From: a virus | Direction: 5' to 3' (one strand) | IMG/VR virus record: IMGVR_UViG_3300011013_000035 | Location: 1 to 38,991 of that record | DNA: 38,991 nt | Part shown: in pieces, positions 1 to 38,991 of the stretch | How the letters are laid out: each line of letters starts with the position of its first letter | Numbering within the stretch: position 1 is the first letter of the stretch | Notes under the pieces: generated by a model | Told to the model about the DNA's origin: nothing | Databases searched by the model: none | What the model saw: only the letters and a program-made list of their open reading frames with translations | Translations under genes and position numbers: made by a program

Positions 1-330
1 ACCGAGCAGGAGAACAAGCCAAAGCCTTCTTTAATCCCGCTTGATATTTGTCTTGAATTTGATGAACCGGCGTACCAGGAAGGCTTGATAAAATATTATC
101 GGGAGAGTTGGCGTAAAGGGTTCCCAATTTCAGAAATGTTTGATGCCACTATTCGGCATTTAAAACAATTTTTTTATGAAAGGCAGGACTATGATCCTGA
201 TGCTGAAAAGCTGGGTATTAAAAAACATCACCTGGCGGCTGCAAGGTTCTGTATTGCTTGCATGTTGCAAACGTTGAGAGATCATCCGGAAATGGATGAT
301 AGGGCGGAGTTGTTCAGGGGGAAAGAATGA
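1..330 (+). CDS. dATP/dGTP diphosphohydrolase-like protein, C-terminal part (5' end outside window)
   Basis: The reading frame is open from the first base, so the true start lies upstream; the first start-like codon inside the window is a TTG at 85 and should not be taken as the start. The visible 109 residues carry the pattern of the phage dATP/dGTP diphosphohydrolase N-terminal-type family (formerly DUF5664): a short YYRESWRKGFP stretch, then FDATIRHLKQFF, then a second helix with HHLAAARFC. The conserved histidines and the RHL pair are the features I rely on. Members are thought to remove pyrophosphate from purine dNTPs and so adjust the nucleotide pool during infection. Its stop overlaps the next gene by an ATGA junction, so it is the upstream member of a small plus-strand operon. 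Family assignment is from remembered consensus and is moderately sure; the substrate is unknown. Confidence 0.6.
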   Translation, partial: TEQENKPKPSLIPLDICLEFDEPAYQEGLIKYYRESWRKGFPISEMFDATIRHLKQFFYERQDYDPDAEKLGIKKHHLAAARFCIACMLQTLRDHPEMDDRAELFRGKE

Positions 331-473
331 AAAAAGATTGTGCGCATTGTGGAAAGTTAAGAACAGGCCGGTGTAAGGATGCTGATAAATGCGTTGAACA
401 CGGGTACTCAAGTTGGGCGGAGGATCGCAGGAAGAAAGAACGAAGACAAAAAGAACGGAGGGTCGGAAAATGA
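327..473 (+). CDS. small Cys-rich (zinc-finger-like) protein, 48 aa
   Basis: This ORF starts with ATG at 327, overlapping the previous stop (ATGA), and ends in TGA at 471-473, itself overlapping the next ATG. A purine-rich GGGGAAAG stretch precedes the start. It has four cysteines, C5, C8, C16 and C22, in a CxxC-N7-C-N5-C layout, followed by a strongly basic tail rich in Arg, Lys and Glu. That pattern suggests a small metal-binding, possibly nucleic-acid-binding protein. I do not recognise a named family. The stop-start overlaps on both sides are the main evidence that it is translated. Confidence 0.55.
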   Translation: MKKDCAHCGKLRTGRCKDADKCVEHGYSSWAEDRRKKERRQKERRVGK

Positions 474-667
474 ACAAAGTTTTATTACAGGACATTGTTA
501 TCAAAGCCGGAACAGTCTTTAGGCCTGCCGCACCGTTCACCAGGCGGGCGGGAGTGGATAATTTCAGTTGCATTATAGGGTTAACGAACGATACATCCGG
601 TGAAGTTTGCTATTGCATTGATACAGGCGATCCTGAAATGAAGGAATGGTTTAAAGATGAAAAATAA
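470..667 (+). CDS. hypothetical protein, 65 aa
   Basis: I place the start at ATG 470, which overlaps the upstream stop as ATGA and has a GGAGG site at 457-461. A longer in-frame start at 413 would run through the previous gene and lacks this support. The product begins MNKVLLQDIVIKAGT and ends in an acidic-basic tail. It looks like a small beta-rich protein with three cysteines and no membrane segment or signal peptide. It is the last plus-strand gene before the minus-strand cassette; a hairpin at 671-695 follows its stop. Function unknown. Confidence 0.6.
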   Translation: MNKVLLQDIVIKAGTVFRPAAPFTRRAGVDNFSCIIGLTNDTSGEVCYCIDTGDPEMKEWFKDEK

Positions 668-695
668 AAAGCCCGGAGTCGTATAAACTCCGGGC
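661..695 (-). terminator. intrinsic terminator of the minus-strand cassette
   Basis: A 9-bp perfect stem (GCCCGGAGT at 671-679 with ACTCCGGGC at 687-695) encloses a 7-nt loop. Read on the minus strand the hairpin is followed by TTTTTATTTT (670 to 661), the classic rho-independent form. It lies just past the stop of the minus-strand gene ending at 703. On the plus strand the hairpin is not followed by a T-run, though it could still slow transcription from the gene ending at 667. Confidence 0.85.
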
Positions 696-702
696 GATGG
701 TT

Positions 703-1155
703 TTAGACAGGGCTTATCAAGGGTTTGATATAGTCTTCGATGGTCAAGCCCTTAATGCCGTTCTGTTCCCAGAACCCTTTCAGCCAGATTTCCAAAATGG
801 CCCGTTCTGGGATTGAAAGCGTTTTCATTTTTTCTATCAGAGCTGGGCCGTTAGTCTCATAGCAGGTATCAAGGCTATCAAGTGCAATGCCGTCTTCCAC
901 GGAGGGTAAGAGTTGCTGCCCTGCGATGCTTGGTGTAAGTATTGTACCGTTTGCTACGTTAAGCATGAGATAAAGATCCTCGGGTGTAAACAGGCCCTTG
1001 ATCTTAAGTAATGTTTGCCTGTAAAGGTTCCTGAATGATTCAACTATGTAACTTGCCGCACCGCTGGGATTTGGCTTGCCAGCTCCTTTTTTGAAAAGAG
1101 TTCCTAAAAGTTCGAGGGACCCGGGACTGATTTGTATTCCTGTTTTTTTTAGCAT
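703..1155 (-). CDS. hypothetical protein of the minus-strand cassette, 150 aa
   Basis: Last gene of the minus-strand trio. The start ATG (1153-1155) has an AGAGGAG site 5 bases upstream and overlaps the end of the preceding gene by 7 nt, so the two are translationally coupled. The product is mostly helical. Its middle part, FTPEDLYLMLNVANGT, resembles a short motif seen in various small phage and plasmid proteins (an FxxxELxxLLDALNGT type). I know of no function for that motif. There is no signal peptide or membrane segment. A terminator lies directly downstream. Confidence 0.65.
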   Translation of the reverse strand: MLKKTGIQISPGSLELLGTLFKKGAGKPNPSGAASYIVESFRNLYRQTLLKIKGLFTPEDLYLMLNVANGTILTPSIAGQQLLPSVEDGIALDSLDTCYETNGPALIEKMKTLSIPERAILEIWLKGFWEQNGIKGLTIEDYIKPLISPV

Positions 1156-1370
1156 GGTTTCTCCTCTTTGGTTCGTGGTGGTTCATACCCAAAATTGCCA
1201 GCCTTACAAAAAGCTTTTAATTCTGCGGGGGTCGTGGGGGTTGTAGTTGAACTGGTTACGTTCTCCCACTGTGGGGTTTGTGCATATAGAGCTTTGCGTT
1301 CTATACATCCACCGTTGTTCCGCCATTCTGTTTTTCCATCATCTGAAAGTTGAACTCCTAAATTTTTCAT
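1149..1370 (-). CDS. hypothetical protein of the minus-strand cassette, 73 aa
   Basis: Middle gene of the minus-strand trio. The start ATG is at 1368-1370, with GGAG 8 bases upstream. Another ATG at 1377 is closer to the GGAG but in a frame that closes after a few codons. The product has three cysteines, several tryptophans, a Thr/Ser/Pro-rich middle and a basic C-terminus. I do not recognise it. Gene overlap with the downstream 150-aa gene and the shared promoter and terminator support that it is real. Confidence 0.55.
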   Translation of the reverse strand: MKNLGVQLSDDGKTEWRNNGGCIERKALYAQTPQWENVTSSTTTPTTPAELKAFCKAGNFGYEPPRTKEEKPC

Positions 1371-1415
1371 TTTTCATTCTCCTTTTTTATGCCCCGGTTG
1401 CCAGGGGCGGTTAGG

Positions 1416-1658
1416 TTAGTTTGAAGCTGTTTCTTCTTCGTAAAGGGCTATGGCTTCCTCACGGCTCAGGCCGAACTCTTCACGAACTGCCCAGATGAAG
1501 CCCTCTTTCCCTAACTTTAGAGAGTTTCTAACGATTCTCTCTTTGAGCTCGTAAGTTAATCTACAAAACTCAAGAAAGTCTTCCTCGCTTTGAACTATTA
1601 GGCTCCTGACGAGCCGGGTTGGCGTGGGTGGGATGTTTTCAAAAAAAATCATTTTCAT
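1416..1658 (-). CDS. hypothetical protein of the minus-strand cassette, 80 aa
   Basis: First gene of the minus-strand cassette. I choose ATG at 1656-1658, with AAAAAAGGAG five to six bases upstream. The longer frame that would begin at 1709 starts upstream of the predicted transcription start (-10 at 1701-1706), so it is unlikely. The product, beginning MKMIFFENIPP, is acidic and helical, with a C-terminal FGLSREEAIALYEEE that looks like a small UBA-like or helix-turn-helix-like turn. No family recognised. Confidence 0.6.
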   Translation of the reverse strand: MKMIFFENIPPTPTRLVRSLIVQSEEDFLEFCRLTYELKERIVRNSLKLGKEGFIWAVREEFGLSREEAIALYEEETASN

Positions 1659-1700
1659 GTCTCCTTTTTTTAGGTTTCTGTTTTCCCTTCCATGCTTATT

Positions 1701-1728
1701 AAGATACACCTTTTATTTTACTTGTCAA
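1701..1728 (-). promoter_or_regulatory. sigma70-like promoter for the minus-strand cassette
   Basis: On the minus strand, a perfect TTGACA (1723-1728) is followed after 16 bp by TATCTT (1701-1706), a 4/6 match to the -10 consensus. Transcription would begin near 1694, just ahead of the ribosome site and ATG at 1658. This placement supports the shorter start of the first cassette gene and gives the cassette independent expression against the direction of the late genes. Confidence 0.6.
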
Positions 1729-1810
1729 GTTTTTTTCTTGAAAAAAATGAGAAAAAAAAGAAAAGAGTTTGTAAGAGACTGAAAACATTTAACAAATTCA
1801 CAAAAAAATA

Positions 1811-1840
1811 TTGACAAAAAAGTAAAATTCATGGTATTAT
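1811..1840 (+). promoter_or_regulatory. sigma70-like promoter for the plus-strand late module
   Basis: A perfect TTGACA at 1811-1816 is followed after 18 bp by TATTAT at 1835-1840 (5/6 match). It faces the zinc-ribbon and terminase genes. The -10 overlaps a short palindrome (1836-1847) that could be a repressor site. No other plus-strand promoter of similar quality was seen close to terS. Confidence 0.6.
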
Positions 1841-1993
1841 CCATAATAAAGGATAGAATAAACAAGCGTTTAGCAGAGTGAACAATGTTATCGAGATACG
1901 AAAAAAGTTCAGAAAAAGAATAAAAGTTCTTGACAGGTAAAGAAGTGTATGCAAAGGTAAAAAAGATATAACATAACAAAGAAGAGTGTTCTT

Positions 1994-2197
1994 ATGAACT
2001 GCCCCTTTTGCGGAAATGAAAAAACTCGTGTAATTTCAACAACTTCATGGCTTGAGCGGGAAATATTGAGAGTCCGCCTCTGTTGTAAATGCAAGGGAGT
2101 TTTTAAAACAGTTGAAGCGATAGATCAAGATACAATCAAAATAATACATATAATGCAAAGAGAGAAGAGAAATGAACGAGAAGCCGCTTACAGTTAA
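1994..2197 (+). CDS. small zinc-ribbon protein, 67 aa, NrdR/Ogr-like in appearance
   Basis: The product starts MNCPFCGNEKTRV and has a second Cys cluster LCCKCKGVFKT around residues 29-38, so a CxxC...CxxC zinc ribbon is clear. The arrangement, with a TxV/V-T stretch after the first pair and a hydrophobic-Thr stretch after the second, resembles the zinc ribbon of NrdR and the phage Ogr/Delta late activators. It is first in the late transcription unit, directly ahead of terS, where a DNA-binding regulator or packaging accessory would fit. Its 3' end overlaps terS by 26 nt. Upstream GAAGAG is a weak ribosome site. Zinc binding is well supported; the regulatory role is inferred. Confidence 0.65.
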   Translation: MNCPFCGNEKTRVISTTSWLEREILRVRLCCKCKGVFKTVEAIDQDTIKIIHIMQREKRNEREAAYS

Positions 2198-2624
2198 GCA
2201 ACAGCGATTCGTTGATTTTTTTGATGGAAATGCAACAGACGCGGCGAGAAAAGCAGGTTATAAAAGCGCAGAACTAAGCGGGCTTCGGAATATAAGGAAT
2301 GTTAGGATAGCAAAGGCTATCAAAAAACGAGAGAAAAAACGCAATAGAAAAAAGATAGCAACAAGAGAAGAAAGACAACAACTCTGGACCGAATTTGCAC
2401 GAAACGAAGACGTTGCAATCAGAGATAGGTTAAAAGCGCTGGAACTACTAGGAAGATCAGAATGCGATTTTATCGACAAGAAGGAAATCACCGGTGCAAA
2501 CGGTGGGCCGATTCAAACTCAAACAGAAGTCATCGAAATCCTTCTATCAACCGTGGACGGCGCAACTCGGGGCCTTGCAAACAATGAGCAAAAGCAGATC
2601 GAGCATAAGAAAGAGAAGGCTTAG
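2172..2624 (+). CDS. terS: terminase small subunit (Terminase_2 type)
   Basis: The N-terminus, LTVKQQRFVDFF followed by NATDAARKAGY, is the characteristic helix-turn-helix start of Terminase_2 small subunits, which recognise the packaging site on phage DNA and load the large subunit. The middle is very basic (KREKKRNRKK, about residues 51-60), then comes a helical segment and a flexible, Gln/Glu/Lys-rich tail. At 150 aa it is normal for the family. It begins inside the end of the upstream zinc-ribbon gene and lies 183 bp upstream of terL. Confidence 0.9.
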   Translation: MNEKPLTVKQQRFVDFFDGNATDAARKAGYKSAELSGLRNIRNVRIAKAIKKREKKRNRKKIATREERQQLWTEFARNEDVAIRDRLKALELLGRSECDFIDKKEITGANGGPIQTQTEVIEILLSTVDGATRGLANNEQKQIEHKKEKA

Positions 2625-2807
2625 AATGATAGCGAGAAAATACGCATACTTTACTTGTCAACCTTAAGAGTCAGATATAAAAGCTGATCGGTATGATGAG
2701 ACTGTAAACACGTAAATTCAAGCTATTTTGTAGTGATCTTTGAAAGAAACATTGAAAAAGGCAGGAAACTGCAACAAGAGAAATGTTTTTTGTAACAAGG
2801 AACGGAA
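2625..2807 (+). other. non-coding gap between terS and terL with a nested hairpin
   Basis: No ORF of useful length lies here. A TTGTCA (2655-2660) and TATAAA (2676-2681) separated by 15 bp form a weak promoter candidate. Further on, an outer stem AAACATT (2747-2753) with AATGTTT (2782-2788) encloses an inner GCAG-GAAA-CTGC hairpin (2761-2772) with a GNRA-type loop. This ends 19 bases before the terL start. It may be an RNA structure, a packaging-site element, or chance. Confidence 0.35.
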
Positions 2808-4331
2808 ATGGCAACAAAGCGTTTTACATCTGATGCCCAGGCAAGAAAGGAGTTTAAGCGTTGTTTTTCAGATAAGAGATGGCGGTTAAATCATCTTTAT
2901 TATATAATAGATGATGCAGGGCAAAGAGTTCTTTTCCAGCTGAACGCAGCGCAACAATACCTACTTAACAACCTCCATACACAAAATTTAATCTTAAAAT
3001 CCCGTCAGTTGGGGTTCACAACCTTTATTGATCTGTACTTTTTAGATGAGTGTTTATTCAACTCAGATGTTGAAGCTGGCATTATCGCTCATAACAGAGA
3101 TGATGCAGGAAAGATATTTAGGAGAAAAATTCTCTATCCTTACGAAAATCTTCCAGAATGGCTATTAGCTGTCAGATCGTCGAAGTCAAAGTCAAAATCA
3201 GAATTAGAGTTGAGTAACGGGTCCATCGTCACAGTAGGCACCTCGTTCAGGTCAGGAACGGCACAACTCCTGCATATCAGCGAGTTTGGCAAGGTATGCG
3301 CCAGGTTCCCCGAAAAGGCCCGGGAAATTGTTACGGGTGCTCTTGAAGCGATCCACACCGAGACTGGTGAATGCTTGCTATTCGTAGAGTCAACCGCAGA
3401 AGGCAAGGCCGGATATTTTTATGATTATTGTAAAGAAGCCAGAGCCCTCAAAGAGTTAGGCAGAAAACCATCCAATTTAGATTTCAAGTTTCATTTCTTT
3501 CCCTGGTTCCAAAATCCTAAGAACACAATTGAAGAAGGCTTACCGATTCCACAAAAGTTTATTGAGTATTTTCAAGGACTTGAAACTTCTCTGGGAATTG
3601 TTCTCAAGCCTGAACAACGTTATTGGTATGTCCGTAAACACAACCGTCTCGGCGACGATATGAAGCGGGAACATCCGTCAACACCTGATGAAGCGTTTGA
3701 CCAGGCGATCCAAGGCGCTTATTTCAAGAAGCAATTTCAGAAAGCCCGGGAAGAAAAGCGAATTTGTTCGGTTCCTGTTGAGTCGGGGGTGGGAGTTTCA
3801 ACCTGGTGGGACCTGGGGATGAACGACGTGATGGCGATCTGGTTTACTCAGGATGTAGGTAGGGAAATACACGTGATCGACTATCTTGAAGACTCAGGAG
3901 AAGGGTTTGAATACTACAGAGGCCTGCTTGATGAAAGGGGATACAGATACCTTAATCATAACGCACCTCATGATATCTCAGTAAGAGAATTAGGAACAGG
4001 CGTATCAAGGTGGGAGTCAGCCTGGAAATTAGGAATTAGCTTCAACAGAATACCCCGGGTAAAAGCCAAAATTGATTCAGTTAATGCAGCCAGGCAAATA
4101 TTTCAAATTTGTTGGTTTGATGAAAGTAAGTGTTCAGAAGGTTTAAACCGTCTCGAAAACTACCGTAAAAAATGGAATGAACACAGTAATTCATACGAAG
4201 ATAAACCTTTGCATGATGATAATTCAAACGGGGCGGATGCATTTCAAACACTCGCGATGGGGCACAGCTTTCATATGCCAGGGACAGCGCCAATTCAAGC
4301 TAAACCTAAAAATACACAAGGATGGACATAA
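2808..4331 (+). CDS. terL: terminase large subunit
   Basis: This is the ATP-driven DNA packaging motor and headful nuclease. The N-terminal ATPase has an adenine-binding-type region before a Walker A-like KSRQLGFTT (about K64-T72), an acidic Walker B-like LLHISEF with E159, and a coupling motif ESTAEG beginning at E194. The C-terminal RNase H-like nuclease shows TWWDLGMND with D335, and HDDNSNGADA near residues 469-478 with D470, D471 and D477 as candidate metal ligands. At 507 aa it has normal length. AAGGAA precedes the ATG. Its stop overlaps the portal start. Atypical Walker residues are usual in phage terminases. Confidence 0.93.
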   Translation: MATKRFTSDAQARKEFKRCFSDKRWRLNHLYYIIDDAGQRVLFQLNAAQQYLLNNLHTQNLILKSRQLGFTTFIDLYFLDECLFNSDVEAGIIAHNRDDAGKIFRRKILYPYENLPEWLLAVRSSKSKSKSELELSNGSIVTVGTSFRSGTAQLLHISEFGKVCARFPEKAREIVTGALEAIHTETGECLLFVESTAEGKAGYFYDYCKEARALKELGRKPSNLDFKFHFFPWFQNPKNTIEEGLPIPQKFIEYFQGLETSLGIVLKPEQRYWYVRKHNRLGDDMKREHPSTPDEAFDQAIQGAYFKKQFQKAREEKRICSVPVESGVGVSTWWDLGMNDVMAIWFTQDVGREIHVIDYLEDSGEGFEYYRGLLDERGYRYLNHNAPHDISVRELGTGVSRWESAWKLGISFNRIPRVKAKIDSVNAARQIFQICWFDESKCSEGLNRLENYRKKWNEHSNSYEDKPLHDDNSNGADAFQTLAMGHSFHMPGTAPIQAKPKNTQGWT

Positions 4332-6403
4332 TGTTAATCCAGGTCAGAAGCAATCAGCAATTAATAGATGAAGAGAACGCCCAGGCTCAGGAGTTCAGAG
4401 ACGCACAAGAACAACAAAACAAGCCGATTTTAACGTCGTTAGCGGCGTATGTAAGAGATTGCTGGCAAGCTTCTAAAGAGGCAAAGCTGGAAGTAGAAAA
4501 CCGCATGATCGAGGCCGTCAGGCAAAAAAAAGGTGAATACTCGCCATCTAAGCTTGCAGCTATTCATAGTGAGAAAGGATCAGAGATATTCATGATGTTA
4601 ACGGATGAAAAATGCGCAGCAGCAACGGCGTGGATCACAGATATTCTTTTCCCGGCAGACGATAAGCCGTGGGGGATCAAGCCGACCCCCGTACCTGAAT
4701 TATCACCCGAACATACAGTCGAAATCAAGCAACGCCTTGCACAGTCAACACAATTAGAGTTGAGTCAAGAACTAAATATGCAGATTCAAGGGGGTGCAAT
4801 AACGTCCCGAGAACAAGCGCAGCAATGGTTGTTACAGGCCATGCAGGTCAGGGCCGGTGAAATTGCCGAAGAATTAAGGCACGAAATGTCCCAGGCATCG
4901 AAAGAGGCCAATTCAAAGATAGAAACAAAGCTGGAAGATATTATTGATGAGGCCGAGTGGGGAAGTGCAGTAAGGGAATGCATTGATGATATTGTAACTT
5001 TCCCGGCCGGTGTCTTAAAAGGGCCGGTTCTCCGCAGGCGCAAAAAGTTAAAATGGAAAGAACAGCAACAAGGTCCGCCTATCGAGGTAAAAGAAGAAAT
5101 ATCCCTTGAATTTAACCGTGTCAGCCCGTTTGATATTTACCCCTTACCGAACTCAAAGAAGCCGAGTGATGGCTTAATAGAGCGCCACAGCCTCACAAGG
5201 AACGATTTACAGGCTATGATAGATGTTGAAGGGTATAACAAGGAAGCAATCAACCTTGTGTTGCAAGAATACGGCAGATACGGCGCAGTCTCTTGGCTGA
5301 ACGTAGGCCAGGACTATACACGTCAAGCGTTAGAAGATCGACCCAGGGAAGACAGGTCTCCGGAAACCAGGATAGATGCGTTACAATTCTGGGGATCATG
5401 CCAGGGCTTAATGTTACTTGAATACGGAATAGATCCTGAAAGGATACAAGACCCACTCGCAGAGTATCAAGTTGAGGTTTGGTTAGTGGATCGGTACGTT
5501 ATAAAAGCTGAAATCAACGGAGATCCTTTAGGCAGGGTCCCTTATCATTTCGCAAGCTTTAGAAACCGTAATGGTTCCATATGGGGCGCAGGCGTACCGG
5601 AATTAATCAAGGATTCTCAGGATGCTTGCAACGCTTCTGCCCGAAATTTAATAAACAACATGGCTATTGCTTCAGGGCCTCAAGTCACTTATGACGTTTC
5701 TCAATTACCAGCAGGAACACAAATGCCGGAACTCAGACCATGGCAAAAATGGCCGATCGACGGGAAGAACAGCATAGCCGGTTCCCAAGGCAGACCACCT
5801 GTCTCTTTTTTTGCACCGCCATCCATGGCAGCCGATTTAATGAGAGTGTATGAGTTCTTTTCAGATCAGGCAGATACAAAAACCGGAATACCGAAATATT
5901 CATATGGGAGTCGACAGGGCGGAAGTGGCGCATTAAGCACAGCGTCAGGTTTCAGTATGATGATGAATAACGCCACCAGGGGTATAAAGAATGTCGTCCG
6001 GAACATAGACAAAGGAATCACTAAACCAAGTATCGAGATGACGCACCAATGGGCGTTATTGTATTCTAATGATCCTGAATATTATTCAGGAGATATTAAA
6101 ATTATCGCAAGGGGGTCTAATGCTCTGATCGCAAAAGAGCAGACTGCTGTCAGGCGTAATGAGTTCCTACAGGTTGCAGTCAACCCGGCAGTTTTACAGG
6201 TCATCGGCATGAATGGGTTAGCGGAAGTTTTAAGGGGAATTGTTGCAGGTATGGATTTTCCGAGTGACGATATTGTACCCAGTAAACAAGAAATGCAACG
6301 GAAACAAGAAGTTGCGACACAACAGGCACAACAGGCACAAAAAGGGGTAGCGACAGACGGAGCCGGTGCAGTACAGGGCGGTAGAGACGCAAAGGTTGTT
6401 TAA
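4331..6403 (+). CDS. portal protein (podovirus-type head-tail connector)
   Basis: It forms the ring through which DNA enters and leaves the head. The region with EKCAAATAWITDILF and PWGIKPTP (roughly residues 95-120) matches large podoviral portals, as do the middle beta-rich and stem parts. The C-terminus is Gln/Ala-rich and low in complexity. The start is uncertain: ATG 4322 gives 693 aa, while ATG 4331 forms a TAATG junction with terL and has AAGG a suitable distance upstream; I prefer 4331 (690 aa). The position directly after terL is the standard portal position. It is longer than T7-type connectors and nearer the P22/N4-type size class. Confidence 0.85.
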   Translation: MLIQVRSNQQLIDEENAQAQEFRDAQEQQNKPILTSLAAYVRDCWQASKEAKLEVENRMIEAVRQKKGEYSPSKLAAIHSEKGSEIFMMLTDEKCAAATAWITDILFPADDKPWGIKPTPVPELSPEHTVEIKQRLAQSTQLELSQELNMQIQGGAITSREQAQQWLLQAMQVRAGEIAEELRHEMSQASKEANSKIETKLEDIIDEAEWGSAVRECIDDIVTFPAGVLKGPVLRRRKKLKWKEQQQGPPIEVKEEISLEFNRVSPFDIYPLPNSKKPSDGLIERHSLTRNDLQAMIDVEGYNKEAINLVLQEYGRYGAVSWLNVGQDYTRQALEDRPREDRSPETRIDALQFWGSCQGLMLLEYGIDPERIQDPLAEYQVEVWLVDRYVIKAEINGDPLGRVPYHFASFRNRNGSIWGAGVPELIKDSQDACNASARNLINNMAIASGPQVTYDVSQLPAGTQMPELRPWQKWPIDGKNSIAGSQGRPPVSFFAPPSMAADLMRVYEFFSDQADTKTGIPKYSYGSRQGGSGALSTASGFSMMMNNATRGIKNVVRNIDKGITKPSIEMTHQWALLYSNDPEYYSGDIKIIARGSNALIAKEQTAVRRNEFLQVAVNPAVLQVIGMNGLAEVLRGIVAGMDFPSDDIVPSKQEMQRKQEVATQQAQQAQKGVATDGAGAVQGGRDAKVV

Positions 6404-6412
6404 GGAGACACA

Positions 6413-6817
6413 ATGAAAAATTCAGAAATGCCAAACATGACAATTACGGATGAGACCACCCTTGGCGACCTTGAAGCTAACGATCGGGACAATTATAGTC
6501 ACATTAAAACAAAAACGTATGCTTTCACATCAAAGGCAACCGCCCTAAAATTTATGGGTGACACTTTTGACAAAATTATGGGGAAGCTTGGTATAGAGAT
6601 TAAGCCTAACTCCAGAGCCGAGCGTATTGACAAAATGCTTAAAAAACAGGGAGTTAAGGTAGAACAACGCACCTATCCTCCAGAGGAGCCCTTGTATAAA
6701 TCAGGCTTGTACGTTTACAAACGGGGTGATCTGGCGGGTTTTGTGTCGTCCCCGTTCATACAAGAATCAAAATTGTACTTATATAAATTTTACATCGAAA
6801 CCACGGAGGGAATATGA
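6413..6817 (+). CDS. hypothetical protein between portal and scaffold, 134 aa
   Basis: It starts 9 nt after the portal with an AAGGAG site six bases before the ATG. The first 30 residues are polar and acidic; a helix with KALKFMGDTFDKIMGKLGI-like character follows, then a beta-rich C-terminal half. I do not recognise the family. Its place between portal and scaffold suggests a head-assembly accessory, but nothing in the sequence proves this. The next gene begins inside its stop codon (ATGA). Confidence 0.65.
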   Translation: MKNSEMPNMTITDETTLGDLEANDRDNYSHIKTKTYAFTSKATALKFMGDTFDKIMGKLGIEIKPNSRAERIDKMLKKQGVKVEQRTYPPEEPLYKSGLYVYKRGDLAGFVSSPFIQESKLYLYKFYIETTEGI

Positions 6818-7071
6818 GACTAATTCCTATTAAAGTAGAGGATCAGAAGTTATGCAGATCACTTCATGCAATCAAGGTCCAGTCAAATACGGAGGAAACG
6901 TCAGATGCAAAAGCAATGTTTGACTGGCTTGAGAACTCTCTTGAGGCGTTACGTATTCAAAACGATACCTTGTCAGGGTCTGAATTAACACGGAACCAAG
7001 GAGCCTGCCAAGTTTTACAGTCATTCTTTGATGCATTTGGAACAGCCCAGGATATTTTAAGCAAAAATTAA
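6814..7071 (+). CDS. hypothetical protein, 85 aa
   Basis: It starts in an ATGA overlap with the previous gene and has GGAGGG five bases upstream. It is predicted mainly helical and acidic, with no signal peptide or membrane segment. No family recognised. A 141-bp untranslated gap with a promoter candidate follows it, separating it from the scaffold gene. Confidence 0.65.
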   Translation: MRLIPIKVEDQKLCRSLHAIKVQSNTEETSDAKAMFDWLENSLEALRIQNDTLSGSELTRNQGACQVLQSFFDAFGTAQDILSKN

Positions 7072-7100
7072 GTATATACAGCTATTTAGTGTTGATTTTG

Positions 7101-7129
7101 TTGCAACGCTATATTCGCAAGAATAAAAT
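7101..7129 (+). promoter_or_regulatory. candidate promoter upstream of scaffold and capsid
   Basis: TTGCAA at 7101-7106 (4/6 to consensus) is followed after 17 bp by TAAAAT at 7124-7129 (5/6). It sits in a gap of about 140 bp in otherwise packed DNA and would feed scaffold and capsid, the products needed in highest amount. The only strong terminator of this module follows the capsid gene, which would make scaffold-capsid its own transcript. A TTGC...GCAA dyad (7101-7120) overlaps it. Untested inference. Confidence 0.4.
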
Positions 7130-7212
7130 CACAATTGTCGAGGACACCTCATTGTGAGGCCCACCTAAAACTCAAAATAGCGACACCCGGAAACGGACCG
7201 CAAAGGAAACTT

Positions 7213-8091
7213 ATGATACCAGAAAGTGTAAAAGCTGCGGCAGAAAGAGCAGAGGCTTTAATAAAAGCACAGGGAACCCCGCCAGAAGACGGCAATAAGC
7301 CCGAGCAGGACACCCCTACCCCCGAGGCCACAGACCAAAAGCCTGCAACCCAAGATGACCAAGCAGACGATTTTGAAGCAAAGTACAAAACCCTACAGGG
7401 AAAATACAATGCCGAAATACCACGCTTGAATCAACAAATTCGGACACTGCAAGAGCAACTCCAAGCACTTGAAGAACAAACCAATAACCAAGGTCCGGAT
7501 GAACCCGACTACACCATTGACCCCGAGAGTTTAAGCGAATACGGCGAAGAGTTTGGAACGCTTGCAAAGCAAATAAACCAACTTGCCGCTGAAAACAAAA
7601 CGCTTAAAGAACAGCTCGGCACAGTAGAGAAGACACAAGGTGAGACCGCCTACGAATGGTATATTAATTCTGTTGCGATGAAATTAAAAGAGAATGGAAA
7701 AGACTTTAATAAAATGAACTCTGATCCTGACTTTTTAACATGGCTACAGGAAGTACACCCATTTACAGGCAGGCCACGGCATGAGTCACTACAAGCCGCT
7801 GAAAGGGCAATGGATGTAGGCCAAACCATGCGGATTTTTAAAGAATATCTGGGTACGGCTAACCCAACGCAGGAGGCTAAACCTCCGCCAAACGTACAGC
7901 CCAGCTATAACAATCCAGGTTCAGATACAAAACCACCCATACCGGGCTCACAAGGCCGGATATGGACACGGGCAGATATCCAAAAACTTTACAAGGATAA
8001 AACAGCAGGGCTTTACCGAGGCAAAGATGCAGAGTTTAAGGCGATTGAAGCAGATATGTTCGCAGCTCAAAGGGAAGGTCGTATCCGGTAG
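7213..8091 (+). CDS. capsid assembly scaffolding protein
   Basis: I start it at ATG 7213, which has AAAGGAAAC upstream. The longer frame from TTG 7135 lacks a ribosome site and adds an unlikely basic N-terminus. The 292-aa product is acidic and highly charged, with a Pro/Gln/Asp-rich N-terminal third, a long coiled coil (FEAKYKTLQGKYN onward, about residues 56-95 and again around 125-150), a Pro/Gly-rich linker, and a basic helical C-terminus ending in AAQREGRIR. That design, and the place directly before the capsid gene, are those of internal scaffolds, which usually bind the coat protein through the C-terminal helices. Confidence 0.8.
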   Translation: MIPESVKAAAERAEALIKAQGTPPEDGNKPEQDTPTPEATDQKPATQDDQADDFEAKYKTLQGKYNAEIPRLNQQIRTLQEQLQALEEQTNNQGPDEPDYTIDPESLSEYGEEFGTLAKQINQLAAENKTLKEQLGTVEKTQGETAYEWYINSVAMKLKENGKDFNKMNSDPDFLTWLQEVHPFTGRPRHESLQAAERAMDVGQTMRIFKEYLGTANPTQEAKPPPNVQPSYNNPGSDTKPPIPGSQGRIWTRADIQKLYKDKTAGLYRGKDAEFKAIEADMFAAQREGRIR

Positions 8092-8102
8092 AGGTACGAA
8101 AA

Positions 8103-9047
8103 ATGGCTTATCCAATTGATTCAAGTATTTCAGGCACCTATACAGGTTTGTCTGGAAATTATATACCGGAAATATGGTCAGGGAAGCTCCTTGAAAAGTT
8201 TTATACGGCAACTGTTTTCGCCGCTGTCTCTAATACAGACTACGCTGGAGAAATTACGAAATTTGGCGATAAAGTAATTATAAGGACTATCCCGAATATG
8301 GTCATCAGTGACTATAAAATCGGTAAAGACCTTGTGTACGATCGCCCAGTTGGCGGCACTATCGAGCTGTTAATCGACAAGGGCAAGAGTTATTCCTTCG
8401 CGATAAACTCTGTTGAGCGGAAACAGGCCGATATTAATTATATCGACAAGTGGTCCGAAGATGCCAGCGAGCAGATGAAAATAACAATTGATTCTGATAT
8501 TCTGGCAGATATACCATCAGACGCAGCCCCCGCCAATACAGAGGGCACAGCCGGTTTGATTTCTGGGAATGTTGATCTTGGTACTGCAAACACAGATGGG
8601 TCAACTGCCGTTGGCCTGACAAAAGATACCATCGTTGATAAAATGATGGAATGCGGGCAGGTTCTTGACGAGCAGAACGTCCCTGAAAACAACAGATGGT
8701 TCATCCTCCCTGCCTGGGCTTGTACCAGGGTAAAAATATCCCCTCTCAAGGATGCGTCACTTTCTGGAGACGGAACATCTATGCTCAGAAACGGTCGGCT
8801 TGGTGGAATTGATCGGTTCACCGTTTACAGTTCCAATAATATTACCCCCGTTACAGAAGGGGCCGTGAAGTGTTATAAATTGATGTTCGGGCACAAATCA
8901 GCCCTCACCTTTGCTTCACAGCTTACAGAGAATGGCATTATTGATAATCCCAACGATTTTGGCAAATTAATGCGTGGTCTCCAGGTATATGGATACAAAG
9001 TTATCCATCCGGAATCCCTTGGCACTCTGTATGCTAAAGCAGCATAA
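8103..9047 (+). CDS. major capsid protein (HK97-fold, inferred)
   Basis: The 314-aa product follows the scaffold and has the usual capsid features: an N-terminal helix with YIPEIWSGKLLEKFY, a long beta-rich E-loop-like section (about residues 45-80), a spine-helix-like VERKQADINYIDKWSEDASEQM, a Gly/Ala/Thr-rich insertion near 140-165, and a C-terminal part ending GYKVIHPESLGTLYAK, typical of coats in P22-like and T7-like phages. GAGG upstream provides the ribosome site. A strong terminator follows. The fold is inferred from these features and position. Confidence 0.85.
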   Translation: MAYPIDSSISGTYTGLSGNYIPEIWSGKLLEKFYTATVFAAVSNTDYAGEITKFGDKVIIRTIPNMVISDYKIGKDLVYDRPVGGTIELLIDKGKSYSFAINSVERKQADINYIDKWSEDASEQMKITIDSDILADIPSDAAPANTEGTAGLISGNVDLGTANTDGSTAVGLTKDTIVDKMMECGQVLDEQNVPENNRWFILPAWACTRVKISPLKDASLSGDGTSMLRNGRLGGIDRFTVYSSNNITPVTEGAVKCYKLMFGHKSALTFASQLTENGIIDNPNDFGKLMRGLQVYGYKVIHPESLGTLYAKAA

Positions 9048-9089
9048 CCGTTAACCCCAGCGCCGCCAGACTCGCTACCTGTTGCGCTT

Positions 9090-9119
9090 AAGGGGAGGGT
9101 CCCTCCCTCCCCTTTTTTT
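9090..9119 (+). terminator. strong intrinsic terminator after the capsid gene
   Basis: A 10-bp perfect stem (AAGGGGAGGG at 9090-9099 with CCCTCCCCTT at 9105-9114) encloses the loop TCCCT and runs into a T-tract through 9119. It sits 42 bp after the capsid stop and 13 bp before the next ATG. It would define the end of an abundant capsid message, with partial read-through needed for the tail genes unless they have their own promoter. Confidence 0.9.
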
Positions 9120-9132
9120 ATAGGAGTAAACC

Positions 9133-9363
9133 ATGGAATTTTTAATCCAGGACTGGAGCAAACGCATTTACGTGCGGACAGATGCCTTGGCCCGAAGGAA
9201 AGACATGAAACCGTATACATGGCCGTCTTCGCAGGTTAATTTGGAAGAGATGACAAAAGCCGAGATGGAAGCGTATGCCATGGACAAATTCGGGGTGAAG
9301 TTGAACAACCGGGATAATCGGGAAACTCTTATCAAAGAGATTAAAAAGCTCGGAGGCAAATAA
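9133..9363 (+). CDS. small head protein with SAP/HeH-like C-terminus, 76 aa
   Basis: The ATG has TAGGAG eight bases upstream. The C-terminal half, LEEMTKAEMEAYAMDKFGV followed by RETLIKEIKKL, reads as a helix-extension-helix (SAP/LEM-like) unit, a motif repeatedly found in small phage proteins encoded beside the capsid. The N-terminal half is short and beta-like, with DWSKRIYVRTDALARR. The stop overlaps the next start (TAATG). Precise role unknown; it could be a head decoration or completion protein. Confidence 0.65.
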   Translation: MEFLIQDWSKRIYVRTDALARRKDMKPYTWPSSQVNLEEMTKAEMEAYAMDKFGVKLNNRDNRETLIKEIKKLGGK

Positions 9364-10010
9364 TGGCTACATACACAGCAGGAGACATCGTCCTAATACT
9401 TGGACAGCAGCTGCATGATGTTGGACAAGATATATGGACAGAAGCACTCCTATTAAATTATATCTCCGAAGCTCAAAATCAAATCGCATTGTTACGGCCT
9501 GATGCCATTGCGGCTATTGAAAGCTTTGTCCTTGAACAGTCTGCAAAACAATCTATACCAGCAGGTGGGGTAAGACTTTTAGATTGTATTAGAAACTTGG
9601 GGCCTGGGGGGACAACGCCTGGTAGACACATTAAAAAAGTCAGTCGGGATGAAATTGACGGGTATATACCTGACTGGACGTCAGCTCAGACAGCGACTGA
9701 AATTACACATTATATCTTTGAACTTGAAACCCCACGGGTTTTTTGGGTCTATCCGACTCCGAGTATTGCCACATTAACCGTTGAATTATCATACGCAAAG
9801 GCTCCCGCAACGGTGTCAACCACGAGTGATATTATAGGATTGGACAATATTTATATCTCTCCAATCATTGAATGGGTTTTATACAGGTGTTTATCCATGC
9901 AGGCAAAAGGTGGGAATCCTTCTTTTGCGCTTCAACATATGAGTGCATTTTATACAGCGCTCGGAAGTAAAAACCAGACAGATCAAGCCCTTGCGCAGGT
10001 GACAAAGTGA
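9363..10010 (+). CDS. head-tail adaptor protein (DUF6682-like)
   Basis: The 215-aa product starts with a helix containing WTEALLLNYISEAQNQIALLRPDAI, followed by beta strands and a C-terminal helical part with ISPIIEWVLYRCLSMQAKGGN, the layout of phage adaptor proteins that dock beneath the portal. I match it to the phage adaptor family DUF6682 from memory of its consensus. It begins in a TAATG overlap and ends in a GTGA overlap, so it is coupled on both sides. It probably forms the first neck ring. Confidence 0.7.
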   Translation: MATYTAGDIVLILGQQLHDVGQDIWTEALLLNYISEAQNQIALLRPDAIAAIESFVLEQSAKQSIPAGGVRLLDCIRNLGPGGTTPGRHIKKVSRDEIDGYIPDWTSAQTATEITHYIFELETPRVFWVYPTPSIATLTVELSYAKAPATVSTTSDIIGLDNIYISPIIEWVLYRCLSMQAKGGNPSFALQHMSAFYTALGSKNQTDQALAQVTK

Positions 10011-10558
10011 CAGCTTTTAACGAATTTTATCCGTTTATTAAACCCGATATGCCAAGCTGCCCCGATATTGCCATGGATCTTGAGCTTGCAAGAGTGTCAA
10101 ACCATTTCTGTAGTTTGGGATGGGTTTACAGGACAGAAATTGAGGACACGGTAAATGTTGGAGATACGGACTTTCCTTTGGCAATCCCTACAGATACGCA
10201 GCTTGTCGGAATTGTGAGCGCTATTAAAGATGGAGGGGCTCAGTTTTACGACTTTACATTAGACGGCGATCTTTTTGTTTTGGACAAAGAGGCCACGTCT
10301 GACTTTGATTTGGACCTTACCGTTGCACTTAAAAAACCCATGACAGCAACAGACGTACCAGATGTATTGTTCAGAGATCATCTTGACACTATCGTGTTCG
10401 GTGTGAAATCAAGATTGTTTATGTCTCCAGGTAAAACATGGACGAATCCAGAGTTAGCGCAATATTATGAACGCCTTTACCGTCAAGACCTCAGTAGATA
10501 CACTACCAAAGCGTTTAACGACCAAGCACATCCAATAAATAGAGCGGAGTTTGTATGA
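10007..10558 (+). CDS. putative neck or tail-completion protein, 183 aa
   Basis: It uses a GTG start at 10007, overlapping the upstream stop as GTGA, with AGG close by. The first part is helical (ELARVSNHFCSLGWVYRTEI), the middle beta-rich and acidic, and the last part again helical with YYERLYRQDLSRYTTKAF. I do not recognise a named family. Its place between the adaptor and the large tail protein, and coupled start and stop, suggest a neck component. The next gene starts inside its stop (ATGA). Confidence 0.65.
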   Translation: MTAFNEFYPFIKPDMPSCPDIAMDLELARVSNHFCSLGWVYRTEIEDTVNVGDTDFPLAIPTDTQLVGIVSAIKDGGAQFYDFTLDGDLFVLDKEATSDFDLDLTVALKKPMTATDVPDVLFRDHLDTIVFGVKSRLFMSPGKTWTNPELAQYYERLYRQDLSRYTTKAFNDQAHPINRAEFV

Positions 10559-12138
10559 AATTAATAGATATACAACAATTTAAAGGAGAAATTCCAGCAT
10601 TGTCGCCTAAGCTATTGCCGGCTGAAAATGCTACTCTTGCAAAGAATTGTGATCTATTATCTGGCAATTTACAGCCTATTTTGTCGTGTACGCTTGTTCA
10701 AGCGCTAAATCCAGACACCGTGTCTATTTATAAAAACGGCTCAACCTGGCTGCAATGGAACACACAGGTAGACGTTGTTCCTTCTTTCGTAAAGAATAAT
10801 GCAGGCCGGATTATTGTCACAGGTGACGGCTATCCAAAAGAAACAAATATAAGTTTGTACCCAACGTTTAGGAAATTAGGCATTCCTGCCCCCACGAACG
10901 CTTTAACTATCACTATTGGCGGGGCAGCCGGAACGGAAGTGGACCATACGACTTCTTATGTCTATACCATTATTGGAGAATGGGAAGATGGAACGGTAAC
11001 TGAATCTGCCCCGTCTCCTCCAACAGGAGATATAGACGTATATACAGGCCAGACTGTTACTCTTTCTGGCTTCACGAATGCAGCCGAAGCATATACAACC
11101 GGATACAGGATATACCGGCTTAATAGCGGGACTACAGGTGCAGAGTTTCAATTTGTCCATCAAGTTATTTTAACTACTACAGATTATCTTGATAATATAG
11201 AGGATAATGAACTCGGAGAAGTCCTCCCGACAGAAGGCTGGACAACGCCACTGGAAACCTTGTCGGGATTAATATCGACGTCATCTGGTATCAACGTTGG
11301 GTTTTCTGGAAACTCTATTTATCTATCTGAAACATTTATAGGCTATGCCTATCCGGAAAGTTACTCAGTTACAACTGAATCAAACATTGTTGGTCTTGGG
11401 TTTATTGGCTCTACAGTCGTGGTTCTAACTGAAACAAAGCCATACTTGTTAATAGGCCAAGACCCTAAGTCAATATCACTGGAAAAAATACCTTTCGATC
11501 AAGCATGCGTATCAAAAATGTCCATAGTTAGCTTCCCCGGTGGAGTTGCTTACGCCTGTCCTGATGGGTTAGCGGTCATTAATTCATCCGGTAACCTTCA
11601 AATTATTACAGAAGGATTATATACAAAAAATCAGTGGAACGACCTTGCTCTCTCTGAAATGATAGGATGTTGGTATGATGGCGTTTACTATGCGTTTTTC
11701 TCAAATTCAAGCGAATATATACGGATTGATTTCAGGACAAGAGATATAACCAGAGGTGAACTTCCTGATAAGATATATGGTGTTCGTTACGTATCATCAG
11801 AGGATGTCTTATATTTAATAATTGGTACGGCTACAACTCGCTCGTTGTATTCCTTCGGTACTGGTGCTGCAAATCTGGCAACATGGGCCAGTAAGGTTTT
11901 CTCCTTCCCTTCTGCACCAGTGCCGATGGCCGCACGAATTATTGGGGACTTTACGTTACAACCGACCGTTACGCTTACTGGCGACGGTGCAACAATTTTT
12001 TCAAAAGTTATCACAGATGATGATATGATCCGGTTTGCTCCTAAACGGGCAAAAGACTTTCAATTAACTGTTACCGGCGGTACTAAAATTGACAGGATGA
12101 TGGTGGCAGAGTCTGGAATGGAGGTATTCGATGTCTGA
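10555..12138 (+). CDS. tail tube/nozzle-type protein, 527 aa
   Basis: The N-terminus IPALSPKLLPAENATLAKNCDL followed by GNLQPI is a pattern I know from podoviral tail proteins, in which a GxRLLPxxxAxxAxNxxLxxGxLxP consensus opens a beta-propeller-like nozzle protein analogous to T7 gp12. The middle has a fibronectin-like segment (TSYVYTIIGEWEDGTVTES), and the remainder repeats short beta strands with aromatic residues (WYDGVYYAFF). GGAG precedes the ATG. It overlaps the next gene by 8 nt. The assignment to a tail tube end is by analogy. Confidence 0.7.
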   Translation: MKLIDIQQFKGEIPALSPKLLPAENATLAKNCDLLSGNLQPILSCTLVQALNPDTVSIYKNGSTWLQWNTQVDVVPSFVKNNAGRIIVTGDGYPKETNISLYPTFRKLGIPAPTNALTITIGGAAGTEVDHTTSYVYTIIGEWEDGTVTESAPSPPTGDIDVYTGQTVTLSGFTNAAEAYTTGYRIYRLNSGTTGAEFQFVHQVILTTTDYLDNIEDNELGEVLPTEGWTTPLETLSGLISTSSGINVGFSGNSIYLSETFIGYAYPESYSVTTESNIVGLGFIGSTVVVLTETKPYLLIGQDPKSISLEKIPFDQACVSKMSIVSFPGGVAYACPDGLAVINSSGNLQIITEGLYTKNQWNDLALSEMIGCWYDGVYYAFFSNSSEYIRIDFRTRDITRGELPDKIYGVRYVSSEDVLYLIIGTATTRSLYSFGTGAANLATWASKVFSFPSAPVPMAARIIGDFTLQPTVTLTGDGATIFSKVITDDDMIRFAPKRAKDFQLTVTGGTKIDRMMVAESGMEVFDV

Positions 12139-14878
12139 ACCAAACATACCGAATGTCCCACCTTCCTTTTCAGGCGATCAGTCGAAGTTCCTTTTAGCCG
12201 TTAAATCGGCGGTTGAGTTATTAATGGGCTCTGGGATGAAAAGCACTTCTTCAAGGGCTGCAAGATACTTTGAGTTAAGTGCAACTAAAAACACACTCAC
12301 GGATTCAATTAAGAATAAAACGCCGCTCCCCTCTGGTGACATCCCTGATCCACCCACGAATCTTGTAGTCGACTCATCTTACCCGTTTGTCCATGTTTTA
12401 ACCTGGGACAACCCATCCGACCCGATTGTCTCTCATATTGAAATATGGGCGGCTGTTAATTCAGAGGACAGGGGAACCGCAAAATTAATTGGGATCGTTA
12501 CTGTTACAGAATACTTACGGGGCAAACAAGGCATATTCAAGAACTCAGGTTTTGCTGTCACTGACGATTACACATACTGGATTAGATCAGTTAGCTATGG
12601 TGCAAAGTATTCAGTTTGGTGCCCGCCTGATACTCAAGGGGGGTATGTAGTCCCCGGGACAGACTCTGTGCAAGACACAATTGATGCCTTGTTGAATGTG
12701 TTAAACGGGAAGATCACCGAAGATGAGTTGTATCAGGGCTTGAGTTCACGTATTGATCTCATAGATGGGCCTGATACTCTGGCAGGTTCTGTCGCTGCAA
12801 GGGTCAAAACCGAGGCGCAAGCCAGAGCAGACGCAATAATACAGGAACAAAGAGATAGAGCTGCTGCAATAAGCACAGAACAAACGTCCAGGGTTGATGC
12901 TGACGACGCTTTGTCTCGGGACATCACAACCCTGACGACTACAGTAAACGGTAACGTTTCTGATATTGCGAATGAACAGACCGCAAGAGCGGGTGCTGAT
13001 AGTGCGATGGCAGGGGATATAACTACTCTTTTCACTAAAACCGGGGATAACGAAACTGCTATTTCAAATGAGCAAACAGCAAGAACAGATGCTGATAGTT
13101 CCCTTGCGCAGGATATCACAACTCTTTTTACTATAACTGGTAACAACACGTCCGCGATATCTACAGAACAGACAGCAAGAGCTGATGGAGATTCAGCCCT
13201 TGCCTCAGACATTGAGACGTTGACCACAGCGACTGGTGATAATGCTGCGGCTATCTCTACGGAGCAAACAGCGAGAGCCGATGGTGACAGCGCTTTGTCA
13301 ACCAGCATCGGGACTGTTCAGACAACCGTTGACGGCCACACAACATCAATCGAAACGAACACAACATCCATAAACGGGATAGAAGGCAAATACTCTGTAA
13401 AAATAGACAATAACGGGTACGTAACCGGTTTTGGGATGATCTCTACCGCCAACAACGGTACGCCAACAAGTGAGTTTATTATTCTTACGGATAAATTTAA
13501 AATTGTTACTCCGGGAGACACACCCAAAATTCCTTTTTCAGTGGGTGAAATAGACGGTAATTCAACGGTAGGGATAAACGGTAATTTAGTCCTCGATGGC
13601 TCTATAGCAGCAAGCGCTATCCAAACGCACTCCATTACCTCAGACCGAATAGACGTAAGCAACGCTTTTGTCGGGATGACGCTCCAAAGTTCTAATTTTG
13701 TGGACGGCTCAAGTGGATGGCAGATAACGGGAACTGGAGGCGCAAAGTTTTACAACGGGCAGTTTGTTATTGGATATGAGGATGTCACCGAACCGAAGCC
13801 ACCTGTGGATGCAGACAAAACCTCAGATATTGTCAGCAACTTGGCATACAAAGACGTAGTTTCTATCGCAGAGTTAGACCCCCTGCTTGTAGTCAATGGC
13901 AAGATAAGGGCGGACGTTCTTCAATCAAACGTATTGCTTATTGGAGACGCTGATCTAACCGGTAGCCATACTGCCAACGATACATATAAAGTCAACGGCG
14001 TTTCAGCCGCAACCGTCCAGGCTAATGCAGCCAACGCAGAAGCCGCAGCAAACAACCAATCATCAGACGGTATCTTCTCCGTACAGGAAAAGGCTGCCTG
14101 GCGGGTACAATGGCCGGGGATGCTGGCGAGCTATAACCAAGTTATGTCACAAGCACAAACCTATGGAATTTCTGGACAGGATCAGGTCCCCTTCTTTAAC
14201 CTTGATACCTATGAATCTTCGCTGTATGATTATCTTAATTCCACTCACCAAATTTGGGCTACAACGCCGATAGACACCCCTATTTATAACAACGATTTAG
14301 CTAACAAAACTCAAGCTTTTTACGACGCCATGCAAACCGCCATGAATAAGTTGGCCGACTTCGCCCATACCGCCCATGGGATATCAGATTTCGCTGACAA
14401 GACGAATGATGCAATAGTGAATGGGCATACATTAATCGCAGGGGGGTATATCAATACGGGACTGTTAGACGTAACCACGGCGGCAATACATGATTTAGCG
14501 GTAAGTACATTGAAAATTAAAGATCAGGCGGTTACAATCCCTGTCAGCGCTTTCAATCCAAATGTAACATCTATGTCCACTGATGGGGAATATACCGCCG
14601 TGGAGGCCCCTATCTTTGTGACAGGCGGCATTCCTATTTTTATAACTTGCTCTATAAGTTTCACTGGTATCGGAGACGGAGAGCTTCGCCTTAGACTGTT
14701 TAGGGGGACTTCAGTTATATATTCAACCACTGGTTATTTAAGAGAAGCAATTCAAACTTTTAATATCGTAGATGTACCAACCTCTGGGTTTTACACATAT
14801 AGCCTCAAAGCTACATTGTACTATGACGATGGTGAGATGTTTAACCGTTCTATAATGCTTTTAGCGACAAAGAAATGA
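12131..14878 (+). CDS. tail-tip/central fibre protein with J-like region, 915 aa
   Basis: Domains in order: a short N-terminal helical part; a fibronectin-III-like domain (about residues 72-165, with LTWDNPSDPIVSHIEIW); a helical linker; five repeats of 32 residues (about 245-405) with core AISTEQTARADGDSAL, which should form a trimeric coiled stalk; a DUF1983-like segment (about 418-500, SVKIDNNGYVTGFGM and GNLVLDGSI), as at the C-terminus of siphoviral host-specificity protein J; a tail-typical helical part with EKAAWRVQWPGM; and a C-terminal beta domain (about 800-915). GGAGG precedes the start. It probably contacts the host surface. J-like parts in a short-tailed gene order suggest mosaic origin. 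Confidence 0.75.
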   Translation: MSEPNIPNVPPSFSGDQSKFLLAVKSAVELLMGSGMKSTSSRAARYFELSATKNTLTDSIKNKTPLPSGDIPDPPTNLVVDSSYPFVHVLTWDNPSDPIVSHIEIWAAVNSEDRGTAKLIGIVTVTEYLRGKQGIFKNSGFAVTDDYTYWIRSVSYGAKYSVWCPPDTQGGYVVPGTDSVQDTIDALLNVLNGKITEDELYQGLSSRIDLIDGPDTLAGSVAARVKTEAQARADAIIQEQRDRAAAISTEQTSRVDADDALSRDITTLTTTVNGNVSDIANEQTARAGADSAMAGDITTLFTKTGDNETAISNEQTARTDADSSLAQDITTLFTITGNNTSAISTEQTARADGDSALASDIETLTTATGDNAAAISTEQTARADGDSALSTSIGTVQTTVDGHTTSIETNTTSINGIEGKYSVKIDNNGYVTGFGMISTANNGTPTSEFIILTDKFKIVTPGDTPKIPFSVGEIDGNSTVGINGNLVLDGSIAASAIQTHSITSDRIDVSNAFVGMTLQSSNFVDGSSGWQITGTGGAKFYNGQFVIGYEDVTEPKPPVDADKTSDIVSNLAYKDVVSIAELDPLLVVNGKIRADVLQSNVLLIGDADLTGSHTANDTYKVNGVSAATVQANAANAEAAANNQSSDGIFSVQEKAAWRVQWPGMLASYNQVMSQAQTYGISGQDQVPFFNLDTYESSLYDYLNSTHQIWATTPIDTPIYNNDLANKTQAFYDAMQTAMNKLADFAHTAHGISDFADKTNDAIVNGHTLIAGGYINTGLLDVTTAAIHDLAVSTLKIKDQAVTIPVSAFNPNVTSMSTDGEYTAVEAPIFVTGGIPIFITCSISFTGIGDGELRLRLFRGTSVIYSTTGYLREAIQTFNIVDVPTSGFYTYSLKATLYYDDGEMFNRSIMLLATKK
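12863..13340 (+). repeat. five tandem 96-nt coding repeats (32 aa each)
   Basis: Within the 915-aa tail protein a unit with core EQTARADGDSAL and a following DITTL-TxTGDN stretch is repeated five times with divergence; the fourth and fifth copies share the same 16-residue core. The 32-residue spacing and the regular Ala/Asp/Leu positions suggest a stalk of alternating helix and turn. Confidence 0.8.
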
Positions 14879-15219
14879 AAAAATACATCACTTATAATAA
14901 ACAAGGCGATATTATAAAAACCGGTGTTTGTCCTGATGATATGCTCCATCTAATGGCAGACCCGATGAGAGAAGAATTCGTCACAGAAGGCGAAGCAAAC
15001 GGACTCGTTGATAAAATTTCTGATTTCAAACCCGTAAAACGAGACAAGCCTTTAAAACACCCAGCAATTCCAAAAAAAAGGCTTCCACCGATCAATACTT
15101 TCGTAGAAGCTTATGTAAAAACCATATCCGGGGATGACACTTTAAAAGCAGAAGGCGAACAAGAACTGCAAGAATACGTTAATAAATATCTAAAAATGCA
15201 CAAAAAGGAGACAAAATGA
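14875..15219 (+). CDS. hypothetical protein, 114 aa
   Basis: It starts in an ATGA overlap with the tail protein. The N-terminal half (YITYNKQGDIIKTGVCP) is beta-like; a Lys/Pro-rich linker follows, then an acidic helix. Short proteins beginning Y-x-x-x-x-xGxI-xxG are often found after phage tail genes, where some act as fibre assembly chaperones; I do not claim that role here. It overlaps the next ORF (ATGA). Confidence 0.6.
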   Translation: MKKYITYNKQGDIIKTGVCPDDMLHLMADPMREEFVTEGEANGLVDKISDFKPVKRDKPLKHPAIPKKRLPPINTFVEAYVKTISGDDTLKAEGEQELQEYVNKYLKMHKKETK

Positions 15220-15356
15220 ACATTGAAATATCAAGACTGTTAAAAATAATCGGAGCGAAAGAATTTGAGCTGGACGTTTTACGAGAAAAGATCAACCAGC
15301 TTACCGCAGAGAAAGAAACCGCTAAACAAGAGGCCAAAGACGAAGCCGATGAATAA
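15216..15356 (+). CDS. small coiled-coil protein, 46 aa
   Basis: ATG at 15216 overlaps the upstream stop, with a good AAAAAGGAG site seven bases earlier. The product, starting MNIEISRLLKII, is almost wholly helical with a heptad-like charged stretch (LDVLREKINQLTAEKETAK) and an acidic end. No family recognised. The strong ribosome site and the ATGA junction are the evidence. Its 3' end overlaps the acetyltransferase start. Confidence 0.6.
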   Translation: MNIEISRLLKIIGAKEFELDVLREKINQLTAEKETAKQEAKDEADE

Positions 15357-15870
15357 CGTGAAAATCGTCCCATATGTAGAAGTGGACGGGATAAGAACAT
15401 TTCAGGACTCCACCATTATAGGGCTGTTTGAAAGGGTTGTATCTGATGGGATTTTCGACACCATTTTTTATGAAGGGACAGTTGATTCAAAAGAAGCGTT
15501 CCTCACAATGATGAAAGGAAACGGGGCAATTCTTTACCTTCTTTTAATCGAGAAAGAGATAATTGGATTTGTCTGGTTAAACCGATTCGAGGGGAAAACG
15601 GCACATCTTCATTTTTGTACGTTTAAAAATACCTGGGGGACGGGAAAGAACGTCGGTATCGGCAGATTCACTCTTAGGCAGCTTATAAACATGGGGTGTT
15701 TTGATCTATTTGTAGGCTGGCTTCCTGTATGGAATACTCATGCAATTAATTTCGTCAAAGCCTGCGGAGCCAAGACAGCCGGAATAATACCGAACGCTGT
15801 TTTTAACTCAAAATCCGGGAAAAGCGAACCGGCTGAATTTATTTACCTGACAAGGGAGGATCTTGAGTGA
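15349..15870 (+). CDS. GNAT-family N-acetyltransferase-like protein, 173 aa
   Basis: I take ATG 15349, inside the stop region of the previous ORF; a more upstream start at 15265 runs through that gene. The fold follows the GNAT order: an N-terminal strand-helix part, strands with AILYLLLIEKEIIGFVWLNRF and TAHLHFCTF, then the acetyl-CoA-binding loop TWGTGKNVGIGRFTLRQL (from about residue 95), the strand DLFVGWLPVWN, and the typical helix HAINFVKACGAK with the final strand. It presumably transfers an acetyl group from acetyl-CoA to an amine; the target is unknown. It sits among virion genes, so a role in modifying a virion or host protein is possible. Confidence 0.75.
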   Translation: MNNVKIVPYVEVDGIRTFQDSTIIGLFERVVSDGIFDTIFYEGTVDSKEAFLTMMKGNGAILYLLLIEKEIIGFVWLNRFEGKTAHLHFCTFKNTWGTGKNVGIGRFTLRQLINMGCFDLFVGWLPVWNTHAINFVKACGAKTAGIIPNAVFNSKSGKSEPAEFIYLTREDLE

Positions 15871-16553
15871 AAATTTACACGAAAGTCAAAATAAACATAG
15901 ACACCGGAAAAGTTGTTGAAGAAGATTCCTTTGAATATTACTGGCCGGTAGCGGAGTGTAAGGGCGGCGGGAGCCATGTTAATACCCAAGACAAAGAATA
16001 TAACGCCCGTATGGCGACAATAGCAGAAGCGCAACAAGTCATGGCTCAAGACTATTACGGCTGGTACAAAACAAATTACCAGCCAATGGAAACTGCACAG
16101 GTTGCAGCAAACATGGAAATGATGCCGCAAGAGACAGCGTTTCAGAAAAGCCAGGCAGAATTAGGCGCTGCAAAAAACCAGGCAGAAATAGGGTTACTTC
16201 CCCAGGAGACAGCACTCCAACAAGGGAAAATGCAAACGGCAATCGGTCTGTTGCCCCAACAGGCACAAGCTGCTTCACAGTTTTATGACGCAGCCATGAA
16301 CGGTGCCGACCCCACCCAACGAGCTAACCAGGCGCAGGCAGACGTAGCGAGTGCTTTTAACGGAACCATGCAACAAGCAAATAGGAGTCTTGCAAGAATG
16401 GGCGTAGCTCCAGATTCAGGTGCTCAAGCTGCTGCAACACAACGTAATGCTCTCGCAAAAGCTAAAGCCATCGGGGTTGCCCGAACAGGTGCAAGGACAA
16501 CCGCAGAACAAGAGAATTTTAAACGGCTTCAAGCTGCCTTTGGAGGCATATAA
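15867..16553 (+). CDS. putative internal virion (ejection) protein, 228 aa
   Basis: The start is GTG at 15867, overlapping the previous stop. After a beta-like first 40 residues, the protein is rich in Ala, Gln and Met, with repeats of the type GLLPQETALQQGK, MMPQETAFQKSQAELGAA and GLLPQQAQAA (about residues 85-140), then ANRSLARMGVAPDSGAQAAA. Such Ala/Gln-rich helical proteins with an RMG-P-S turn occur just ahead of the large internal proteins in podoviruses and are thought to be ejected with the DNA. Function inferred from composition and position. Confidence 0.65.
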   Translation: MKIYTKVKINIDTGKVVEEDSFEYYWPVAECKGGGSHVNTQDKEYNARMATIAEAQQVMAQDYYGWYKTNYQPMETAQVAANMEMMPQETAFQKSQAELGAAKNQAEIGLLPQETALQQGKMQTAIGLLPQQAQAASQFYDAAMNGADPTQRANQAQADVASAFNGTMQQANRSLARMGVAPDSGAQAAATQRNALAKAKAIGVARTGARTTAEQENFKRLQAAFGGI

Positions 16554-16810
16554 TGTATAAAATCAACAACCCACTCAACCAAGTATTCCAAGGCATGAAC
16601 CAAGCTGCTGGAACGTTCGGCTCTATGACAAAAAATATTAAACAAAACGTTCCGGGGCCAACAGTTGGGGGCGCTCTTTCTAATGGACTGGGCGGTGCTA
16701 TGGCAGGTGCAAGCTTAGGCTCATTAACAGGGGGCGCACTCGGTTTAGGCCTCGGGGCGTTTACCGGCCTCGGAGCACTGGTTGGCATAGGATCGTATTT
16801 ATTTTCATAA
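16553..16810 (+). CDS. glycine-zipper hydrophobic protein, 85 aa (possible ejection channel component)
   Basis: GGAGG lies upstream and the ATG overlaps the prior stop. Residues about 38-84 are made of Gly/Ala/Leu with many GxxxG spacings (GGAMAGAS, GGALGLGLGAF, GALVGIGSYLF), a glycine-zipper pattern of tightly packed, membrane-inserting helices. The N-terminal part is polar. It sits between two putative internal virion proteins, so it may help form a channel across the cell envelope during DNA entry. A holin is less likely here because no lysis genes adjoin it. Confidence 0.6.
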   Translation: MYKINNPLNQVFQGMNQAAGTFGSMTKNIKQNVPGPTVGGALSNGLGGAMAGASLGSLTGGALGLGLGAFTGLGALVGIGSYLFS

Positions 16811-16819
16811 GGAGGCAAC

Positions 16820-18559
16820 ATGCCTGATCAATGGGGAAGGCCAACATTAAACGACTGGATTGGTATGTCACAAGCTATGAACGGCATCCAGCAGATAGGC
16901 CAGAGATACGCAGACAGAGCGGAGCTTAAAGCCAATAAGACGCAATATAACAAGGCGCTCGCTGGATATATAGCTACCGGTAAGGCAACATCAGGTGTAA
17001 GCCCTGATATTGACACTAAAGCCGAGCAAACTTATGCAACCAAGCTGCAAGCAGAGGCTAATATTGCTAAAGCCAATGAGAACAAAGAGTATTTAGCAAA
17101 ACGAAATGGTATAGTAAATTATTTACAGAAGCATCCTGGTATACCTTTTAACAAAATACCGAAGAATCTTTATTCAGGGGCCACAGGAATGAAAGCCAAG
17201 GCAGACATTGTTAATTTAATGGCGAACACTGAGCAAGGCCGTACAGCCATTTTTAAAGCGAGGGCTCCAAGGATAAAAGCTGCTTATGAAACATTCTCTG
17301 CTGCACAACACGCTATCTCCGAATATATGAAGAAAGGGGACCTTGAAAATACTTTAAACACCATAGAAAAAGTATCAGAGGAGCTGCCCATGCCTTTTCG
17401 CATTAAAGGCTGGGCAAATAAAGAGAACCAAGTCCTTAACATCGAGCATTTAGATAGGGCTACTGGTAAGTACGTTTCATCTGGGAAGATGTCGTTACAA
17501 GAAGCGATCCACCAAGTTTCTACTACAGGTGAGAAACAATTCATAAATACGATGAACCTTCATATGGAAACAGTGAGGCAGGGAAATCACGAAGCATACC
17601 AGAAACCTATATATGCAAAAGGTTTAAACGGCAGGGGGTATCGAATTTATTCATTAAAAAAGGTACTCGATCCATCCCAAATTAATATCGAAGTTTATGA
17701 TGAAAAAACGAACGAACACTTTACCCTCCATTCATTTAAAGCCTTACATGATATGGGAATTTTTGAAGAGAAACCCGGACATGAAAAGGCAGCCTTGGCA
17801 CTCGATAAATCAAAAGTTGACTTACAGCAGTCCCAAGTGAATTTAAAGAAATCAAGAGTTGCTTTAACGGCAGCGCAGAAAAAGTTACAAAATTCTCGCG
17901 AAAAGAACTATGTGCAGATTGATGAGAATGGAAGCCCAATTCCCGGTCCGAACGGAAGCTATGTTGTCCAGAAGGCTACTCCTGAACAAGTCACAGCTTT
18001 TACAAAAACGCATAAAAACGTACATTTTGCGGAAGAGTCTCTAATCAAGGAGGGTAACGCCCTTACCAAAACTTTTTCTGATGCTGATAAGGCATGGCTG
18101 GATGATAATTCTAAGAAATTAGCAATGTTCTTAAAACCATTCTCAAAGGGTAGAAGCTTATCCAGCAGTATTTCTCTGGGTATTATCTCTGGCATGAACG
18201 GTGGAGACAATGACAACGGAGGAGCGCTCAATTTGCCGAAGGACCTTTCCAACCAACCGGCCGCAAATGCACTCGTAGCAGCGCAGAACTATTTTAATGC
18301 TCACAAGGGCCAAGAAGCCAAGCTAACCGGCCAGGCTCGTGAAAAATTCAACATAGCAAAGAACGCCCTTAGTCTATACAAGAAAATGAGGGAACGAATA
18401 CTGAACAAAGAAACTTCACAAGGTGTGCTCCCCCAACCGGCTGGGTCCAATGTTAAGTTGTCCAAAAAACACGCCATGAATGGGTACGGAAAAAGAAAGA
18501 CCCATGCAAAACAGTCAAAAAGTCCAATTGATTTATCCCAATTCGTAACGGGAGAATAG
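16820..18559 (+). CDS. putative internal virion protein, 579 aa
   Basis: ATAAGGAGG lies before the ATG. The N-terminus is helical (WIGMSQAMNGIQQIGQRYADRAELKANK); the middle has a beta-rich section (about 195-310); a long coiled coil follows with LDKSKVDLQQSQVNLKKSR (about 330-360); the C-terminal part is helical and ends in a basic tail then SPIDLSQFV. Large, helical, water-soluble proteins in this position are typical of podoviral ejection proteins. No enzymatic motif seen. The C-terminal SPIDLSQF resembles the TPIDFGKG repeats near the start of the next protein, which could be coincidence or a shared docking motif. Confidence 0.6.
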   Translation: MPDQWGRPTLNDWIGMSQAMNGIQQIGQRYADRAELKANKTQYNKALAGYIATGKATSGVSPDIDTKAEQTYATKLQAEANIAKANENKEYLAKRNGIVNYLQKHPGIPFNKIPKNLYSGATGMKAKADIVNLMANTEQGRTAIFKARAPRIKAAYETFSAAQHAISEYMKKGDLENTLNTIEKVSEELPMPFRIKGWANKENQVLNIEHLDRATGKYVSSGKMSLQEAIHQVSTTGEKQFINTMNLHMETVRQGNHEAYQKPIYAKGLNGRGYRIYSLKKVLDPSQINIEVYDEKTNEHFTLHSFKALHDMGIFEEKPGHEKAALALDKSKVDLQQSQVNLKKSRVALTAAQKKLQNSREKNYVQIDENGSPIPGPNGSYVVQKATPEQVTAFTKTHKNVHFAEESLIKEGNALTKTFSDADKAWLDDNSKKLAMFLKPFSKGRSLSSSISLGIISGMNGGDNDNGGALNLPKDLSNQPAANALVAAQNYFNAHKGQEAKLTGQAREKFNIAKNALSLYKKMRERILNKETSQGVLPQPAGSNVKLSKKHAMNGYGKRKTHAKQSKSPIDLSQFVTGE

Positions 18560-18563
18560 AAAT

Positions 18564-20290
18564 ATGAAATTCGACGTTCAAGCCGCTTTAAATGCTGGTG
18601 CAACAGACGATCAGATAGCCAAGTTCGTATGCAACAAGACTGGATATGACTATAAGGCCATGAAAGCGAAGGGCTATAACCCTGTAGATATATATCAAAC
18701 TATTCTCAACCAAGACAAGCCGGCTAAACCGTCTCAACCCAAAAAGGAAGATAACCGCTGGGGGATCACAAAGGCTGCTTCAAAAACCATAGACCAATTA
18801 GAAGGCGCAGGGTACACAGCTCTTCAAAACATTGGAGATATGACTGGCAGCGATAGTCTTAAAGCCTTTGGGGAAGCAGGCGCTAAAAATCATGAAGTTG
18901 TTAATGGGGAACTTGACACAACACCTATTGATTTTGGAAAAGGCAACTCTTCACAGACCGCTTTTGACATTAATTTTGCCCCTGCCAATACACCCGATAC
19001 AGCACCTATTGATTTTGGAAAAGGGAACTCCACGCTTCACCGGAACGAACCCCGTCAACAAGGAGAGGCTACCCCGACAATAAGCCAATGGCAGCCGTCC
19101 TTCCTTGAAAGAATGGCAGGGGAAGCAGAGATTGGCGCATACAAAAAAGCGATTGATTTTAACAAAATGATCGGATTAGGCAACTTTAAAGCAACGAAAG
19201 ACATTTTCGTAGACGATCCGACTAAAACTGTTGAAATGCTAAGCAAACGATATGGGGCAAAAACATGGGTGGGAAAACAGGTTGACTCTTTCGTGCAAAG
19301 CGCAGCGTCTCTCCCTATCGACATAGGTTCAGCGGCGCTAACGGGTGGAGCGGCTAAAGTTGCAACCGCTTCGACCGCTGTTGCAGATTGGCTCAGTGGA
19401 GTATCAAACTTTGTCTTAGGCTCTGGAATACAAGGCGCTGTCAAAGGCTATGAGAAAAACGGCATTATGGGTGCGTTAACTGGTGGGACAGAAGGGTCTG
19501 TTTTTGCCCGTGCCTATGAAATGAACCCGGCAGGAATAAAAGACAGCATTGCGAAAGCAGCCTCAAAAGATTTAGGTAAATTTGTTGCTATAGGCGTTGG
19601 GCAAACATATTACAATGCAGCCAAACAAGGCAGAATCCCCACAGCGCAAGAAGTAAATAATTCTGTAGTGCAGTCAGCGGCAATGAGTGCGGCGTTTATA
19701 ACCTTACCTTTTATTGAAAAAGCTACAAAAATTCCAGGAGACAAGATTGCAATAGGCTTACTTAACCGTCGGCTGAATAAAGCGTTTTCCAGTAATAATA
19801 TGGAAGAAGCTCAGGAAGCTATGAACAAGTTTTTTAAAGGAACAAATGTCAGTGATCAAGCCAAACAAGAAGTATTCGATGTTATGGCTAAGGCTAATGG
19901 GCCCGCTAAGGAGGACTCAACCCAGAAACAAAACCTGTTCAACGATAACGAAGATCAAAACGCAGAACCAGCGAATAGACCTGTAGCGCTTGGCGGAAGT
20001 GCGACTTCTAAAGATATCGAAAATAATGTAAAAGACTCGATTACGGCTCTCGGCGGGAGTGAAATTCCACCTGAACAGCCTATAACGGACAATCAAGAAC
20101 CGCAAGAGCAGACGGCACCCGTTCCACCTGAAACCAGCCCTGACCAGGGCCAACTTGGAGTAGAAGGAAAGAAGGAGAACTCAACAGAGACACAACCTGC
20201 CCCAGAGCAAGGGCAATCACCAGCAGAAGCGCTACCTGCCGGTTTAACTCCGGACATACCCCAGGGGACGCCCGCTGTAGCGCCAGTCCC
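18564..20290 (+). other. N-terminal region of the giant protein: two TPIDFGKGN repeats and a hydrophobic Gly/Ala zone
   Basis: The first 50 residues look like a small helical domain (DDQIAKFVCNKTGYD). After a polar linker come two copies of PIDFGKGNS, 27 residues apart. Residues about 239-319 are unusually rich in Gly, Ala, Ser and small hydrophobics (IDIGSAALTGGAAKVATAS, FVLGSGIQGAVKG, GIMGALTGGTEG), which suits membrane or channel association. Thereafter, up to about residue 575, the sequence is a Pro/Gln/Glu-rich flexible linker. Confidence 0.5.
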
Positions 20291-23200
20291 CCAGGATAAC
20301 TTAACCCCAGGCACTAAAATAACGTACAAAACAAAAAAAGGAGAAGATACCGGTACAATTATCAAAACCCACCCAACAAAACCGACCATGGTTTATATCA
20401 AAAAGTCGGATGGCAACAAGACGTACGTGTTTAAAAAAAGTATTTTAGGGGTTGAGCCTGGACCGAAAGTATCCGGCACCGAAGGGGCTGGCAAAGCTTC
20501 TCCGACTCCATTAGAAATAGTAAACACACCGGCAGAAGAACTTTATAAAAAATATCCCGAATACGGTAAAGAAGTAAAGGCAGAACAAGAAAAGGAGCAG
20601 GCTAAAAATAAAGCCAAGAGTGAAGCTGCTCGAAAAATAGACTCAGCAGTAAAGACCCTAAAAAATGAGATATTAGATTGGTCAAATAGAAAATACAAAA
20701 AGAATGACACAATGGTTTCAGCGGGCGGGATAAAAGATGACCTAAATGCGGGAACAACATCTATTAGCGCCGCTAATGAAAAAAGACGGAAAAGAAATAT
20801 CCAAGACAGGAAACGGTCTATACTCGAACTTGAGAAAATAAAAAAACGCCTTGAGAACGGTGAAGATGAACAAAAGTTATACGGTGAGTTATTAGACTCA
20901 AAATACGCCCCACTGGTTGATTTTGCTGAAAAGCAGCTTTCCGGTAAAAAGACTGTAGCCAAAGAGACCACAAAACCACAGACAAAGTCAAGTGAGAAAG
21001 AAGACAAAAAAAGACAAGCAACTATCAAAAAGATACGAACTTTTGCAACAAAGCTAAAAAAGAGTAACGAAGAAAAATATAATCAAGACAGAGAAGAAAA
21101 CACCCCTCGCAGAGCACAGATGGCCTCAAACGCACGGGCTGACGCCTCGCATGGTATCCAAGTCGCTAAGACTATGCTTAACATTGCAGACTTGCTTGAG
21201 TCCGGATACACCGGTCCTCTTGAGAAAGTCAAAACAGCAACACATGTAAAGGCCCTTGAGTCGGCCTTGCACCTTGCGCAATACGAGACCTGGAAAAAGC
21301 AAGGGCTTTCTTATGGAGAACAACAGCAAAGAAAAGGTGAACCGTTTTCCGCAGAAGATGTAAAGCATCTTAAATTTGATAGTTCAATTAGTCTCCCTGA
21401 AGGCGGGGTGAACACACTTAGAAAAGATTTAAGAAAACACTCTGGCGGTAAAAAGCTTGCATCGAAAATTCACGGGACGGAATTGAGCCCTGATCTTGCA
21501 AAAAGCTTGGTTGCTTTTGAGAAAAAAATAAAGGGGAAGGGAACACGGTTTTCTTTACCGGGGACAGTTGAAGACCAGTTGAAAGACTACAACCGCTATA
21601 AGGCAATGGGTGTTAGCAATTCAACTGAACTTAAAGCCCTTGCAAGAGAGTACATCAAGGTTCGGGAAGGCGGAATAAAAGAAGACCCCGTGAAGGAAGC
21701 TGAACGGAAACTTATCGGTACAAAACCAGGCGTCGATTTTTTCCCAACACCTAAAACAATTGCCAATGTTTTAGTCAAGCGGGCAGATATTCAAAAAGAT
21801 GATAAGGTCTTAGAACCATCAGCCGGGAAAGGTGACATTGCAGATGTTATCAAAGAAAAGCACCCTGATAGCAAGCTTGATACGGTTGAGTTAAGTCCTA
21901 CTCTTAACGAAATTCTTAAGCTTAAAAAGCATAACGTCACTGGTAGCGACTTCCTTGAGCATACAGGCGAGTATGATAAGATTATAATGAACCCGCCTTT
22001 TTCAAAGGGCATGGACGTTGACCATGTAATGCACGCTTATTCACTATTAAAGCCAGGCGGCAAAATTGTTGCCATTATGAGCGAGCATCCATTCTTCGCA
22101 AGTGATAAAAAATCTATTGCTTTTAGAGAGTGGCTTTCTGATAAGGGGACCTCTGAAAAACTACCTGAAAAATCATTTACCGGTAAAGAGGCGTTTAGGC
22201 AGACCGGCGTTAATTCAAGAGTTGTAGAAATTAAAAAACCAAACGAAGGGAAGACAGAGACACCCAAACAAGCGGCCCAACCCGAAGAGAAACGTACATA
22301 CAAACCTCGGACATGGTTTAAGCTTGGAGAAGAGGTCTCATGGGCATACAAGGACAAAACCGGAAAGAGTTCTCCGTTAAAACCGAATAAAGAAGTCTTG
22401 AAAGAGACAGCACAAAAACTTGGCATCACTGTAGCAGACGCAGAACGTGGACTTTCTGTGTATCATTCTGGCGATCCTTCATATGATGAAAATCTTTTTA
22501 AGGATAAAAAAATACCGATAGTAAGCGTTCCGAAACCGGACGCCCACGGGGAATTAAAACCGAAGCAGCCCAACAAGGCAGAGCAAAAAGCAAAAAAAGC
22601 CCCCCAGGGGGAAGAAGGCACCTCGTATCTATCTGATGGTACTCCTATTAAATTCAAATATGAGGTTGTTGACTTACCCGATCTTGTCCAATCACACGAT
22701 GTCAATGGAACACCGAACCCAGACTACACCGAAGGCAAACAGCCACGTGACCGCAGCAAAGAAGCTTATCTTTTACAAACCGATAAGTACGCTGCCAACC
22801 TCGCACCAGAGGCGCACTTAGGCAAAAGCCCTAATTTTGCGACGGGTGCACCCTTGGTATCCCCGGATAGTAACGAAATTGAAGCAGGCCATGGAAGAAC
22901 GCAAGCAATAACCAAAGCGTATAATAACCCTAACAACAACAAAGGGGCAGAATACAAAAAATGGGTAGAAACGAATGCTGCCAAATACGGGATAAAACTT
23001 GATGGAAAAATATCCCATCCTGTTTTGATCAGGCGGAGGATAACGCCTGTCGATGATATTAAAGCAATCACAGAGGGATCAAACGACTCAATAACCGCAC
23101 AGATGTCAGCCACGGAGCAAGCAAGGGTCGACTCCGGCAACCTAACGTCAAATGATTTGTCTTTGTTTAGACCGGATAATGACGGTAACATAAACGCGGC

Positions 23201-26200
23201 AAGTAACAGGCCTTTTGTTTCACGCTTTCTTAAAAAAATGACGGTTGAAGAGCAGGTCCATTATGTAGGCAAAAATGGTGAAATCACAAAACAGCTTGTA
23301 GATCGTATTCAAGCGGCAATCTTTCAGAAAGCCTATGGGTCTGATGAATTATCAGGGATGGCAACCGAAGACGCAAACCCAGATATCAAAAATATTCTAA
23401 ACGGGATGACAGCAGGTGCGGTCGATTTTGCAAAAGCAAGAGGATTAAATGGAAAAGTTGCAGACCCGATCATAAAAGATATTGTGGATGGGGTTTTATA
23501 TCTCAGGCAAGCTCAGAAAGAATACCCGGATTTAAAAGCAGGCAAGAACGCTACGAGGGCGCAGACGCAATTAGCACAAGCCTTAGCTCAACAGGATATG
23601 TTTAATGCTAAAGTTCCAAAAGAAGTGGAACAAGTTGCTTCCTTTCTTGCAGATAATATCAGGAGCGGAAAGCGTATAGGAGAGTTTTTATCTTCTGTAG
23701 GGCATTACCTTAAAAAAGGTATTGCAGACTTGAAACAAATGGACGCTTTTGGTACAAAGGATACATTAAACTCTCGTTCTTTAATTGACACAGCTTTACA
23801 ACAACTTGAGGATAAATACGATGACAAGCAACAAGACCTCTTCAGCAGACAAGCTATCGAAGAGCCAAAAGCAGCGTTTTATGGACTTGATAATGAAACA
23901 AGCGATAAAAAAGGCGAACCAGAAGAAGATTCCAAACGAAGCGCCGTTGAAACCCCCGATAAAGTAAAGGAGCCTCAAAATGGCAAAGCCAGACAACTTG
24001 ATTTATTTGAATTTCAAGCCGAAGAACTCCAAAAAGTTAAAATCCCAGGGAAGTTACAGGCAAAACAAAAAGTATCAACTACCCGTGTTGGAAGAACTAA
24101 TCTTGCCAAAGACGGCTACATCATACAAAGCCCGCAAGATGCGGCCTCGTTCTTAGCCCACCTCGTTTTAGAGCCTCAAGAAAACGCTTATTTTGTAGCT
24201 TTGGATAAAAATGGTAAGGTCCTCGAAGTTGTCCGGCATACTGTTGGGACCAGAGGGCAAAGCTTAATAGACCCTATTGCAGCAGTGACTCCGTCCTTCC
24301 GATTTAAGAACATAGACAAAATTGTCTTTGCGCATAATCATCCTTCTGGTGATATGGAGGCCTCTTCCTCCGACAAAAATATTCTTTCCAAAATAAAACA
24401 AATAGCTTCTCTTAAGAATATAGACATCCTGCCTCTTATTGTTGGGGATTCAGAGTTCATTGTTTTTAATGAACAGGGTGATACGTCAAAAGTAACCCCG
24501 ATTAAAAATACAATCAAAAAAGAGGATATACCCTTAAGCGAACGTATTTTTAGAAAACGGGTTAAAAAAACTGACAAACAAATCATGAACCACAAAGACG
24601 CCCAGAATAGATTGGAAAAGGAAGAAGACGGCTTTTTGCTTCTTAATTCAAGGAATCAAGAAACTGGTTTTTTACCCTTCCCCTCCGGGATGTCTCAAAA
24701 AGAGATCACTGCAAGAGTTTTAGAAGCAGTTGAAAAAACAAACGCTACTTCGATTCTGATTAATAATAAACCCCCTAAAAATGCCTCTGGCAGGTTATTG
24801 TTCTTAAAAAAACTTTCAGATGCTTTATTGAAAAATGATGTTAAAGTTTTTGATATTTTTTCATACACAAAAACCGGGACTGTAGTAAATGATCCGCAGG
24901 ACCTTACCCGAGACGCACAGTATAACATCGAGGACTTGAACAAGGACGATGTTCAATACCAAGTGGCTTACCATGCGTCGCCTTTTACCTGGGAAGCAGA
25001 GCCAGGGTTTCCATATGGCCGGCCAAGATTAGATAAAATCTTTAGCAAAGAAACTGTCGGAGAGGGGGCATGGGTTTTTGGAGCGGGGTGGTACTCAGGA
25101 GAATCGAAAGATGCCATTAGAAGCTATCTAAAGAGGTGGCAAGGTGATTCTTTTAGTGTCAATGGTGTTGACTATAAGGTCACAACGGAAGGCATCATTG
25201 ATGTAGAAACAAATGAAAAGCTGAAGGGCTTAGAAGATGATACTATACATTCACTGGTTGCTAACGATTTCGATAGAGAAGCAGCGATCGAAGACTTAAA
25301 ATATAGGTACAGAAATGACAAAAATACGGATATAACTTCAGCCGTTAACCTGATTAAGAATGCTTATATAAAAAATGCCGCATCTCTATACAAACTTGAT
25401 ATCCCAGACGAAATTATCCCGCACCTTTTGGATTGGGATGAACCTTTCTCTGAACAAACTGAATATGTTAAAAAAGCACTCCAACCATTAATGGAATATT
25501 TAAAAAGTACCGGTAGGTATTCTGATGATGTTTTGGACTCTTTATGGGGTGAGCAACTTTATGGTGCTGCCTCAGAGTTTGTTATAAACAAAGGGACCCC
25601 GGACTCGAACGATGAAGATATAGTGTCATCAAGATACTTAGCTTCGGTAGGCATCCCAGGCGACAAATATTTAGATGGGGAAAGTAGAAATCTTCAACGG
25701 ATAGCCCTTCGGGATGACCCTCTCTTAAAAGCACAAATGGAGAAAGACAAGAAAGAAATATTAGAAATAAAAAAGGAACTTGAAGATAACAAAAATAATA
25801 GTAATCTTCTCCCGCATTTTTTTGAATCACGGAAGGAGCGGATAGCTCTCTTAAACAGACAGATTCTTTCTACAAAGAGAACATTAGAGGCATCAAAAAG
25901 AGGGGATGGCCTCACCTACAATTATGTCCTCTGGAATCAGAAAGTAATTGATCAAACAGTTTTATTGAAACGTAATGAAAAAATTTTGGAAAGAGTTTCT
26001 TCTCAAAAAAAACAAGCAGGAATCACTGCCCCGGTAACCCTCCAAAAAGTAAAATCTTATTTCAAGTCCCTTAACCTTAAAACCGGGGTCACCCCGGAAG
26101 GCCATGTATGGGTAAGATCAAAGTCCGGTCTTGGCTTCACCGTAGAGACGGTCAAACGCTTTTCGGACAAAGAATACGAAGTTGCCATAAACTCAGGGGC

Positions 26201-29200
26201 TATGAAATCAGATGGGCACATTGCCGGGCAATTAATTGGTCACAAAATTAAAATCTCTTCTGATTTTGGAGACGAACAAACGCTTATCCATGAGGTGATC
26301 CACCTTATGGAGAAGGCAGGCATATTTTCTAAGTTAGACCTATCAGTGCTTGACACTGGGCTAAAGAACCGCACAGGGCTTGCTAAAGACGATAAAATTA
26401 CCCTAAGTAAGGACTCCAGAGAAAACAGGGCCAACTACCTGTCAAAGGTGCTTGCCAACCGTAAAATGGACAGGAGCACGCCTCTTGGCCGTGTTGTCCA
26501 AAAGGTTGCGGACTTCATGGATGCGTTACGCAATACAGTAAAAGCAATAGTGACTGGCGAGAAACAGTCAAGCGTCCGTAAACTTGCAAAGGGCATAGAG
26601 ACAGGGGATATTTATAATCGAGAGGGCAAACCAAATACAAGCGCAAACTCACAGTATGAAACCACCGCAGACATGTGGTATTCCCAGATGGAGAACTTTC
26701 TTAGTCAAAAGCTTAATAATGGAAACGCGGAAACAATCAAAAGTCAGCTTCAAAGCTGGGCCAAAAAGGGAAAATTTAAGCAGGAAGAGCTTGAATGGTC
26801 AGGCGTTATGGATTGGTTGAATGATCAGAAGGGTAAAGTTAAGAAGCAGGATGTTCTTGACTTTCTGAATAAAAACCGAGTTCAGATTAAAGAAGTTATG
26901 AGGGGAGCAGATAAATATTCAAAAGAGTTAAAAGCTTTGTCAGATAGGCAATACAACGGGGAAACGCTATCTGAAGAGGAGTTAAACAGATACAGAGAGC
27001 TTTCGAGAAAAGAGACTAAAAAAGATACTAAATTCTCAGAATACACCGAACCAGGCGGAAAGAATTACCGTGAATTGCTGTTGACGTTGCCAACTCCTAT
27101 AAACAAGGGGCAGGAACAATTCAAAGCGTTCCAAGCAAAGATGGAGGAGAAATATGGCGTTTCCGGCGTAGCTATCTGGGACAAAATGAACGATAAAGAG
27201 ACGGCAGAGTTAGACAGGCTTGATAAGGCAGCCTCTGAAACAGCCGCTAATAACTACAAATCCCCCCACTGGGACGAACCCAACACATTTGTAACTGCCA
27301 GGATGTCAGACTATACAGATAGAGACGGAAACAAGGTTCTGGTCCTTCATGAGATGCAGGACGATTGGGCTTCGGATATTCGAAAGAAGGGGGTCAAGAA
27401 AGATTTAACGTATTCTCACAAAAAAGATCCAGAGATGGGTGGATGGTCAGTTTATGATTCAGAAGGTAATAAAGTTTCCGTAAACTCATACCCTACAGAA
27501 AGTGGGGCTATAGAGGCCGCCAAGACTTGGCGGAATGTCCACGGTGCCCCTGGGATTCCAGACTATCCCTTCAAAAACACTTCCTACGACTTAATGCTTC
27601 GTCGTCTTGTAAGATACGCAGCAGAGAACGGATACGATAAGATTGCTTGGTTCCCAGGCAGTACCCACACCAAACGGTGGGGGTCTGAAAAGATTGCTTG
27701 GGAAAAAACAAAGGATGGCTGGGAAGTAGAAGTCAAAGAGCAAGTCTCTGGTCATGCTGGAAATATCGCCGACATAGAAGCTGCCGCCCGTGAAAAAGGT
27801 ATCCTTCTTGAAGAGACCGTCACTGTTAGAAATAAAGCTGAATTAAAAGAAGCTATCCGCACCATAGCCAGGCGGGAAGAAAACTCTTTTTCCAAAGAAA
27901 ACTTTGAAAAGATGTTGGAAGCCAGAACAAATAAAATCTGGGCTCGGATGCAAAAAGAAAACTCCGGAGTGTCTTTCCCACGTAAAGAAAGCTTTGAAAA
28001 CATTTATGATGAACAATTAGTAAATAAAGCCAACAAGTTTTTCAATAAAAAGAAATGGGGTAAAGCGAAAGTCGGGGAAACAGAAATAAAAAAAGGACCC
28101 GAGTTTAAAATAGAAAAAAACGGAAATTTTTATTCTGTGACTGACCCAGATGGCAATATAGTAGTGAAGAATACCACCAAAGAAAAGGCCGAACAATTTT
28201 TGCGCAAACCCATAAAAATTCACACCCTGTCAATAACTCCCCAGATGAAAAAAAAAGCCCTACGGGAAGGAATGCCGCTTTACCAGACCAAACACAGCAA
28301 TGAAACGAATGACAAATACAAAGATTCCGTCTCGACAATAAGCCACGTAATAGACCTGCCGGAGATAGTTGAGCTTGCCAAAGATTTACAGAATGGAAAG
28401 AACCTTAAACTTGTCAACGTCTTGAGAGCAGCCGGGGGTAAAGCTAATGGATCTTTTTCCCCTAATGGAGACGGATCTATCAAAGTTGTCAGGTCTCTTT
28501 TTGAAGACACAGACCAAACCAAAAAAGAAATTGCGTATAATATCGGCAAGATCGTAGACTATTTACCTGACAAAACGCTTGCCCGTGGGAATATTTTGGG
28601 TAGTATTGCTTCTCTTAAAAAATACATGAAGCATACCATCAGCGCATCACCTGACATTCCATCCGAGCTAACACCAAAAGATAGAATACGGCTAAAGCGG
28701 GAAGCCAATAAATTGGTTTCCAAGGAAAAAGACACTTGGATTGATGAAGTTGTCACAAAAAGAATCCCTGTAAAGCCTAAAGATATTCTTGGTATTTGGA
28801 ATAGTTTAGAAGACTCAAAACTGCTTAATAAAAACCTATACGATTATATAGCCAGCCTGAACACTGCTCAGAAAAAAGCGGTTATATCAGCAGCTCTAAG
28901 GGGTGTGGTGAAAGATGATCTTCAACGTTTTTCTGAAATAGTAAACGAGCCTACCGGAAAGAAAATTAAACAAACGCTTTCCGATGAAGAGTTTAAGAAA
29001 AGAGTATCTAAAAAATACGCTGACCTTATCAATAAAGAATTATCAAAACGAAAAATGTTTAGCTTAGAGCAGACAATGAACGAATTGAAAGCGTTTTCCG
29101 AAACCTGGAAGCCATTCGACCCAGCCGCTAACTTTAAGGTCACCAATTATAGATTCTCTCCACGTGAGTTGTATGCTGATGCTTTTAGCGGCCTTGTGAA

Positions 29201-31787
29201 TGCGCCTGGTTTATTGAAAGAAAAAGCGCCGAATTTTTATGAAGGCTTTTTTAATTATCTTAAAAGAAAGCCAGAGGTTGAAGCCAAATGGAAGGAAATA
29301 CAAGATAGAATAGGCAAAGGTTCAGACGAAGTGTCCAACCATCGCATTGATGGGGTTTATGAAATGTTCAGGCGTTCCGCTAACATCCATAAAGGAAAAA
29401 ACCTTGAAAGGAAAGGAAACCTTAAGGGGTTTATTGATGTTCTTGGCAGGGGGATGTGGGATGAAGATTTTCCCATTCAGAAAGAGCTTGCTAAGTTAAC
29501 CAAGAAAGGCGGTGAAGCGGCCGAACATGCCAGAGCAACAAAATGGATGATGGAAACCACAGAATATCTTGCCTCCGAAGTAAACGATATGATGCATGAA
29601 ATAAATAAGAAAGTTCTTGTCCACGCAGAGAGAAACGATATCTCTAACGATGATATTGGCGCTTATTTAATGATGAAGCATATCGAAAAAAATAGAGAAG
29701 GAATTGCAAGCACACGTGGCTTTTATAAAGAAAGCGTCCAAAAAGACTTGAAAACGCTTGAAAAAAGGTTAGGTAAAGAAAAATTCGATACCATTGTAGA
29801 GCTTGCAAAAGAATATCGGAAAATACGTGAGAAAAGAATTATCCCTTTAATCGAAAAATCCGGGCTTGCTACTCCAAATTTTTTAAAAATTATAAAAGAC
29901 CGTACCTTTTATGCCAAAATGTCAGTTATCCATTGGCTTGAAGAGAAATACGGTGGAACGGCAACTGCTACCTTTAAAGCGCAAGTGGGGTCTCTTGAAG
30001 ATATAGACAACCCTTTTGTGGCAACTATGCTACAAGATATAGCCGTAATTAAAGCTGCCCGGCTGAACATGACAAAAACGGAATTAGTTAAGGACTTGGA
30101 GAAATTAGACCTAATCAAAAAAGCACCTGAAGAGTTTACTAAAGGTCTTGGTAAGACAGTAGCTCAGGACCCGAAAGACCCCAGGTTCTCTATGTTTATG
30201 ATACTCCGTGACGGCAAACCGGTTTACTACCATGTGTCTAAAGAAATTGCCGAAGCCTTTGATAAAAGACCGTTTGAAGCAACTCAAATGGCGCAATTCT
30301 GGCATTATGCCTCACAGCCTATCCGTGAAATATTGGTTAACAAAAATCCAATCTGGATGGCACGAAATCCAGGACGTGACTTTCTTTCTACGGTAAAAAA
30401 CAATCCAGAAATCAAACTCCGCCATACGATCCCCCTCCTTAAAGAATACAAGAAGGCGTGGAAAGAAGTTTGGGCGGAAGCGATGAAAGGAGAACGGAGT
30501 AAGTTTATCTCTCAAATGTACCAAAATAAGGAACTCCTTTCAAATAGAGTCTGGGGCGGGAAAGAAGAAAACTACGAAGACGAAATACAACGGATCAGCG
30601 ATAGTTTTGGCTTGTCCGAAAGAGAAGCCCATGACGAACATAAATATAAAAAACAGCTTAAAACCGCTTGGGAATTTTTAGATAATCTTGGCCGGGCTAC
30701 GGAAATTTGGGGGAAAGTCTCAGGGAAAAGATTTTTAATCGAGAACACGAATCTATCAGAAGCAGAAATAGGCCATAGGGTCCGGGGGAGAATCGGAACC
30801 CCCAATGTAAAAGCTCGCCCCGCATGGCAGCAGACCCTTAACAATGTGTTTATGTTCTCAACAGTGGGGAAAGAAGGCATAAGGGCTGCGCTTGAATCGT
30901 ACCGTGAAGACAAGGCAACGTATCTTTGGAAGACGGCCATGATAAACATTCTGCCTAAGGTATTATTAGCAACGGCCGCAAAAGGCTTGTTAGGCGGGTA
31001 CAACAAAGCAATGGTTGATAGGGTCTCCGAATATAATAAATCTCATTATACAGTGATCCCCCTTTTTATCGATAAAAGAGGAAAAGTCCATTACCTTAGA
31101 ATACCCCAGGATTACGAAGGTCAATACTTTGGGTCTATTTTTTGGAAACTTTTGAACCTTAAAGTCTCCGGCCCGCAAGGCGCATTAAACGAATTAGTCC
31201 AAGCACAACCGTATCAATTACATCCACTAATAAGCGTGGGGATGAAACTGGCAGATTATTACTTAAAAGGCCAAGACCCTGTTGACAGCTATCGTGGTGA
31301 ATACATTTTACCAAGACGGGTGTTCAGAGTAGGTGGGGGAAAAGCCGCTTGGGACTTAGGCAAATACGCCTGGAAAAACCTTGGGTTCAGCGTATTTTAT
31401 AACCCTTCATATAGCGATATTGAAAAGCAAAGAACTGATACAGAAAAGTTTTTACGTTCTTTCCCAGGAAATATTCTTGGAACTTTTTATCAAATATCTG
31501 ATTATGGGTTACAGGAACAGCTTCAAGCGGAGTTTGACGCAAGCAGAAAACAACAAGCCAGACAATCTCTTGCGGCTGATAAAAATATAGCGAATATGTC
31601 ACCGCAACAAAAGGTAGCTCTCTATTCAATGGGAGACGCAAACGTAAAAAAGAAACTCATAAAAATATGGCTGAGACAAAAAAACACGGCATACTCTAAC
31701 GCCATGGCAAACGCACGATCTAAGAAAGAAATATGGATGGTCTTACAGCGTATGGCACAAGATCATAGACTACTGAGAGGTAAATAA
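18564..31787 (+). CDS. giant polyvalent virion-associated protein, 4407 aa
   Basis: A single uninterrupted frame of 4407 codons with GGGAGAA before the ATG. Recognisable parts in order: hydrophobic Gly/Ala-rich N-terminal zone (about 239-319); small beta domain (about 579-632); N6-adenine methyltransferase (about 1052-1226); DdrB-like ParB domain and helical tail (about 1352-1757); RadC-type JAB domain (about 1837-1973); degenerate JAB copy (about 2020-2110); ADP-ribosyltransferase-like domain with inserted coiled coil (about 2131-2468); HEVIH zincin (about 2490-2692); conserved phage domain with YRELLLTLP and EMQDDW (about 2702-3241); zincin-like domain with lost HExxH (about 3256-3576); LPD38-like helical C-terminus (about 3594-4407). 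Multi-enzyme polyvalent proteins are known from phages and conjugative elements as proteins delivered with DNA. Position after ejection protein genes supports packaging in the virion. Which domains are active, and against what, is not known. Confidence 0.85.
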   Translation: MKFDVQAALNAGATDDQIAKFVCNKTGYDYKAMKAKGYNPVDIYQTILNQDKPAKPSQPKKEDNRWGITKAASKTIDQLEGAGYTALQNIGDMTGSDSLKAFGEAGAKNHEVVNGELDTTPIDFGKGNSSQTAFDINFAPANTPDTAPIDFGKGNSTLHRNEPRQQGEATPTISQWQPSFLERMAGEAEIGAYKKAIDFNKMIGLGNFKATKDIFVDDPTKTVEMLSKRYGAKTWVGKQVDSFVQSAASLPIDIGSAALTGGAAKVATASTAVADWLSGVSNFVLGSGIQGAVKGYEKNGIMGALTGGTEGSVFARAYEMNPAGIKDSIAKAASKDLGKFVAIGVGQTYYNAAKQGRIPTAQEVNNSVVQSAAMSAAFITLPFIEKATKIPGDKIAIGLLNRRLNKAFSSNNMEEAQEAMNKFFKGTNVSDQAKQEVFDVMAKANGPAKEDSTQKQNLFNDNEDQNAEPANRPVALGGSATSKDIENNVKDSITALGGSEIPPEQPITDNQEPQEQTAPVPPETSPDQGQLGVEGKKENSTETQPAPEQGQSPAEALPAGLTPDIPQGTPAVAPVPQDNLTPGTKITYKTKKGEDTGTIIKTHPTKPTMVYIKKSDGNKTYVFKKSILGVEPGPKVSGTEGAGKASPTPLEIVNTPAEELYKKYPEYGKEVKAEQEKEQAKNKAKSEAARKIDSAVKTLKNEILDWSNRKYKKNDTMVSAGGIKDDLNAGTTSISAANEKRRKRNIQDRKRSILELEKIKKRLENGEDEQKLYGELLDSKYAPLVDFAEKQLSGKKTVAKETTKPQTKSSEKEDKKRQATIKKIRTFATKLKKSNEEKYNQDREENTPRRAQMASNARADASHGIQVAKTMLNIADLLESGYTGPLEKVKTATHVKALESALHLAQYETWKKQGLSYGEQQQRKGEPFSAEDVKHLKFDSSISLPEGGVNTLRKDLRKHSGGKKLASKIHGTELSPDLAKSLVAFEKKIKGKGTRFSLPGTVEDQLKDYNRYKAMGVSNSTELKALAREYIKVREGGIKEDPVKEAERKLIGTKPGVDFFPTPKTIANVLVKRADIQKDDKVLEPSAGKGDIADVIKEKHPDSKLDTVELSPTLNEILKLKKHNVTGSDFLEHTGEYDKIIMNPPFSKGMDVDHVMHAYSLLKPGGKIVAIMSEHPFFASDKKSIAFREWLSDKGTSEKLPEKSFTGKEAFRQTGVNSRVVEIKKPNEGKTETPKQAAQPEEKRTYKPRTWFKLGEEVSWAYKDKTGKSSPLKPNKEVLKETAQKLGITVADAERGLSVYHSGDPSYDENLFKDKKIPIVSVPKPDAHGELKPKQPNKAEQKAKKAPQGEEGTSYLSDGTPIKFKYEVVDLPDLVQSHDVNGTPNPDYTEGKQPRDRSKEAYLLQTDKYAANLAPEAHLGKSPNFATGAPLVSPDSNEIEAGHGRTQAITKAYNNPNNNKGAEYKKWVETNAAKYGIKLDGKISHPVLIRRRITPVDDIKAITEGSNDSITAQMSATEQARVDSGNLTSNDLSLFRPDNDGNINAASNRPFVSRFLKKMTVEEQVHYVGKNGEITKQLVDRIQAAIFQKAYGSDELSGMATEDANPDIKNILNGMTAGAVDFAKARGLNGKVADPIIKDIVDGVLYLRQAQKEYPDLKAGKNATRAQTQLAQALAQQDMFNAKVPKEVEQVASFLADNIRSGKRIGEFLSSVGHYLKKGIADLKQMDAFGTKDTLNSRSLIDTALQQLEDKYDDKQQDLFSRQAIEEPKAAFYGLDNETSDKKGEPEEDSKRSAVETPDKVKEPQNGKARQLDLFEFQAEELQKVKIPGKLQAKQKVSTTRVGRTNLAKDGYIIQSPQDAASFLAHLVLEPQENAYFVALDKNGKVLEVVRHTVGTRGQSLIDPIAAVTPSFRFKNIDKIVFAHNHPSGDMEASSSDKNILSKIKQIASLKNIDILPLIVGDSEFIVFNEQGDTSKVTPIKNTIKKEDIPLSERIFRKRVKKTDKQIMNHKDAQNRLEKEEDGFLLLNSRNQETGFLPFPSGMSQKEITARVLEAVEKTNATSILINNKPPKNASGRLLFLKKLSDALLKNDVKVFDIFSYTKTGTVVNDPQDLTRDAQYNIEDLNKDDVQYQVAYHASPFTWEAEPGFPYGRPRLDKIFSKETVGEGAWVFGAGWYSGESKDAIRSYLKRWQGDSFSVNGVDYKVTTEGIIDVETNEKLKGLEDDTIHSLVANDFDREAAIEDLKYRYRNDKNTDITSAVNLIKNAYIKNAASLYKLDIPDEIIPHLLDWDEPFSEQTEYVKKALQPLMEYLKSTGRYSDDVLDSLWGEQLYGAASEFVINKGTPDSNDEDIVSSRYLASVGIPGDKYLDGESRNLQRIALRDDPLLKAQMEKDKKEILEIKKELEDNKNNSNLLPHFFESRKERIALLNRQILSTKRTLEASKRGDGLTYNYVLWNQKVIDQTVLLKRNEKILERVSSQKKQAGITAPVTLQKVKSYFKSLNLKTGVTPEGHVWVRSKSGLGFTVETVKRFSDKEYEVAINSGAMKSDGHIAGQLIGHKIKISSDFGDEQTLIHEVIHLMEKAGIFSKLDLSVLDTGLKNRTGLAKDDKITLSKDSRENRANYLSKVLANRKMDRSTPLGRVVQKVADFMDALRNTVKAIVTGEKQSSVRKLAKGIETGDIYNREGKPNTSANSQYETTADMWYSQMENFLSQKLNNGNAETIKSQLQSWAKKGKFKQEELEWSGVMDWLNDQKGKVKKQDVLDFLNKNRVQIKEVMRGADKYSKELKALSDRQYNGETLSEEELNRYRELSRKETKKDTKFSEYTEPGGKNYRELLLTLPTPINKGQEQFKAFQAKMEEKYGVSGVAIWDKMNDKETAELDRLDKAASETAANNYKSPHWDEPNTFVTARMSDYTDRDGNKVLVLHEMQDDWASDIRKKGVKKDLTYSHKKDPEMGGWSVYDSEGNKVSVNSYPTESGAIEAAKTWRNVHGAPGIPDYPFKNTSYDLMLRRLVRYAAENGYDKIAWFPGSTHTKRWGSEKIAWEKTKDGWEVEVKEQVSGHAGNIADIEAAAREKGILLEETVTVRNKAELKEAIRTIARREENSFSKENFEKMLEARTNKIWARMQKENSGVSFPRKESFENIYDEQLVNKANKFFNKKKWGKAKVGETEIKKGPEFKIEKNGNFYSVTDPDGNIVVKNTTKEKAEQFLRKPIKIHTLSITPQMKKKALREGMPLYQTKHSNETNDKYKDSVSTISHVIDLPEIVELAKDLQNGKNLKLVNVLRAAGGKANGSFSPNGDGSIKVVRSLFEDTDQTKKEIAYNIGKIVDYLPDKTLARGNILGSIASLKKYMKHTISASPDIPSELTPKDRIRLKREANKLVSKEKDTWIDEVVTKRIPVKPKDILGIWNSLEDSKLLNKNLYDYIASLNTAQKKAVISAALRGVVKDDLQRFSEIVNEPTGKKIKQTLSDEEFKKRVSKKYADLINKELSKRKMFSLEQTMNELKAFSETWKPFDPAANFKVTNYRFSPRELYADAFSGLVNAPGLLKEKAPNFYEGFFNYLKRKPEVEAKWKEIQDRIGKGSDEVSNHRIDGVYEMFRRSANIHKGKNLERKGNLKGFIDVLGRGMWDEDFPIQKELAKLTKKGGEAAEHARATKWMMETTEYLASEVNDMMHEINKKVLVHAERNDISNDDIGAYLMMKHIEKNREGIASTRGFYKESVQKDLKTLEKRLGKEKFDTIVELAKEYRKIREKRIIPLIEKSGLATPNFLKIIKDRTFYAKMSVIHWLEEKYGGTATATFKAQVGSLEDIDNPFVATMLQDIAVIKAARLNMTKTELVKDLEKLDLIKKAPEEFTKGLGKTVAQDPKDPRFSMFMILRDGKPVYYHVSKEIAEAFDKRPFEATQMAQFWHYASQPIREILVNKNPIWMARNPGRDFLSTVKNNPEIKLRHTIPLLKEYKKAWKEVWAEAMKGERSKFISQMYQNKELLSNRVWGGKEENYEDEIQRISDSFGLSEREAHDEHKYKKQLKTAWEFLDNLGRATEIWGKVSGKRFLIENTNLSEAEIGHRVRGRIGTPNVKARPAWQQTLNNVFMFSTVGKEGIRAALESYREDKATYLWKTAMINILPKVLLATAAKGLLGGYNKAMVDRVSEYNKSHYTVIPLFIDKRGKVHYLRIPQDYEGQYFGSIFWKLLNLKVSGPQGALNELVQAQPYQLHPLISVGMKLADYYLKGQDPVDSYRGEYILPRRVFRVGGGKAAWDLGKYAWKNLGFSVFYNPSYSDIEKQRTDTEKFLRSFPGNILGTFYQISDYGLQEQLQAEFDASRKQQARQSLAADKNIANMSPQQKVALYSMGDANVKKKLIKIWLRQKNTAYSNAMANARSKKEIWMVLQRMAQDHRLLRGK
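18922..19024 (+). repeat. pair of 22-nt direct repeats, 81 nt apart
   Basis: An identical 22-nt sequence occurs at 18922-18943 and 19003-19024, encoding PIDFGKG within two similar nonapeptides. The flanking residues differ, so this looks like a retained short peptide motif or a recent duplication whose spacer diverged. Confidence 0.8.
21717..22241 (+). other. N6-adenine DNA methyltransferase domain of the giant protein
   Basis: S-adenosylmethionine-dependent Rossmann methyltransferase: motif I LEPSAGKG (L1083-G1090), an acidic VELSP at the end of the second strand, and catalytic NPPF (N1143-F1146), followed by KPGGKIVAIMS. NPPF marks it as an amino-methyltransferase (N6-adenine likely). The PTP motif (FFPTPKTIA) before motif I is typical of phage polyvalent and TaqI/HemK-like enzymes. 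All key residues appear intact. It could mark incoming phage DNA against restriction; no specificity domain is obvious. Confidence 0.85.
22617..23836 (+). other. DdrB-like ParB domain of the giant protein
   Basis: The signature series VDLPDLVQSHDVNGTPNPDY, QPRDRSKEA, NLAPEAHLGKSPN, GAPLVSPD and EAGHGRTQAI matches the DdrB-ParB domain known from polyvalent proteins of phages and plasmids (P1 DdrB type). The usual GNGR nucleotide-binding-type turn is GHGR here (G1442-R1445). A helical tail to about residue 1757 completes the region. ParB-like domains bind DNA or hydrolyse nucleotides; the role in the DdrB group is linked to DNA restriction defence. Confidence 0.75.
24072..24482 (+). other. RadC-type JAB metalloprotease-fold domain of the giant protein
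   Basis: The strand-helix pattern ENAYFVALDKNGKVLEVVRHTVGT is followed by the complete zinc motif HNHPSGD (H1924, H1926, D1930 region) and SSSDKNILSKI, with final strands LPLIVGDSEFIVF. This is the RadC/JAB fold with its metal ligands intact, including the S-x-D stretch after HNHPSGD. RadC-type domains are frequent in mobile elements and anti-restriction loci; molecular activity is still debated. Confidence 0.8.
24621..24893 (+). other. second, degenerate JAB-like domain of the giant protein
   Basis: Residues about 2020-2110 follow the same order as the preceding JAB domain: DGFLLLNSRNQETGFL (strand pair), KEITARVLEAVEKTNATSILI (helix and strand), then NNKPPKNASG where HNHPSGD is expected (N2067 onward), then a helix LLFLKKLSDALLKNDV and strand KVFDIFSY. 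The histidine and aspartate ligands are missing, so if the relation is correct the domain is catalytically dead. The resemblance is by eye. Confidence 0.5.
24954..25967 (+). other. ADP-ribosyltransferase-like (ART-PolyVal type) domain with inserted coiled coil
   Basis: The block VAYHASPFTW (H2137), KETVGEGAWVFGAGWYSGE (GEG 2166-2168, Y2177), then VSSRYLASVGIPGDKYLDGESR (D2371, E2373) and YNYVLWNQKVID matches the widespread phage ART-like domain (YHGSP, IGTGEGAQAFGWGLYF, GIPGIRYLDGxSR, YNYVVFDD). Between the last two blocks lies a charged coiled coil of about 70 residues (LLKAQMEKDKKEILEIKKE onward), absent from the short family pattern. Members are thought to ADP-ribosylate host targets. Confidence 0.7.
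26031..26639 (+). other. zincin metallopeptidase domain of the giant protein
   Basis: An HEVIH motif (H2576, E2577, H2580) within TLIHEVIHLMEKAGIF marks a zinc metallopeptidase. It is preceded by a strand that reads GHKIKISSDFGDEQ, the typical edge strand before the catalytic helix. A Glu in SRENRANYL (E2620) is the best candidate for the third ligand. The sort of domain called MPTase-PolyVal in polyvalent proteins. It could process the giant protein or attack host proteins; cleavage sites cannot be seen. Confidence 0.7.
26667..28286 (+). other. conserved phage polyvalent domain of unknown function (YRELLLTLP / EMQDDW type)
   Basis: Landmarks in order: WYSQMENFLSQKL, ELEWSGVMDWL, VLDFLNKNRVQI, PGGKNYRELLLTLP, HWDEPNTFVTARMSDYTD, LHEMQDDWASDIRKKG (E2930-W2935), LMLRRLVRYAAENGYDKIAW, then KKWGKAKVG and ITPQMKKKALREGMPLYQ. 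I recall this series from many giant phage proteins, usually with EIQSDW where this has EMQDDW. No activity is known to me. Conserved acids and Trp suggest an enzyme. Confidence 0.6.
28329..29291 (+). other. zincin-like domain with lost HExxH (pseudo-peptidase)
   Basis: The helix expected to carry HEIGHxxDYLPD reads YNIGKIVDYLPDKTLARGN (Y3325, N3326, K3329), so both histidines and the glutamate are replaced, while the following DYLPDKTLARGNILGSIASL and the distal FSPRELYADAFSGL (E3535, the usual third-ligand helix) are kept. I infer a former metallopeptidase retained as a structural or binding domain. Based on remembered consensus of related phage proteins. Confidence 0.5.
29343..31784 (+). 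other. LPD38-like helical C-terminal region of the giant protein
   Basis: About 800 mostly helical residues. The hallmark NPIWMARNPGRD (N3928-D3939) matches the NPxFxxRNxxRD motif of large polyvalent-protein-associated domain 38. A hydrophobic patch (LPKVLLATAAKGLLGGYN, about 4131-4148) follows NNVFMFSTVGKEGIRAAL, and later YTVIPLF and IPQDYEGQYFGSIFW strands appear. Such regions end many phage and plasmid giant proteins and may help packaging or transport across membranes. Confidence 0.65.
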
Positions 31788-31869
31788 CAAACCTTTCTAT
31801 ATAGGAGTATTTGACAACACCGGGCAAGATTATTCTTGACTAAGCAGATATACTTACAAGGAGAATAAA

Positions 31870-32082
31870 TTGAAATGTATCTTTTATGCTTTAAAAATGT
31901 GGCTTGCACGGGGCGGGTACCTATGGGTCAGGAAATCAAAAATTTGCAAGTTTATTCCGCATTTCGGGTGGTCGAAGGGCGTAACAGATGCAGAGCACTG
32001 GCAGCCAGATAAACCTATGCATGGCTGGAAAGTCCTGCTGATAAAATGGTGTGCAAAAGGTGAAGTGAAACCGGGAGATTGA
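31870..32082 (+). CDS. small basic Trp/Cys-containing protein, 70 aa
   Basis: The start is TTG at 31870: it has an AAGGAG (31858-31863) at the right spacing and no ATG fits the frame. The product begins MKCIFYALKMWLARGGYLWVRKSK, is basic, and has several Trp and three Cys. It recalls small conserved podoviral proteins with ARGGYL, RKS and PHF landmarks placed after structural genes; I know no function. It stands alone after an 82-bp gap following the giant gene. Confidence 0.55.
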   Translation: MKCIFYALKMWLARGGYLWVRKSKICKFIPHFGWSKGVTDAEHWQPDKPMHGWKVLLIKWCAKGEVKPGD

Positions 32083-32086
32083 TAAA

Positions 32087-32512
32087 ATGCTTACAGGACT
32101 ACAAGAAGAAATAGACAAATATCAGGAACTCATCGGAGCTTCTAAAAAAGTGATTATGAACAAGCTCAACAACGAGCCGGGACAGGTTGAGACCTGGGTT
32201 GTGAGAGATGATAATGTAAAAGTTCCAAAAGGCGATATGTTGGAGTTAACGTCTGCCGCTTCCCAGGTTAAATTATTCGATTGGATGAAAGCCGAAAGCG
32301 ATGCTGCAAAAGGGTTTTCATTATTTTATTATGCCCATGACCAATTTAAAGTATCAGACCCAGTTTTCCGAGGAACCATTCAACTTTTATGTGATCCACT
32401 TGCAATAATGACAGAACCAGAACGGGATGCAATTCTAAGATTGGGAGAAAGATTGCAGACTCGATCAGAAGAACTCTTTGGAAGAAAGATTACAGAGGAG
32501 GATTTTGAATAA
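32087..32512 (+). CDS. hypothetical protein, 141 aa
   Basis: It starts 4 bp after the previous stop; GGGAG precedes the ATG. An N-terminal helical part (LQEEIDKYQELIGASKKVI) is followed by a mixed middle and a helical C-terminus with DPLAIMTEPERDAILRLGERL. No signal peptide or membrane segment. I do not recognise it. Its stop overlaps the next ATG (TAATG), coupling it to the putative structural protein that follows. Confidence 0.6.
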   Translation: MLTGLQEEIDKYQELIGASKKVIMNKLNNEPGQVETWVVRDDNVKVPKGDMLELTSAASQVKLFDWMKAESDAAKGFSLFYYAHDQFKVSDPVFRGTIQLLCDPLAIMTEPERDAILRLGERLQTRSEELFGRKITEEDFE

Positions 32513-32943
32513 TGGCAAATGAAGTTTTATTAAAATCCAGAGCACGAATAACAGCACAGGGAAACGGCACGGCTTTAACAGCAGACGTTGACCCTAATGG
32601 AAGTTATACAGGAGATACGCCGGTTATCCTTAACAACAAATATACTGGTACAGAGAACTGCAAAGGCGCTGAGGCGTTACAGCTTGAACTTGATGTAACA
32701 ACTCATTTAGGCGGAGATACCTCGGCTGAAATTTGGTACACAATTTCAGAAGATGGTACGAATTATACAAAATGGAGATATTCACATTCTATTGGTGAAA
32801 CCATTTTGGATGCAACTACCCCCAGAGTTGATGCCGGTATATTTTCTTTATCAGCTCAATACACAAAACTTGCCGTGGTGGCTCGTGATGTTGCTTTTAA
32901 TGCGAATCTGTATGCAACGCCTAAATTGATGGAAATTCAATAA
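32512..32943 (+). CDS. putative minor virion protein, 143 aa
   Basis: GAGGAGG precedes the ATG. The sequence is beta-rich, with alternating polar and hydrophobic residues (ALQLELDVTTHLGGDTSAEIWYTISEDGTNYTKW), like the beta-sandwich proteins found in phage neck or fibre regions that repeat xxSxDGxxWT. There is no enzyme motif. It directly precedes, and is coupled to, the long fibre gene, so it may anchor or decorate the fibre. Function inferred. Confidence 0.55.
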   Translation: MANEVLLKSRARITAQGNGTALTADVDPNGSYTGDTPVILNNKYTGTENCKGAEALQLELDVTTHLGGDTSAEIWYTISEDGTNYTKWRYSHSIGETILDATTPRVDAGIFSLSAQYTKLAVVARDVAFNANLYATPKLMEIQ

Positions 32944-35258
32944 TGGTTTTCTTAAGGCAAAAATATAAGATTAAGCCGCAAGCCTGGGGGCCTGTCTCTG
33001 AAGTTCAAGCTTCTTTGTTTAAGAATGCTGAGAGGGTTGGAATTGACCCTGAGAGTATTGCGCTTGCCATGCCGATGTGGAATCCTGGTCAACAATTAAA
33101 TTATATTCTCCCTTCTGTCGTTATTTCAGGGCTTGTTTCATTTAAAAATAATAGGTTAAGATTTGATGGATCGAAATATTTATCTCATGAATCTGTATGG
33201 CCTGATGGAACTATTGGAGGTAAAATTGCATGGACGACTATAACAGGGGTTGAACCATCTAATAATAGCTCTAATAAATATTTTCTTGATTGTTTAAATA
33301 ATAATAATTCTGCTCATATATGTGGTTATCAAGATGGATATTATAATATTTTTGGTTCCCTTTATCCTAAAGACAATGACCCAGCGTATTCACAACTTCC
33401 AATAGAAAATAAAAAACCAGATATTGTTTCATGGAAAAAAGATAAATTCAAACAAATGGATGGTTTTGTAAATAGCAAAAAATATAAATCTTTTGTACAA
33501 AATGAAGGAACTTTTGATTTTGATTTAAGTTTAAAAATTGGTTCAAGTTATAGAGCTTCTGATTTTTTTATTGGAGATTTATTTTTTCTTTATGTTTTTT
33601 CAAAGGATCTTAAAGATTCTCAAATTGCTGCCCTTTCTGACAACCCATATCAATTATTCCATCGTGTCGCCCCAGTCGTTTATTTTATCCCGACAACAAC
33701 CACTCCTGGAGCAATCAGCCTTCTTGCGAATTTAACCAATGCCACAGCCACCAGCGACGTTACGCAAACCATAGACCGCAGCATTAACGCAGCCCTGGCA
33801 AACAGCACGAATACGCTTGATGTTTCTCAAACCATTCTCCGAGAACTTATTTTAAATTTCATAAATGAGACGACCACAAAAAATATTTCGGTTTTTCTCT
33901 CAAGAATTAAGAAAGCACAATTTATATCAGCATTTAATGGATCTGACCAAGCGCAATTTACTCCTGATTTTGCTACAGGTAGTGCAATAATTTCTCTTCT
34001 TGCAAATCTAACAAATGTAACAAGTGCATCAAATATCAATCGAATCATTGGAAGAGAGTTATTCTCTAATTTAGTAAATACATCAAGCACAACGGGTCTT
34101 AATAAAATAGTAATAAAATCATTGCTTGCTATTCTTTCTAATTCTTCTGTTCTTCCAGGTATTCATCAAATAGTTATAAGAGATTTAATAGGTGATCTTT
34201 CCAATGATTTTGTTACTTCAAACATTAATGTTATAAAAATTATTTCAATTATAGCATCAATTATAAATCAATCAAGTATCACTAATATTAATAAAATGGT
34301 ACTTCGAGATTTACTTACAAATCTTTCTAATACTTCAAGTATAACAGATATAACGGTTGCTTTATCAGGTGTAATTTCTCTTCTTGCAGATTTAACAAAT
34401 TTATCAAGTACATCAGATATTAATAAAATTATTGGAAGAGATTTAATCATTAATTTAATCAATTTAACAAATACGTATGATATTCATAAAATTATTATAA
34501 AGGATTTACTTACAAATCTTTCTAATACATCAAATGTTTCTGATATAGGAAAGATTATTATAAAGGATTTACTTACAAATCTTTCTAATACATCAAATAT
34601 AACAGAGGTAAACAAAAATATTATAAAAGATTTAACAGGAGATTTATCGAACGGAACAGTTACTACAAATATCAGTATTTTATTATCTGGTGTAATATTT
34701 TTAATATCAAATCTTTCTAATCAAACGAGTACAACAAATATTGATAAAATTATTAAAAGAGATTTAATTGGAACTTTTTCAAACGCTACAGTTACATCAG
34801 ATATTAATATTTTAATTTCCGGAATAATTTCTTTAATCTCAAATCTTTCTAATCAAACAAATACATCAGATATTGATAAAACAATAACAAGGAATATTAT
34901 ATCTGATTTATCTAATATTACTGATACCACAGATATTAATATTGTTCTTGCAAATATAATAAGTCTTATAAGTTCTTTAACGAACGTAACAAATACAACA
35001 GATTTAAATGTATTAAAAACGATTCAATTATCTGCTGATTTTCAAAATAGTACAACCGCAACAGATATTCAAAAAACTATATTAAGAATTTTAACGGCAA
35101 GTTTAGAAAACGGGAGTTTAACTTCTGATATTAGAATCCTTTTAGGAGTCTTAACAATATTGGCTTCTGATATTTTGGGTATAAAAATAGACCAAGATAT
35201 CTATTCAGCAAAAATAGACCAAGATATCTATTCAGCAATTATTAACCAATTAATTTAA
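32943..35258 (+). CDS. repetitive tail fibre with LamG/lectin-like N-terminal domain, 771 aa
   Basis: N-terminal about 50 residues form an anchor. Residues about 55-245 look like a concanavalin/LamG fold, ending with LYVFSKDLKDSQIAALSDNPYQLF, the usual end of such phage domains. From about 255 to 750 the protein is built from divergent repeats with alternating cores such as LLTNLSNTSNVSDI and IIKDL or ISLLANLTN, which may form a thin repetitive stalk. The last residues carry two tandem KIDQDIYSA units. The gene is far richer in A/T than the head genes, with DNA-level duplications. It probably binds host polysaccharide. Confidence 0.7.
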   Translation: MVFLRQKYKIKPQAWGPVSEVQASLFKNAERVGIDPESIALAMPMWNPGQQLNYILPSVVISGLVSFKNNRLRFDGSKYLSHESVWPDGTIGGKIAWTTITGVEPSNNSSNKYFLDCLNNNNSAHICGYQDGYYNIFGSLYPKDNDPAYSQLPIENKKPDIVSWKKDKFKQMDGFVNSKKYKSFVQNEGTFDFDLSLKIGSSYRASDFFIGDLFFLYVFSKDLKDSQIAALSDNPYQLFHRVAPVVYFIPTTTTPGAISLLANLTNATATSDVTQTIDRSINAALANSTNTLDVSQTILRELILNFINETTTKNISVFLSRIKKAQFISAFNGSDQAQFTPDFATGSAIISLLANLTNVTSASNINRIIGRELFSNLVNTSSTTGLNKIVIKSLLAILSNSSVLPGIHQIVIRDLIGDLSNDFVTSNINVIKIISIIASIINQSSITNINKMVLRDLLTNLSNTSSITDITVALSGVISLLADLTNLSSTSDINKIIGRDLIINLINLTNTYDIHKIIIKDLLTNLSNTSNVSDIGKIIIKDLLTNLSNTSNITEVNKNIIKDLTGDLSNGTVTTNISILLSGVIFLISNLSNQTSTTNIDKIIKRDLIGTFSNATVTSDINILISGIISLISNLSNQTNTSDIDKTITRNIISDLSNITDTTDINIVLANIISLISSLTNVTNTTDLNVLKTIQLSADFQNSTTATDIQKTILRILTASLENGSLTSDIRILLGVLTILASDILGIKIDQDIYSAKIDQDIYSAIINQLI
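34491..34598 (+). repeat. exact 45-nt direct repeat with 63-nt period in the fibre gene
   Basis: The same 45 nt occur at 34491-34535 and 34554-34598, encoding IIIKDLLTNLSNTSN in frame (21-residue period). Perfect identity, including third codon positions, suggests a recent duplication or gene conversion among neighbouring units. Confidence 0.85.
35184..35237 (+). repeat. two tandem exact 27-nt repeats at the fibre C-terminus
   Basis: Two adjacent identical 27-nt units, at 35184-35210 and 35211-35237, encode KIDQDIYSA twice just before the end of the fibre. In-frame and exact, so either recent or selected; slippage could vary the copy number. Confidence 0.85.
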
Positions 35259-35270
35259 AGGAAAAAAATC

Positions 35271-36101
35271 ATGGGAGAATTATCAAATTTTGCAAGAACA
35301 AAACTTGTAGATCATGTTTTTAAAACGGCTTATACACCGGTAACACCTTTATATCTTGTACTTTGTACTACATTACCTGCAAAAAATGATACAGGTTCAA
35401 CTATTGTTGAAACAGATTATGCAGGATATGTAAGAAAGTCATTCACAGGATCTTCTTTCTTTGGAGCCGCTGGTGCAACAACATTAAGGGAAATTATTCA
35501 GTCGGCAGAAATAGAACTTGCACAGGCAACTGGGCCAAGTACCTCTGATATAAATTCTTGGGCGATTGTAGATGATTCAACAGCCGGGAATATGCTTGCT
35601 TTTGGTGAATTTACAGGGGGAGCATGGAATGTAGTTTCAGGGAATACGCCTAAGATTCCTGCGGGTGAAATGGGAATAACCATCGGTGGCTCGGCTGGAG
35701 CAGGTTTTTCAAACTACACAGCTCATAAAATGCTGGATCTGATGTTTAGGAATGTGGCCTGGACCAGCCCGAAAGATTCTCTTTATGCAGGATTAGTGAC
35801 AGCCGTTGTGAATGATAGTGACACTACTATATCTGAATTATCGGGTAATAATTACGGCAGAGTTCAGATACTTTCTGCAAGTATAAACGCTGCTTCTGCT
35901 GGTGCAACAACAAGTAATGCATCGATAACCTTTCCAACTCCGTCAGGGGCATGGGCAACGTTTACATCTTTGGTGGTTATGGATGATAGTTCATCAGGGA
36001 ATATAATCGGTACAGATAACACAAATATTGTAGATCAATCGGCTGCCTCTGGAGATACTGTAGAACTTACAGCAGGACATTTTAGTGTTAATTTGAGCTA
36101 A
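35271..36101 (+). CDS. tail fibre/receptor-binding-type protein with two similar domains, 276 aa
   Basis: AAAGGAAA precedes the start. The protein opens SNFARTKLVDHVFKTAYTP-like and then shows, twice, the order YLxLCT/YAGLVT, then YVRKSF/YGRVQIL, an Ala/Thr/Ser-rich strand (EIELAQAT / SITFPTPSGAW), then a WAIVDDSTAGNMLAFG / LVVMDDSSSGNIIG strand, then a closing strand with PAGEM or VELTAGHFSV. The first unit covers about residues 15-145 and the second about 150-275. This repeat unit is common in short phage tail fibres. No enzymatic residues visible. Confidence 0.7.
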   Translation: MGELSNFARTKLVDHVFKTAYTPVTPLYLVLCTTLPAKNDTGSTIVETDYAGYVRKSFTGSSFFGAAGATTLREIIQSAEIELAQATGPSTSDINSWAIVDDSTAGNMLAFGEFTGGAWNVVSGNTPKIPAGEMGITIGGSAGAGFSNYTAHKMLDLMFRNVAWTSPKDSLYAGLVTAVVNDSDTTISELSGNNYGRVQILSASINAASAGATTSNASITFPTPSGAWATFTSLVVMDDSSSGNIIGTDNTNIVDQSAASGDTVELTAGHFSVNLS

Positions 36102-36111
36102 AGAGGTTAAA

Positions 36112-37491
36112 ATGATAGGAGTTAATTTACAATTATTTGATAATACAACACCACGAGCTAACTTATCTAATATTCAAGCAATGTGGTGGGATGTTACTGA
36201 ACCAAAGGATGGAACTTCCCCAATTGGTAAATCTTCTTCTGTAACGACGGATGCAAATGGATATATTAATCTTGATTTGTCTAAAGTTACGGGGTTGAGT
36301 ACCGGTGATTATGGTTTTTTGATGCTTTATAAACTTGATGGGACTGATTATAAAGATAGCTCTGTTTTCGCAGGTAAAGTACAAACATCTGATATTACCT
36401 CCGGTGTTGACATGTATTATTATAATTCAGGATGGACAAGACCAACTGATTGGCCGGAGATTGATAGCCCCGTTAACGGGGTTGAGAAAGTTCAGGGTCT
36501 TTTTGCTGTTTATGATGTTGAGACTGGGGGTAATGGAGTTGCTTTAATTTGTAATGACAATTACACTGTGGATTGGGGAGATGGGACAGTTTTAAACTAC
36601 AATCCGGGGGTGACTGCTGAGCATATTTATGACTATTCTAATTCAAACCTCAGTCCTGCAACAAGTGAGGGTTTCAAGTGTGCAGTTGTGACTATTACTC
36701 CTCAATCGGGACACCATTTGACGAGTGTTGATTTTAATGTTACACATAGTAATTATACTCCTACCAAGGTTGTTCCTTGGTTAGAGTTTGCTTTTAACGG
36801 AAGCTATATTACTAATATAACTATATCGCATGGTACTACTACAAACATCTTTCCGTATATGCTATATCAGGTTAGTCTTGGTGAAAATGCTATTACTGAT
36901 ATGACTCAGCTGTTTTATGAATGTAGTCTCCTGCAATCAATTCCGTTATTTAATATGTCTTCTGCTACGAGTCTAAATAGTTTATTCTATAGTTGCTCCA
37001 GCCTAAGAAGTGTTCCACCGATGGATACTTCTTCAGTAACAGATATGGCTGGAATGTTTGCTAAATGTACTTCATTAATGTCAATTCCTCCTATGGATAC
37101 TTCTTTAGTAACTACTATGAATAGTATATTTGAGTGGGACTATATGTTACGTACTATTCCTTTTATGGACACTTCGTCAGTAACAGATATGAGATATATG
37201 TTTTACAGTTGCAAGAGCCTGCAATCTATTCCTATTCTTGATGCAAGTAGTGTTATTGAAACAGATTATATGTTTAGTCAATGCCCTTCTTTACAAAAAG
37301 GGGCTTTAAGTGGATTGAAGGTTACAACAAGTTACTATGCCTGTAAGTTAGGGCCAGACGCTTTAAATGAGATATATTCTAATCTTGCAGCTTCTGGTTA
37401 TTCTCCTGTGTTAAATGTCAAAGGAAATTGGGGAGTTGGTTCGGATAACCAAAGCTTAGTTCCAGCAGGCTGGACAGTCAATGATTCATAG
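36112..37491 (+). CDS. BspA-like leucine-rich repeat fibre protein, 459 aa
   Basis: GAGG precedes the ATG. An N-terminal Ig-like or carbohydrate-binding beta domain (about residues 1-100, LTTDANGYINLDLSKV-like strands) is followed by a second beta domain with VDWGDGTVLNY, recalling PKD-like folds, then six units of about 24 residues (about 261-400) with consensus TDMxxMFxxCxSLxSIP and xMDTSSV, typical of BspA-like repeats. The C-terminus has LNEIYSNLAASG, ending GWTVND as in other such surface proteins. BspA repeats in cellular proteins mediate adhesion, so a host-binding role is likely. No signal peptide. Confidence 0.75.
   Translation: MIGVNLQLFDNTTPRANLSNIQAMWWDVTEPKDGTSPIGKSSSVTTDANGYINLDLSKVTGLSTGDYGFLMLYKLDGTDYKDSSVFAGKVQTSDITSGVDMYYYNSGWTRPTDWPEIDSPVNGVEKVQGLFAVYDVETGGNGVALICNDNYTVDWGDGTVLNYNPGVTAEHIYDYSNSNLSPATSEGFKCAVVTITPQSGHHLTSVDFNVTHSNYTPTKVVPWLEFAFNGSYITNITISHGTTTNIFPYMLYQVSLGENAITDMTQLFYECSLLQSIPLFNMSSATSLNSLFYSCSSLRSVPPMDTSSVTDMAGMFAKCTSLMSIPPMDTSLVTTMNSIFEWDYMLRTIPFMDTSSVTDMRYMFYSCKSLQSIPILDASSVIETDYMFSQCPSLQKGALSGLKVTTSYYACKLGPDALNEIYSNLAASGYSPVLNVKGNWGVGSDNQSLVPAGWTVNDS
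36892..37302 (+). repeat. six BspA-like 24-aa coding repeats (about 72 nt)
   Basis: Each unit has the form MxxxFxxCxSLxSIPxMDTSSVTD. Units 2 to 5 share MDTSSV or close variants; the last unit is divergent. DNA copies differ at many third positions, so the array is not a very recent expansion. Confidence 0.75.
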
Positions 37492-37509
37492 ACTTAATAA
37501 GGGGGTTTT

Positions 37510-37848
37510 ATGGCGGAAACACAAATTGCAATTGGTCAACAGGGTAGAGACAATTCTTTTTTCTTAACTATTTACAAAAATGGCGTAGCTTTAACCCCTA
37601 CAGATATGAGTTCTATCACAAAATTTGAAATAAAATTCAACGGGGAATACTACGATTCTGACACATACCCTGCCGGGATTGTGCCGGATAACAGCACTGG
37701 GACTATTACTATATACCCCCGTGTATTAGGGCTAAAAGTTTCAACCGATCATAAAACAGAACTGATTATATACGATGCGAACCACACGGCAGGTTTTGTA
37801 TGGACGCAGTTCCGTATGAAAATTAAAGGGGATGCAATTCCATTATAG
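37510..37848 (+). CDS. putative small virion protein, 112 aa
   Basis: AAGGGGG precedes the start. The protein is beta-rich (FFLTIYKNGVALTP, TITIYPRVLGLKV, TELIIYDANHTAGFVW) and reads like the small beta-sandwich proteins that end phage tail fibre clusters. No enzyme motif, no signal peptide. The G/C content is closer to that of the head genes than to the fibres. Function not known. Confidence 0.6.
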   Translation: MAETQIAIGQQGRDNSFFLTIYKNGVALTPTDMSSITKFEIKFNGEYYDSDTYPAGIVPDNSTGTITIYPRVLGLKVSTDHKTELIIYDANHTAGFVWTQFRMKIKGDAIPL

Positions 37849-37857
37849 GATAGAACT

Positions 37858-37914
37858 ATGGGAAAACCACAGATAAAACCCGTACAAATGGAAACACCCC
37901 ATCAGATGGAGTAA
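37858..37914 (+). CDS. possible 18-aa peptide
   Basis: A short ORF begins at ATG 37858 with a TAGGA stretch ten or so bases upstream and ends in TAA. The product, MGKPQIKPVQMETPHQME, has no recognisable features. It fills the gap between two genes with spacing similar to that of its neighbours, but could easily be chance. Confidence 0.2.
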   Translation: MGKPQIKPVQMETPHQME

Positions 37915-37928
37915 TAGGCAGGATTGAT

Positions 37929-38459
37929 ATGAAAAAAATAAACCCTGAAAATTTTACAAAAAAAATTCATTTCCCAATAACCAGAGCAATTTACAAAAAA
38001 CCGCCAAAAAGAACATGGTTTCAAAAATTATTTAAGTTTTTTGTTTACAGAAGGTCCTTTGAGATGATGGAAGATTATGTTCTCTGGGTGCCTTGTCTCA
38101 ATTCTTTTATTTTTATTCCAAAAAGATTTGTTTCTGACTTAGCAAGTGTCCCTAAAGTTTTAAATGGAATTTACAATACAAATGGGATGCTATTGCTGGG
38201 AGCATGGCCTCATGATTTTGGGTACAAGTACGAAAGTTTGTTTCTTGTCGATGAAAAGACAGGGGAGTTGACTGTTAAGTCTTTTTCCAAAAAAGAACTA
38301 GATAATATTTTCAAAAGCCTTTGCGCCTGGGAAAGTGGTTTTAAAGGGGCAGCGGCCGTTGCTAAAGAAGGATTATCTCTTTTCGGTTTTACTGGATGGA
38401 ACGAAAACAGAAAAGCAAACCATGTTTTAACAGAAGATTTCAAGGAGGTTTTTGGATGA
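37929..38459 (+). CDS. DUF1353 family protein, 176 aa
   Basis: The core IPKRFVSDLASVPKVL, a few residues later PHDFGYKYE, and KKELDNIFKSLCAWESGF match the DUF1353 family of phage proteins, whose consensus is VPxGFxTDLASVPR, HDYLY and a helix with an acidic residue. His/Asp conservation suggests a metal-binding or enzymatic role, but none has been shown. The N-terminal 50 residues are basic. It overlaps the next gene by an ATGA junction and lies at the start of a lysis-type cluster, where DUF1353 genes are often found. Confidence 0.8.
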   Translation: MKKINPENFTKKIHFPITRAIYKKPPKRTWFQKLFKFFVYRRSFEMMEDYVLWVPCLNSFIFIPKRFVSDLASVPKVLNGIYNTNGMLLLGAWPHDFGYKYESLFLVDEKTGELTVKSFSKKELDNIFKSLCAWESGFKGAAAVAKEGLSLFGFTGWNENRKANHVLTEDFKEVFG

Positions 38460-38788
38460 AACGAAAAACTAACTATTTAGTTGTGATCCTGTTCTTGTTG
38501 GCTGGATGCGCAGCCGCCGGAACCTGGCAGAACATGACTCCGAAAGGCCGGGCTGCCATAGCGTTATCTGTTTACAATAACGCTTATGATTCGTATTTAA
38601 CAGAAGTAAAAACTCCGGATCTTTCAAAACAAAGTAAAGACCTGTTGAGAAAAAAGAAAAAAGCGTTAACCGCTTTGCATGCAACACTTAAAGCATACAC
38701 AGGTTATGTTCAATCAGGGCAAGTGCCGCCTGCTGAAATTGATGCAACGTTGCAAGCGCTGTTAAGGCCATTCTGGAGGATAAAATAA
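38456..38788 (+). CDS. small lipoprotein, 110 aa (spanin-like position)
   Basis: I start at ATG 38456, which overlaps the prior stop and has AAGGAGG upstream; the longer frame from 38396 lies inside DUF1353. The N-terminus is a lipoprotein signal: basic MKRK, a hydrophobic core YLVVILFLLAGC with lipobox LAGC, cleavage before Cys. The mature part is helical and Lys-rich. Small lipoproteins in phage lysis clusters can be outer-membrane spanins, but no partner inner-membrane spanin is seen in the window. A diderm host is favoured. Confidence 0.7.
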   Translation: MKRKTNYLVVILFLLAGCAAAGTWQNMTPKGRAAIALSVYNNAYDSYLTEVKTPDLSKQSKDLLRKKKKALTALHATLKAYTGYVQSGQVPPAEIDATLQALLRPFWRIK

Positions 38789-38964
38789 TGCCCATTCCTA
38801 TTGTTTACTTAGATATCGCAAGTTCTTTATTAAAACTCGGGTTTCAGTTCATGGAAAAATCCGGAGCGACAAAAGAACAGCAAGAAGAATTTTTTAATCA
38901 GGAATTAGCCAAGTTTAAAAAAAGAAACCCTAATGATCTTCCAGATGTGGAGGGGAAATTATGA
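38788..38964 (+). CDS. hypothetical protein, 58 aa
   Basis: ATG at 38788 overlaps the previous stop (TAATG) and has TGGAGGA nearby. The N-terminal half is hydrophobic and helical (IPIVYLDIASSLLKLGFQF), and the second half is charged with EEFFNQELAKFKKRNP. It might be a peripheral or single-pass membrane protein. No family recognised. The next gene starts inside its stop (ATGA). Confidence 0.6.
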   Translation: MPIPIVYLDIASSLLKLGFQFMEKSGATKEQQEEFFNQELAKFKKRNPNDLPDVEGKL

Positions 38965-38991
38965 ATAAACTTGAAGCAATTCTCCCTGAAG
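38961..38991 (+). CDS. start of an unknown gene cut by the window edge
   Basis: A strong GGAGGGG site precedes ATG 38961, which overlaps the previous TGA. Only MNKLEAILPE is visible before the window ends. An endolysin would fit the position, but there is nothing in the sequence to show it. Confidence 0.6.
   Translation, partial: MNKLEAILPE

Follow-up and report, generated by a model that had tools for sequence, protein, structure and literature searches.

A probable moron cassette in a variable slot beside the terminase operon of a phage of sulphate-reducing bacteria

Three small minus-strand genes, here called A, B and C, lie with a promoter and a terminator of their own between an upstream operon and the operon encoding a zinc-ribbon protein and the two terminase subunits (positions 661 to 1728). 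We consider it likely that they form a moron cassette, and that this cassette occupies a cargo hotspot in a temperate-type lineage of Desulfobacterota phages. That the cassette and the hotspot are real seems very likely. The window, meaning the whole stretch of DNA analysed, is a complete IMG/VR record, linear and 38,991 bases long, from which the phage's own early region is missing. The plus strand carries every recognised gene apart from these three. They encode, among others, the zinc ribbon, the small and large terminase subunits (terS and terL), a portal, a major head protein, an internal virion protein and a protein of 4,407 residues. The original prediction, of a minus-strand cassette inside a plus-strand genome, is thus correct in this respect. 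The features of the region are as follows.

327 to 473, plus strand: left-flank gene for a short Cys-containing protein; the last conserved gene ahead of the hotspot
661 to 695, minus strand: intrinsic terminator of the cassette (stem 695 to 671, T-rich tail 670 to 661)
703 to 1155, minus strand: gene C, 150 aa, sharing 7 nt with B; family in phages and chromosomes
1149 to 1370, minus strand: gene B, 73 aa, orphan; AGGAG-type Shine-Dalgarno site
1416 to 1658, minus strand: gene A, 80 aa, orphan; GGAG Shine-Dalgarno site
1701 to 1728, minus strand: σ70-like promoter of the cassette (TTGACA 1728 to 1723, 16 nt, TATCTT 1706 to 1701)
1811 to 1840, plus strand: promoter-like site divergent from that of the cassette and directed towards the terminase operon (TTGACA-18-TATTAT, P = 0.0035)
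1994 to 2197, plus strand: right-flank gene for an NrdR-type zinc-ribbon protein (Pfam PF22811, E = 4e-9)
2172 to 2624, plus strand: terminase small subunit (PF03592, E = 1.5e-13)
2808 to 4331, plus strand: terminase large subunit (phrog_2, E = 9e-26)

The 4,407-residue protein is encoded by a single open reading frame (18564 to 31787) with MTS methyltransferase, ddrB-ParB and RadC domains. This giant polyvalent protein accounts for one third of the window. A search of Rfam found no RNA in the window.

Signals and genes of the cassette

The cassette promoter matches the consensus at 10 of 12 positions. It had been described as perfect. This holds for the −35 element, TTGACA, but not for the −10 element, TATCTT, which matches at only 4 of 6 positions behind a 16 nt spacer. 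Across 4 kb there were 5 promoter-like matches, compared with 6.1 expected from shuffled sequences. Since this is no excess, the promoter alone is weak proof. In the 130 nt that precede gene A, by contrast, a match of this quality has a probability of 0.008 in dinucleotide shuffles. No other perfect minus-strand TTGACA in the window is accompanied by a −10 element of at least 4/6. Promoters in the equivalent position were found in two relatives, L004 (P = 0.001) and L002 (P = 0.0025), again by comparison with shuffles. In the window, the cassette promoter and the plus-strand site at 1811 to 1840 occupy one AT-rich gap.

The terminator stem has 10 pairs and is followed by TTTTTATTTTTC, read from position 670 downwards. 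At −18 to −19.5 kcal/mol it is the most stable terminator on the minus strand of the window, and the intrinsic terminator first described is thus borne out as a sequence signal. The terminators of all three cassettes (window, L004 and L002) have P values below 0.01, and no shuffle equalled that of the window. The cassette terminator is convergent with a plus-strand gene that ends at 667. We regard the recurrence of promoter and terminator in relatives with other cargo as a stronger argument than the window by itself.

The genes are coupled or closely spaced, as first described: A runs from 1658 to 1416, B from 1370 to 1149 and C from 1155 to 703. Each has a Shine-Dalgarno site, with motif lengths of 4, 6 and 5 for A, B and C. 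The annotated frame had the best coding score of the six for all three genes, though weakly for A. Homologues of A and B were not found in PHROGs, Pfam, NCBIfam, PADLOC or IMG/VR, and A also lacked relatives among annotated phages and in 86 genomes from the family to which one host MAG belongs. The single-sequence model of A (pLDDT 80) has three helices, at residues 25–47, 51–62 and 66–79. A structural search with this model gave no significant match; homeodomain-like entries appeared at E values of 3 to 9. The model can be read as helix-turn-helix-like, and A is a candidate regulator of the cassette.

A variable slot upstream of the terminase genes

With terL as the query, we found relatives in 16 viral contigs and in two contigs of bacterial MAGs (Desulfobacterium and Desulfobacula). 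The window phage is a phage of sulphate-reducing bacteria and its relatives are phages of Desulfobacterota. Both of the MAG-borne relatives encode CI-like repressors and, hence, the lineage is probably temperate. A small gene and an ATPase-like gene (assigned by eye) adjoin the repressor of the Desulfobacula phage, L019 (L065, 16931 to 18760). This is possibly an additional accessory or defence pair.

The landmarks of the slot are the left-flank gene and the zinc-ribbon gene, and relatives were matched by terminase and flanks. The left-flank gene has direct-match homologues in L004, L008 and L019; those in L006, L007 and L018 were reached via the L004 homologue. The zinc-ribbon gene is the first of the terminase operon and is conserved in L002–L008, L018 and L019. 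Its product has an NrdR-type ribbon without the remainder of NrdR, and is a candidate late regulator. The nearest relatives, L002 and L003 (terL 77% and 76%, respectively), do not have the left flank of the window, so that the comparison with empty slots rests on less close relatives.

L006, L007 and L008 have an empty slot, with little beyond a terminator and a short gap. L018 has no minus-strand cassette, just a short plus-strand frame. The comparison that had been suggested as a check thus finds the cassette absent from these relatives in the manner of a clean insertion. In L004, the slot contains one minus-strand gene with its own promoter (TTGACA-17-TATTAT) and terminator. L002 has three minus-strand genes with promoter and terminator, despite its different left flank, and the middle gene is homologous to the L004 cargo gene (55–56% identity). 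In L019, the cargo is on the plus strand: a c-di-GMP-I riboswitch (RF01051, 48.7 bits) ahead of a gene for a PEP-CTERM protein. The riboswitch of this Desulfobacula MAG phage directly precedes the gene (7858 to 8684), which suggests that the cargo may be under the control of a host second messenger. Synteny of A, B and C as core genes in relatives would speak against a moron. No such synteny was seen in the relatives compared, and L002, L004 and L019 hold other cargo.

Four relatives have a palindrome, imperfect in some, upstream of the zinc-ribbon gene.

Palindrome CCGTGGA-N-TCCACGG: L004, 5967 to 6000; L007, 240 to 270; L008, 1420 to 1450; L019, 9030 to 9060

This palindrome, possibly a late operator or a packaging site, was not found in the window or in L002. 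The cargo of L004 and L019 is placed between the upstream gene or operon and the palindrome. In L008, the palindrome nearly adjoins the upstream terminator. An operator common to the cassettes was not found: TGCACTTTTT elements are present in L004 and L002 and absent from the window. Hence, we do not claim a common regulator.

From these comparisons, we conclude that the contents of the slot before the zinc ribbon-terS-terL operon turn over, making it a cargo hotspot, and that A-B-C is one filling of it. The assignment to the morons, as an architectural class, is upheld by the variable presence of the cassette and by promoter and terminator signals that recur with unrelated cargo. Its absence from relatives suggests that the cassette may be dispensable for lytic growth.

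The cargo family shared by L002 (5854 to 6174) and L004 (5502 to 5816), both on the minus strand, consists of small proteins with the sequence KIINGxRYDT and occurs at 101 places in viral contigs. A large terminase could be recognised at 15 of its loci. The family is counter-oriented to terL at 13 of the 15, and at 10 of the 15 it is divergent from terL, 0.16 to 2.1 kb away; these figures describe a trend and not a census, few terminase profiles having been used, and L002 and L004 are among the ten divergent loci, as are two near-duplicates.

Three other features of the relatives were observed. In L004 (6293 to 6946), with similar frames in L011, a GIY-YIG nuclease domain (PF22945) is joined to the start of the terS gene. 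A second terS-like frame is downstream of the L004 fusion, and the arrangement looks like the outcome of an invasion of terS by a homing endonuclease. L018 has a cluster of TTGCACTT repeats, five of them exact, in a likely noncoding stretch (7040 to 7310); the cluster is iteron- or operator-like. On the minus strand of L002 (826 to 5388) there is a lambda-type head module (portal, protease and capsid, assigned by eye), while a second set of terminase and portal genes is on the other strand. L002 is either a chimeric contig or two adjacent phages.

Gene C and its chromosomal relatives

As a single sequence, C had no match in IMG/VR, annotated phages or GTDB genomes (pattern scan). When 395 genomes were searched in six frames, three weak matches appeared, all in the same region. 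Via an alignment, phage copies of the C family were found in L027–L032 (24–38% identity). The phages that carry them are unrelated to the window phage. A broader profile detected a chromosomal copy in 115 of the 199 genomes of one order, which is the order of one of the three weak six-frame matches. We infer that this order is Desulfovibrio-type. A profile made from phage copies only also recovered the chromosomal copies, at E values of 6e-15 to 2e-20 and over positions 5–140 of 143. The relationship is thus independent of the weak initial matches. Because homologues exist, C is certainly coding.

The chromosomal homologues are proteins of ~140 aa, with ~20–25% identity to the C protein of the window. 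The latter differs from them by an insertion of six residues close to residue 25. A panD-like gene is downstream, on the same strand, at 16 of 30 chromosomal loci, with the panD-like identity shown by PF02261 for one locus. Neither C nor the chromosomal proteins related to it received a functional annotation. Membership of the family extends over nearly the whole length of the protein. The setting differs: the chromosomal genes are often upstream of panD, whereas C of the window is in a phage operon. Judged by sequence, C is the phage form of a protein conserved on the chromosomes of the Desulfovibrio-type order.

The position of the gene in other phages varies (gene identities by eye). In L031 and L032, the C homologue is upstream of the terminase genes and on the opposite strand, as in the window; the cargo family of L002 and L004 tends to be placed likewise. 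In L027–L030, the C homologue and the terminase share a strand and an opposing recombinase lies between them.

The model of C is all-helical (pLDDT 68, pTM 0.71) and Foldseek returned nothing significant (E = 1.8). The lone Pfam match, DUF1548, is noise (E = 0.23). In a second look at structural matches, the top three were AcrIE10 entries, with Z scores of 3.0–3.5 over 86–88 residues. We did not adopt this identity; a Z score below 4, for a helical model at pLDDT 68, is within noise. AcrIE10 was not listed when the C profile was compared with solved structures at E values up to 10. The model does not support C as a ribbon-helix-helix protein. The monomer model has helices at residues 11–20 and 30–40, without an N-terminal strand, and no match to a ribbon-helix-helix family was found in Pfam.

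Function of the cassette and its place among accessory loci

By its architecture, the cassette matches the morons or accessory loci. The nearest positional parallel is the bor gene of lambda, which is counter-oriented beside the terminase genes. Like them, the cassette has promoter and terminator signals of its own, is absent from relatives and has no evident role in the lytic cycle. Its sequences are unrelated to those of known morons such as bor, as far as the searches go, and no lipoprotein signal was noted by eye in A, B or C.

What the cassette does can be considered in several ways. It may provide superinfection exclusion, or defence against other phages, and be expressed in the lysogen. 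Independent expression of prophage accessory loci in lysogens is documented (PMC7067206; PMC9928086), and loci expressed in this way frequently protect the lysogen (PMC7067206). Phages P2 and P4 have defence hotspots adjacent to cos (PMC9122126). The slot resembles these in being a fixed small locus beside packaging functions, with fast turnover between conserved genes. Conversely, the window phage is of a different type and the cargo is smaller. In PADLOC, neither the three genes nor the cargo of L002 and L004 matched a defence domain. The L019 cargo, a riboswitch-preceded gene for a surface-type PEP-CTERM protein, means that the slot is not solely for defence. We consider this role somewhat unlikely.

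In an anti-defence operon, the products would be small inhibitors of host immunity that appear as soon as infection begins; an anti-CRISPR accompanied by a helix-turn-helix regulator is one example. Such operons usually consist of genes for small orphan proteins between a promoter and a terminator of their own. As in Acr-Aca operons, small orphan genes are here clustered behind their own promoter, and one of them may encode a helix-turn-helix protein. The two C-terminal helices of the A model, with the weak homeodomain-like matches, and the AcrIE10 entries at the top of the second look at C, point the same way. Against this, the structural matches of A and C are all non-significant, AcrIE10 is missing from the solved-structure profile search and no Acr or Aca sequence match was found. 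PADLOC, which covers defence rather than counter-defence, matches nothing. Furthermore, C has relatives that occur as single genes on the chromosome in most members of one order, which is not how an anti-CRISPR is distributed. We regard an anti-defence role as unlikely.

Two other explanations fare worse. A or C could repress or activate the 1811 promoter, by virtue of the divergent arrangement, and so regulate the late operon. The divergent promoter-like sites share one gap, A could bind DNA and the N-terminus of the C family can be read as ribbon-helix-helix. Yet L006, L007, L008 and L018 retain the late operon without the cassette, and the C model, with no N-terminal strand and no matching ribbon-helix-helix family, does not support that view of C; we think such regulation quite improbable. 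Finally, it is most improbable that C is the sole true gene and that A and B are chance frames since, despite their lack of homologues and the small coding score of A, both have well-placed Shine-Dalgarno sites and are consecutive between the promoter and C, and B scores best in its own frame of six.

For the moron cassette, we envisage the following. Host RNA polymerase with σ70 would read the cassette irrespective of the late programme, both during lysogeny and from the onset of infection. Expression outside lytic growth is probable. The terminator would halt the antisense transcript ahead of the convergent upstream operon. B and C would be translationally coupled, and A may regulate the cassette. 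The products would target the host cell and not virion assembly. C, as the viral counterpart of a host protein, would replace that protein or compete for its partners. Action on the pathway of the host homologue is the function that we favour, tentatively, for C.

A broader proposal is that the strand opposite the terminase operon may be a general cargo slot of unrelated phages, with recurrent small families, and that C has been captured and reprogrammes the pathway of the host protein. We regard this as speculative and, on balance, doubtful. If true, capture of the C family would provide a handle on a conserved bacterial function and would be a new kind of phage mimicry.

Phages of sulphate-reducing bacteria, for which phage genetics is little developed, are thus seen to have a cargo hotspot. 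It accepts different, independently equipped genes, one of them behind a c-di-GMP riboswitch. Furthermore, an uncharacterised and widely conserved chromosomal family is tied to phages, and this makes phage-host conflict, or manipulation of the host, a testable route to its function.
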